NCBI GenBank assembly: GCA_914767715.1
Contig: OU612069.1
Coordinates: 22,813,387-22,877,386, forward strand
Direction of reading: 5' to 3'
Source: Membranipora membranacea
Taxonomy: Eukaryota; Bryozoa; Gymnolaemata; Cheilostomatida; Membraniporidae
DNA length: 64,000 nt
Shown: piece after piece, positions 1 to 64,000 of the stretch
How the letters are laid out: each line of letters starts with the position of its first letter
Numbering within the stretch: the stretch's first letter is position 1
The notes under the pieces: generated by a model
The model's database searches: none
Seen by the model: the letters and a program-made list of their open reading frames with translations, nothing else
Told to the model about the DNA's origin: nothing
Position numbers and translations under genes: made by a program

Positions 1-1400
1 CAATTGTCATCAGTAATGGCAGATGGCTGGGGAAGAAGATACTCACTACTTTTTGAGAGCTCATATAACTCTGTGCAAAGCTACTGGCTAGATGTTTTGA
101 AACCACAACTATCTATATAAATTTTTGACTGATGGCTCTGGCCGCGACAGCAGTGGTTTAATGATAAAACATTACACCGATGGCAAAAAGTCAAAGTTTT
201 CCGAGGTAAAAGTTATCAAGGCAATGATGTCATTCAAGAAATTAAATCTGAAAAGTGCGCCATTTCTGAAAGCCCAGTGAACGCTGAATATCTAAGTAGA
301 TATTTTTCTAGCATTGGTGCAAATCTCAATGAAGAGGCCAAAATAATTTCGAACAAAATTTACTCAGGCTTTGAAAATGATCAGGCTTTCAGCTTTCCAA
401 AATTTCCTTTTCAAGAAATTACATCAAGTGAAGCTTCAAAATATATTCACACATTGAAATTTATTTATATTATATATTATCTATATGCTGATGACTGCCT
501 ACTAGTCAGCAGTGGGGAAAACCCAGATATATCCACAAAACTTATGGAGCTAACCATTCATCAAGCATCCTGTTGGTACAGTGAAAATTGCCTTGTTCTA
601 AACAGCGATAAAACGGATCTCATGACCATTTCTTATAAAAAAAACACAAAACCTCCGAAACTTAAATTTAACGATATTACTTTCAAACAATCAGACAAGT
701 ACTTAGGTGTGATTCTTGATAACAAAATTAATTTTTAAATCTCATACCAGTAAAATCAAACAAAAGCTTTACCCAATAGACACCAGTTTTCAACATAATA
801 GAAAATTCCTGACACCCAAATTAGCCACACTTTGGTTCATTCTTATCTGGAATACAGCTATCCTCTACTATTTACAACAAAAACATGTCAAAAAGGAATT
901 TTTAACAATTGAGAATAGATGTTTGAAAATTAAACACTATGACAGTGCTAAAAATAACACCTAAAATAAGACCTACAACATCCCTGTTTTAACTTTGCGT
1001 TTCGAATGCTTAATAAAATTGTCAATAATTTAGTCCCAATGATTGACACCAATCTGCTACCCAAAAATTTAACTAGTGAGACTCGGCTTGCTACAAGTTC
1101 TGGGTTTAGACTAGCTAATTATGAAGTTCGTAGCTCAGAAGTTCAATGAATTACTCAATCATGTTAAGCTGAGTAAATCCCTTGCTTATTTTAAAAATGC
1201 CACCCAGAGCAATGTCCTCAAACTACTCAATTGGTCAGTTATCATCATTTCATTAAAGCCTACTGGTGCATTGTTCGAATTCAATTCTTTGCCCAGCTAT
1301 TGTGTATTAAATTGTGCTTTTCTGCCACTTAGTACATGTGTGTACTTTACTTGTAATTTTACCTGTCATTGTTCTTGATTTTTTTAGTTTCATGTCTTTT
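1..1400 (+). mobile_element. Decayed non-LTR retrotransposon (LINE) remnant
   Basis: Frame-broken fragments of one LINE reverse transcriptase lie here. An open stretch at about 277-470 reads like the linker before the RT domain (contains YFSSIG). The frame then jumps directly to the RT active-site block YADD at about 484-495, followed by a block with SDKYLGVILDNKINF. The fingers and palm before YADD are missing, so an internal deletion is evident. Further scraps from about 716 to 1378 could be the C-terminal part. There are several stops and frame changes, and no intact ORF. It sits just upstream of, or inside, the first visible intron of the LRR-Roc-COR-caspase gene. The boundaries are approximate. 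Confidence 0.75.
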
Positions 1401-1575
1401 TAATTCTCCACCATATTTTATCTGTATTTCTGCTTTCTGGGTACAAGTCCTAAGGACTTATTCTTCACCAGAATATAAATGGAATATATATTTCTGAATT
1501 ATTGAGCTTGAAACTGGACTGATATACAATTGAGTCATCATAGCTTTTATTAAATTAATTTGGATGATTTTACAG

Positions 1576-4500
1576 CATATAAGATCTGGTATAGGCATAG
1601 TGGACAGCCTGAGCTTGACGCAGCACTGCCATTTCCAATGAAAGATGAAACGACTATCAGTGACCTTCAAAAGGATGTCGGAGATGAAACGATAACGCAC
1701 TTATCTGTGCATGGAGATATCCCTGATGAGCTGTGGAAGATGGCTCCTAACCTTGTTTCACTGAAATTATCTGGCGTCAACTCTGAAACAAGGTACATTC
1801 TCTCCCTTTTTTTCTCCAAATGTTCTTTCTTAATTAGAAATGTCACAAAATGTCAAACTGAATGACCTATCATCTTTTGTAGGATTCCATGGTTTGGAGA
1901 GCTAAGAACCTTGGATATATCAGGAAGTTATTCATTGGAACATGGTTTACCTGAAGACATATATCGCCTGAGTCATCTTAAAACATTGAAACTAAGGAGT
2001 TGTAAACTTGAATCTTTAGATGAAAGGTATTTTTATTTTTTCACACATAAAAGTTCATTTCAAAATAAGTCAAATCTAAGGCATGACACTGCTATTTGGA
2101 TTAATTCTTATTTAAGACATCTGAATCTATGGAGGCATAAACAATCCATTATCATTGTATTGTCTTGGTGTTTTTTGCAATTGTATTTCATTAATTTAAA
2201 GACTAGCTGACCTATGCAGTCTGCAGAAACTGGACTTATCAGGGAATGACTTTTCTAAAGAAGATTTTCCTCATGTCATATACAAGCTGATCAATCTAAA
2301 ACAGTTAAACCTGTTTGATTGTGGATTGACATCTCTGGATGAAAGGTCAGCATTTCACTATTATGCTTTGTCTGGTTTCCCCAAATCATGTTTGCATACA
2401 TCTCTATTTAAACACGTTGAATAATTTTATGCTACTTTACCCCATGGGAAAACACAAGTGTTCACACTTTGGCAGATATGTCAATGATAGAAAATAGACA
2501 AAACAACCTTTATGTTCCTCTTTGCTAGATAAATTTTCTCAAACCGTTGCAATCTAAGATAAATATCCAACCATAAACATAGTAACACCACAATCACCTG
2601 AATATTTAGACCAACAATGTTGCAGTTTAATAACTTTATGTAAATGCCCTTTTTTTGTCAACGGAAATCGAATAATACAAAATGTCACTACAGTAGTATG
2701 AAATACCAATTAGTGGCAAAGTGAGTACAACCTAACCCTCAGCAGAGAAAGAAACAGTATTGTTACATACGCGTATTTCTGACAAGATATATTTTCTTTG
2801 AAGACTTGGTGAACTATGTGACCTTGAGAGTTTGAACTTACAGCGCAATGACTTTTCTAAGACAGGATTACCTGATGTTCTTTTCGAGCTGTCCCATCTA
2901 AAAAAGTTACACTTGGGAGGATGTGGATTGACAACTCTGGATGAGAGGTGAAAGCACTATAAACATGCTTCGTTTGTTATCTAGGCTGATTCCCTAAATA
3001 ATGTATATTTTTGGAAGCACCAACATTGAATGTAACACAGTCCTGTTATTAGCCTGCGTAAAGGGACAAAAAATCTTGATTAAAATTAAATATTGAATAA
3101 AAATGGAAGTTGTACATCTCTGAGAAAAGATAAGACAACTGAAAGAGCTGACAAAATCAGATTTTGCCTGTAACTGGAACAGTTACCTTTTTTGTAACTG
3201 TTGCATCCACAATGATATTCACATAACACATGTCCCTGAACTAGAGCTTGTTCTTTTCTAAATGCCTATCGTTACAGTTATATTTCCAAATATGGTTGTG
3301 TTGTTATAACAGTGTAAAGATGGTAAATATGAGTCTGCTTATGTCTTTCAGATGACTTTTCTCTTCTCGGAAATGCGGAACTTTAATTTGTAATGTGTGT
3401 GAGCATGTTGTTATATGACACACAAACAACATATGTGTGTATTCTTTGAAGACTTGCTGACCTATGTGACCTTGAGAGTCTTACCTTATGGGGGAATGAC
3501 TTTTCTGTGACAGGATTACCTGATGTCATTTTCAAGCTGTCCTGTCTAAAAATGTTAGATCTGAGTGAATGTGGATTGACATCTCTGGATGAGAGGTGAG
3601 ATTTTTATTCATGAGCTTTATCTTTCTACACTATTAAACAGGTATTGATCAAGAAGAAACACTCTCAACGCAGAGAACAACACTTTCCTAACTAAGTTTT
3701 ATTTTTGTTATACAGAAGCCCTCTCATAACTAAGAATAACCTATTCAAACAGGTTGTAAGGGAAGAATACTTGAATACAAGGTTGCATGAGGTGTTGACC
3801 CTCATTAAAGGGGTGCTGAATATATTTTTTATTTATTCTATAATTGGAGGAAGTCGCACTGATCTGACAGCCAGGGAAGCTATGATAGCAGCTAAATACA
3901 CAAATATTCATAGTGTCTTACGCCTACCTATATAATGGACACAATTAGTAAAAAATTGAATAGGATTTAAAAAAAAAAAATATTATTATAAAAATAATGA
4001 GATGATGCGAATTTCCAGATAAAGCATAGATCCCATCTGAAAAAAACTATTGCTGGAAAAAATATGAATTATTTAATTTTATTATAATACATAATAACTG
4101 TACATTTAATTCAATAGCTAAATATATGTGATAAAGTTTTTTATGCAGAGTAAATTCAACTGCTCATTTCGAAACATCTCCCGGCCTGACGCTGAATTTC
4201 ATTGTGATGGATAAGATTTTCATATTAAAGTATATTGCTATTTAATTTAAATTATAATAGAAACAAGACATTCCGCATACGATCAAATTTTTGTATTACT
4301 AAATGTACAGGTAAAATGCTGTCAGCTTAAACAAACGAGTTTTCACAGGAAACGTCTCATCTCATCCTTGATGACTTAGATGAACTTTTGCATAAGTATG
4401 GTCTCATTTGTAAATGATCATGGGATATATCTCGAAATCAAATCACTGCACAAGTATCAAGGTGATTCTAGGGACGGATTTTCTTGCTTATCTGCAGCTC

Positions 4501-4967
4501 AACAGATAGTATTGGATTGTCTAAATTCCAAAATGAAGAAAGCAAAGTTCTCTGTGATGTTAATGAGTTTCTGTAAGGCCTATGATTGTGAAAACCTCAA
4601 TATATCATTCACAAAACTGGAAATTGCTGGTATCAGTGACACTGCTCCTGTTCCTCTGGACTCTTTCCTGAATGATCAATCTTGAAAAGACCCCTATCCC
4701 CTATACACATGACATTCCTAATATTATCACCCAAAAAAGGAAACTGTTTCTCAAAGGATGTCTGCTTACGATCATCTCCATACTAAAGTCTTTTGAAATC
4801 GAACTTTTGTTTATCTATCACAGACTGTCTTCACTGGTTATACTGGAGAACCTGGACGTATCACGCAATGACCTTACCTCCTCAGATATGCTGGAAGTGA
4901 TCTGCGAGCTGTCAAATCTGAAGGTGTTGAATATGCGAGAGTGTGGATTAGATAACTTAGACGACAG
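1576..4967 (+). other. LRR exon array of the fusion gene: one repeat per 144-bp exon
   Basis: After a 217-bp exon, five exons (1883-2026, 2202-2345, 2804-2947, 3452-3595, 4824-4967) are each exactly 144 bp. Each starts and ends in phase 2, splitting the Arg codon of a repeated DER or DDR. Each encodes one 48-residue module of the pattern LxxLCxLExLxLxxNDF followed by GLPDVIFxLSxLKxLxL and CGLTSLDE. The LRR continues into the start of the 9437 exon. Because all boundaries are in the same phase and of equal length, exons can be duplicated, lost or skipped without breaking the frame. The repeats at 2804 and 3452 are very alike, implying recent duplication. Confidence 0.9.
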
Positions 4968-7900
4968 GTTAGTTGCATGATAGAGCCTGGCCAGACGCTG
5001 CTTCACAGTTTAAACTTGATATGTACAAAAAGAGTAAAAATTTTCTTTCCTTCATATGCAGTTGAGCTCAGAAGGCCAAATTTCTAAAGTAAAATGCACA
5101 GAGAGTAATAAGGTCAGGAGAAAAAGCATATGGTGCATTCTTCTGCTGGGTGCTGCCATTCCTGCCTCATTTAACCCTGACCGATCGCCTTGGTGTCAGT
5201 GTACTGAGGGATAGTCAATAATTGGCTTAAATTCGTTACCTTAAACCAAATAGGTCAAGAGATGGGAATTCAGGGACTGTCCATTTACGCTACAATAGAA
5301 TGGCAACTTATCACCTGTTCTTATTGACTAGTACACCATTGCATGGTTGTTTACCTGCATGTTTAGTTAGCAGTTAGCAGGTTTCCAGTGCCAGCATTAT
5401 CAGCTGTGATATCGTAAACCGTTGTTCCACAATCGATTTTTCAGTACAAGGTCGAAAATCAATTCGAACATGAACGGCTTTAACCCTAAATGTTTGGGGG
5501 TCTTAACAGCATGCTGGTGGCTGGTAAATCATTCCATTCATGAGCAATGTACATAAAGAATGAAGTTTGACTTTGATGCCCCAGATCATGTGAGCAGCTA
5601 TTCTTTGTACTGCTTCTAAACATGTGGTAATGCAGTCAGTTATGGAAACCTTAGCAGCAGAGGCATACTCTCTACTCACTAGCTGCTTGAAGTCAGTACA
5701 TCACGTTGTGTGATGCCGATGATGGAGTTCGCTTTTGAAGTGATGTGTGTGTGCAATGTGATCCGTTAGTTGCTCTTGGTATGACTGTGTCATGTAATGT
5801 CAGTGGTTGAGTGCCCGGGCTGGTGCCTCCTTGAAAAAGCCATATGCTGATACCTTTATTCCGTGGAACTCCATGTCATAAGCAGTTTCCCAGCGGGTTA
5901 GTCTTCTGAGATCTTCCTGAAGACACAGGTGGTTGTCTGTGGTGTTGTATAATATTGTTATGTCTGCAAACAGTCGCACTACTGACTTGATGTTATCTAG
6001 CATGTCATTTATGTAGAAGAGGAACATGGTTGGCCTGATAACAGAACCTTGTCACAGGTGCTAGTTGTGACTCTTCTCCATCAATAACCAGTTTCTGCTG
6101 CGCGCCCTGTCAGGAAGTCCTCTAACCATGAGATGACTTAAAGTTCAACCCATAGCGAACTAGTTTCATCAGGAGTTTTTGATGGTTGACCATCTCAAAT
6201 GTCTTAGAAAAATCCAAGACACAGACTTCTATTTCCTTTCCACTGTCAAGGTTGTATGTGATGTCAGTGGTTAGCTCTGATAACTGGATTTCACAGCCCT
6301 GTCTGGCGCTGAACCTGTGCTGATTGCGGGATGGATTCGACGTAGTTCTGCAGCTCGCTGGTTAGTATATGTTCCATAAGCTTACTAGTTATACATGTAA
6401 GGCTAGCAGGCCTATAATACTCCGCCAGGTATTTCTCTCCTTCCTTGCCCATTGGACATACAGTAGCTAGTTTCCAGTCCTTTGGCACGATACCTTTGTC
6501 AAGTGAGTTCTGTAAGAGTGTTCGCCATCTCTTTCAGTATGTTTGGGCTTATACCATCAGACCCAACTGCGATGTTTGCTTTCAGTGTAGTCAATTGTCT
6601 GTGGACTCCCTTAATGTCAAATATTATTTCACTCATTTTTGCAAGCAATGCGAGCTCGCTGTAGTCAATGGGCTCAGAAAGCTTTGAAAATACATACACA
6701 AATTATTCATTCATGATATTAGTCCGGTTCCTTGCTGGGGGGATGATACAGCAGCTGAGCGTCTGTGCTTTACATACGTTCGAAACCTCTTATGGAGCTC
6801 GTCTTTTGTTTTCGTTTCATCAGTAAGCAGTCTGTGCACATAGGCAGCATGCTGCTTCCTCATCATCTTTTGTTCTGAATGTCTAATGCATTTTAGCGCA
6901 TTTCTAACTGGAGACTACCTTTTTCTTACATTGTTTGTATAGCTTGTTCTTTTTCTTTATGAGTGAGTGCAGCTGCTCGGATTGGAGTCCTTGCTCTTAG
7001 TGCAGCGCTAGTGCTACAAAGTCTGACATGGCATCTAGTATTGCCTCCTTGATTGACTTCCAGTGATCGTCAGTGTCAAGTTGGTATACTTGTTATCGAT
7101 ATTCTCGAACCAGGATGCTAGGTTTTGAGACATTCCTGGCCAATCAGGTTTGTTGTACAGCCATCTTTCTTGGTAATTGCCTCCGATATTCTGGAGTAAC
7201 AGATAACTCTAGCAAGAGGATTGAATGGTCATTTTTGTACACTGTTGATCTGTTCTTGGAGATTGGTGGCTACAAGGTCAGGTGTTTTCTGAGGTCGTGT
7301 TGGCTCTACCACAGATTGGATGAGATCAAAATGGTAGGTCACGGAAATCAGTACATTGGTATATGGGTATATGGGTATATGGGTATTGAGCTCCAGCTTT
7401 GAGTGATCAGTCGTTCCAATTAAAGCCTGGGAACATGAAATCTCCACCAATAACCAGTGCTCTTGGTTGTTTTGACATCAATGGATTGAGTGAACTCTTC
7501 AGTTGGGCAGTGAATACCTTGTCTGAAACATTCGGTCTGTAACACGCAGCAGTGAAAATATCTCTATGCCCTGTACATTTGATTTTCACCCATAATATTT
7601 CACTCTCGTCGTACTTGTGATGCTACAGTTAACAGCTATCATGAAGCCTCGGTGTCTTCCTACTTTTCTGACCCTCCTATATATGGTATAGGTATCACTC
7701 TCAGACTCGTTGGTGTTATTGGAGCTATAAAGCCAGGTCTCTGTTGTTATAATTACAGCGGCTTGTGTGGTATTGATCATGTTTATCCACGCTCATTTCT
7801 TGCCAACTGTTGATTGACAATGGAAGTTAATTATTCTGAGAAGCCTGCCGTATTTGCTAGGGGAAGGGCGTTTGCACTTTTGAGGTGAGGATTGGTGTTC

Positions 7901-10900
7901 AGGTGAATGTTGTTCATCTAAGGAATATGGACTGATCTGTGTTGAGCTCCCGCTGGCTGCATCACTGAAGCTGATGGTCTCATCAAACAGCATGGCTGAG
8001 GATGTTGTTGTGTTGTGTTGGCTGTTACATGTAGGACATGACCGTTGGAAACTGGAATGCCCACTTGGCATGCCAGATGGTACCATAGTATGACAGTGCT
8101 AGCACATGACCGACACTGCATACCAGTCTACAAATGTAGTTTACATGTACCACACAGGTACACAGTAGAACAACTGCTTTTGTAGTTGACATCCGTCATT
8201 TTGGAATTTGGATCTCAAGAGGTGAGTTTCTGCTTGGTTTGGTAGGTATTGGTGTTGAAGTTGATAAGACAGTTGTCTGGGGTGTAGATGGATGAGATGT
8301 CTAAAAGCTCTTCATATTAAACTCAAACTGGCGGGTAAAATATGTGCTCTTAAGACTTTTCGTTAGTTTTTAAAAATGGCTTGCCCCATAAAGGTCAAGG
8401 TTTTGGTTAGGCGTATCCAACTTTACATTCTGTGGCAATTCCTCTGCCAGGCAGATTCAGTAGTTGATATAACACAATACCTTGATCGAAAAAGGTGAGC
8501 ATTGAACATTTGAATTTATGATCGAATGTGACCGTAGATGTTGTCCTAATTGTCTTTGGGAGATCGTATCTTCCCTTTTGTTGACGTTAATATCCATTTG
8601 TTGGGAGGGGACAACTTCACAAGAAAGATTTATTGGTCATCATTGCTACTAACACTCATAGGCTCAGATCATAATTCCTTGCAATTAAATCTAAATGACA
8701 ATTAAATTTCTATAAACAAGCATGTACGTTGAAAATTAGTGATTATTCTGTTTTTGATTAAGTCCGGTGGCAGCCCTCTACTATCTTGTCACTTCCATTT
8801 ACAATTTTGGGTGCATAGGTTTTGACGATGGTAGTATCCCGTACACAATGTTGCACACTAGGCGGTTAAATACGCTGCTGGCAAAAGGGAATGTGTTCAA
8901 AAATGATGATATGGTTTCAAAACATCCAAATCTGAAAGGGCGTGACATAATTAGTGGATCTACAAGTTGCTTTGACGCTTTGAGACTTTGCAAGACAAAA
9001 CTGAAAAGAAAAGGATTGGTCTGCATATTTATCATCAAGGCGATAAATATCTGACAGTTTTGTTAAAACTGACACAGGCTTTGAAAAGAAGTATTATTCT
9101 GGCCACTTCAAGTTTATTTGTGTGCATTCATATACAGAGCTTATTTGAACACCCATCAAGCGCACAGGGAAGACCTATGCAAATGCTGTTTTCTCGAATT
9201 TGATGAAGCAGAAATTATTTGATGAATTTGCCAATCTTAAATGTTTTTAGGCTGGATCTAAGAAAGCATACAGCCTGTTATCAATTTGAGTCTGCCATCC
9301 ACATCGCTTAATCACCCTTTGCATGCCTTTTCCACTGTAAAATGACACAACGTAATCAAATTTTTTCTTAAATAGTTAACATAAATAAAAAATTTTTTTC
9401 TGTTATTAATTAATATTGGTAAACTCTCGTTTCTAGAGTAGAGAGTCTAAAGTATATCGAGGAACTCCATTTGGGAAATCAAAATTATTTCGACTCGAAT
9501 GTAGGAAGAAATGGATTCAAAAACATTTCTAATGTGTGCAAATTAAACAATTTGCGTTACTTGGATGTCACTTTTGTGGACTCATTAATGGAACTACCTT
9601 CTCAACTTTTCCATTTACCAAACTTGGAGCGTGTCGATTGTAAAGGCTGTGACGTGCTGAGGAAATCCCCAGAATCAGTGTGTTCTCAGGGTATAGAAGC
9701 AGTAAAACTGTATTTTGCCGACCTTGAAGATACTTCTTGGACCCACGTACCCATTGTTTCCGCTGCAGTGATTGGTAGTAGGATGGCTGGAAAAACGAGC
9801 ATGATAAGAACTCTGAAGCATCAAAAGCGCCACTTCACCTATCGTGACAGTTCTTCTCCCCGGGATGAGGCAACAAGGGTGTTTGAAGTGAGCGAGATAA
9901 CTGCCGGAGATTGTAGGCTCAGGATGTTTGACTTTGGTGGTGACACAGTGTACCATGTAACATACCAGCTGACAATCCGACCAAACTACATTCCAATCTT
10001 TGTTGTGAACATGGAACAGTTCGATCGTTTAGCAAAAGGCTCGACTGCAGAAGAAGCCACCAGACAGCTGTGTGTGGATTATATATCCCACCTTTATCTG
10101 GCATGTCCAAAACTAGGACGTCCAATCCTGCTTCTTACCCATGAGGACAAACTCAAGTCAGATATATTTGAGCAGAGAAAAGCAGAAATGCTGAGTGCCA
10201 TTGACAAACTTACAGCGCAAATGATTGAGGAAGAAGCCGCAGTGTCCAAAGGCCAAAGGACCATGATGAGCAAAATACTGCATTTGGCTAAACACAGGGA
10301 GGTTTTTGATCGGGTCGACATATTCTCTTTTGGCTCTGATTCCCAAGACTAGACTAACATACATCTACTGTTGTTGGCATTGTCATATAGATGCAAAGAA
10401 AACTCTGTATTCATTCCGTCTATTTGGGAGGGTATCGGGTGTTTCCTTGAACTGATGCAGAATTTGCCATTTATTCTAGTCTCAGATATCTTGAGAGAAT
10501 TTCCTAGTGAGCACAATGTTATTGCGTTACGATACATGCATAACGAAGGCCGGTTGTTATGGTTTGAGAAAGACGCAGCCCTTGCGAAAATAGTTTTCCA
10601 TAACATAGGCTCCATCACCAAGGTGATTGAGACTCTTTTCGATCACACAAGTGAGACGTCATGGAAAGAAAGGATCAATCGGTACAGACCCACTGAAATC
10701 AACGGCAAACTGATAACACCTGCTAAGTACACTGCCTTGGTTGCAGAGTTCTTGAAGACTGGAGTTCTTGATGAGGCGATATATGTCAGCCTTTTCAACA
10801 ATCTACAGTTTCCTACGGATGTTGCCACTACAGTTCTACAGGCATTTCATATGGTGTGCGGACCAATTTTGTCCAAACCCCGGGCAAAATACATCATCCC

Positions 10901-13900
10901 ATATCTAGCAAAAGAAGCTTTTGACTGGTCCTTTCTTCCATCTCCAAATCATCTGACTCTTAAAGTAGTCATCAGCTTTGTAGGCCTTTCGCCACCTTCA
11001 TATGTGTATCACTTGCTGGTCGTTGCGTTTCTCAACATCTACACTGATCCCCGCAATGTGATCAAGGCGTTTAGAGATGGTGCTGTCATCTCACAGGGAG
11101 GTATACAAACAGCTGTCACTCATAACTCCCAGGAGCGTTTTCTCTCTATCATATCTTATGCACCAGCCGCAAAACTGGATGTTTCATGGAGAAAAATTAT
11201 CAACACCACCGACACAATACTGAGAAAGCTGAAATCAATATGGATAGCATCCCATCCGAGTTGCAGATTCTACTGTGCTCACTGTCTTCACACTAAAGAA
11301 GAAGAGCCCGACTGCCAGGTAGATCCTGACTGGTATGTGCTGCCAAGGACACCAGATACAGACTCACCACTATCTGAGCGCTTGACAGATTTCACAGGGA
11401 TCGACTCAGTACACTGCTGTAATATAAGATCTGTACACGATCTGGCTCAAGTTCCATCACCACTGAAATACCCATGTAAGTATTTTCAACATGATGTGTC
11501 TGTCCAATAATCCGAATTCTAGATGTATAATTAGTAGCGTCCTCACATAATGATGATTGAATGAATCATTCTAGTCATATTTTTCTCAGCTCACCAACTT
11601 TATTATTGTATTATGTATCCTGAGAATCCTCCTCTCTACCATCATAGCTCTTATTATTTTGTTAACACTTGGCAGGAAATTCATGCAGCAGACAAGCGTA
11701 ATGATTAGCTTATTTTCTATAGTGATCTTCTTGTCAACAGTCTGCATGCCAATTTTTTTCCAGGTTTCAGTCTGAATGAGGATGAAAAAGCCATCATCCA
11801 AGCATATATCAGAACACTCACACCTGGAATTCCCTCCTCTGCCACTCAAGTGTCAAGCGGTAAACCCTAAAAATGTTATATACATATCTCCTTCATCTCA
11901 TTAGAAGATGTGATGTGATGATATCTGATTGAATTTTTATATTATATCAGCTTCTAGGAAGTTCATAGTTAATTTTTGGCTTGGATGATGGGGATGTTTG
12001 ATACCTCCCAATTGAGGCATGTACACAAGGGGATTTTCACATTCACAAAGAATCATAGGAAAACATAATTCATTTTCATCTTATGTCTGCAGCTGTTAGA
12101 CCAGTTGTGGATAACACAGCAGTAGATGAGATCATACTCCAGATGAAGACACAGCCATCGTTCATAAATCAAACACCTGATATCACTACTAGCCCAGTCG
12201 GCAATCTAGCAACAAGACCTCAGGTAGGCGTGACCGTTAATCTCCTAAATTGTTGTTCAGTCAAGGCAGCCTTGGGTGACAGTTATGTAAAAAGAAAACT
12301 GTAACACAGAATACTATCTGTTTCTGCGATGGGAAAGTACGTTGAATGCTTTTGTTGACATATCAAAAAAGTATTTATTTATAAATTGATCTGAATATTT
12401 GACTGATTTATTCTAGTTCACAATGACAGAGACAAGGGGAAGAGCTCTTCTTATATCCAACAAGTTTCAGCAGCCTAATGGTTCATACAGAGAGGGTTCG
12501 GAACATGACTATAGAAATATGAAGGCAGTACTAGTTAGAGCTGGTTTTGTCACAACAGGAAGTCATCAAAACTATGATGCTCAGGTGATTATTGAACAGA
12601 GTATGTTTCGGCTCTCTTATAAAATAGTCTCATCTATATAATGCATCATTCATCTTTTTTCTATGGTCATAACACTTTGTTTGTTGCTGACAGGAAATTG
12701 TAGAGGCGATTCACCAAGAAACTCAACTTATAGATGAGACAACAGGAGAGTCTGTTCATGCAAACCTTGGTATGTTTGTGCTCATGCTGACAAGTCATGG
12801 TACTGAGAATGGTATAGCTGGAGTAGATGGTAAACTTGTGAAGCTAACAGACATTTTTGAGTTGCTTTCTGCTAGGAACTTTCCATCTATGCAGGGGAAA
12901 CCCAAGCTTATTGTCATTCAAGCATGTGCTGGAGGTAAGCCCACATGTATTACAAGGAGTTTTGTTATGACTATTATTTTTTCCTGACGCATTAGTATGT
13001 TGCTAATAATATAAGTACACTTAATAAAACTTAACTCAAACCTGGATGGTAACAATTAGCATGAGAATAAGTATTGCCATGATGAAAGATTATTCGGTCA
13101 ATCTATGTACAATGGTTTTCAATGATGTGATGTCAACACAAATCTGATATGCGAATACACCCCTTTGAAAGCAGCATGCTCCTTATCAATATTCCAGGTA
13201 AACGAGAGATGCTGCTAGATGATACAGATAATGCAGAACCGCCTGAGAACATCACATTGACTTCAGCCTACAAAAACATTAAGCTGGGTCAACCTGCCTC
13301 ACAAAATTCTGCCACTGGCACAGAGAGAGGAGACAAAACCAAGAAAGTACCTCATCAGGATATCCCGCAGGTGGACAGTGTCAACGAGAAGATTTCTTGT
13401 GCGGATCTTCTGGTTATGCAATCTAGTTTTGACAGTAAGTGTCTCTTTGCTCTCCAGCCAACAAGATATTTTCATGTATCTCTGTCATTTACTGGATGAG
13501 AGCTTGAACTAATAAATACCTAATGATGCATCATACTGGGAAAAGTTATGAAAATTCCATTCGGAATTACTATTTATCAACTCAACTATATTTTTCTCAG
13601 CGTTTGCGTCCCCGAGAAGTAGACTGATAGGATCACCGTTCATAAGAGGATTAGTTATCGCTATCTACAAATGGGCCTCTGTTCATCATATAGAGACCAT
13701 AGCAGAACTGGTAAGTATGACAATATATAAAAATTGCTATTGTTGAAATCTTGCAATATAATTTAGTTCATGAAAACTTGGGTGTACCAGTGTGTCCGGT
13801 TTGCTTGAATAGTTTTTTTTAAATTCAAAGTTGAAACTACTTACATTATCACAACTTGATTCAACTATTACAATATCTGTATACTTCCCATTTTATAATG

Positions 13901-14705
13901 AAATGAGAATGTATGTAATGCAATATATATACATTAATATGTATTTATATAATTATATACCTACTGATTAGGCAAGTCTGAAGATATACAGTCATTCATT
14001 TTTGATTATGCCTTAAGGTAAGAGAAGCTGTTAGTAGATACAGTGTTGAGAGGACTGAGGAGTTGGTGAGTGCAAACCAAGGTCAGAGGGGTTGCTATGT
14101 GGCACAGATGCCAAAAGTCACGTGTACGTTCACAGATCTGAGAAAGCTCTATATCAGACCTGGTGATAACATGAGAACTCCAGGGGAACATCTACAGTCC
14201 ATATTACGGCCTAAACACCCTGATCACCCAGATACAACTCTAGAGTGGTTGACTGGTAAGTCATGAATACTTGGTTGTATTAATGTTGTTATTGTTGTGT
14301 TGTCTGATTAAACTAAGATCTTTCCTAAAAATCATAGATCATAGATAGTCAGTAGTGAGTCAGTTTTCTCTTCAATACTTCTCACTGTTGACCTGTATCA
14401 CCAATTTGTGTTAGTAGGTTTTTGATGATTGTAAAACAATGTTATAATATACAATGTATTGCAGTGATTTTTAACCCATTTACCAGGCTATGAAAGCAAT
14501 ACACTATTATTTTTCCTCACAAATTTTCCTCTTTTTCTCAAATACTTATTGTAACCAATGGAGATTACTCTCAATTTCGATTCATATAAAATATTAGATG
14601 GGCTTGAATATCTATGTTTCAGATGGTGTCACCACAGAACTGGTTGATGGTAATGCAAAGAATCAAAGATACGTCAGATGGAAGATTACAAAAATGAATT
14701 CTTAG
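1576..14705 (+). CDS. LRR-Roc-COR-caspase fusion protein (5'-incomplete, one in-frame TAG)
   Basis: Exons by eye: 1576-1792, 1883-2026, 2202-2345, 2804-2947, 3452-3595, 4824-4967, 9437-11475, 11764-11859, 12093-12223, 12417-12584, 12694-12934, 13198-13434, 13601-13710, 14018-14255, 14623-14705. All introns are GT-AG and every junction keeps phase. The summed length gives 1426 codons including the terminal TAG at 14703. Domains in order: N-terminal segment, five to six LRRs, Roc GTPase, COR, a short linker, then caspase p20 and p10 halves and a short tail. Roco proteins are LRR-coupled GTPases that dimerise through COR; caspases are Asp-specific cysteine proteases of cell death and inflammation. 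The exon 12223/12417 junction joining COR linker to caspase is phase 0 and open on both sides, which supports one gene, although ATG at 12423 could start a separate caspase. One TAG at 10350-10352 interrupts the frame between Roc and COR. The 5' end is not seen: the first exon opens with a splice acceptor and no clear start codon. A receptor-protease role is inference. Confidence 0.85.
4345..4800 (+). mobile_element. LINE reverse-transcriptase remnant in an intron of the fusion gene
   Basis: An open stretch from about 4380 to 4685 reads like the RT palm region: LSAAQQIVLDCLNSK, then a degenerate SFCKAYDCEN block standing where LDLSKAFDTVDH normally occurs, then KLEIAGIS. Stops follow at once. 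It is on the same strand as the host gene and lies wholly within the intron before the 4824 exon. The fragment covers the part of RT that is missing from the 1-1400 remnant, but there is no evidence that both come from the same insertion. Confidence 0.65.
5500..8250 (-). mobile_element. Decayed CR1/L2-like LINE with PHD-like finger, endonuclease and RT
   Basis: Reading the minus strand from about 8230 downward there is: a Cys-rich stretch (STVYLCGTCKLH, then CRSCASTVILWYHLAC) resembling the PHD-type finger of CR1-group LINEs; apurinic-endonuclease-like blocks (TETWLYSSNN; ACYRPN; VIGGDFMFPGFNW); and RT blocks (ANIAVGSDGISPNILKE; PKDWKLATVCP; YYRPASLTCI; LDFSKTFEMVNH; a degenerate FADI in place of YADD). 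Frames change several times and the active-site motif is broken, so it is dead. It is inserted antisense in the 4.5-kb intron separating the last LRR exon from the Roc exon. Family assignment to CR1/L2 is by domain order, not by search. Confidence 0.8.
8250..9436. other. Intron remainder; unassigned open stretch
   Basis: Between the LINE and the Roc exon there is an open reading stretch on the plus strand at about 8767-9054 (contains SKHPNLKGRD). I do not recognise it. It has no convincing splice sites matching the phase-2 introns around it. It is more likely repeat debris than a host exon. Otherwise I see only AT-rich intron sequence. Confidence 0.4.
9437..11475 (+). other. Roc GTPase and COR domain exon of the fusion gene
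   Basis: This single 2,039-bp exon carries the last LRR segment, then Roc. The P-loop is IGSRMAGKTSM (about 9768-9810), the G3 motif is DFGGD (about 9930-9945), and the G4 motif is the Roco-type THED (about 10137-10150). COR starts near FIPSIWEGIGCFLELM and continues through LPFILVSDILREFPSE, LRYMHNEGRLLWF and the following helical region to about 10920. After that come roughly 180 residues without a recognised fold, containing CRFYCAHCLHT, and the donor at 11476. The codon at 10350-10352 is TAG. The frame upstream and downstream is the same and both sides match Roc-COR, so the lesion is a point change rather than an indel. No frame-preserving intron of credible size removes it. Confidence 0.88.
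12417..14705 (+). other. Caspase (peptidase C14) domain of the fusion gene
   Basis: Exons 12417-12584, 12694-12934 and 13198-13434 encode the p20 half and linker; 13601-13710, 14018-14255 and 14623-14705 encode p10 and the tail. Visible landmarks: GRALLISNKF (first strand), SYREGSEHDYRNM with the Arg expected in the S1 pocket, TSHGTENG with the catalytic His, and KPKLIVIQACAGG with the catalytic Cys. The usual QACRG is QACAGG here. The p10 has SPRSRLIGSPFIRG, which keeps the Arg and the GS-F signature, and ends with MPKVTCTFTDLRKLY. The inter-subunit segment is about 60 residues and has LLDDTDNAE, an Asp-rich stretch that could be a maturation site (inference). By residues seen, the fold looks catalytically competent. 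Confidence 0.9.
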
Positions 14706-15895
14706 CTATGGTCTGAATCTACCTTATTCTGTCTCAAACAGCAGAAAAGAATGTTGTAGCATTGTTAAAGATTACTCATCGAACAACACCTGTTTTAGTG
14801 AGGTAGTTCCGTATGATTAACTCAGGTGAGATTTTCATGTTGAAAACTTTCAAAACTCTTCTGGGCATGTCCTACCGATGGTGGAAAGTGTGCCTCATTT
14901 AAAAGAACTAACTCTTGTATCCTGCGTGATGATGTCACTTAGCACAAGAAGTAAGGGACACGTCACTTTGTGATTGGTTGAACCTTCTTTTTTTTTGCAT
15001 TGCAATGTGAATAATACATGCATTAGCTTTGCCAGTTCCTCTTCCATATATTTGAAGGTTAAGGAATATAACATGTCAGCTTCTGATTTTTTACCATATC
15101 ATGATATATCAAAACATTTTTGAATTTTTGCATGCCAATTTCTGGGCACTGTTCACAGGGAATGCTCAACCCTCATAATACGATGTATGTCAATATATTT
15201 TTTAATTAGCTCCCACCATTCATTATATCAATGTCACCTAGCCTTTTTCTGCCATCGCATCATTTTTAACATTCAAAATATAACAAGAACACAACATTTC
15301 TGCCGTACCCCCAACTTGTCTTATCATTGCGCTAGATTGAATTTTCAATTTTTGATTATAGATTGTCTTGAACTATGTTTGTTACATAAAGCGTATCAAC
15401 TCTTGCTTTCAACCTGTTGAGAATTGAGTGGTTCCTCTTGAAACTGCTGCAAAATGTATCTTTCCTTTGATGGTCTGTGCTAACTCACTGAAACTGTTCC
15501 AAATCAGTGCTTATATACTTAGTTTGAGGCTGCTATTTTGTAGCACATCTTATTCTCCATATTTTATTCTATCATTCTATCGATTTCCAGCTTTAGAATC
15601 TAAATTTTGAGGAAGTTTGAACTAGCAAAAGCGGGTCTGTAACACTAGAAACAACAACCATATAAGTCATAAGAAATGGTGTGAGAAAATCTAATCATTT
15701 GGTACCTATGATGTTCCAAATAAAGTGCAACATGACAACTTTGTCTGATTTAGACGATATTTGTATAGTGCTGGGTACAATTGTTGGATATCCCACCCGC
15801 TAGAGGCCGAATATCAGAGCAGAAAAGGCGCTCCTCTGTTACTTTTGATGATCATGTGTAGTTTGTCATAAAAGCTCCCTGATATCAAGCTTGAT
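14706..15895. other. Intergenic stretch after the fusion gene
   Basis: No gene is visible. Short open stretches near 15187-15610 lack splice logic, compositional bias or recognisable motifs. An AATAAA at about 15719 is a possible but distant poly(A) signal for the upstream gene. Confidence 0.5.
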
Positions 15896-16148
15896 TTGTG
15901 GGTTAAAATGTGGGTTAAAATCGCAAGTTTTTTGTCTCTGTCCAAAGACTGAGAAATACTGGCGCCTTAAGGGCGCGGCCGTCATTTCTGGCGCCAAGCT
16001 GCTCTCAGTTAGTAAGTAGGTTGGAGCACACCGGGGGCGTCAATTGAGCCCAGTAGTCAGTAGACTTCAGCGGGATTTGAACATGAGGCCTCCAACGCAT
16101 GCGCGTTAGAAGACAGACGCTCTAACCAACTGAGCTACCTCCTACTCC
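15896..16148 (-). mobile_element. tRNA-derived SINE (family with CAATTGACGCCCC core)
   Basis: On the minus strand it begins GGAGGTAGCTCAGTTGGTTA (A box), followed by a tRNA-like body and a B-box-like TGTTCAAATCCCG, then the core CAATTGACGCCCCCGGTG and TTGGCGCC, and a tail of short TTTTAACCCAC-type repeats near 15900. The head is clearly tRNA-like, but the long non-tRNA body and tail rule out a functional tRNA gene. Related copies are at about 37426-37650 (+), 28405-28520 (+, 5'-truncated) and 50180-50333 (-). Confidence 0.88.
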
Positions 16149-16399
16149 ATTTATCAAAGATTAAAATGAAAACAACAATTAAAGGAATATTTAATTTCCC
16201 CAATTGAATGAGACTTTCAAGGAGATCAAACATATATAGTGATCTATCAAGAGACGGTCAGGGACCAAGTCAGCCAAACTCCAGCTGATCTTATCTCACT
16301 TCCTCATCTCCTCATCACCCTTCCTCAAAGGTTTGGTGTCCAGGTATTTTTATATCTGCTTCCCTGCAAAAAACCTTACTCATGATCAACTTTGATTTA

Positions 16400-16690
16400 T
16401 TTGAAGTTTTATGATTGCTATAGATTCGGAAGTTTCTATTCATCAAATTGATTATGTTTGTCAAGAAGCTACAGTTGACCAAATCCGCCAAGTTTTCCCA
16501 CATAATATACCCAGTACTGGTAATTATGCCAGTTTTGGTCTGATCAAAATCCCCACCTCTATGTTGTATGAGTCAATTTCTAAATTAAACGGCATGTTTG
16601 GTCTGCCCAAAACCGCCACATTAGCTGCACATCCTACTTGAATTCTCTTGAGTGGCGGTTTTTTTTCGACAAAAACCGCCAATAAGGAAT
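16400..16690 (+). other. Unrecognised ORF fragment followed by a GC-rich hairpin
   Basis: An open stretch of 76 codons ending at 16641 (contains QEATVDQIRQVFPHNIP) is followed at 16653-16681 by an 11-bp inverted repeat, TGGCGGTTTTT and AAAAACCGCCA, with a 7-nt loop. A third CAAAACCGCCA copy lies inside the ORF at about 16608. The stretch sits directly beside the truncated 5' edge of the caspase copy. I do not recognise the protein. It may be part of a transposable element whose insertion cut the caspase copy. Confidence 0.4.
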
Positions 16691-16764
16691 TCTTATTTCA
16701 GACAGGTGAGCACAACTCCCACAATAAATAGACTCATCATGTGATCTATACTGTTCGCAATTTC

Positions 16765-19700
16765 CTCAAGACCGGAAATCACTGAACTGATTGATCTGCT
16801 CTCTCCTAAAAACTTTCCATCCATGAAAGGAAAGCCAAAGATTGTTAACATCCAGGCCTGTTCTGGTGGTAAGTAAACAATTGAAACTTGAAAAAATTCA
16901 GAAAGGGTGCACTTATTAAATCTAAAACTTAGCAGCTTGGTGTTAACTTGAAGTAAGGAGTACTCCCTGCTGTAGCAAGTGCTAAATCAACAATTCAGGT
17001 TTAGGTCAATTGAGAAAAGAGACACAATTTCAATTCAATGTAATAATGTCAAAACAGATTGTTGTCCCAAACCCTCTCAGCGGGTTGACTATCTCTCGAT
17101 CCATTATTTTCTACTTGTTTAAGTTTAGCCAAAGAAGTCCGCTTATGTTCTACCCTGTTGATCCTTAATATTTTTCATCTCTGGATTAATCCTGCCTAAT
17201 TGAGCTAAGGCTACTACCAAAAATCATCAGTGTATGTATTAATCTGTTGCAGGCAAAAGGGAGACTTAGCTCAATGACAATCCATCATCGGTGTCCGCCT
17301 CCGCGTCAGGGGCAGACAATGTCAATCCGACGGACATTCAAAGGATCCGGAAGAGATGGATGATGATCAGCACTTTGTGCCCCAGGATATATCCACAGCA
17401 GATTTGATTATCATGCAGTCTAGTTTTGAATGAAGTGCAGTGTTAGTCTGTCCGGCTAATCATGATAATCATGTCCTACTACTCTTGCTGTTGGATATTA
17501 TACCAGCTCTCATAATTTAACTCTGTACACACACAAGTGTAGGTTATGGCTTGGTTGACAAACTATTGAACTCATTGAACTTGGTAAACTCAGAGACTAC
17601 TTCTCAAGACATTTATCTCAGAAGTGTAGCCTAATTGGTAAATAATTCGCACACCTGATGGTCAAAACCAGGGTATTGGATTAATATACTAGGTGAAATA
17701 AGGATGTTTCTAGTAGTATAAAATATAGGCGTCATCACTTAGTTGCTATGTATTTAACTCTTTGATTTTGACTGATCTGATCTGTTTCTGCAAATAATTT
17801 GCCAACAAGATGACAATGCTTATTTGAGTTTGAAGCCTCTTTTTGCTTACAGAGCTTCCAGAGCACACCATTTCTCTTGAGATGGCAATAGTACTGTCAG
17901 CTCATCATAAAGCCAACTAGCTCTTATTTAAAATTATCTCATAATAACTCGCTTTACCATTTATTTTAGCTCTCTCTTCTCCGAGGCGGCGCAGTGAGGG
18001 TTCGGTATTCATCAGAGCACTGGTTACGGTTTTCGATAAATTTGCTCGTCTCTTCCACGTAGAAGAGCTCGCACCAATTGTGAGTTAAAAAATATCAATA
18101 TTTTCAACCCCTGCTATAGATCTTCTATTGAACACGCAAATTAAAATGTTCGTTTTGTATTTTAATCAGACTAGCCAATCAGCTTGTCTCAAGGATATAA
18201 ATATAATAATATGTTTTAAGTTTGAGAGTAGCCTATCTGCACCACCATTGTTTGGGGGGGGGGAGTTGTCAAGATAGGCTACAGTTGGAACTACGGGTAG
18301 AATTTGTCTAGCAAACTTATATTTGATATTATTTGAAATAAGGTATCATTCTGGTATCATTTGCTTTTTTGATGTGCCAACCAGTTACCAAAAAGTTTAG
18401 TTTGCCTAAGAGGAATAATCCCTTCAACAGATAAATCTATTGTATATAACTTTCTATCAGATAAGAGAAGCAGTGGCAATGATTGGAGTTCAGAGAACTG
18501 ACTCGCTTTTAAGAAGCCGTACACGGAGACAAAATACCGAGACAGCGTATGTCGCCTCGATGCCACAGACGAGATGCACATTCATCGGCAAGAAGCTATA
18601 TCTGCAGCCTGGAGCTGTTGTTGAGACACAGAGTCAGGCAGACCGGGACTCTCTGACAAACCCTGTACTGCCAACTCCAACTGCTACCAAGATAGAGCAG
18701 AAGCCTGGTGAGTTATTAAAATTTAGGCCTGATGAGGATGACATTGCTATCCATGTGTACATTAATAACCTTTTTCTGACTACAACTTGCTGTCCTCGCA
18801 AATATACATGTTGTTCATCATACAGCATCATATGAAGTATAATATCCATCTCCCACAATGTTTTCCTTTGTTACTATTAATGAAGCAATCTTTTTTTAAG
18901 TTTTGTTAGTGCAGGGAGAATGGTTAGTGGTTCTCAGTTTTTGCTAGGGATTCATAATATCTTAGGATAACTATTAGTATAATAATGAAGAAGGCAGGGC
19001 TACAAAGATGTATTAATATGACTCCCTGGATTTTCTCGAATATTTATATACTGATCAAAGCCTACTAGCGACCACTGCTGAGTTGAGTTACATAACTTAA
19101 CTACGCTGCATAATACATTGACACAGGGCATACCGGTTTTTATGTTAGTTTATGTATGTCAGAGTGGGCAACTCCAAAGTAATATGTGATAGCTATTAGA
19201 GTTTGCCTATACTACACCAGTCAGTTGTGCATCAAGCCAGGGGCGTATATTCTAAAAATTTTCACTCACTGACTTTTTAGGGATGAGCATAATGATTGGG
19301 CGCAGCCCAATCCACACGCCGTAGGAGTGGCGGGGAGGGTGTGGGAGGGGTGCTTAAGCGCCCTCCCACCACGGAAATTTTTGCATATCGGTAGCAAAAT
19401 AGTGCAAGCAGAGAGGTATTTCAATAGCTCACTGAGCTGTTGGGTACTTTCAGAAAACAACTCAATAGCAGTAGAAGATTACGGTAAAAATGCTCCAGTT
19501 ATAAAGCACCAATTTGAAAAAAAACTGACCTCGATGGGATTCGAACCCGCTACAATCTGATTAACAGTGTTTATAAAGCAGACGCTCTACACACTGAGCT
19601 ATTCAGACACTCACGGAAATCCGTGGGCCGTGAGTGCTAATATACGCCACTGCATCAAGCTGCTAGGATTCTTAATGAAGCTAGGAGAAGGTTATCCTGA

Positions 19701-19867
19701 CTCTTGATTATTTTCCAGATGCTTATTGTATTAATTTCTTGGCAGCGATTATTTTTCTTGACATATTATTACTTTCCTGTTTTCTAGATACTATAAGAAC
19801 AGAGAGAAATGGTCGTGAGCTCAGGGAGACTAGATATTATAATTGGGCTGTTACTCCAAACTCCTAA
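16765..19867 (+). pseudogene. Partial, broken tandem copy of the caspase end of the fusion gene
   Basis: Pieces match the upstream caspase exon by exon: about 16772-16869 (PKNFPSMKGKPKIV then NIQACSGG, catalytic Cys present); about 17254-17432 (GKRET, ending with DLIIMQSSFE); about 17971-18080 (SPRRRSEGSVFIRALVTVF, p10 core); about 18461-18713 (ASMPQTRCTFIGKKLYLQPG); and about 19788-19867, with a tail ending NWAVTPNS and a stop. The N-terminal part of p20, including the His exon start, and all of LRR-Roc-COR are missing. The second piece has an in-frame TAG just after GKRET and a frame change before EEMDDDQHFVPQ, so it cannot be translated as is. The p10 exons stay open with good splice sites. 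Origin by partial tandem duplication is the simplest reading. Confidence 0.8.
19238..19652. mobile_element. hAT-type MITE carrying a tRNA-like sequence
   Basis: Ends are CAGGGGCGTATATT at 19238 and its near inverse, AATATACGCCACTG-like (TAATATACGCCACTG), ending at 19652. The element is flanked by an 8-bp direct repeat CATCAAGC at 19230-19237 and 19653-19660, the target-site length of hAT transposons. Inside, on the minus strand, is a tRNA-like head with TAGCTCAGTGTGTAGAGCG and GGTTCGAATCCC (about 19528-19612). The acceptor-stem halves do not pair, so it is not a functional tRNA gene. A short inner palindrome, CACGGAAATCCGTG, lies at about 19613-19626. It is inserted in the last intron of the broken caspase copy. 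Confidence 0.8.
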
Positions 19868-20060
19868 ACACTTTGGTGTTATCAACACAGACACAACCTG
19901 ACAACCATCAACATGCAACAGCCTACAATGCAACAGCAATGCAACAGTGCAATACAATGCAATGCAATGCAGTACATTACAATACAATGGAATACAACAG
20001 GCAACAGCCTCACATACAACAACCTACTGTGTAACAGCCTACCATTCAATAACCTTTTAT
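19868..20060. repeat. Imperfect CAATG/CAACAG simple repeat
   Basis: Degenerate short repeats built from TGCAACAG, CAATGCAATGCAATG and AACAGCCTA units run from about 19910 to 20055, directly after the stop of the caspase copy. The apparent open frames across it are composition artefacts. Confidence 0.7.
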
Positions 20061-21016
20061 GTGACAGCCTAACAGCGAAGAAGCCCAATAGCAAAACATA
20101 CAACTTAAAGTGTTATATGATCAGGCCTTTGTCTCACAACCTGTTATTGTCAGGTGGAGCTGGAATGTTTGCTTTGAGATTCATTCCCGTGACTTGGTCA
20201 CCATAATGAATCTTACTATTTCATTCAGAACAAGTTTTGTTTGGCGCTGTGTATGATTGCACTAACCCATTACCTGGGCGAATGCCTTCACTTTTTTCTC
20301 AGAGTTTTCTTTGTATTTATCAAGCTTATGTTTTTTGCATTGCCTTTTACATGCCCGGCTTCACTTATGCCTATTCCTTATGCATTGTCTTGTACTGCAT
20401 GGGCTTGTATGTTGTACCTAACTTAATCAAGGAACGAAGCTGATTATATACACTAAAATTTGATACATATATTTTATGAAAATATTATAATATGATCCTA
20501 TATTTTTTATATCATGCAGGAAGGAATTTAAAATACAGACAACAGAGAAATTTGTGGTGCTGAAGTAATATTTTTATAATCTGAATTAATGGATCAACTG
20601 GATTAAACTCACTTGTAAAAAACTTTGTAGTGTCTTAAGTGGAATCCAGCAAGAAGTTTTGCCTGCATTTAGGTAAAATGGATCAAGCTTGATCGGGCAA
20701 ACAGTCTAGCAGACTCGACAATATGAACCGGTCTGGCAGTTATGGTGTTTTGGATTTTTACCGCAACTTCCTTTTACACAGCGGCGGAATTTTCTCGAGA
20801 CTCGATTGCAAAGCCTCAGTCCTCTACCTCAGCTGTACAAAGAGTCAAGATTGTACCGGATTTTAAAAAGAATGACAGCATATTTAGGAGTTATCAATGA
20901 AACATACATTGAAGATGACTCCAAACTGTTAATCCTGCTCAAATTGCCACTTGGTGTAAAAAAGGCGATAGTGGCTGATGGCAGTCAACAACCACCTTCT
21001 GCTGATATAGCCATCC

Positions 21017-21230
21017 CACACTGAACACGTGATATACTATTGCATGTATATCTCTGATCGATAGAGAGTGAATTAATCCACTAGGTGGGAGTACCACCAC
21101 AAGAAATTTAGTGTGACAACCTGTGTTCAATTTTATTAATTAGGGCTGGGTACATGTTAGGTACCGTTACTAAATTTACTCTAACGATCAGAGATACACA
21201 TGTGAATAGTGTAGTCTCGATGTCAGTGTG
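21017..21230. mobile_element. CACACTGA-ended MITE, copy 1
   Basis: The element begins CACACTGA and ends TCAGTGTG. The inverted ends extend imperfectly for about 45 bp: the left arm contains ACTATTGCATG and CTCTGATCG, and the right arm contains CGATCAGAGATACACATG and AATAGTGTAG. It has no coding capacity. Copies 2 to 4 are at 23746, 38081 and 41095. Confidence 0.82.
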
Positions 21231-21511
21231 TAACCATCCCGAATGCCGCTGGTTGTGCTCTGTACAACCTAATAAATCACACCAGGATATTGAGCAGGCA
21301 GCCAAATGCGGTTCTCTACCTTTTCATAACAATTTGAGCAAGGAATTCAGCTTATACTTTGTCAGAAAGCTCACACAATTCTGTACAAGATAGAAGAAGA
21401 ATCTCAATTTTTCGGTGTCCTACTTTCTGAGACTGCGACATTTTCTTGCGTTAATATATGTAATCATCATGTTGGTATGGATAGCCTGAATAATCTTGCA
21501 AGAACAGCATC

Positions 21512-21556
21512 GAAGGTTTTATTTTGAGATATTAAATATCTCAAAATAAAACCTTC
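21512..21556. repeat. Perfect palindrome, 22-bp arms, 1-nt centre
   Basis: The left arm starts GAAGGTTTTATTTTGAGATA and the right arm is its exact reverse complement, ending AAAACCTTC. Only one unpaired base separates them. It is too long and too exact to be chance in AT-rich sequence. Confidence 0.9.
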
Positions 21557-22105
21557 AAATAAATATAGTTCCATTGTCAGGACACTTTTTACAATAGTAT
21601 TTATTAATTTATACAGTTCTCTCAAGTAGATAAAAGTGATAGTTTATTGGGCTGGTACAGCACTAGGCGCCATGGATACCTCATAGCTCATATATAGAAG
21701 GAGGGAGGAAATTTTCCAACACGATACATAATTTAAACCCAGAAGTCTCTGAATTTTCTAAATGTGAAAATATTGCATAATTACTGCTTCACTATATATT
21801 GCTGTGGTCCTTCCGGAGTCTTTAGTTTCTTTTCAGTTGCAAATGATTTTCTTCAGTTATGTTTTAGCTATAAACTCATACATAACCAATCTCACACATT
21901 CCTCGATGATGTGTGACATCCCGCTTTGCAGTATTTAAGGTGATAACCATCCATAGGATAAAAATGAAACTATACACAGCTCAGTGTCGTGATTGCTCGT
22001 GATTTTCAGACAATTATCCCAATCCGTCGACCGCAATCTACCTTGGGATGATGAGCCAATACAGCAATTCACAAGTTAACTTTTTCTAGTTGATAATTGT
22101 CATAA

Positions 22106-23743
22106 ATGCAGAGAATGCAAAGTGTCAATTCCTTTAGAGCTGTCAAAGAGCTTACACAAGATAGTGATCAGCTGAGAGCAGGTACTTACTTTACTGTGTC
22201 CTCCTGGAATCTTTGGCTGCTGGCAACGTGCTCAGCTCTTTAAGCTGGATGGAACCGAAAACCTGTTTAACGTGACATTTATTATATCAAATTCACGTAC
22301 CATATCTTAACACTTTGAGTGCCATAACTTGGAGTGCCTGGTTCACCGGATCAAGATCAAACTAAATCAATGTATTGGACATAATCTCATTTTTCTCATC
22401 CTCCTCCTTGGCAGAACAAAGGTAAGTTGTGTCGGATTGTGACTCTAAAGTTTGGCAATGCATAATTTATATCGTCAAAATGATGAGCGTTAATTATTAA
22501 GTATCTTGCCTTGGACTATCAGAAGTATGATTGATTTCCTGAATCATAGGATCATGGAACAGTTGAAACCTTAGCAGTCAGACATTTGACCTATAAAAAA
22601 ATATTTTGTTGTTACTCGATGGTCTGCTTTTTTACTTAGCTAGCTAGCTAGCTGAGCATATCTTTGTAATCGAGTAAGGGACATCCCCATAATACAGCAG
22701 CTGCCTGGAATTACAATGAAGATTTAAGCTGACCTCACTGGAAGATTCAGGAAATTACATCATGAGATATTTTCTGATTTTCCCTTGAAGGAGTCGCCTG
22801 CACTTATCCACTTGGAATGGCAAGTATGAACAGAACAGTACAACATGATGGGGCAGTTCTAATTGGGAGCAATAGTAAAGTTGAGCTGTTGACCTACATG
22901 ATTGCAGTTTTCCCCATAGTATTCCCTGTTGGAGTAATGCTATTCTTTTACATTTCTTTGATGCGAACAAGCGCCAAATACCGAAGAAGTAAGTAAAAAT
23001 AATCTATTTAACAATAACTATGCACGATTATTCCCACAGTCAGTCAATTATGGTGGTGTCACTGCCTAAAACTCCATCTTACCAAGTCAAATAGTTTGAC
23101 GGAGGCTTGAGTATATAGGCGTCACTAAGGACAGAACACAAGCTTACCTGTTTAATAAGACACAGAAGATTGGGCTGCCCCTATAGGGGGACGCAAGGTG
23201 TCCTAATTTCTCATACTGAGAGTGTGATACATCCTAGTAAACTAGAGTGAATCCTAGAAAAAGACCTCCTGACAGTGAACTGTGTGTGCAGCAAGCTGCC
23301 CAAACTGAAACTTGCACTAATCAGTCGATGGCAATGACACCTTGATCTTAGCCAAAGCCTGCATGGTATTTTGCACCGGTCCTATAGTGTCGCTTGTTTT
23401 TTTCGTTTAATTGGTTGTGCCAACAATTATAAAACAACATCAAAAAATTGCATTCTAAGATATCAATTATTAAAATCCAAAAAGTCTTCCCTTAATATAG
23501 ATTCTGAAAAGTGATTCAAAAATCACAAGTACACAAAAATGTTAAAACTGGCTTGATCACTATATTTTGTGTTAGCTAAAATAAAGTCACTTCGTTTTAC
23601 AGTTCTGGTTGACCTCGATATAACCTATTTTCACTGCTCTTGTTTTTGTAGGATTATCTCGGGAGAGTAGTGTACACTTTACACATAACGGGTTAGACCC
23701 GAGTGATCTCTCTCACACCTGCTCATCGCCTTCTTATGTCTAA
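22106..23743 (+). CDS. Small single-pass membrane protein, 121 aa, unrecognised
   Basis: Three exons, 22106-22181, 22791-22988 and 23652-23743, join phase 1 to phase 1 and total 122 codons including TAA. The start ATG opens a short hydrophilic N-terminus (MQRMQSVNSFRAVKELTQ). The middle exon has an NRT glycosylation sequon and a hydrophobic stretch (LLTYMIAVFPIVFPVGVM and LFFYISL) of about 25 residues, followed by basic RTSAKYRR. The tail is Ser-rich (SRESSVHF). No cleavable signal peptide is evident; the basic cluster after the membrane segment predicts the tail is cytosolic. I do not recognise a family. It lies between the caspase copy and the PhyH remnants, on the same strand as the caspases. 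A MITE starts three bases after the stop codon. Confidence 0.6.
23341..23357 (-). other. 16-nt match to the U2 snRNA 5' region
   Basis: The reverse complement reads CTTTGGCTAAGATCAAG, which shares TTTGGCTAAGATCAAG with the conserved start of U2 snRNA as I remember it. The following bases do not continue the U2 sequence, so this is not a U2 gene. It could be a U2-derived repeat head or chance. Confidence 0.3.
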
Positions 23744-23745
23744 AA

Positions 23746-23967
23746 CACACTGATCACCTGATATACTATTCCATGTAGGCTATTATATTTCTGATCGAGA
23801 AGACGTGAATTATTTCACTTAGCATCAGTACCATCACAAGGAATTTGGTGTGACGACCCGTGTTTAATTTTTTTTGATAGGGCTGGGTACATGTTAGGCG
23901 CTGTTACTAAATTGACTCTAACGATCAGAGATAACCATGTTAATAGTGTAATCACGAAGTCAGTGTG
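23746..23967. mobile_element. CACACTGA-ended MITE, copy 2
   Basis: It runs from CACACTGATCACCTG to GAAGTCAGTGTG and is about 222 bp. The inner sequence GGGCTGGGTACATGTTAGG is shared with copy 1. It begins immediately after the stop codon of the small membrane protein, so the 3' UTR of that gene is likely MITE-derived. Confidence 0.85.
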
Positions 23968-23984
23968 TGTCTAACACTATCATT

Positions 23985-24415
23985 ATAATACAACATCGAG
24001 GCGGACAGATATATCTACCTGATTGACTGTGTTTGGGTTAAATGGTCGTATCACAGAGTGTATTCGGGTTATATGGGTTTCTCTGCCAGTATCCGAGATG
24101 CTCATGTGGTGGTAGGTGTCAGTATCAGAGATTATTGATGCTGAATCAGAGCAGAGTTACCCTAGTCCTAAACATTAAGAGTAATCTTTCACTACACAAC
24201 CATAATACAACATCGGAGCGGACAGACATTTCTACCTGATTTACTGTGTTCGGGTTAAATGGTCATGAAGCCAGTGCACCAAGGATATGGTCCTATGTGC
24301 ATAGGTGCTAGTACGGTGTAGCTATTGATCGATGTCAGTATCGGAGATCTTATAAAAGTCTGGACCAATACAGAGTCACCCTAACTCTAAACATTTAGAC
24401 ACTACACAACAAAGA
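23985..24415. repeat. Diverged tandem duplication, about 215 bp per unit
   Basis: Two head-to-tail units (about 23985-24200 and 24200-24415) each start with ATAATACAACATCG then GCGGACAGA, contain CTGTGTT.GGGTTAAATGGTC, a TCAGTATC.GAGAT block and AGAGT.ACCCTA, and end with CACTACACAAC. The units differ by many substitutions and small indels. No ORF spans them. Confidence 0.75.
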
Positions 24416-24718
24416 AATTTGACAGTCATCCCAAAAGATGCTCATTTCCTGCCCAGATTGTTAGGCCTCTTGTATGATATGCTATTAAAGTAAAGGTTTT
24501 TCTGAGCGTAGCATGGCATAAAGCTTTATAGTGTAGTCCACATTACTTTAATATAGCTCCACAAAGATAGTTGTGGAACTCTACTCCACCTGAACATGTG
24601 GAAATTTGCAAATATATCGCTGTATATTGGGTTTTGGAAAAACTCACAATGATAGCTAATACAAATGAATTAAATGAAAGAAACAAAATCTGTAGACGAT
24701 TTAGTCCCTCAATTGCGA

Positions 24719-24770
24719 ATATTTAGCGACCTTTCAAAGAGTTTAAACTCTTTGAAAGGTCGCTAAATAT
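24719..24770. repeat. Perfect palindrome, 26-bp arms, no spacer
   Basis: The left arm starts ATATTTAGCGACCTTTCAAA and is followed with no loop by its exact complement, ending GGTCGCTAAATAT. The centre is GTTTAAAC. Confidence 0.92.
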
Positions 24771-25162
24771 AAAACTGTGAAAGATTTCATCGTGCAATGT
24801 CAATCAATGACTATTTCCATTGTGTATTTATAAGCTTATTTTTTAGGTTAGGAATTCCCAATTATTGCTTTTGCAATTGGTGATTCATGGAGATAAAGTA
24901 TTAAAAGTGAATTTGCAATAATTGAATTGACTGTAAGGTAAATGTAAGCCACATCTAAAAAAAATACCCTGTCATCGTTCAGCGCAGAATTTTAGAATAT
25001 ATTTGCTAGAAATGATGAGTAGTAATGTATCGGGTAACTGTTTAACGCATCTGGAAAAAGACTGCGTTATTGTTTGCTTAGACAGAAAAATTGATAAATT
25101 AAATTTGTGTCAGAAAGAAAGAATTTCATATAAACTCCTGATTGATATTGATATCAGGCTCT
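24771..25162. other. AT-rich spacer without recognised features
   Basis: Short open stretches (for example about 25003-25188) carry no recognisable motif and overlap the antisense PhyH exon. I see nothing else here. Confidence 0.4.
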
Positions 25163-25282
25163 TCAATCTTTCTTGTCACCAATCATAGTCATGTGTTTTT
25201 TCTCGACAGTCGGGTCATAGAAGTGTTTGGTGGAATCCCACTCCATTTTACTTCCCCATTCCAGCAGAGCACGGTTATCCAC
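25163..25282 (-). pseudogene. Isolated C-terminal exon of a PhyH-family dioxygenase copy
   Basis: A TTTTCAG acceptor is followed by exactly 40 codons including TGA: VDNRALLEWGSKMEWDSTKH then FYDPTVEKKHMTMIGDKKD. The layout resembles the C-terminal tails of PhyH-like enzymes, where a short xPDSAI-x-E-G motif is followed by a Phe-leu/tyr-Asp-Pro motif (family knowledge). It is also comparable to the tail PPSVLQEAGYG of the copy at 26526. No matching upstream exons are visible between it and that copy, so it is probably a leftover of a second gene. The identification is tentative. Confidence 0.5.
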
Positions 25283-26525
25283 CTGAAAATTGTTATAATT
25301 GTTAATTCACACGGCACAACCCGCAGCAGGTAACATTTTTGCTAACCCCACAATACTACAAAACCAGTGGTAGTCAGCATTTTTAAGGCAGTAGTCAAGC
25401 GTTAAGGTTGAGCTAAACAACTATGATGAAAGACGCAGAGCCACTTGTGAGACTTGTGACATTTGTGACATTTGTGACCAATGTTCCACAGAGACATTGT
25501 GCCACTATGTGATGACCTAGCTTTGTCACGTCGCCATATGGGCACTTGCCGAGTGACAAGGCTAGTGATGACCTACAAATGGCATCCATCATCTAACTGC
25601 CAAACAATCAAAACATCGCCATGTGCTGCCTGAACACCCGGCATCAACATGACCCTGCCATGCAAGCAGCAGTAACGCTTCAAGACCCCTCACCACACTG
25701 ATCTTGCTAGCAAATGTCTGTTTTTAAAGTAGGCCTTCAGCAAATTGATATAGTGATTTTTAATGAATTTTATAATTTTTATGCAGATGTCAAAATTTTT
25801 TATACATTGTTTATTTATTCAGATCAATATCAATGAATAAATCAACTAATTGAGTCCTAGGGGTGGCTGTTAGATGGAAGCCAATTAAGGAGCTGATGGC
25901 ATAGTTGGCAATGATCTGAACTTACAACAGTGTGCAGGTATCCGAGGTACACAATGTGTTGATTCTGACCTGATTGGCTGTTGGGTGAGAAAGAGAGCCA
26001 ATCGCAAGTCGCTGAAAGTACCTATTGAGATATGATGAGAGTGAATCTGAATTACTTCCACTAAAAGTCAATAGGAAAGTACCATCTGACAAGACATTGG
26101 CTCCACAATCCCCCCCCCCCCCCCCCCATCCGGCCAACATATTGGCGGATATACCAGGTTACAAGGTAAGGTAAGGTAAGAAATGACAAGTGCTGGGTCA
26201 CCATATATCATTTTGATGAGCTAAAAAAGTTACACAATTTCGTAGGTTCTCAAGATGCTGACAAGCTCTCTGTAATTTTAAGAATTTTTTGAAGAATTGA
26301 TTTTTGATTTTGAAGTTGGCATTTTCGGATGATGGCTCTCTTCATTTGTTGCGCATGCCTCATATGCTCTTCTGCTTTGGCTTTCTGCAGGGGAGATAAA
26401 CCCTGGAATTACTCCATAGCCATCCCAAAAAGTCTAGAATTTTGTGTAATCCTTTAGTTTATAGCAGGTCCTGTTCCCTTAGTCTGTTTTAGAGCTGTAC
26501 ACTGCTATAAGAAATTTTATAGGTA
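25283..26525. other. Spacer with poly(C) tract
   Basis: It contains imperfect short repeats (GACATTTGTGACATTTGTGAC at about 25455-25480), a run of 18 C at 26110-26127 and AAGGTAAGGTAAGG at about 26164. No convincing coding exon was found on either strand. Confidence 0.5.
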
Positions 26526-28726
26526 TCATATCTTTATTGAGATGGAAATAAAATTTGCGTTGTCCGGGATGTCAAAGAACATGGGCTGAGAATATTCTGT
26601 TGATAAAGATATCATACCATATCCAGCTTCTTGTAGAACGGATGGTGGTGTATCTTGTAGGATTATTTCTCTTTGTATATTGTAAGCTATAGCCAGCGCC
26701 AGCCTCCTTCTATCGCTCTGATAAGCATCACTTCTGTGTAGAACATTGGAGTGAAAGATAATCACATCACCTTTCTTCAAAACCACCTGCTTAATTCCTC
26801 CAAAATGATATAAATACACATCGTTTACTTAAAGTAGCTGCCGGAGACCAATGTATCCTGCAGGTTAGCAACAGTTCAGGGTTTGGACTGCAACATTAAC
26901 CTACATCTCAGTACTCTGACTATTTAAACATACCTACTGCTCAGTACTCAGACTAGTAATATTTATACCTGCCTCTCATTATTCAGACTATTCACCTAAA
27001 CCTACCCAGTCTCTCTTTATAGTGCTCAACTCTCTGTAGATCAGCCTGGATCTGAGCATCATACTTGATGTGATCTACTCTCCCTGATTTGTGTGATTTC
27101 GGAATTATCTGTAAAAATTAAAGATAAGTAGGACAGGTCCTATCCTAGGATGGTAGCAAAACTATCATCAATGCTGGATTCAGAACAAAGGTTTCTCTTG
27201 ACACTAAAAGAACACTAATATGATTCGAGAGGGATTCGAGGCAATTCAAACCCACCTTTGAATATTGTAACTGGAAGACCACTGGCTCAAACAACTCAAA
27301 TCATACACAGAGAAGAAGAGATGATGTTTGAACAAACACTCGATAATAACATCTGTTAGCAGCACAGCGAAGTTGACATGTATGAGAACCGTGAGCGTCA
27401 GAAGAAAACTGCAATCAACACAAGATCAGAAAAGATTTCATCCCATGAAGATTTCACATGTACATGATTTCATCTCATTCTACGCTTCTTTATTTTAAAT
27501 AAGGAGTTGTCCTCTACACAAAACAGTGCTGATAACTCCAGATTTTTGTCCCACTATTTAGTCACTGCGTGTAATTTACTGACCTTTATACAGCCGTTCC
27601 CCATATCAATATCAGTGCAGTGCACATATCATCAGGAACCAGTGTACCATTATAATACCAGTATCTGTAATCAGCAAACATTATAGACAGGGAATTCAAG
27701 AGCGGCTGAACTGAGAGATCATTACGAAGGGAACCAGGTGACTTTTACACCTCCTAGGGAGGAATCAAAATTGACGTTTATTGTTTGAATTATGAAATTT
27801 AGTCAAATGATAATAACTTGATGGTAGTATCTTCTGTTTCCAATAGTGGAGACTTTCAGCCTCATCACAGCTCCGGGCATCAACTAGTTTGAGCCCTGGA
27901 ACCCTTGCCCACTCGGACGGCCCCTCCATCGAGTTCTTTATTGATGTAATCTGTTGTTTCTGATTTATGCAATACTCACCCAATAGCTTGACACCACAGT
28001 ATGCTTTGATTGACTGCTGTGGTGCTATTACTATTAACACTGATATCGGATACCCCTCCTACCACAAACCCTCAATAAAGCTTAGTAGCTCAGGCTAACA
28101 TACCCATAATCCTGGTGCCATATAAATGAACCTCCAGTCTTTGGAGGCTTCTCCAGAAACTTTGCGTGATAGTGGTAAATTTCTTCCCCAAGGATCTGTA
28201 AAATGAAAGTATTAATTTTGTGGGTATTAATCATGAGAATATATTTTAAGTGCTGGTACCGTCTTAGTAATGTAACTGGTGAAGTTTATTAAATTGATAA
28301 AATATAATCTGGGTCTTCCAATAATCTTTTTTACCTAGGAACATGAGTACCGATAAAAAAAACAGAATTAAATATTCTCTAGTGCGCAAATTTTCTTTCC
28401 TCAGTTGTTCCAGGTGTGCGCCGACCTGCCTACAAACTGAGAGCAACTTGGCGCTGAATATGGCGCCGTGCCCTTAAGCAACCTTCATTCTTCAGTCTTG
28501 AGACAGAGGCAGAACTTGCGAAGAAACACATTACTGCACAAATGCCTATGAAACATTTGTGACACCGAGAAATAACTCAAACACATTGTTCTTTCAAAGC
28601 TGAACATTTTTGCTTACCCACTAACCTGTTGGATGGTGCCAGCTAACTTCTGACTTCTAGAGAATAGCCCTGTGGCATCATTCGATGCATCGTCCCACAA
28701 AGCAAACCATATTTTATCACCTTTAT
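26526..28726 (-). pseudogene. PhyH-family Fe(II)/2-oxoglutarate dioxygenase, frame-broken
   Basis: Minus-strand exons: 28726-28626 (DKGDKIWFALWDD; DATGLFSRSQKLAGTIQQ), 28195-28104 ([24 protein letters not shown], with the iron-binding HxD), 27664-27584 (YWYYNGTLVPDDMC), 27108-27006 (IIPKSHKSGRVDH) and 26797-26526 (KKGDVIIFHSNVLHRSD with the distal His, then RRRLALAIAYN with the 2-oxoglutarate Arg). These are the core motifs of phytanoyl-CoA-dioxygenase-like enzymes, which hydroxylate substrates using Fe(II) and 2-oxoglutarate. All splice phases agree except that the 27664-27584 exon is 81 nt where 1 + 3n is required, and residues between DDMC and GNGCIK appear deleted. No start exon is visible. 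A decayed gene is most likely; an assembly error is possible. Confidence 0.75.
28405..28520 (+). mobile_element. tRNA-SINE, 5'-truncated copy
   Basis: It matches only the body of the SINE family: GGTGTGCGCCGACCTGCCT, ACTGAGAGCAACTTGGCGC, GTGCCCTTAAG and TCAGTCTTGAGACAGAGGCA. The tRNA head is absent. It lies in the intron between the first two PhyH exons. Confidence 0.8.
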
Positions 28727-29160
28727 CTAAAGGTGAAGGTCAGATCTGAACGAGTCATGACTACACTAGTCTCACAATACAAACTTAGCCTGAGAATCTC
28801 ACCAAGAACCGGTTACAGGTAATAGTTTAATACATTATCAATATTGAGATGAGTTTACCGATAATTTAAGAGCAGTGTACCAAGGAATACTATCTGTTGC
28901 AGTCATATTGCCGAGTTCATAAAAGATTGTTGCAAGCATAATTATTGTATAGCGAATGAAGGTGATGGTGTCGTGTCGCATTCTGTGTTTCTATCCAAAC
29001 TTCCCCTGGCTACCAGTAGAAAAAAGGGATCTGTTTCAATAATGAACATGATAAAAGTTCCTTCCAAGTTCATGGTCTCATTTTGTTCAGCACCCTTTAT
29101 AATTAGGGACAACTCCTAACACCACGCCAATAGAAGATTGCACATGTGACTTATATAGTA

Positions 29161-29292
29161 ACGGTGTTACTTGTTATACCACAGCAATAAGAAGTTACCA
29201 TCAGGCTGATCAAATTTTTTAGCTTGTAGATAAGGATCTTCAGTCTAGCCCTTCTCTATAAGATTTATCTCCTCCTCATCAAGTATCCCTCT
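29161..29292 (-). pseudogene. Second PhyH-like N-terminal exon with in-frame TAG
   Basis: After a TTTGTAG acceptor the minus strand reads GILDEEEINLIEKG, stop (TAG), TEDPYLQAKKFDQPDG, NFLLLWYN. This is the start of a PhyH fold (an acidic helix, then a D.....LW strand). Its LW block duplicates the LW of the 28726 exon, and no donor in matching phase joins the two. It therefore seems to be the remains of a neighbouring copy rather than exon 1 of the same gene. Confidence 0.5.
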
Positions 29293-29342
29293 ACAAAGAA
29301 AATGATAAAATTAAATGAATAATGAATAATGGGTAGTGTGTG

Positions 29343-29497
29343 GTTGGTAGTGGGTAGTGGGTAGTGGGTAGTGGGTAGTGGGTAGTGGGTAGTGGGTAGT
29401 GGGTAGTGGGTAGTGGGTAGTGGGTAGTGGGTAGTGGGTAGTGGGTAGTGGGTAGTGGGTAGTGGGTAGTGGGTAGTGGGTAGTGGGTAGTGGGTGG
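29343..29497. repeat. Heptamer satellite (GGGTAGT)n
   Basis: About 22 near-perfect tandem copies of GGGTAGT lie between 29343 and 29497, flanked by decayed units (GGTTGGTAGT; GGGTGGTGGGTAATTG) and by AATAATGAATAAT-type repeats to 29580. The G-rich strand with regular GGG spacing could fold as a G-quadruplex (inference). Confidence 0.92.
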
Positions 29498-29730
29498 TGG
29501 GTAATTGATAATGGATAAGGAATAATGAATAATGAATAATTAATAATTAATAACAAATAATAAATAATAAAAAATAAATAATTAACAATAAACGCACGCT
29601 CATCAATATCATATAGATAGACTACTCATGAATTCGATAATAAGCCAGTTTAAAAATTGCTAAAAAATTAATTTTGTATTCTAGGCGAATTAGATTGGCT
29701 GCCTGTATATCAGCGAACCCTAATAACATC

Positions 29731-29932
29731 CAGGGCCATAGTTCTAGGGGAGGCAGGGAGGCACTGCCTCCCCTAGACAGCTAAATACAGTGGCCTAAAA
29801 ATATTATAATTGAATAATCTACGTCGAATCAGTCCCTCTGGAACTTCCATTTGCTTATCATATGCCTCAAATTGCTTGTGATGACTTGCCTCAGCCTTTT
29901 GCTTCCCCTTTTTTTTCTGAACCACGGCCCTG
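29731..29932. mobile_element. MITE with CAGGGCC termini
   Basis: The left end is CAGGGCCATAGTTC and the right end, reversed, is CAGGGCCGTGGTTC, an inverted repeat of about 14 bp. ACATC stands directly outside both ends. Inside, near the left end, is a second inverted repeat, TCTAGGGGAGGCAG with CTGCCTCCCCTAGA (29743-29777). It is non-coding. Confidence 0.65.
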
Positions 29933-30249
29933 ACATCTAATAACAGGTGCCCTCTGTGTGTTTACCACCTGCATGCAGGGTGAAGATCCACCTCTGCCCT
30001 CTTTGAAATAAGACAGTGGCCACCACAGGGCAAATAAAGCTGGTATTTCCAACATAACCAGTTCTATGCAATTCAGTTCTTGGCATTTTTTCATGTGCGT
30101 TTATAACAGGCAGGGCTTGGGAGGCTCAAGTGATAGAAGACACATCTGACTGTGGTGATGCAATAACTGCATACCACCAAGAAACTCTGAGCAACACCAA
30201 AACTTTTGGATTGTTACACATGATCACTACACAGGCATACATTATGATG

Positions 30250-30920
30250 ATGTAACCATCCTCCCAGTAACCTTTCCAAAAAGAACTTTACTCCCATCAT
30301 CTATAAGCAGAATTCCAAGAGGATTGCTGATCCCATCTTCTGGCCCTGCGATGAAACCAAGCTTACGTGTTCTATATAAGATTCCGTATATAAAGCCATT
30401 TTCTTTGAGGTAAAGTAAATGTCTCCGCTTTTGCTATGCTGAGTCATAGAGTACGGCTTTAACTGTCCCCGCCATGCCACATGAAAAAATTCCCTTGGTG
30501 TCTTCGTTAATGTGTCAAATTCCTGTATCGCATCAGCATCTTCTGCATATAATAACATATTCATCCTCTGGTTGTCTTTGATGATGCTTACTGGATTTTT
30601 CAGTAGTCTGCCTGTCAGTCTGCCTATCAGTCTGCCTGTCAGTCTGTCTGTGTCTGTCTGTTACCCCATAGTGTGTGCAACTCCCATAGTAACTCTTGGT
30701 TCTTCTAGTAGACATTGTTATCATTCATAGACAGTGATTTCACCTGTCAGTATACAAGATTTCAGGTTGGTATCACAACACCCCTTAGGGTTCACATCAC
30801 CCCTTCACCATTCTACTAACCCCTTTCCCTAGTAAACGCCTCATACCTGAATCGCTCAGATGTCCTGTCACTGCAAACATCAGATATCAGTACACAAACG
30901 CCGACCAACAGGATCCAACA
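30250..30920 (-). pseudogene. NHL-repeat secreted protein C, decayed paralogue of genes A and B
   Basis: Minus strand: an exon at 30920-30847 (ILLVGVCVLISDVCSDRTSE then RFR), in the same phase as the signal-peptide exons of A and B. Next comes a propeller fragment starting near 30725 (TRRTKSYYGSCTHYG), continuing after a frame change with NPVSIIKDNQRMNMLLYA, FDTLTKTP, SMTQHSKSGDIYFTSK, and after another frame change YRTRKLGFIAGPEDG, ISNPLGILLIDDGSKVLF. Gene A has RRTQTYTGVC, SVIRDNQRPGILL, MTQHSISGDLYM and VGILLVNEGKTILV at the same places. The first third of the propeller and the later modules are absent. A TCTG-type microsatellite lies in the gap. Two frameshifts plus missing exons make it a pseudogene. 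Confidence 0.72.
30598..30662. repeat. Microsatellite of CAGTCTGCCTGT units inside pseudogene C
   Basis: Repeats of CAGTCTGCCTGT and variants translate on the minus strand as repeated TDRQ between two conserved propeller blocks. They replace roughly the stretch that in gene A separates GVC from the SVIRDNQ motif. Confidence 0.8.
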
Positions 30921-31410
30921 CTAAGAAAATTAAAAGGAAATTTTTCACAGAAGCGTACTGGACTGATTAATGTATAAATCAGCTGAACTTAGCATCTATG
31001 GCTTTGCTTTTCACACCTGTTTGCATGGTGGATATGAATTGTAGCTCACAAACATGCCTTTGTTCTAAAACCAAAGGTCTCTACTGCAACTTCAAAATTA
31101 TCCTGAAAAAAAACACCTGTATTGAAAGCTCCATGTCGAGATTTTAGTTGCATGAGTTTTGAGTTTTCAGGGTAGCTATCTTTGATACTAATGGTCAAGG
31201 TCGCTAGATACATTTTATCAACTGATTAAAACATCATATTTTCCTGATAGCAGCTTGCTATGATCGCTGATTTATATTTATGTACGTACAAACAGGTGAT
31301 ATCATAGTGACAGAGTAAATGTAGAGGAGCAAGTGAAAACGTGATGTGATTGAGATCAGTGATAAGAAAAGTGCTAGAGAATTTACTTTGGGAAAATTCG
31401 ACCTAATTTT

Positions 31411-31604
31411 GACTTAGCAACAAATCAAGGTCTAATTCCATCATTACATAGTGTCCCCTAAACGTGCATTGGTAAAGAACAGCAGCATGTTGGCAACCAG
31501 CCAGGCTGCTGCTCTGCCCACACTCCTTGGCTCCACAGTTTACTGATTTGCAGTTGCCCTTTTGAGAAATACACCTAAACATATCCGTTCCTGTTAATAT
31601 GTTT
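31411..31604 (-). other. Possible Cys-rich terminal exon
   Basis: A TTAACAG acceptor is followed by an open frame with many cysteines (FRCISQKGNCKSVNCGAKEC then GQSSSLAGCQHAAVLYQC) and a stop at about 31411. It does not fit the phase of gene A's last intron, and gene A already has its own stop at 31958. It may be an exon of an unseen gene, an alternative end, or chance. I do not recognise the spacing. Confidence 0.3.
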
Positions 31605-31957
31605 TTTTTTATTAACAATTTAAAGCGAAATCTTAAGTATAAAGTATAAAAAAATAACAAATAAATAGTGTATAGCTTCAGGACAAGCTGGGATATATAA
31701 TAATCTGGAGTTCAGAATTCAAATCAAACAGAGGCTGACTCTTACGGCATCAGCTTCCAAGGCTACGCAAAGAAAACAATCCTTACAGTCTCGATAATGT
31801 TCAGCCTGCATACACATCTAGGCTTACATGGATTAATCATGTCAGGGCTTAACAAGTAATACTTTCCTTGTATCATAATCTTGTGTTTTTCGGATGCCAT
31901 TTATCTCAGGTTATCACTACCTGCAGTGTGAGTGCAGTTAGATACAAGTTTACTTAT

Positions 31958-34901
31958 TTACTGCCCTTGTTGGCAGCTGTCACTCTCCATAGTATACACA
32001 TTGGGACTTTGGCAGAAGCTCCTCAAAACTATCTCTTTCCTCACAGGAGAGACAACTCTGTAAAAAAATTCACCCAGTCAGGAATTAGATTGATTGATTA
32101 GATTTCAACTTGTGACTAGGACAGGCTTTTAATAATAAGAAGGTAAATGAAAGGAACCATCAGATCTTGCCGGCAAATTTAGTACAAGATACATAAGCTA
32201 TCAAACTAGTCAAGCTCTTGGCTTACGGTGGATTCATGTTGACGATGACGATCTTTAGTATTGGGACATTATTTAATCTACTGGTGAGCCTGAACTGTAA
32301 CTGTAACGGTACTTCAGTAACATCAGCAGTAAATGTGGAGTCAGTTGGCCAGGAAACTTTCAGCGTATCCTGTGAACATGACAACTCTGGTTCGATGTCG
32401 GATATGCCCTTACAATCTGTAAGAATTTTAGAAAATATCATATGAACATTTTTTGATGTAATGCAGATTAAGATCTCAATCATACGCCAGTCTATCCTCA
32501 GTGAATAGTCACTCATGTTATTGGGATTATGAGTAAGAAGAATTCCAAGAATTGTGAAAAGTATCACGCAAATTCAATCAGGGAGTGTGGGATAAAACTT
32601 GTTATTAAAAATATTCTGCTAACTTGGAGTTAGCTCTCCTCTGACAAACAGCGGGCAACTCCGAACAGTTCTATCTCAAAAATAAAGAGTTTTTGCCAAA
32701 ATTCAACTGTCTCTGCAAAAGCTGTAACAAATACCTTTTTGACAGATACTGTTGATTTGATCATAGTGTTGCTTTATCATAAACATGAGTGTGGTTCTTG
32801 CGATAGGATGAGAAATCTTGCTGCAATCTACATCATAGTACGCCCTGAACTCCAGCCTGCGTATCACTTTATAATCTGAATTTATAAAAAGATCATTAAA
32901 GCGTCTTTTTGATCAGAAGTCCCAAATGCCTTCAGCAGTATAACTAGTAAACACCAGGTTTTGTCGCAAGATTCTTCATTGACATGTGAACACCATTTGG
33001 GTCCAGATTTGACTTTTACACCATTATGTATTGTATATCAAAGCACACTCACCATAAACCCTGACAGTTGTTGAGCAGTTTTCGTTCCGTCTCATAATGT
33101 CATACATATAAGTACCGCGAGGTAGACGGACACTGTGAGTCTCACCGCTGTCTGATATCGTCAGTTTGATAGAGGCAAGTCCAGTGACAGGGGAGGTAAC
33201 TGCTCTTATCTCATTATCACACTCAACTGTTTTTGTAGTGGTACTCCTGGTCGTTGGTGCTGTTTGAATTGTGGCTGGTAGACCGCCTGACAAAACAATG
33301 CTGTTGCCTGTAATATATATCATTAGCCTCAACTGCACGAGAATATACTGTAGAAATTAGAGCTGGCAACCAATTTCTCTTTGTGCATGTCATGAACAGG
33401 ATATGATATTAAAAAGTCTCCACAAGATAAGAGGAAACGTAAATAGTGCGCAATAATACGCGAGTAATACCTACCTCTGATTTTGCCAATCCTGCCCCAT
33501 TCACCGATGAGGAGCTCCGACCCGTTGGCCAATAGAGAGTATGGATAGTAGAATCCACAACTATTTGCGGATACTCCAACTACTGCACTTTCTTTGTGAC
33601 AGATTGAACTGGTCATCTCTTTCTCTAGTTCAAGCTGCCTAACCCTACGCCCCTTGTATTCTGCAACAAGAATCGTCTTCCCTTCATTGACTAACAGAAT
33701 ACCAACTGGGTGGTTGAATGTGGCTTCATGAAAGACTCCATCTCTGAAAACATTAGAACTCCCTCCTGCGACATAAGTCAGTTGCTTTGAGCGATAGTTG
33801 ATACTGTAAATCATGTTCGCGACAGTCATATAAAGGTCACCGGATATGCTATGCTGGGTCATCACATTCGGCCAAAATTTCCCGTGTAACATCACTTTGT
33901 TCCCATAAAATACACCACCAGCCCTTCTTGCCGTATCAAATTCACGAATTCCAAAACTTCTCTCATCAGAGATAAGGAGAATCCCAGGCCTCTGGTTGTC
34001 TCTGATCACACTATTGGGCGCTCCGTACTTCCCCTCATGTAAATCACCCGCTTCAGTACAAACTCCCGTATATGTCTGAGTTCTTCTTCCATTCAATGTG
34101 ACCGAGCGCAGGCAACTATTCTGTCGATCCACGACCAAAATTTGATTTTCGTCCAACTGCACAAAAGATGTTATGAACCAAAACCTAGCCTCATCTCCAA
34201 AGCCTTCTATATAACCAGATTGATATGCATCACCAACAATGTCAAGGTTGATTCTACTGTTTGCGTTAGAAGTCTTGATCGAGTGTCCGTCGACATAAAT
34301 AAGGATGTTAGGGTCGGCACTATGTAACTGCATGAAGCGTACAGAACTCTCTGCTTTAAGGTTATTTTCGATGTTATAGGGAGTTTTACCTCCTGTTGCA
34401 AACCTATCAAAGAGATTACATGCTATTTGTTAGATCAAGTTTGATCCATTTGCCTATGCTTTAGAGTTGCCCCCCTCTACTGGTGGATCGGGGGCAACTC
34501 GGAATGCAGGTAAATGGACCAAACTTGGTCTAGCTATTTGTATATTTGTTCAACAGTTGCAGTTGAAATATACAACCTGTTGCAGTTACAGATGAATGAA
34601 AGCAAATACTAACTGTGAAAGCTTATCAACTCCAAAAACTTATGTTATGCGATTAGAATTGATCAACACGAACGCAAGGTTTCTACCTGCTGGAAGCAAC
34701 TAAGCCAAGAAATATGTAAATTCATTCATATCCAAAAAGCTCTTATGCACAGTATGATTTTGTAATTTTTTGACAGCCAAGTCCTCACTATACAGCAAGA
34801 ATCAGACTTGGCCTGAAGCAAAGGATGCCTCACCTGAATTGCTCTGAAGCTACATCAGCCCGCTCGCCAGGAAAGCCGAAACAAGCCAACAACAGTACAA
34901 A
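31958..34901 (-). CDS. Secreted NHL-repeat protein A
   Basis: Exons (minus): 34901-34834, 34403-33475, 33307-33053, 32875-32735, 32416-32227, 32057-31958. Phases match at every junction, giving 560 residues plus stop from the second coding exon. The short start exon, expected upstream in phase 0, is uncertain. FVLLLACFGFPGERADVASE is the hydrophobic core of a signal peptide. The 929-bp exon carries NHL/beta-propeller repeats: FVQLDENQILVVDRQNSCLR, SVIRDNQRPGILLI, MTQHSISGDLYM, FNHPVGILLVNEGKTILV, and a closing GSELLIGEWGRIGKIRG. Later exons encode three small modules shared with gene B: GETHSVRLPRGTYMYDI with NCSTTVRVYG; DYKVIRRLEFRAYYDVDC; DCKGISDIEPELSC with VIVNMNPP; and a final VVSPVRKEIVLRSFC. 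The end resembles the start of an ephrin-receptor-like Cys repeat that stops early. Probably extracellular; the ligand is unknown. Confidence 0.8.
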
Positions 34902-35927
34902 CTACAAGATGGATTGAAAGAAGTTGGTCATTGCGGATAGAGTTTCACGCCTAAAGTTCCAGGGTGTTTGTTCCTACAAGTCCGGCAGTATCAATATTGA
35001 GTAAATATGGTCAGCAACCAAGAAATAAAGTTCATTGTTACCTTTGATTGACACACTCAGCATTTGTGTAGGAGGAAAATTCTGCCTTCACACTCGTGCC
35101 TGAATTAGTGAACTTCATGGCTGGCTTACATAACCTCAACCTCATAGCTTTGGTGCTAGCTAGCGATAAGCCTTCGTCCCTGAACATACATACATAAACA
35201 CACTAATAGTTATTCCTCTCTGTTCAATGACTATTACCAGAAACTAACAGATATAAGTATTTACTATACCTTAATGTAGGACGCCATGGTACAAAGTCAC
35301 TGCGACTACTAAGTTGTCTACTGTAGCACCAATACAAGGTCACCAATACAAGGTCACAATGTTAAAGTGATAACACTACAGACAGTCAACGCGCTGATAA
35401 AAAATCATGTAAGACCTCTACATGAAATGATGATAATATCGTTACATGTATCAACGTACACATTGATATCTTATAATTGACCTTGTAGATTTTGCGGTTT
35501 TTTCATTATGAAGATTGGCGTTAAACAATGTGAATGGCGCATCGAATAGGTATAGGCCCAATTTGTGTTACCAAAAAAACGTGTAAAACTTAAAATCTGA
35601 CAGAGTCGATTTGTTTTTAAACGAGATTACCACTTGTCCCACAGAGTAGAAATATAATATACAATATCTTGTTATTGGGTAAAACTATTACAGAGATAAA
35701 GATTATAAATTCCTAGCTGTCAAAGATAAGAGTCAGCACCTCTATCGTGGTTGACCTCTTACAGCTTCAAACTGTAAAATAATAAGGGAGGGGAGAAAGA
35801 GGGGAGAAATATTTTAATAGCAGGGAACAATCCCAAAACCATTTTCAGAGTGTCAATTTATAGCTACAGTTGAAAAGCAGTTGTGTATATTATTCCTCGT
35901 TGAGTCTTTGTCAGCCACGAGGTTCTG

Positions 35928-38900
35928 TTATTCACAGCTGTCAGTCTCTTTGATATAAAAGTGACCATTGATACAGGTGCTCCTCAAGCCTGTCTCTGTC
36001 TTCACTGGGACTACAACTCTATAATACCAAATAAGCTATTGGTATAAAATTCAAATAGGCCTATTTCAAAGTAGTAGATAACATAAATTCCCAACAATTC
36101 ACAACATTGTGAAAAATGCAGTGGGGTTTGTTTCCAATGTAAATGAGATAGCAGGAACCAGGTCTATATATAATACTTTGTTATTGCTGATCAAAGTCAA
36201 AGACAAATAACACGTCTATGTCATGGAGGGTTCTTACTGCAAAATACTTCCTATGGATTCGTTTTGTTGGATAACCTGCAGTCTTCTCCTAATTAATATA
36301 ACTTAGGACAGGCTATTTCGGGGAATAACCTGTGATACGATCGAGAAAAGCTTTACTTACAGTCCTATTGTAGCGATGGTCGCTACCATGGACCCATACT
36401 GATTTGACTCGCGCTGATGATAAATTATGGCCGAATGATATTCACAATTCCTTATGATGGATTTTTCACCATGGAATGTTTGATTTGTACTAAGAATAAC
36501 TTACGGTGGGATCATATTGACGACAACAATCTGAAGGGCAGGTACTGAGGCTATCCTGTCTTGTAGTCTCTTATTTATATCAGTAGGTACTTCAGTGATA
36601 TCAGCAGTAAACTTTCTACTAGTTGGCCATGATACAGTCAGTGTAGCCTGAGAACATGTCAGCTCTGGCTCTGAGCTGGAGAGGCCTTTACAATCTGCAA
36701 ATAACAAGTGATTAGGGCAGATAAGGTAGGCTGAGGCATCAATATTACAGTGCGGGTGTGAGGAAACAAGAATATCATGATCTTAGGCCACTAAAGTATT
36801 TAGGGATGTCTTTAGCACCAGAAACATTTCTGAATGAGATCCTTACCTTAGGCGTATATGGAAAATAATTAAACAAAGAAACGTTCCAATATCAAATTAA
36901 GTTGATCCAGTGATATTTGTTGATTATTATTCAACAAAATGTCATTGAGGGCATTGTCGTTTATGTGTTGGCCCAGTTTCCAGAGTGATATTTAAATAGA
37001 CATGACCTCTACTAGCTCGAGTGGTAAATTTAATGTTTTTGAGTGATAGGAAAATCCACTTTAAAACAACTTGACGTCAGATTTGATTTTTGGTATTGTT
37101 TTTATCCGAGGCCCAATCACAGACCTTCTTCTAAGACTCTAAGATCTTACCAGCCTGACAGATGGTGTCTATTTGTGTAAAATGGAATCGGAGCAGGCTC
37201 ATCAGTGTACTCCTTGTGACAGGATGTGATAGCTGATCACAATTAACATTATAAATCGCTCTGAACTCCAGTCTACGAACTACCCTGTAATCTGTAACAC
37301 AGATGTAAAAGTCATAACTCCTATTAATTTCTTATCTTTAAATGATTGGTCCATTTTCTGCAATCCTTCATTATTGAAATTTAATCTTGAGTTTTTAGCA
37401 TTCATTGGGTTAGGTCTACTGAATAGGAGGTAGCTCAGTTGGTTAGAGCGCCTGCCCTTTGATGCAGAATTGTTGGGAGTCTCGGGTTCCTATCCCTCGG
37501 CTACTGTGCTCAATTGACGCCCCTGGTGTGCTCCGACCTGCCTGCAAACTAAGAGCAGCTTGGCGCAAAATATGGCGGCCGTGCCCTTAAAGCACCTTTA
37601 TTTCAGTCTTGGGACAGAGACAGACTTTAACCTTTTTAACCTTTTCTATACAATAGAAAAAAAAATTTTCCTGTCTTATATTGATATAAAACAGCGCTTT
37701 ATGTAATATCGAATATCAATTCGAGGGTCCGGTTTGTATTAAAAGTTCTTGTCAGAAATCCCCCCTCCATTCTGCGGCAGCAGTATTTTACACTTACCGA
37801 ACACCCTCACATTTGTGGAGCAGTTCTGCCCTTGATATAAGATATCATAGTTGTAAGTCCCGATCGGCAGACTTAATCTGTGGGTCTCTCCGGCAGATGT
37901 TTTCAGCTCAACAGAAGCCCGATTAGTAGCTGGAAGGGTCTTAGCTCTGATCTCTCCCTGACATTTTTTACGCTGATTTTGGACTGTGGAAGAAAAGCAA
38001 CGGACAACATTCATAATCTCTTGTATCTAGTTTAAAAAGAAAGATAAATGATCATTTTGTCGATGTCTCGTAGGGAACTTCCACACTGATTGCGTGCTAT
38101 CCCATTTAGCTCGAAAGAGAGTGAATAAAATCACTTAGCTTCAGTACCAACAGAAGGTATTTGGTGTTACGACCCGAGGCGCATGTATGGCACTCACACT
38201 AAATTGACTCTAACGATCAGAGATAGACATGTCAATAGTGTAATATCGATGTCAGTGCGGGGAACTTTTGTTTGTTTTGTTTGTCAAATAGTCTCAAAGA
38301 CTCAACAGAAAATGACATAAAGAAACATGACATGTTGATGTTGTCAAAGAGGATAAATCTGGTGCGATTTGAGTTGTGTTATATGCAGTATTGTATCTTT
38401 TCATTGGACCAGTACATGGTTCAGGTTCCTTACTTTGTTTTCAGGATAACTCTGATTGCTCATCTCAAAAAACAATCTCACTGATGGCCTCACCTGCTGC
38501 CAGAACTGACACATGAAGTGTACAGTTATCTCCTCCTCTTTGTCTCCTGTAGATATAGTAACCTTCCTCAAGCCAGATGGTCGTTCCTTCACCTAATGAA
38601 ACACTGATACCTTTCTGACCAGGTCCTAGATGTTTTGTGATATTCTTACTGGTGCATTCTGGGGTTGAAACAGTTGTTGTAGGGGTAGGTGTTGTTGTAG
38701 TAGTTGTGGTAGGTGTAGTACTTGTAGTTGTTGGTGTTGTAGTTGTTGTAGGAGTGGTAGTTGTAGTTGTTGGTGTTGTAGTTATTGGTGCTGTAGTTGT
38801 GGTGGTTGGTGTTGTAGTTGTGGTGGTCGGTGCTGTAGTTGTTGGTGTTGTAGTGGTTGGTGTTGAAGTTGAAGGTATTCGGACCAAATCACCTACAAGT

Positions 38901-41015
38901 AGCGAAAACATGGAGTCAAAGACAAAGCCGACCAAAACGAATTAAGACCAAGAGACTTAGAGACATCAGATGTGTGACTGTTTCAAGAAACCAGAATACA
39001 AGTCAGTGATAAAATTGACATATCAACAATTCTTCAACTCTAACCAGCGATAAAACGTCCAGTGTAAACTGGTGAAGTAGTGCATCCGTTAAGAATACAG
39101 TGATGCGAGTAGAGTTTCACTTACCTTTAATTTTGGTTATCCTTCCAAAGTCACCAATCAGGAAGTCAGACCCATTGACAAGTATACAGTAAGGGTTGTC
39201 GAACCCACATCTATCACCTAGGCCTCTACCGTTGTCTTTACCACTGCATATTGACCTTGTTGTTGAAATTGCTAGGTCTAGAACTCTCAGTTTCCCATTC
39301 GGTTCATCTGATAGAGCAATCTTGCGGCCCTCATCAATCAGCAGTATTCCGGATGGAAGGTTAAACAAGGCAGAAGACAAGGGTCCGTCCATGTCTCCTC
39401 TTACTGATGAGCCGGCTATGTGAGTTATCTTAGGGAAAAGATAGGTAAGGCGAAGGATCGCGTTAGAGCTAGTTGTCATATAGAGGTCTCCTGTTTTACT
39501 GTGTTGAGTGAGAACTTTTGGCTTGAAGTGAGGGTTTCCCGTATCTCTATGGAACAGACCACCGTACTTGATATGTAGGTCATACTCTCGGATAGCAGAG
39601 TTACCGTCATCTGATGTCAACAGTATTGCGGGGTCCTGATTGTCTCTGATAACACTGTAGGGGTATCGATACAATTCTTTATCTTTTCCGATTTTATAGC
39701 CTAAGTTTCCACATGTCCCTGAGAGCACCTCAGTTATACCCGTGACTGTGTCGATTCGTCTTAGGCACTGGTTCATTCTGTCAACGGCTACAATGTAGCG
39801 ACTGTCGAGTTGTACAAAGGAAGTGATGTAATTGAACCTGGCAGTCGAGCCTTTGCCTTCCTGGTATCCTTTATTCGTCACTGAGCCAGCGATCAGGCGG
39901 GTGGTTTTGCCATCAGTTTCTTTGACAGCATGTCCATCCACAAATATTATAGAGCCTGGATTGTTCATGCCGATCTCCATATAACGAACAGACTCTACCG
40001 CTGTGATGACCTGTGTGAGGTATTCCCCTGACTTTGAAAATCTAGAACGGAACAACAGAACGTTGGTATGAGACCTACACTTGAGTGCAATTCACTGAGC
40101 ACATACACGTGCTCAAAATGATTATTGCCGTAAAACAGGTAATATCTTGGAGTGACAAGGAGATCCAGCTTGTGATCTAGATCTTTTGTTTTTATGGCCT
40201 CCTTGTGGCCACGGCTGAGCAAGGAGATTTTGATTCTTAAGAAATTTAACTCAGGTAAGAGGTAAGAGGCAAGAACATTTAAATAATTTACATCATCAAA
40301 TACAGCTGATAAATTATTTCCCTCTACAATGAATAGTTCTGGACAATTAAAATCTTCAAACTTACCTAAAGTTCTCAGAGACTTTGTTACATCTTGTGAC
40401 GGAAAAGCAAAGGCACAAAGCCACAAGGCTGACCTATCAAATAGAAAATAAAACTTTATGAACTTTCTTCAAATGGTATCAGCTAGCTGCCTTGCGGTAA
40501 TACTGATGTATTATACTTTTTAAGCATTCTTCAGTTTAATGCAATCATATTGCAATGTGTAAAAATGCGAAAACTTTACGGAGCAAAATGTACTAATTAT
40601 TTAAGACTATTTAAGGTATGGGAACTAACTACAACTACTAGTAACTCAAAAAATTCAGTCGAAATTTCTTCCATTGATCTAACAAGCACCGTTTATGCTG
40701 TCCCATTAAACTGAAGCTCAGAATCATCTCGCTCTCAGCTAGTTACAAAACATCAATTAAGCCATATACCTAGCACAGTAAAGTACTCCCTGGAGAAGAA
40801 GTACTTTGAGCACACAGGATTGAAGAAGTAAAATTTATGATTAGCTCATAATTACTCAAGTTCTTTGCATTGCAAACTCTCACCTCAACGAGCTAAAATT
40901 TGGTTCTAGCTACTATTAAGTTATCCTCAAACTAGCTGAACTAAGCTGTAGCTAATATTTACTCATTTGAGGTACTGAAAATCAAACTTACCTTGAGAAA
41001 GGTTGAGAGGCCCAT
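35928..41015 (-). CDS. Secreted NHL-repeat protein B with Thr-rich linker, 671 aa
   Basis: Exons (minus): 41015-40992, 40433-40366, 40041-39125, 38892-38494, 37983-37798, 37291-37151, 36694-36505, 36018-35928. All junctions are phase-consistent and sum to 672 codons including stop. The signal peptide is MGLSTFLK plus VSLVALCLCFSV. The propeller has FVQLDSRYIVAVDRMNQCLR, SVIRDNQDPAILL, LTQHSKTGDLYM, FNLPSGILLIDEGRKIAL and GSDFLIGDFGRITKIKG. The next exon is unique to B: about 75 residues of Thr/Pro repeats (mucin-like, likely O-glycosylated), then a CTSKNITKHLGPGQKG module. The remaining modules match gene A: CQGEIRAKTLPATNRASVEL, DYRVVRRLEFRAIYNVNC, DCKGLSSSEPELTC with VVVNMIPP, and a last exon with INGHFYIKETDSCE. 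It lies head-to-tail with A. An NHL propeller on a mucin-like stalk suggests an extracellular binding protein (inference). Confidence 0.85.
35930..36504. other. Last intron of gene B, antisense AT-rich sequence
   Basis: The last intron is 36019-36504. It contains nothing I recognise. The 786 bp from 35145 to 35927, between gene B's stop and gene A's signal-peptide exon, presumably holds B's 3' UTR and A's promoter and start exon. Confidence 0.4.
37426..37650 (+). mobile_element. tRNA-SINE, full-length copy
   Basis: It begins GGAGGTAGCTCAGTTGGTTA then GAGCGCCTG, has a B-box-like GGGTTCCTATCCC, the core CTCAATTGACGCCCCTGGTG, CAAACTAAGAGCAGCTTGGC and GTGCCCTTAAAG, and ends in ACTTTAACCTTTTTAACC-type tail repeats. 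It sits antisense in the intron of gene B between the 37983 and 37291 exons. Confidence 0.9.
38081..38260. mobile_element. CACACTGA-ended MITE, copy 3, with target duplication
   Basis: It starts CCACACTGA and ends TCAGTGCGG. GGAACTT stands directly outside both ends (about 38074-38080 and 38261-38267), marking a target-site duplication. The inner AACGATCAGAGATAGACATG is shared with the other copies. It lies in an intron of gene B. Confidence 0.8.
38660..38885. repeat. Coding minisatellite for the Thr-rich linker of gene B
   Basis: GTTGTAGTTGTTGGTGTT-like units repeat across about 225 bp. On the minus strand they encode PTTTTTTP-type repeats within the 38892-38494 exon. The array keeps the gene B frame throughout, which argues that it is translated. 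Unequal exchange here would change linker length without breaking the gene. Confidence 0.85.
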
Positions 41016-41094
41016 CACTATTCTGCTGCACGGTCAGCAAGTAACTGTTTACAGTTGACTGAGACACACTTAGCCAAGTCTTGGACTAATGCAT

Positions 41095-41275
41095 TATACT
41101 GGTCACGTAATAAACTATTGCATGTATGTCTCTGATTGACTGAACATTTTAGTTTCATTTAGTTTGAGTCTCCTCTGAAGGGAAGAGATAATATGTTAAC
41201 ATTAGGGGCGGACACTTGAATTGAACAATCAAATATATTCACGCTAACAGTGTAATCTCAATGTCTGTGTGGTGA
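41095..41275. mobile_element. CACACTGA-type MITE, copy 4 (diverged)
   Basis: The left end, TACTGGTCACGTAATAAACT then ATTGCATGTATGTCTCTGAT, and the right end, AACAGTGTAATCTCAATGTC then TGTGTGG, match the inverted ends of copies 1 to 3. The middle is different. It starts about 80 bp upstream of gene B's start codon, so it is placed in the likely promoter or 5' UTR. Confidence 0.65.
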
Positions 41276-42020
41276 TCCTGGTTCCTTAAAATTTCACAGC
41301 GCACAGTGAACACAATTATATAGATAAGATGGTATTTATATTTACCGGGCTTTGACCATCTGAAGAATTAGTGATAAGAAGTTTATCATCTGACTTTGCG
41401 TCACAAATAGATTGCAGACTATCCTATTGCAACATGAATCCTATTCTGTGACATCAACATATTGAGTAATTATCTCATTGCTCTCGGATAAGAACTGCAC
41501 AAAGTAAACAAACTTTCAGAACCAAGTGTAAGGCTGAACAGAATATGCTTACCAACAATAAATAAATAAAATCATCAGATTAGCTGTTAGGCAAGGCCTA
41601 GTAGTCAGCATTGTATGCTGCGGACACACTGACTGTCAGTTTTATGTCTTATATGTCTGTATAAGTATTTCCAAATTAGGCCTACTGTCAAGTTAATAAA
41701 TAAATACATCCTTTGAGCATAATAGAATTGAGAGTTGTCTACATATGTACAAAGAGGGAATAACTTCACATCAAAAATCAATCACACTTTCTGCATGATT
41801 GTTACACTCAGCTCAACAAGCATGGATTTTTATAAATTGACAGAGATGTTTGCGAAGTTTTCAAAATGCTACCCCTCCGGCGCCATCCTCAGCACAGCTC
41901 TGCGGGCAACATCGCAGCCCTTTGGCCACTTTTTATCCGGAGAGTAGAGTACCCACAAAGAAAGAAGCTCACTTAGACGCTGAGTTCCAGCACAAAGCTG
42001 GTTTATTCTCTTGTTTGTAG
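41276..42020. other. Spacer before the DEG/ENaC exon
   Basis: An open stretch at about 41735-41947 (contains LTEMFAKFSKCYPSG) is not recognised and has no usable splice signal into the following exon. Otherwise AT-rich. Confidence 0.35.
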
Positions 42021-42192
42021 ATAATAAGAGAACCCCCTCCTGCTGACGAGAATAGATCTAACTGTGTTGTTACTGACACAGTACCAAACTCACTGTACTA
42101 CTATGAGAGTTACTCCTATTCTGGCTGTATGGTGGAATGTAAGACTGAATACATTATCAATAAATGTGGCTGCACTGATCCCTTCCATCCAG
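42021..42192 (+). other. Single exon of a DEG/ENaC (ASC) sodium channel
   Basis: TTTGTAG acceptor and CAG|GTGAGT donor flank an open frame, IIREPPPADENRSNCVVTD, then YYYESYSYSGCMVECKTEYI and INKCGCTDPFHPG. The spacing Y.S...C..EC....I...CGC matches the extracellular cysteine-rich domain of acid-sensing/degenerin-type channels, where the segment precedes the second membrane helix. The exon starts in phase 0 or with an unknown partner and ends in phase 1. No partner exons were found within about 1 kb on either side. Either the rest of the gene lies within very long introns overlapping the antisense neighbours, or this is an exon fragment left by duplication. Confidence 0.72.
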
Positions 42193-43381
42193 GTGAGTAC
42201 TGACTAAGATTGCAGCGTCAGTAGGAATTCACTAGCAGGCATTGCAGTGACTGTTGAAAGTTATTTTCTGTTTAGCCTATCTTGACAAATTTGGAGGGGG
42301 GGGGGGAATACTCGCCAACTCTTGCTTTCGAGCCGTCAAGAAAATGGTTATTCCTTCAAAACTCTTTTTACCTTGGCTTCTTTGCTTGGAGCTAAGTTTC
42401 GATTGTTGTTACCAAGAAAAAGGAAAGACGCAGAACTTATTATCAATCCAGGTTCTTTGAATTGCAGTTTTTTTTCTTAACAGCCAATAAAAAAGCAGTA
42501 ATTGTCTAGCTTTGTCCCCACTCTCACAACCAAAGTATTGGAAACAGCGCCTTGGCAATATGCGAGTTTTCTGAGTACGCCATACTAGCTGTGTGTAGGT
42601 GTTATGGCTGTAAAGACAAGGATGGCAGAGGGAACAATAGTCGAGTCTCCTCAGTGATTAAAGTGGCGCCCCGCTGATGAGACAAGAGACACGGGATAAT
42701 TAGCCTCAGATATCACCAGCCATCAAACTATTTTATCATCAAATCACATAATTAATATACTCAGAGCAAATAGAAGTTATGTAACCATTCTCTTAGGCCT
42801 CATCTGGATAGTATGTCAAAGTCTACATGCATGACTTATTTTTTATAATACTGAAGTATCAGTAATTTCACTACAATTATATAAGTGACCTGGCAGGATT
42901 TACATCAGAAGTTTACTCTGGTAAAAGGATCAGCAGTCTGAACAATACATTATGTAGGCAAATCTCGGATATTTCTGTTTTATTCAGAAGCAATACAACC
43001 TGGCTCAAAACTTTCACAAGCTGTAGAGCCAAAGTTTGAAGCTGTACAATGACTACAATTACAGGTTCAGAAAGTGACAAAAAAACAAATAACAGTTTTA
43101 AACAAATAAATTGCTAAATCAACAAGTTCACATTAGACTCCGCATTGCACATACATTCAGAAATTCTAAGCTTTGCAGCTTCTCAATAATTTACTGCAGC
43201 ATGAATCACTTTTTGATATCAAACCAAATGCCTATTTATTCTCATCTCCATCGAAACCTTGGATGATGCTGATAATACATTGGTGTAGTTCTGTATGATC
43301 TTTTCTACTGACTACGATTTCCTTTGAGTCGTAAATAGAAATTTGAAAAAAAGAAAGTTAAGAGTTTATTGATGTGACTTC
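42193..43381. other. Spacer between DEG/ENaC exon and myosin light chain
   Basis: No gene seen. A run of 11 G lies at about 42296-42306. TTTATT at 43364-43369 (AATAAA on the minus strand) is a close candidate poly(A) signal for the myosin light chain, only about 13 bp past its stop. Confidence 0.45.
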
Positions 43382-46300
43382 TTACTTTCCTTCTGGTCCA
43401 TCCAATACTTTCTTGATAAAATCTACAAATAAGATATGGTCAATAACAGTTAAATTATGATTTGATAGTCTCAAGACAAGTCCTAAATATCTAAGTTTGA
43501 ATGTTTCTTGAATTACCCATGCCATTACCTTAGCCATTATTACTCTTAGCGAAAGGTTTATTAATAGGGCTTGAGCATAATACATGTCGTCGTTCAGCGA
43601 ACACATATTTTGGGCTTCCGCACTACTCCGAAAGAAACCTGGAGCAAACTGTAATGAAGCATTGCTTTGTCATAAAACACCAAACTAAAGTCAGGGTTTA
43701 AAGGTCAGGGTTCAGAGGTCAGGGTAAGAGGTCAGGGATTAGAGGTCAGAGGTCAGGGTCTATACAACACTTACCTTCAAACTTGATATTACCATCCAGA
43801 TCTTCTTGTGTGTCCGTTGATTGTAAAATCTCATCAATCTCACCGTCTGTTAATTTATCACCTGAAAAGAGAATATGAACTCTCATCAAAATCAATAGGT
43901 GTATTTCTGGTTGAAAGAATAAATGATGTGGTAGTGTAAGCTATGACTGAGCTTGTTCTCGGCTTGAAGTTGCGTTGGAACAGACCAGAGGAATACTAGG
44001 TAGACAACCGTTTGTTTAAGTTGACACATTTGAAAAACAGCAGACCAACTAGTCTACCTCTTCATCTATAGCTAGTTGATATTATGATGGTGTAGTAGTA
44101 TTGTCTACTTTTTCATCTCATTAAAAGTTTACCTTCATGCTACATGATCCAAAGCTTCACCACAATAGTGTGATACCAACAATTTTTGGAGCTGTGTTAA
44201 TTAAGAGGTGTTGGTGAGGGACATGGTATATTTGATCGCGGAACAAGGAGTTAACAATCCCAAAAGATCTTTTCCTTAATCGAAAAGTCTAAACTAATAA
44301 ACTGAATGCTTACCCATAGCAGATAAGACCTGTCTGACCTCGGCTGATGACACATAACCTTGGCCTTCTCTGTCAAAAGTTTTAAAAGCTTCCATAAAGT
44401 CAGCGAAGGTGCCAACATCTTTAGCTGCCATCACGTCCTGGTAGATTGGCATCAACTCGTCCAGCTTATACTGCTTCTCACCTATGATTGGACAACGAAT
44501 ATTATTAAACTCGCATAGTGATCAAACATATTGACGACTAGTTTTAGTGCTCAAACTCTCCCCCTGGTAGTGGGGGATGGGCAGCAGGAGATAACGGAAT
44601 GCCACAGACAGCAGCTCGGAAAGCGTTTGAAAGCTCAAACTAATCCACGTCACATGTCTGCAATGGAACAATTAACCAATACAATTTAAAAAAGATGATG
44701 AAAAACTCAGTTTTGCCCATAGACTTAATGAAAAATTATTAGGTCTATGGTATTAACTGGCTACCTTACTGAATGGCATGTTACTGACAAAAGTACAACC
44801 TGAATTGGGTTGCTGTGAGCCACCTGCCACAGTACATTTTAGGTCGAAGGGTAACACGGAGTTTGGGTCTGAGGGTAAGAACCTGATGGTTTGGCAAGTG
44901 ATTTTTTAAAGTTATTTCCACATGTATTGAGAGAAGACAAATCCTGCAAAACTGATCTCGCAGTACTTTACAAAAGATCTCAGCATAAATATCAATAGCG
45001 ATAATAAATGTGCCCAATTAATTAATTTTGATGGGGACCAAGGTCATAACGCGACAACGTCATACTAGTCATTGGGCAAATATCGCCAGGTGAGCATCAG
45101 ATCTGGGAGAAAGGATGCAACCATAGACTTAATAATTAACATTGTTATTTATTATTAAGTCTATGGTTTCAACAGATGCTAAAGAACAAGGGGTTATTGA
45201 GGATGGGGGGGGGGGGAGGGAACACATTCTTACCTGCTGGTAGCTATCAAGAGTCAGAATGAGAAAAATGTCATAAAAGGATATTTCATATAGCATATGG
45301 CATAAGATTTGTAAATTATACTAAATTCAAACAATTGATCAATCTAGATATTATTTTGTATTGAAAGTGAGTGGAAAATTCTCAAAATAGATTCGCAAAT
45401 CCGTAAAATAAGATATCTAGAGGACACATGGAATAGTTATTGCCAGCCTTCAACATCACATTTTTATCAATTATTCTGCCTTTTCATTGTATGTCATCCG
45501 TCAGCAAGAAGTAAAGTAAACAAATGGAGATATCCTCAGCACATATAGACACATACCCATTTTTTTACAGCCTCCATTTTTCTGTATGATTTCCTCTGTG
45601 GGGTTTAGACCGAGTGATCTGAGGAAGTCTCCGACCTTAGCTGCGTCTACAAGTCCATCACGACCATCCCAGAAATCAAACAGGTCGAATACCTCCTTAC
45701 AGTCTGAAATATACAAATGCAACCTTACAGTCGAAAATATATATATCAGATACCACCTTACAGTCTAAAATATATACATACCATGGCTTCACTAGGAAAG
45801 TTACACTCACAGAACTGGATCCTTAAGCAAATCCTTCTTTTGATTGTCATTTTTAGTAAACCACATAAAAATATTGAGCTGATGTCAAATTCCATATGCT
45901 TTCTGGTAGCAGACTCAAATTTAAGCCCTTTCTTACCTCAAACACAACAGCACAGAGATTGAATTATTAACAGTCTTTTTGTGTCTGTCGGTATACCACC
46001 TATGTAGTGTTTAATGACCAGATAATAAATAAAAGCTTTTTTTATATCAAGAGACGAGTAAACCCAACATCTTAAGTATGATTTAAGCATTGCCGGCATC
46101 TCCTGACCTATAAATACAATATTTTACTAACACATCTAACACTTACATTATAGGAAAGCATCAGATTAGATGCCCATCAAAGAGTTAATGGTAGTTAATG
46201 GGGTGTAGAAGAAAGCTAGCTAGTAAATGTTTATTATAGTTGCCTTATAAGGCTTAATGTTAACGACTTTAAGCACTCCGCAGCGTGAAGTAAATCACGC

Positions 46301-47828
46301 TGCGTGATTGAGCTGATAATATCAAAGAAGTGTTTCATGTAAAAAAAATGAAATAAAAGAAATAACATTTCCTCTTATTGAAAATTCAGCGAACTGCCCA
46401 ATCAGTGCTAAATTGATGGATGAGATTGTTAGTAAACTTTGATATACAAAATCCTTTGTAATACCCAATCGAATTGTTTGCAAAATCTATCAATGAACGG
46501 AATTCTTTGTATGCGTTCTGACTGGAGGAATGACAGAAATTTGTATAAAAAAAAAAAACAGCCTTGAAGGTGCAAGTCTGAGCAAAATTTTGAGGAGCTG
46601 TATTGTAGAAGCTGGTGTACCCAACAACACAAATTCTGATTGTTATTAATATCGATGTAGTCAAAAGCCTCTTGATAATGCTTTTCTGATGCGCTGCATT
46701 TAGGCAAGATTAACAATCACAGAATAATACCTCCCCCCCCCCCCCCGATTTTATGGTTTCACACCAAGATATTGGACAAGAAAAGTGGCGTGCTTTACAC
46801 AAGGTAGGTTAGGGAGGGAGTGTTTGGGTCCTGTGATATAGTGGTGGCACCAAGCTGACTCACTTACAGGCTAATATGAAATTGGCAACATTTTTTTGTA
46901 GAGGGAGAGTTGAGAAATCATTGTGGGTATCAATTTACAGCAAAAAACCCTGTTCTAAGGTTATACTGTCTGCATATATAATAACTTACAATTGAACCAA
47001 GGAATCAAAGAGTCTTTTGTTGGCATCCCCATCGACTAAATGCACCATAGGCTATCCCTTCAATTTCCACCAATCTTTTCATAAGCAACAAAATCTTGCC
47101 TCATGTATACAATCATTTTACAATTTCTTGAACTTACCTTCGATCTCGCCTGCTGATAGCTTAGCCTGGAAATAAAAAAAAAAGATTTATAAATATTTAT
47201 TTACAAAATATAATCCGGGTGGTAATTTTGTCATACTTTTAGAGATCAAGAATTGAATTTTGGCATTCTAATGCAGCCCTTACAGCAATGCATCAGATCA
47301 TCGTCCATCAGGCAGGTAATGATTGAGTGAGGACGATGTCTATTTTTAATGCAATATGTTATATAACCTAATAGCCAATGTATTCTATTAAGACAGGCGG
47401 ATCGGCCGAACAATACCCAAGAAATTCACACAAACCTGGATGTCAACCACAAAGGTAACTCAACACTTAAAATTATAAGAGCAGGAAAAAGTATAAGGAT
47501 TGGGCTTATAATATTCTGCCACAATTTGGGTAGCATGAAATTCAGGGAGCATCTGAACGCTCCACCTTACAAATCCAGACAAGACCACTATAGAAAAAAG
47601 AATATAATTAGTTGGTTGACATGGAATTCAATCCGTGGTCAATACATGGCTTTGCAATTTTCCATCTGGAGGATAAGCAAAGCAAATAAGGCACCTCGAA
47701 CTGGTCAAATGATTTAGGTTTCAATAAGCTTGCAGAAGACTTAAAACGGAGGCAGACAATTGCTATTTCCAAAGAACAAGGGCCTAAAGCACACATGTAT
47801 TAAAAAAGTTTCAATCCTCACTCACCAT
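43382..47828 (-). CDS. Essential myosin light chain (EF-hand), 157 aa
   Basis: Exons (minus): 47828-47826 (ATG only), 47165-47138, 45703-45557, 44481-44314, 43861-43775, 43422-43382. All phases agree; the total is 158 codons including TAA. The protein begins M-AKLSAGEIED, followed by EVFDLFDFWDGRDGLVD (first EF-hand), LRSLGLNPTEEII, KKMGEKQYKLDELMPIYQDV, FMEAFKTFDREGQGYVS (central EF-hand), VLSAMGDKLTDGEIDEIL, EDLDGNIKFEDFIKKVL. This is the hallmark order of the essential light chain that binds the first IQ motif of a conventional myosin heavy chain; length is normal for the family (about 150). The degenerate Ca-binding loops are typical. The first coding exon consists of the start codon alone. 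Muscle versus non-muscle use cannot be told. The gene looks intact. Confidence 0.93.
44717..44750. repeat. Inverted repeat with CCATAGACTTAAT arm
   Basis: CCATAGACTTAAT and ATTAGGTCTATGG form a hairpin with one mismatch and a short A-rich loop. The same arm occurs in the hairpin at 45121, 400 bp away. It lies in an intron of the myosin light chain. Confidence 0.75.
45121..45166. repeat. Inverted repeat, 16-bp arms CCATAGACTTAATAAT
   Basis: CCATAGACTTAATAAT and ATTATTAAGTCTATGG are exact complements with a 14-nt loop. It shares its arm with the 44717 hairpin, so both belong to one small repeat family. Confidence 0.85.
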
Positions 47829-49624
47829 TTTTTATCTGTGATATGATAAGATATCGATGGAATATTGAGAGACGATGTGCAGACTTCTGAAGGCTGAGGG
47901 TGGAATGAAGGTAGATATTCAAACTCACAGCAGGGCATAGCATACAAATAGGTGATTAAAAATACTCAGAAGATCTACTAATTAGCACAGACAATATATC
48001 TTTTACGAGGTTAATTCTAGAAATGAATGCTAACATTTAAAAGATCATGATTGGTTCAACCTTATGTCATATCCTGAATTAAACCTGGGGAAAATACCAA
48101 TGCAATGATCTTTGGTAATTAGTTGACCTTTTACTGAGCGGGGTCGAAACTCTGTATCTTCACAGAACTGAGGATATGAGTTTATTAGCTTACTCGAATG
48201 CGGGCCATTAATTATAATGAGCTACAACACACCATTTTTGTTTGAGGTGATAATGTAGAATTGATGAGCCCTCCAAAGTGTAGCTATGTTATAGAATGCC
48301 AACTTGGGAGGGAAATTCGCAATCTAGCAACCATGTCTCTATAGTTGTAAGCAGTATCAGACTGTTCCTTTATGCTACCAGTCGTTGGATCAGGCCTGGG
48401 TGCAAATCAAGTCAACCAAATCTGTCAAAAAGCCACTTTCTCCAAAAATGTGGCAAGGCAAGGTATTTCCCTATCAGTACATAGTAATAAAGCAAGTAAC
48501 AGTTACCACATGCCTCTTGGCGTGTTTTTCCAAAAAAAATTATTATCAATCTCTCTATCCAATGAACTCCCTCAGTTCATTGCTCTATCATAGCTCTATT
48601 TGATATTGAGAAATGACTTGCTGGAAATCCCACAATAATCTAGCCACGTTAAAAGAGCGGTTATCTCACTGGCAACCTACAGCCAAATGCATATGATCCC
48701 TCAAAAGATCTAGGAGAGTAAATTAGAGTAAGGAATCTTCGCTGCTATAGCCATCCTAATCTAGCTTTTGTGCCTTTAAAGTGTGCGCAGCAGGCTGTTG
48801 TGAAAGAGTTTCTACCGGCATGATGATGGGTGAGCTCATAAAATAAGCTTCTCATGGTGTTAGCTTAAACATGAAAATACAGGCAGTGTGTATGTACGGA
48901 GCCTAATACTCGGTAAGGAAATGTCAGACATAACATTAGCTTCCTATAGCCGGCCGCTTAGCTGAACGCATAGTTAAAAATGCTGCAAACATTGACCTTT
49001 CAATTTGATCCTGCATTGTGAGTACAGAGTTGAATATCTGTCTGTTAGAAAGGAAATAAGCTTTCTTAAGTGAGTGCATCAACGCCTACAATTTTCAAAG
49101 TGAGGCTATGTTGTATGATTAAACATGAATGCTTTAATTGATTTGGTGTATTTAACATATCATGGCGACACAACATTCAGAGACAAAGACTAGTACGGTG
49201 GTAGAAAACATTTTGCTAACAGAAACCCTCAATTGGGTAGCTAGATATAATCATGCACCTTTACCTTCAGGCGGATGATGGCTTCGGCTGAACCAAGACT
49301 CTAGTTTTTTAAATAAATCAATTGGGCCCCAAAGAACAATGATTATAATTTGTGGTACAGGCGTAGCTTTTGGTTACCCTCAGCTCCTGGTCCTTTGTTC
49401 TTGGTCACATACACTGGTCACGGTGTAGCAACATGTTATAGCCTCACTACTAGAAGCAGTGCGATTATTTTATGGTCCCAAACCACGACTGCATACAAGT
49501 CTAATTCGGAGTTGGTCTAAAACCTACTTAGAGTCTAAAATACAATATTTACATGCTTGTCGGGCATAACCCACGAGCGACAGCGTTGTATAGGGAAAGA
49601 GCTATAACCTCTCAGTATCTTAGA
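47829..49624. other. Spacer between myosin light chain and ZNHIT1
   Basis: This stretch must contain the light chain promoter (right edge of that gene) and the ZNHIT1 3' UTR. Overlapping open stretches at about 48296-48603 share no recognised domain. A short inverted repeat, AATGAACTCCCTCAGTTCATT, lies at about 48560. Nothing else is supported. Confidence 0.4.
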
Positions 49625-52600
49625 TCATGCCGTCCATTTCATACATCTACATAAATAAACAAAATATGTTGATCAGTATGAGCATCATTTAACACTCCCC
49701 CAACGGATTAACGCCTTTTTGATGGAAATTCTTGTTTTGAAGCCAGGAGAAATAGGAATTGTTCTCTACTTTTACAAGTGAAGACAAGTTACACAAATAA
49801 CAACCGCAGCTGTTTTCTTGCATATGCGACACAACCCCAATCCCTTGGCGACATTGATCATTAAGTTTCTTGAAAACCGGACATTATTCTGTATTAAAAA
49901 TAAAGTAGGCAAGGTTCAGAATATTACCTTGAAAACAGCTTGCCCTATTATTTCTAGTTACAATTTGCACACTGCCACTTGGAGGTAGAAAATTCAATGC
50001 AATGAGTACTCATCAATCTTTGTTACAACTCTGCAGTTTCTCCCCACAAGCGGCTGGCCGCTTACCAATAGAATGGAAACTTCTCAAACGGCAGACAAAC
50101 TTGACCAAGTTGGTTGATTGAAATGGTTGATTAAAATCAGATGTCATATCACTCGCAACATCCCGAAGCATGGGCCGCGAAATTTAGTTTGCAATGTCTG
50201 CGCCAGTTTTCTCCCAGTTTGCAGGCAGGTCGGAGCAAACCTAGGGGCCAATCAAACCCAAGTAGTAGATGGACTGCAGTGGGATTCGAACCAACGACCT
50301 TCAAGATATAACCTTACTGTCCTCTGGACTCACCTTGTATCCTGATGAGTGCTCAGACATCTAGTAGAGCAGTATCTCGCTCCACAGGTAACACAGGTGT
50401 AGTTAGAGAAATATCCACATACAGCACAGAAATGTCGGGACGGGTATGTGGGTGACGGCACCAGTGCTGTCAGGAACCCAGGTCCTTCCTTTTTATTGAT
50501 TTGCTGCAAATATTAAAAATATGATTTGCTGTGAGTTTAATGTACCAAATACAACTTCAACTATAGACTTTCACACTATGATAAATACAAATTGATTAAT
50601 ACATTAAAATGTAGAATTTCTTCTTATTCCAATTCTCCAATTAATGAGCACTACAATAATTATGACAAGCCTTCCCTACCTCCTCTTCCACAAGAGCAGC
50701 AAAGCTCTTCTTTAGTCTGTACCTAAATGTCTCAGATTTCCCCTTCCTCTTCTTTTTGGCTGTAAGTAGAGTACAGTACTTTTAATATGTTTTTCAAATA
50801 CTAGAGGACAAGAGGACAAGGAAATATGTTTGGTCGTATATACTATCTGAATGAAGTTGAATAAAAAAAACTGTGTGTAGAGGTCAACAAGTTACTTTTT
50901 AACTACTCTGTTATCTGTAAACTTCCCAGAAAACCTCTTTAAACAAAATAAATTGAATGAGATCTCTGCCTGTAACACGTGATCAACAACTCAGTTAACA
51001 TGACTGTTAAATCAGGGAATTAATGTTGAAACTAAATTCAAGAGTGGATTGATTGAAAGCGTAGAAAAGAGTTGTATCATATTCTTCATAAACAGGGCAA
51101 ACAACTCTCAAATCATAACAAATCCCATCACATTATATCTATTGGAAAGGTCACAATCATTGACAGTGAGCAGAGTTTGTTTGCTGGGATGAAAAAGCAT
51201 CGTATCAGCTAAGAATGAAAGTGTATGATCAAAACAACTTTATTGCTGAAGTACGCCGATGATATGGCACTAAGAGGTCTGCTTAATTTTCAGAATGAGG
51301 ATTCGAATTTTTATTTTAACGCTGTAGATACTTATGCAAGTCTGTGAATCTTTTGATAAATGCTAGCAATACCAAAGAGATGGTGGTGAGCTTTAGTAGA
51401 TCGTACAGTATATATGAATATATTTTTATTGACAACAATGTGATAGAAAAAGTGGAAGATTTAGGTAAGGTATTTAGCTATAATTTAAAATGGCAATCAA
51501 ATACGGACTATATTTGTAGAAAGCTGCGTCAATGATTTTATGCTTTTTCTAAGTTCAAACATTTTAAACCTACCTCCAAACAGAAACAGCATTTTATAGA
51601 AAGTCTAATTTTTCCTGTTCTAGCATATAACATTGAAATGTGGTTCAGATCAGCCACTGAGGGAGAACAAGCTCCTCAAACTCTCTAGCAGAAATAATTT
51701 TTATCTTGATATACCGGCGTTAATCAGCGAAAGAATGGACAAATTAGCTGCCAGTTTTGTTTCAGATCAAAGTCATATCCTTAATAGCTGTTACAGCAAG
51801 TCTCGAAAATATTTTGCTATGCCTAGAATGCGTACTAAATCTTTTTTACACAGTTTTATACCACAGAGTACTCAAGTTTTAAACGGTATATGTGTGACCA
51901 CATGACAGAGCTTTTCAGTCAACACATTGTAATTTGTCTTTGACAAAATTACCGAATAAACTGAATCTATCTACTATTTTACAGAGACGCCTTGGCAAAT
52001 CTTTCATATCTACCACTTGATTTGAAAATTCTAGGTGACCACCAACTACCTCTGCTAACACATGAGTATACTTTTTAATAGAGTCACACCACTCAGAAAC
52101 ATATCCTCAAAACCCACTCACATGGAGGCATATCCATAGACTCCTCAAATTTAGGAGCTTTTTTGCTCATTCTCAGATCGGCATGAGGATCATCCTGAAA
52201 GTTGTCCTGCTCCAGAGCTTCGATAGCCTTCCTGATACGGCGCTGTCTGGAGGCATGATCCAACACCCTTCTCGCCGCCTGCTCTTTCTGTCTGCCTACA
52301 AAGTCAAAGGAAATCTATGAAAGTACAGCCAGTTAGCCTACAGACATTTACTGTTCGTTATTCGAATAAACTCATTCCTGAATCAAACTTGATCAAAGTT
52401 TAAGACAGCAATAGGGCGACATGAAAGTCTTCAGAACAAATATGTCTGAACTGCTTCAATTTCAATTTGGGACTGCTAAATTGGCTTATTGAAAAGGAAA
52501 TGGACCCACGGGTTAACGCAATGCAATTATAATTGACTGTAAACAATCTGTAAACTCTATTCAAAGTATCATAACAAAAGAACATGAAAGGGACCGCACG

Positions 52601-54027
52601 ATTCGGATCGGTTTTACTAATCCTATTGTCTTATCCAACTAATGCTGTGAAAGTAATGCTTTCACTGTCATGTGTATTTTGTTTAATGGTGTCAACCCTC
52701 ATGGGTCAAGTCACATCATTACAGAAAAAGTCCATTTCTATGCGGGCAATAGCCAGTTTTATGAAAAAGTCATAGTAGAGGGTTCGTTGGTGCAGACCAT
52801 GTTTCATACTAAGACATAGTTTAGGTACTTTGTCTGATCCAACACTTGGACAAAGGATTTCTAACGATATTGGCTGTATAACAATGCTGTATTGTATTTA
52901 ACAACAATGCTGCAATTCATACAACACCCGTCAGTCCCGTCACTAACAACGATTTTTAATCATGGGCCCCTGGGACTTACATGTCTTTACTTTGCCAATG
53001 TCCATTATCAACCACCCAAGAACACTATCAAAAGATGATGATATGCAGTTGACTAGTGACTATCAGATCTACTCTACTTACTATATGTATCTATCATCTG
53101 ATCCTCCTAATCCCTCACAGTGAGGGAGAGCGCAGTCAGGTACTGGTTAGGTGCCACAAACAATGACATGAAAGTAATCATATCCTTACTGTCTCACTAT
53201 GATTAATGTATGTATGAATGTGATGATGCCTAAAAATTTAGTTATTGAATATTCCTGTACAAGTATTCAAGTATACGTCCATCCATTCCAGCAGCATCAC
53301 AAGTTTTGTTAGGACTATGTAGTTCAAGGTCAAGGTACCAGTGTCAAAAAAAAAATTCTGTCATTACAAAAATTTATGCAGTTCTGAATGGGCATTAAAA
53401 ACATGGGCCCCTGGGACTTACATGTCTTTACTTTGCCAATGTCCATGGTTCAAGGTAGGTTGTAAAAAAATATTTTTTTTTGTGTCTTACCCTGTTTGGT
53501 GTTTTTTGGGTGGTTGATAGTGGACATTGGCAAAGTAAAGACACGTAAGTCCCAGGGGCCCATGTTTTTAATGCCCATTCAGAACTGCATAAATTTTTGT
53601 AATGACAGAATTTTTTTTTTTTGACACTGGTACCTTGACCTTGAACTACATAGTCCTCACAAAACTTGTGATGCTGCTGGAATGGATGGACGTATACTTG
53701 AATACTTGTACAGGAATATTCAATAACTAAATTTTTAGGAGGATCAGATGATAGATACATATAGTAAGTAGAGTAGATCTGATAGTCACTAGTCAACTGC
53801 ATATCATCATCTTTTGATAGTGTTCTTGGACGAGCTCCACTCACTGGCATTCTACCTGCTGGCATGGGCTAGCACTTCAGAACACATTTGGAAATCATTA
53901 TTAAAATGGCTATTGTGTGGGACTTTCAATGCCGACAGAATTGTTAAGGGTAAGTCAATTTATCACTGTCGGGCAGTGGGTAAAAAGAAAAGAAATTCAT
54001 ACCTGATTCTCTCTTGAGCTCACTCAT
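49625..54027 (-). CDS. ZNHIT1: Zinc finger HIT domain protein 1 (SRCAP/SWR1 subunit), 156 aa
   Basis: Exons (minus): 54027-54003, 52295-52122, 50759-50680, 50503-50334, 49646-49625. Phases agree and sum to 157 codons with TGA; the human protein is of nearly the same length. It starts MSELKRESG, continues RRVLDHASRQRRIRKAIEAL, EQDNFQDDPHADLRMSKKAP, KKKRKGKSETFRYRLKKSFA, and has the HIT zinc finger CAVCGYFSNYTCVTCGARYC then STRCLSTHQDTRCMKWTA. The Cys and His spacing of the finger is complete. ZNHIT1 (p18Hamlet) is a core subunit of the SRCAP complex, which loads histone H2A.Z. The last exon is only 22 nt, encoding CMKWTA. Introns carry a LINE remnant, a large inverted repeat, and a SINE that abuts the 50334 donor. 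It is divergent from the TPR gene, 282 bp between start codons. Confidence 0.95.
50180..50333 (-). mobile_element. tRNA-SINE abutting a ZNHIT1 splice donor
   Basis: Read on the minus strand from the donor: a degenerate tRNA body, GTTGGTTCGAATCCCACTGC (B box), GTCCATCTACTACTTGGGTT, TTGGCCCCTAGGTTTGCTCC, GACCTGCCTGCAAACTGGGA. The A-box half is lost or replaced at the exon edge. The recognisable SINE begins within a few tens of bases of the GTGAGT donor and may include it. Confidence 0.8.
51225..51905 (+). mobile_element. LINE RT remnant in ZNHIT1 intron
   Basis: Fragments in changing frames: KYADDMAL-like block at about 51245-51270 (RT active site), NTKEMVVSFSRS, GKVFSYNLKWQSNTDYI, FIESLIFPVLAYNIEMW, and a C-terminal piece with LLKLSSRNNFYLDI and SKSRKYFAMPRMRTKSF. 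This is the order YADD, KTK-like, LG-V, then the C-terminal region of fish/invertebrate-type LINEs. It has several stops. It lies antisense to ZNHIT1. Confidence 0.75.
52962..53830. repeat. Large imperfect inverted repeat (about 310-bp arms)
   Basis: The right arm (about 53508-53830) is the near-exact complement of the left arm (about 53022-53110 plus 53230-53450). The left arm is split by about 120 bp not present in the right arm (starting CCCTCACAGTGAGGGA). The loop is about 60 bp of T-rich sequence. The motif CATGGGCCCCTGGGACTTAC occurs at 52962 and 53403, and inverted at about 53545 and 54490. It is non-coding and lies in the first intron of ZNHIT1. Confidence 0.85.
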
Positions 54028-54309
54028 CACCAATTTTCTATATGTCGCCTTGGAGGCTGTATTGTCGCAAATTATTTGATATCCTGTTTTGAGAAGAAGA
54101 TGAAAAACTTGATTTGATATAGCTAAGAAAATACGACCAATCAGCGGCCAGAATTTGGTCAAAGAGAGAGAGCACAACTATAAAGGCTTTTGAAATTGAA
54201 GTTTCATTTTGCAGGAAAATACAAGTTTCCATAAACATGGAAATGGATTGATACAAGTTCTGAGTACTACTCTTCAACACAAGATTAGTGGGGCATCTGT
54301 AAAAGCATC
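54028..54309. promoter_or_regulatory. Shared intergenic region between divergent ZNHIT1 and TPR gene
   Basis: Only 282 bp separate the ZNHIT1 start codon (54027, minus) from the ATG at 54310 (plus). Both 5' UTRs and both promoters must lie here unless upstream non-coding exons exist. No TATA box in a convincing position is visible. Confidence 0.65.
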
Positions 54310-57300
54310 ATGGTAAGTTCAACAAGTGGATATCTTGTCTTATTGTAATACAAAAATTGCTGATTTCAGGCTGGAATCCATTCCTTGGGCCTTACTTTGC
54401 TTGCCACTGTTGCCAGTCACTGTGAGTGTGTGTGTCCAGTAACAACCACCTGTTTTTGGGCTGGTTGGTACTTGACATGGGCAAAGTAAAGTCATGTAAG
54501 TAATTCCCAGGGGCCCATGCAGAGATCACAGGCATCTGGAGTTACAAGCATGTGGACTTTGTCCAATGAATAGACTCCCCCTCCCACAGGGAGGGAAGGG
54601 GGTTCATTGCTTTGCCAGTATACAACAAAGTATACATACATGCTTGTAACTCCAGATGCCTGTGACTGGAATGTATGCCTGACCCTGTTGCAAACCAGTC
54701 CAATGGGTTTATAATGAAGTCAGAGAGGATCTTCTTTCTTTACTTACTTACTAACTTACTACTTGCTTACTTTCAAGCATGGCCTAGTTATTTATTTTAT
54801 TAATTACTTATTCATCATTTTTTGTCAATAAGTTCAATTTGAAGAATGACTGGAATCATTCCAGTCATTCTTCAAATTGAATCTGAAATCAAACAAACCT
54901 CAACCTATGTGCTCATGTGTATATCCAGTCAAAAATAAATGTTGGTTTTTTTTAATAGGCCCACTAGTACTAACAATAAAATGTAAGCATGTAATTGTTG
55001 GCTTACAAGTACAGCAGTTGCATGCGTCATCATGCATGGGCCGTGGCTTCACCCATGGTTGCACGGAGCTATCTCAACCTATACATTGAAAGCTTGGGTC
55101 TGAACTGAGAGGCAATGATTTTTGTTTGAATTGAATGCCGAATCAATAATTGGTAGGACAGACTCAGGTTCAGCCGTAACCCCTGGAATGGTTCTATGCG
55201 ATTCCCCAACCACGCTAGAGTTTAACATAACAAATTGTGGTGTTGTGGTTTTTAGTCAACTGTAAATGTTATGTGTTTCATACCTTGCGTAAGTTTTATT
55301 ACGTTACTATGATTTGCGTTTGCAGTTGACTAAAATCCAAAACACCACCATATCTGATGTCTATGAGACATAGGCCTATTGTGCCTCTACGGTACTGCCA
55401 CTATAATATAAACAAGTTCAAGGGTCAAATGGGGCGACAAAGGAGCACATTGGTTGATTGACTGCAGCTGAATTGGGACCTAGGACCTTACACTTTCTTA
55501 TTATGAAGTTAGTCAGGATTTTGTTGACTAATGATTGCAACAACCAACGTTGACTATCATGTTGACTATCATGGGTCTTCTGGTCCTAACTAGGGTGTAG
55601 AGCGTTTTTACATCAATGTCCAGGGCTTAATAAAGGGTTCAACATGGTTCCTATCAATCATCATATCGATAAATCAAAAATGTCATCACAATATTCTCTA
55701 TTATTACAGAGTCAGAGACAAGACTCCCGTCAGCCATCGAGCACTGGTAAGGACAGTTAGCTTACTGCTTAGGTCAGCTTAGGCAATATTCCTAGCAATG
55801 AATATCCTGATAAACACATTTACCTGCAGTAAACGATTGAAAACCCATAGAATTAGAGTCAGATATCAATGTCATTTATTAATTTGAGCAGGAAAGAAGA
55901 AGTCAGGTAGGGATTTAAGGAATGTGATTGAGTGATCTTACCTTTGTGATAATGATCTGGAATGCTTCTCCACCATTTAGTTTTCTGATGTTAATTGCAG
56001 TAAACAAACAAACTTGAGCACTGGGTCTACATATTGGCCAGTAATGATGATTGAGGAAAAATATGCCTGCAACTCACACAAAAAATTAAACAAACATGTA
56101 TGCTTGCAATGCTAGTCGATAACACATACTTATATCATTGAGTGATGTCCCATGTGATGTGTATAGATAGAGTTGAGAAAAAAAACTAAATCATATATTC
56201 TGTCTAACTAGAGGAACATTGGAGAAGCTTTTGTGGCGCATTACAGTGTAACAGGTTCTTTGATAAAGAAGCTCCATGCACCTCATCAAAACTAAAATCA
56301 TTTCAGTTTGTATGTAAGACAATGGCCAGGAATGAGTTGACTAAACCAACTCATTCTTCGAGTTGTCTTTAACTCCTTGGCTAAACCAAGATGAACAGTA
56401 TTGCACTCTGATTTAAGATAAACCCATCCAAACTGAGAGTTGTCCCCTCAATGACTGACATTCGCTAACAAGCTCCCTCTATATTAGGAGTATTCCCTAA
56501 TCCTCCTTGATTCAGACATATGCTGTTACAGAGGAAGTCTCAGATACGACTGGGACTTTTATTTTGGGACAGTAAGACCCAATACACCCAGCTAGTCCCA
56601 GGGCCATATACAAACGTATTTGAGGTACCTATATTATGGTCTAAGACGTAACACTTGTATTAAACCCTCATGCTGCAACTTAACTCCAACTTGTCTTCAA
56701 AAAAGTTAATTTACACAGTGATCTTATGTTTTTTGCAGGTGAACAGCGGACAATGAGGTAAGCTACATTGCCCTGATTTATTTCAGCTGGAATGATGAAG
56801 AATACGGTGAACAAGATTGTTACGCACATTATTCACAAAACAGAACAAACAAAACAGTGCATAGAGAGTATATGATTGTTAAAATGTTCTTGTGGCTCAA
56901 ATATTTTGAAATAATGGGGGTCTTATCGAGAAATTAAGATAAACATAATATGTCTCATATTGACATACTCTCACATGCCATTTCTGTTTGAAATTTCTGT
57001 TCCAGTGGTGGATTTCAACAGCCAAACGATCAGTCATTTTTCAGCAATGAAACCCAAAGATCATACGGTTCTTATGAACACCAGTCCTCACAATCCTTAC
57101 GGTCTGCTGCTCCTCAGTGTAATAACGGGCCTCCTCAACAACTATCAGATTCAGGTTAGTTTCAATGTTATGGATTCTGATTGTCAAACAGAACAAAATA
57201 GGTAGATTGGTTGAATGGTGTAGCTGACAAATCATTTAAATACCCCTCCGTGCCGTGCTAAAGTGTTGTGTCAAAGCTGCTGGAAACTGCAAACATAAAA

Positions 57301-60300
57301 TGGTGCTTGCACTTATTTTACACCTTTTCCTCATCTTTAAATGAAAGAATATATTTTGTGAGCGTTTTTTTGCTTCTCCAACCAGTGTCCGTATTCCATG
57401 ATGCCGTTTCTTCTATTACAGAGCCCCATAGCAGCCTCTCTTCGCTTGTATTTGAATTGCAGTCACTGGTGAGTTATATGATATACGAAGAAAAATGTAT
57501 ATTTTGTTATTATACACCATAATTCAGCTCATAGCGTGTCCTTACTCTATTTTTCAACCATTTGATAACCACAATTGTTTATCTTATATGAATATATATG
57601 GTAATTGAAGAGCAAATCAAATGTCAGGCCCTTAGACTATCTCATAGCTTGTCAACAGTATGAGCTTTGTCTGAATGTAGAAAAACGCTAAGCCTTCTTT
57701 TGGTGTCTCATGATAATGCAAAAACTAGGCTAAAGATAGATACATATGCCATAAAATTCCATCCCCAGCCACTCTTTATCAACCATTGATTATTTGTCTC
57801 CAAATAATGACATGGGTTACTGATAGTGTCAGGACTATGTGTAACAAGGGAACGATGATGACCACCAAGTAAATAAAACCCAAGTTCGTATAAAGGTAAT
57901 CTTGTGTCCAGAGTATCTCAGCAAACGTTGACTGGGTAGCTTGGGGTATAACAATTGTGATACTACATAATGCTTTATGCCACTCATGCAAGTGCATACA
58001 ATCCTAAAAATAACTAACCTTTCATCTTTTCAGGAAAAACAGCCATCAAAAGCACCTCCTTCAAATGTGGATGTAAGTAGCTCTTGATATGCAACTCTTT
58101 TATTAATTTGAAACTTTTGTTTCCAACCTCATATACGGAATTCAATTAGTTTATTGGGTGTCAGCTTCACTATGAAAATATACTGGGTTTGCACGAATCA
58201 TCTAAATTTGCAATAAGTTAATGAGTTATCTCCTTTGAAAGAAATAATATTTTCAGGGTTTGAGAATAAAAATCTCTGCCGGGGTGATTGTAGCTGGTGT
58301 GCGTATAAGATATCATTCACTAAAAAATCAAATTTATATGCCTATTTTGTAACAGAATGGAAATAGAATAAATCCAGTGAATGTATTGGTTATGAATTGA
58401 AGCAAGACAGCAACCTATTGCTTACATTTACATTTTAGCAAGGACCCCTTATGGGCAGAGGAGATGACCAGGACAGTATGATGTTCGCTGATATAAAACA
58501 GCTTACTGAGAATCCACCAGATGCATCAGTACTTCACCACTCTGAGTCATATCCAGTCATGAGACACTCCCCTTATAACCATGCTCAGCTCGCTGATCAG
58601 TATGGAGCTGGTCCTCCGCAGAGTCGCAGATCGATCCCTACACCTGCGCCGAGACATTCAAGGTCATTGTCAGGTCAAAGTCATCAGACTGCCATACAAA
58701 ATACATTAACTGACGACACACTCGCAAATCCATCAATGTCACATGATCAGTTTAATACACAGGTGCATGCTGGCAGGCTTAGTCAGAAACAAGCGACACA
58801 TGGGGGAAATGCTGGCGTGACGCCAGCCTTAAACCAAGCAGAACGATTTCAGATTATTGCTCAAAATCAATCACCAGCGAATCAACCACCACCATTTCAG
58901 GATGCAAGACCAAAAACTTACAATAAACCAACTACTCAGTCACCAGCCTATAGACCACCCGCAGAGCAGCAACCCTCAGGGTCACAGTATGGGCAAATAC
59001 AAACAGGTGCTCAATCACTACGATTAGATATGGAAGCCGCTAAATCCCCTAAAATATCACCTAGGCCACAACAAGGAGTACCTTCTGTAAGTTTAATTTG
59101 GGTGAAGTCATTGTTTGTTGCTTAGCTGTTGTTTCGATGCATGGTAATCTCCCGCACCAATCCATATTTTACATCTGTATTCAATTGCAAATTTTTTCAG
59201 CATACGTCGTAAGGATAAATCTGAATGGATACTGAAACCAGCAGAGATACTCTAGTTATAATCAGAACTCTACAAGTGTGACTTACATGATACCTAAATC
59301 TTCAGTTAGGATATTTCTGAATATATACTGAAAATACCTGTGGCACTCTGTAATATCTTTTGGGTCTACAAATACAATCAATTTCTTTTTAATGTTTCTG
59401 TTCACTTTTGTATTGCAGACGGCCTCCCCTAGTCGTGTTCCGTCAAGCACATCACCCGCGGAGAAACCAAAGTTCATGTCATTACAAAACAATCCTACCG
59501 CTAACAGACTTAATGAAGAGGTATCAACTATATTAGGAGATCACCCTCACTAGGCTATCTGTAGACCCTTTCTGTGACCGGTTCTTGATATGTGATGGCA
59601 GATAACTCCCGAATATGGCATATTACAATATTTATCAGATTAGTCTGCATCAGTTGTTTCCCAATTAGTCACATTTACCACAATTCAATCCATCAATCAA
59701 CAACGATACGACACAATTATCGAAAAAGTTTCAATGAACAGGGCTTTTAATATAATCACATGGTAATATGCCCGTTAAAACATTACCAAATCAAATGAGT
59801 TTGAATCTTTTTTCTTTTGCAGGATGCACTAAACAAATTCAAGCTACACTACGCAAAAGCTCAGATTAAAGCTAAGGACAGTAGTAAGACTGATGAGACC
59901 TATCATGAGTATTGTATGGCTCTTATGTATGAGTAAGTACTTCTGTATGAGTAAGTCCTTCTGTGTAAAGTTTGCAGTTAAATACAGACTGATGCTCAAA
60001 AATAGTATCACAAACTTTTTGTTTCAAAATATTCAGAAACTAGATATATTTTTTTTGGTCTTTCGTTTGCACTGCCAATATATCAATATTTGATTTATGC
60101 AGTGAAAGTAGTAATGTATGGTTATTTGCAAACAGTGGACATAAAATTAATAAAAAAGTGTTGAAATACTACAAATAATTACTGAATACGGTTCAATGGG
60201 CAGGAAACTTTGAAACATTATTGCAAGCAGGATAAGTTGGATAATCAACAAAATACTTTTGATGGTTATTATAGGAAAGTTTTCAGAACAGAGCTCCGTG

Positions 60301-62712
60301 TTTTATACTTGGCCTTAATTTTTATGCTTTCAACCTTGCCATTAGGATGGTTATTTAGAAATGGCAATAGCAACTTCAAATGACTTCATGGAGTATGCAT
60401 GTAGATGAGTCTCAGAGTTAGATACCAGGATTATATTTATGAGCTGTTCTTCTTGTTGTAGGATGCAGGCTCGTGGTGAGAATAATATAGAAATCGGAAA
60501 GACTCAGAGGATCATTGGAAGGGTGAGTGATTTTATCTGGTTTTATGTCTAAAAAAGCCTCTTCCTGCTGTCAATCATACACCCAGTCAAACTTGATGGT
60601 GAAAAGAATGATGATGAACATTTTCACGGCTAAATCTTAGCATTCAATCTCCTCCCAATTTGAAGTTTTGCCCTCTCTGATATTAAGAAGACAACTCACG
60701 GTCATGGTGTGCTGTCATTTCTCAATTAAATGATTCAAACTTTTGTGAGTTTGACAGCATGATACTGGCATGTTTATCATTCACATGCTCATGACTAATT
60801 CAGGAACTCCTGCCTTACAGCTTTGTGCAAGTAGAGGTCGTCATAAAGAAGCCATAGATCACCTTGAGGCAGCTAAGAGAATATACCGACAGTCACGTGG
60901 TGCGGACTCTGACTCTGAGAGCTGGTGGAGACTACACGATGAGCTGGCTCAGGCCTACAGTAAAGGAGACAACAGCGCTAAGGAGATTGAGAACTATGAG
61001 GAGGCTATCAGGATAGTGGAGGTGTCGGGGGACGCGTCGGAGGTGAGCTGGTACTGTAACATTTAAACACAAAATAACTTAATAGGAACACAATTACAAA
61101 TTTTGATACAGGTATAGAGCCTTCTGTGACTCTCAAGGTTCTCCAAAATCAGTAGGTAACTCTTAGGCCCCTAGGTATCAGAAATTATGATGTTGTCGGA
61201 CAAGCATTATGTCTTTACAAAAATTAATATATGTTTTGTGAATCAATTTTCTGTTCCGGCTGCTGCATATCGCTTTTTATCTGTAACATTTTTGTATCCA
61301 GATTTATTTCTATACAAATGGCAGTAATTACATTATCGTTGAGTTTGGATGCAGTTCCTTTGTGTAAAGATACGCGCTGGGAATCGCATACTCTCGTATA
61401 CCTCATATATTTCTTTGAAATTGACTTTCCAAACACCGATTCTCCAATGTTGATAGCTCTCCCAACTTTTGCACATGAACCAAGCAGAACTAAAATTATA
61501 ATCAGTAAAAAACTGTCTAAAGTTTATTCATCATTGATTTGTAGAGGTTACCACACATGCACTATAATGTAGGAGTAGAGTACTATCAGCAGGATGATTT
61601 GATGAACGCAGAGAGACATTTAATAAAAGCTAAAGACATGATGACTATAATAGCTGCTGGAGAGGAGGATGAAGACTTAGCTAAGGTCAGTGAATGTTCT
61701 ATTAGAGTTAAGACTAAACTATAGCCTGGGATTCAGGCCAACAATGGGGGCCTTGTCTGTATTATTGGTTGTGTTGGATATTGCTTATCTTGTGTCCCGC
61801 GTCCTTGTGTTTTGGTATTATTTTGATTGGCTAATGGGTTTAGTTTGTCTTGGTCTGGAGTTGTTTGCTCAACCAACCTGAATAGATAACACCAAAGCGT
61901 TGGACTGAACTAAACTATTGTTTTCTCACAGTGTCCTTGGTCCCCGGTAGCATAGTTTAGCTCTTAAACGAATAGCGAAATTGATCCTCTCAAACATAAT
62001 TGAGAGGATTGTAATGTAAATTCAACTTTAATCCTTACAATTGCACAAACTCAATAACGAGTCACCATTATAAGTGGATTGCCGTATTTTTAAAAACGAC
62101 ACTTATGAACCATCTCAAAGGCATAACCTCTGTTATCGATATATACACTTGCAAGTCACCCTCTATGGCTAACAAAAAGGCGATCTTGTGTCATATTATA
62201 AGTCACCTTCATTTTCAAGCGACTTTATCGCGAGGTTTCATGGTATTTATTTTTGGTCAAATAGGTATAGTTATTTTGTAAACGTGTAAACACTGACTCG
62301 CTAGTAGCCAGGACTCCCTGGCTTTTCTTCACATTGATCTCAATTGGAAGCCGTTATTTCTCCATGCGACCAAAGCAGCAGGTTTTATGGTTAAGTTTCT
62401 CTTATTGACAATGACCTTTCTCCTTTTTATTTACAGGTACACAACGTACTCGGCAAGACTTACAAGAAACAAGGGAGACAACGAGAAGCAGCCGAGGAGT
62501 TACAAACATTCATCAGAATTCAGAAGAAAATAAACCCTGACAGTAAGGGGAGTCTGCTGAGTGCCCCTGCACACTCTGAGTTAGCCGACATATTCGAGAA
62601 ACTTGAGGTAGGTGTAGACGAGGCCGTTGATAGAGTCGCCCCAAAACTGGCCAATTTGTTGGTGAAAGGGGTTGACAAACTGAACAGGCTGTTGGATTCT
62701 GACTCGGACTAA
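54310..62712 (+). CDS. Disordered Q/P/S-rich protein with C-terminal TPR-like repeats, 617 aa
   Basis: Exons: 54310-54312 (ATG only), 55710-55746, 56739-56757, 57006-57154, 57422-57468, 58034-58072, 58439-59086, 59419-59520, 59823-59932, 60462-60522, 60821-61042, 61545-61685, 62437-62712. All phases agree and sum to 618 codons with TAA. Residues 2 to about 345 are low-complexity, rich in Gln, Ser and Pro (QDSRQPSSTG; NQSPANQPPPFQD). The C-terminal part is helical and repeat-like: FKLHYAKAQIKAKD, GRHKEAIDHLEAAKRIYRQS, LHDELAQAYSKGDN, NVGVEYYQQDDLMNAERHLI, VLGKTYKKQGRQREAAEEL, fitting TPR/SNAP-like solenoids that bind other proteins. It ends DEAVDRVAPKLANLLV then KLNRLLDSDSD. I do not recognise an orthologue. 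AATAAA at 63469 is a candidate poly(A) signal. Confidence 0.85.
54524..54666. mobile_element. MITE with 27-bp inverted ends
   Basis: CACAGGCATCTGGAGTTACA then AGCATGT at the left end is the exact complement of the right end, ACATGCTTGTAACTCCAGAT then GCCTGTG. The element is about 143 bp with no coding capacity. A copy of the CCCAGGGGCCCATG motif stands directly outside the left end. It lies in the first intron of the TPR gene. Confidence 0.88.
54833..54881. repeat. Perfect palindrome, 24-bp arms, 1-nt centre
   Basis: The left arm starts TTCAATTTGAAGAATGACTG and the right arm is its exact complement, ending CATTCTTCAAATTGAA. It lies in the first intron of the TPR gene and is the third of its kind in the window. 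Confidence 0.92.
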
Positions 62713-64000
62713 TGTCAAACGTCTAAATTATGTTACAATATGTGTGATTAATACCTTATCTGTGAAAAGCTGAATGCTGTTTTCTCTTTTACTTACTCAC
62801 TAGCTGTAAAATTAGAGCACTTCCATCGGTTTTCATTGCCTGGTGATTGTCCAGCTTTCTATAACTCCTTCTTTGTGTGTTTATACTTCCACGAGGTGTG
62901 GTGCTATTGACATTTTATGATCAACATCTTTCCCTAGCCTTCTCAAATGGCTAATCCTTTCCTTCTTTGGAAGAAGAAATGATAGTGATGGAACACTCCT
63001 CTTCACCAATGACTGTATAAACTATAAAACGTGTCTATTATTATTCATTCTCATCTTTTTGGGCTGAGCATTGTTATGAATATACTTGATATGAAGTAGG
63101 ACCATAAGTTTGCCCTGTCCTGCTATCATTCAGATTAGTGATAGTAAGATATGGGCTTACCCTAATAGCAGCAAGGAGTAGCAGCTGCCTACTCCTTGCT
63201 AGCAGCACATGTATATCAGATAAAACTCACAAGTTTATATGACAACTTCAACCAGGGAGATTGTACCTCCAATTCCATCTCACTATTTTCTTATTTTGAA
63301 TACTAGTGAACTTTACTGCTTTGCATGGTCGATTCACTTTCACAGTAATGCCATATTTTGCCATTTCACCTTTATAAATTCATATTTTCCATTTCCCTGG
63401 TTCGATGTGGTGTATCTATTGTGTCTGTCGTGTTTCTATTGTACATTGCTTCCATTTTAACTTCCTTTAATAAATTTAGCTTCTGCTAAAACCACCTTGT
63501 CCAATAATCTTGGTGTCATACATTTCAACAACATCCCACTCCCCCCCCCCTCCCTTGCAAACTTTGTGTACTTCTCTAAGTCTATAAATTAGGCGTTTAT
63601 GACATGATAAATTTCCTCTAAATTTTCAATATGCCTACCGCTGTATAGATACAACCAATTTTGCGTAGCTAGATTTGCTGAATTTATCCTACAAATCTTG
63701 AGTCCGATAGCAGAAAATTTGAATCATTGAATATAACTTAACTGCAAAGTAGTTTGACTCAGTATCTGACTCTGTTGTTACCATAAAAAAAAGTTGTCCT
63801 GGATGTTTTGCTGTTGTGACGTACGCATACAACCACTACAGCTCATATTACTGAAAGTCAAGCTTCAGTCACCTTCTGAAAGAGGACATGTTTGCTGCAG
63901 TACCTAATTGTCATCACTCCTCTACCCAATAGGAATAACCTACCTGCATATAGTTTTCTAAAAAACGAGCTTCAACAGTAGTCATTACTTCATTTATAGA
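62713..64000. other. 3' flank of the TPR gene
   Basis: It contains AATAAA at 63469-63474 (candidate poly(A) signal about 750 bp past the stop), an inverted repeat AGCAAGGAGTAG/CTACTCCTTGCT at about 63170-63199, and a C-rich run near 63541. No further gene was supported. Confidence 0.5.

Follow-up and report, generated by a model that had tools for sequence, protein, structure and literature searches.

The closest described counterparts of the locus reported here are bacterial. Kaur et al. (2021, PMC8195603) describe LRR-AP-GTPase(Roc)-COR proteins that end in a caspase; in the available text of that survey, caspase is counted among at least 24 effector types, and the order LRR, Roc, COR, effector is the one that we find in Membranipora membranacea. 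The bacterial genes are, however, usually intronless, and among 68 bacterial Roco tails that we scanned, TIR_2 was found in 24, CHAT (PF12770, a caspase-clan domain) in eight and Peptidase_C14 in none, so that the caspase-clan tails of this set are CHAT, whereas the bryozoan one is Peptidase_C14. Bacterial Roco proteins carry TIR and CHAT effectors at the place that appears to be taken by a caspase here. In the Roco protein of C. tepidum, according to the available part of the source, the LRR is opened by GTP and the GTP-bound protein is monomeric (PMC11052575).

Among animal proteins, LRRK1/LRRK2, DAPK1 and MFHAS1 share Roc, COR and (except DAPK1) LRR with our locus, but COR is followed by a kinase, a death domain or nothing, and the accessible account describes a caspase in none of them (PMC6337361). 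Roco proteins of Trichoplax (PMC4104024), Aplysia (PMC9334734) and actiniarians (PMC5094078) likewise have Roc-COR joined to domains of death or immunity, namely TIR, CARD or death domains; the partners described in the text at hand are adaptors or TIR, and no protease is among them. The amphioxus LRRs-caspase and TNFR-caspase hybrid genes also join an animal receptor part straight to a caspase with QACXG, although Roc and COR go unmentioned in the available text, where 'roc' occurs 0 times (PMC2575513). In brown algal LRR-Roc-COR genes, the shuffling LRR exons have 72 bp and phase 2, compared with 144 nt (2x72) and phase 2 here, but the available report presents these proteins only as LRR-Roc-COR, without an effector (PMC11378527). 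The original prediction that no standard animal family ends in a caspase is uncontradicted for animals in the sources searched, but the plan as such is known from bacterial proteins (PMC8195603), and LRRs-caspase hybrids are known from amphioxus (PMC2575513). Our search of an open-access literature collection found no animal Roco-caspase chain.

Exon structure and reading frame

The gene model occupies positions 1576-14705 on the + strand of the window, i.e., the whole 64,000-nt stretch of DNA that was analysed, and all coordinates count from its first letter. Fifteen exons are linked in a single frame by 14 introns, all of them GT-AG, with splice sums ranging from 4.8 to 18.8; one of these introns is only 90 nt long. 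The joined exons comprise 1426 codons (a model protein of 1425 residues). The frame ends with TAG at 14703-14705 and is interrupted once before that, by TAG at 10350-10352; the join has no further internal stop. The predicted phase-consistent join of 15 exons thus holds for phases and intron ends, including the 12223/12417 junction, which proved to be in phase when the exon join was computed, but the open frame that it implied from the LRRs to the caspase is closed by the TAG at 10350-10352, which had been overlooked. The first methionine of the model is encoded by an in-frame ATG at 1638, and further 5' exons may lie upstream of the window.

Exon 1 (1576-1792) encodes the pre-LRR region and first LRR and is followed by five LRR exons, each of exactly 144 nt and in phase 2 (exons 2-6 at 1883-2026, 2202-2345, 2804-2947, 3452-3595 and 4824-4967). 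The large exon 7 (9437-11475) encodes the last LRRs, a pre-Roc helix, Roc, COR-A and the remaining COR. Exons 8 (11764-11859) and 9 (12093-12223) form a COR-caspase linker, exons 10-13 and the first part of exon 14 the caspase, and exon 15 (14623-14705) belongs to a C-terminal tail and has the TAG stop.

LRR, Roc and probable COR domains

When the model of 1425 residues was scanned with Pfam, LRR_14 matched at E=6.7e-24; another Pfam scan gave a Roc match (E=1.4e-5) of 25.7 bits, slightly below the 27-bit cut-off. With a profile built from 80 bacterial Roco proteins, the LRR-Roc part scored 98.4% (E=5.2e-15); tblastn matches to bacterial Roco proteins cover this part only. Exon 7 has the Roc motifs GSRMAGKTS (P-loop, 9774), DFGGD (9930) and THED (10137), and these, like the caspase motifs TSHG, QACAGG and GSPFIRG, lie where they had been predicted. 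Taken together, the profile matches and motifs indicate a Roc G domain of the Roco family.

The COR region is less distinct. COR-A carries the motifs IPSIW (10413) and YMHNEGRLLWFEKD (10533), but its Pfam match is weak (E=0.065), COR is not among the families found in the full-length Pfam scan, and COR-B was not seen. Compared alone with the bacterial Roco profile, COR reached E=0.018, with two of 100 shuffles equally good, whereas the joint alignment to bacterial Roco proteins (97.6% overall) is collinear as far as COR-A, apart from a gap where the TAG lies. The order LRR, Roc, COR, C-terminal effector is borne out, with a COR part that is weak on its own and with all domains probably on one chain. 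The profile scans that had been proposed as a check recovered Peptidase_C14 strongly (105 bits), Roc well and COR weakly.

No protein kinase or death domain was found in the Pfam scan of this model, which starts at 1576, and no NACHT or NB-ARC ATPase domain occurs among the 14 Pfam families at E<=0.5. A single-sequence AlphaFold2 model of exon 7 had a mean pLDDT of 35.5 and was set aside. Viral contigs scanned with the Roc part and caspase exon 11 gave no relative; PADLOC assigned no family to four pieces, two pieces compared with NCBIfam matched nothing but look-alikes of LRRs and small GTPases, far under cut-off, ARAGORN found no tRNA, and Rfam had nothing at gathering scores.

Caspase domain and its downstream copy

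The Peptidase_C14 match (E=6.1e-30) spans profile positions 1-229 of 233, and the domain is complete, with a large and a small subunit. The large subunit matches caspase-2 (E=4e-14), and the small subunit alone matches weakly (E=0.042). The large subunit starts in exon 10 (12417-12584; Arg at 12489) and continues in exon 11 (12694-12934) with the catalytic His at 12796 and Cys at 12925 (QACAGG). Exon 12 (13198-13434) encodes the inter-subunit linker and the start of the small subunit, exon 13 (13601-13710) its Arg at 13615 and GSPFIRG at 13630, and exon 14 (14018-14255) its end and the start of the C-terminal tail. The catalytic His and Cys and both Arg align with solved caspases; Arg 12489 and 13615 we take to be substrate-pocket residues. 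Two Asp in exon 9, at 12110 and 12125, are possible self-cleavage sites.

Downstream, on the same strand, there is a decayed second caspase copy (16775-19867) consisting of pieces similar to exons 11-15: the 3' half of exon 11 (16775-16873), exon 12 (to about 17434, with a stop and a frameshift), exon 13 (17975-18082), exon 14 (18461-18706) and, by eye, exon 15 (to 19867). An equivalent of exon 10, the SHG half and the Roco part are absent from this copy. The dN/dS between the two caspase copies was not used, since some stretches were saturated, with dS at 2.5 to 2.6 or beyond computation.

One chain or two genes

The absence of a Roco part from the decayed copy keeps alive a reading with two adjacent genes, in which an LRR-Roc-COR gene runs to about 11475-11510 or finishes within exons 8-9 and the ATG at 12423 opens a caspase gene of its own. 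This ATG sits six bases into exon 10, whose acceptor is weaker than the 13 others, and a caspase-only remnant would fit a tandem caspase array beside a Roco gene; the remnant may, however, be a partial 3' duplication of the fused gene. A blind search using splice and codon scores picked exactly exons 8 and 9 as its top chain across the COR-caspase gap (40.9 bits), a score that none of 150 shuffles matched with a two-exon chain and one of 150 matched with a chain of any kind. Among 56 controls from the window none matched it, but the best reached 40.8 bits; the bridge thus exceeds chance by a moderate margin only, which leaves room for two genes. In exons 8 and 9, the model frame has the top codon-usage score of the six frames; only this between-frame comparison was used, because exon 7 dominates the training set and its own score is negative when it is excluded from training.

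Against two genes, exon 7 closes with a good donor (CAT/GTAAGT) in the correct phase for exons 8-10, and the interval 9542-13023 is free of AATAAA and ATTAAA; a poly(A) site and a promoter between the Roco and caspase parts had been named as evidence against the join. On this balance we regard two genes as rather unlikely. A single Roco-caspase polypeptide, as originally predicted, is the best fit to the bridge search, the exon 7 donor and the missing hexamers, except that the internal TAG blocks the full chain.

The in-frame stop at the Roc/COR border

The TAG at 10350-10352 is residue 617 of the 1426 codons and lies at the Roc/COR border within the large Roc-COR exon; because of it, the full-length chain cannot be made as assembled. 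Past this point, exon 7 has another 374 codons without a stop, and the stop is therefore either young or an error. An altered genetic code was rejected, as the same frame terminates in TAG at 14703.

Removal of the TAG by a short unmodelled intron, leaving the gene intact with a modified Roc/COR border, appears highly improbable. There are 458 frame-keeping GT/GC-AG pairs able to remove it, and among the 25 of them listed, the best pair under 150 nt (10302-10430; 8.5 bits) scores much like the weakest introns of the model, but higher-scoring pairs in this list remove much more of Roc and COR. In favour of such an intron, the gene has one of 90 nt elsewhere, and the stretch 10302-10390 is T-rich (38% vs 27% exon-wide). 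In a global alignment to the end of bacterial Roc, the TAG-spanning stretch scored -9.4 and versions without it -1.9 and -0.9, and when the stretch was shuffled 300 times, 296 of the shuffled versions scored at least as well as the real one; this apparent support for an intron is biased by gap costs, and the shortened versions, which model introns ending at 10391 (not an AG), are not real splice products. The bacterial Roco profile gave 53.0 bits for read-through and 54.0 and 53.4 bits for such shortened versions, and since 20 deletion controls ranged from 27.8 to 60.1 bits, it does not separate read-through from splicing. By eye, moreover, the TAG stretch would seem to resemble the last strand and helix of the G domain, which argues against its removal.

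The TAG inside Roc-COR could also be fixed in the species, leaving a dead locus with no functional full-length product, like the neighbouring copy with its stop and frameshift in the exon 12 equivalent and its missing 5' parts. We consider this unlikely, as the TAG is a single disablement in 1425 codons, all 14 introns keep their GT-AG ends, and the 374 codons past the stop are still open. A single animal gene for an LRR-Roc-COR-linker-caspase chain, disabled in the assembly by a young TAG that reflects a null allele, a recent loss or an error in the sequence, has in our judgement about an even chance of being correct.

Proposed function of the intact protein

The intact protein would be a sensor with its own executioner on the same chain, and may, as originally suggested, act in cell death or immunity. 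The LRRs would hold the chain closed until ligand binding; Roc would then load GTP, upon which the LRRs may swing off and COR rearrange, allowing the tethered caspase domains to pair. Once paired, the caspases would process themselves at the inter-subunit linker, perhaps also at the COR-caspase linker, and begin cleaving after Asp. Caspase activation occurs by pairing. The C. tepidum Roco protein, in the available account of it, is monomeric with GTP (PMC11052575). This counts against the proposed mechanism, and the coupling may run in either direction. We tentatively suggest, at somewhat less than even chances, a self-contained animal death receptor in which a cassette-exon LRR sensor is joined through a Roc-COR switch to a caspase with all its catalytic residues, the TAG belonging to one allele or being an error; such a receptor would be the counterpart of the bacterial LRR-Roc-COR-caspase proteins, independently built or anciently kept.

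If this is true, the adaptor step between animal sensors and caspases would be dispensed with, and the bacterial plan of a sensor, a GTPase switch and a caspase-fold effector would be extended to an animal protein that uses a true caspase. Such a protein would moreover offer a simple protease readout for a question posed by LRRK2, that is, how the nucleotide state of Roc-COR controls a tethered enzyme.

Gene model and domain composition

The original prediction joined fifteen exons at 1576-14705 (+) into a single frame running from LRRs through Roc and COR to a caspase, and this layout is real and unusual. The exons join via 14 GT-AG introns into a protein of 1425 residues, and all predicted motifs lie at their expected positions, but the frame contains an internal TAG at 10350-10352, and the copy as assembled cannot make the full protein. 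Pfam scans of the joined protein recovered LRR_14 (E=6.7e-24), Roc (E=1.2e-4) and Peptidase_C14 (105 bits, E=6.1e-30), but COR-A, which had also been expected, was absent from these matches and reached E=0.065 when its own piece was scanned alone. For the first part of exon 7 (9437-11475), the Roc match reached E=1.4e-5 and, at 25.7 bits, fell just short of the 27-bit cut-off.

The caspase domain is full, as predicted, with profile positions 1-229 of 233 covered. Its large subunit best matches caspase-2 chains among solved structures (E=4e-14), and the small subunit alone has a sole solved match, an ancestral caspase-6 (E=0.042). Alignment to solved caspases places His 12796, Cys 12925 and two arginines, at 12489 and 13615, opposite their counterparts there; these arginines presumably form the Asp pocket. 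Directly after the gene lies a decayed second caspase copy (16775-19867, +) without a Roco part, which carries a stop and a frameshift in the equivalent of exon 12 and lacks the catalytic-His half. The last exons of the gene and of this copy look alike by eye (RYVRWKITKMNS versus RYYNWAVTPNS, with a stop after each), and a search of 14706-16790 for the missing 5' part of the copy gave at best E=4.2.

Several other elements were observed in the window. A reverse-transcriptase fragment lies upstream of the gene (133-738, +; RVT_1 E=1.4e-4, below the cut-off), and intron 6 holds ORFs at about 5800-8100 (-) that are LINE-like by eye, one of which, 6291-6533, has zero Pfam matches. Together with the introns and a caspase of animal type, the reverse-transcriptase fragment points to an animal source. 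Stretches at about 16060-16150 and 19520-19620 resemble tRNA-derived repeats by eye, with ARAGORN and Rfam both negative. Two related-looking long ORFs at 33332-34429 and 39120-40091 (-; 366 and 324 aa) are repeat-propeller-like by eye and match zero Pfam families at E 0.01. Exon-like ORFs encode tetratricopeptide repeats at 60755-61063 (+; TPR_12 E=3.2e-8) and 62395-62709 (+; weak TPR matches only), and the end of a phytanoyl-CoA dioxygenase domain at 26529-26828 (-; PhyH E=3.5e-6).

One gene or two

The Roco and caspase parts could instead be two separate genes, given that the acceptor of exon 10 (12417-12584) is the weakest of the 14, that an ATG lies 6 bases into this exon, and that the decayed downstream caspase has no Roco part. 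Against this, exons 8 and 9 were withheld from the training of splice and codon models, and a blind search with these models for the highest-scoring chain linking the donor of exon 7 in frame to the acceptor of exon 10 returned exactly these two exons, 11764-11859 and 12093-12223 (+), at 40.9 bits. This score was matched by a two-exon chain in 0/150 dinucleotide shuffles and by any chain in 1/150; it was matched by 0/56 other stretches of the window (best 40.8 bits), some of which may overlap real exons. The codon score of both exons was the highest of six frames in that of the model (7.1 versus 6.1 for the next; 8.6 versus -0.2), and neither AATAAA nor ATTAAA is present within 9542-13023. A single gene is thus favoured and most likely, with two genes a less probable but serious contender.

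The internal stop in exon 7

The TAG is the sole internal stop of the model and falls at residue 617, between Roc and COR, in the 2039-base exon 7. Removal of the TAG with the frame kept would be achieved by 458 GT/GC-AG pairs, of which the best 25 by score were detailed. The top pair (807 nt, 12.1 bits) would delete much of Roc and COR, and the best below 150 nt is 10302-10430 (8.5 bits); modelled introns range from 4.8 to 18.8 bits as summed leave-one-out donor and acceptor scores. An unmodelled intron over the TAG is possible, yet nothing points to it. Comparison with a bacterial Roc profile, a test biased by gap costs, lends no weight to read-through: the stretch spanning the TAG scored -9.4 versus -1.9 and -0.9 for versions without this stretch, and 296/300 of its shuffles scored equal or higher. 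Beyond the TAG, a further 374 codons of exon 7 are free of stops, so the TAG is either young or an error.

Affinity to bacterial Roco proteins

In tblastn searches with exon 7, six plasmid records matched the LRR-Roc part (query residues 15-215 at most); they are annotated as COR domain-containing protein (four), small GTP-binding protein (one) and hypothetical protein (one). With hhalign, residues 50-403 of exon 7 aligned to these six proteins (97.6%, E=3.8e-12); the alignment crosses Roc, continues into COR-A and is gapped around the TAG. Against a bacterial Roco profile built from 80 of 83 ORFs, the portion before the TAG gave 98.4% (E=5.2e-15) and that after it 2.6% (E=0.018), with 2/100 shuffles equally good. 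Past the TAG the alignment is collinear, with IPSIW opposite LPKTW and YMHNEGRLLWFEKD opposite YLHDLGVCLHFQDD, and COR-A is therefore likely present; COR-B has no such support. The pre-Roc helix and P-loop match the C. tepidum Roco protein (3dpu, E=2.9e-4).

The six plasmid proteins also served as queries against bacterial genomes, and from at least 522 confirmed relatives the best 80 were kept, an uneven, mostly cyanobacterial sample. At 83/86 loci, comprising these 80 and the six plasmid loci, an ORF with the WD[FLM]GGQE motif was found. Tails of at least 100 residues beyond the point 430 residues after the motif were available in 68/83 ORFs (15 shorter ones were dropped). At E 1e-4 or better, and with one tail allowed to match more than one family, these 68 tails contained TIR_2 (24), TIR (21), CHAT (8), EAD11 (2), EAD1 (1), Peptidase_C25 (1) and CAP12-PCTIR_TIR (1), and Peptidase_C14 in 0/68. 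Seven cyanobacterial LRR-Roc-COR ORFs (L025, L028, L029, L053, L055, L058 and L080) extend into a CHAT-like caspase-clan tail, with CHAT confirmed by Pfam in L025 and L080. Kaur and colleagues describe at least 24 different C-terminal domains on bacterial LRR-AP-GTPase-COR proteins, including TIR, caspase and trypsin (PMC8195603); on this account, the gene layout is known in kind from bacteria.

Comparison with eukaryotic proteins

An animal LRR-Roc-COR-caspase was not found among the matches listed in the open-access literature, which misses most subscription papers. Papers on animals describe LRRs-caspase and TNFR-caspase hybrids in amphioxus (PMC2575513), at least 17 Trichoplax Roco genes whose domains include CARD, TIR and death domains (PMC4104024), and TIR with Roc/COR or Ras-like domains in actiniarians and Aplysia (PMC5094078, PMC9334734). 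The LRR exons 2-6 (within 1883-4967, +) are exactly 144 nt each, with codons split after base 2, and resemble the shuffling 72-bp phase-2 LRR exon cassettes described for brown algal Roco genes (PMC11378527); the word caspase is absent from that text, but a caspase could still be included. Equal dN and dS for exons 4 and 5 (both 0.19, over 47 codons) suggest a fairly young duplication, in which protein constraint is not visible.

Possible mechanism

Caspases are activated by pairing. In the C. tepidum Roco protein, by contrast, the LRR swings away from Roc-COR once GTP binds, the dimer becomes looser, and the protein is monomeric with GTP (PMC11052575), so coupling between GTPase and caspase could run in either direction. 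In the scheme proposed here, ligand binding and GTP loading would set free caspase domains held at the COR end, and the freed domains would then pair and cut themselves.
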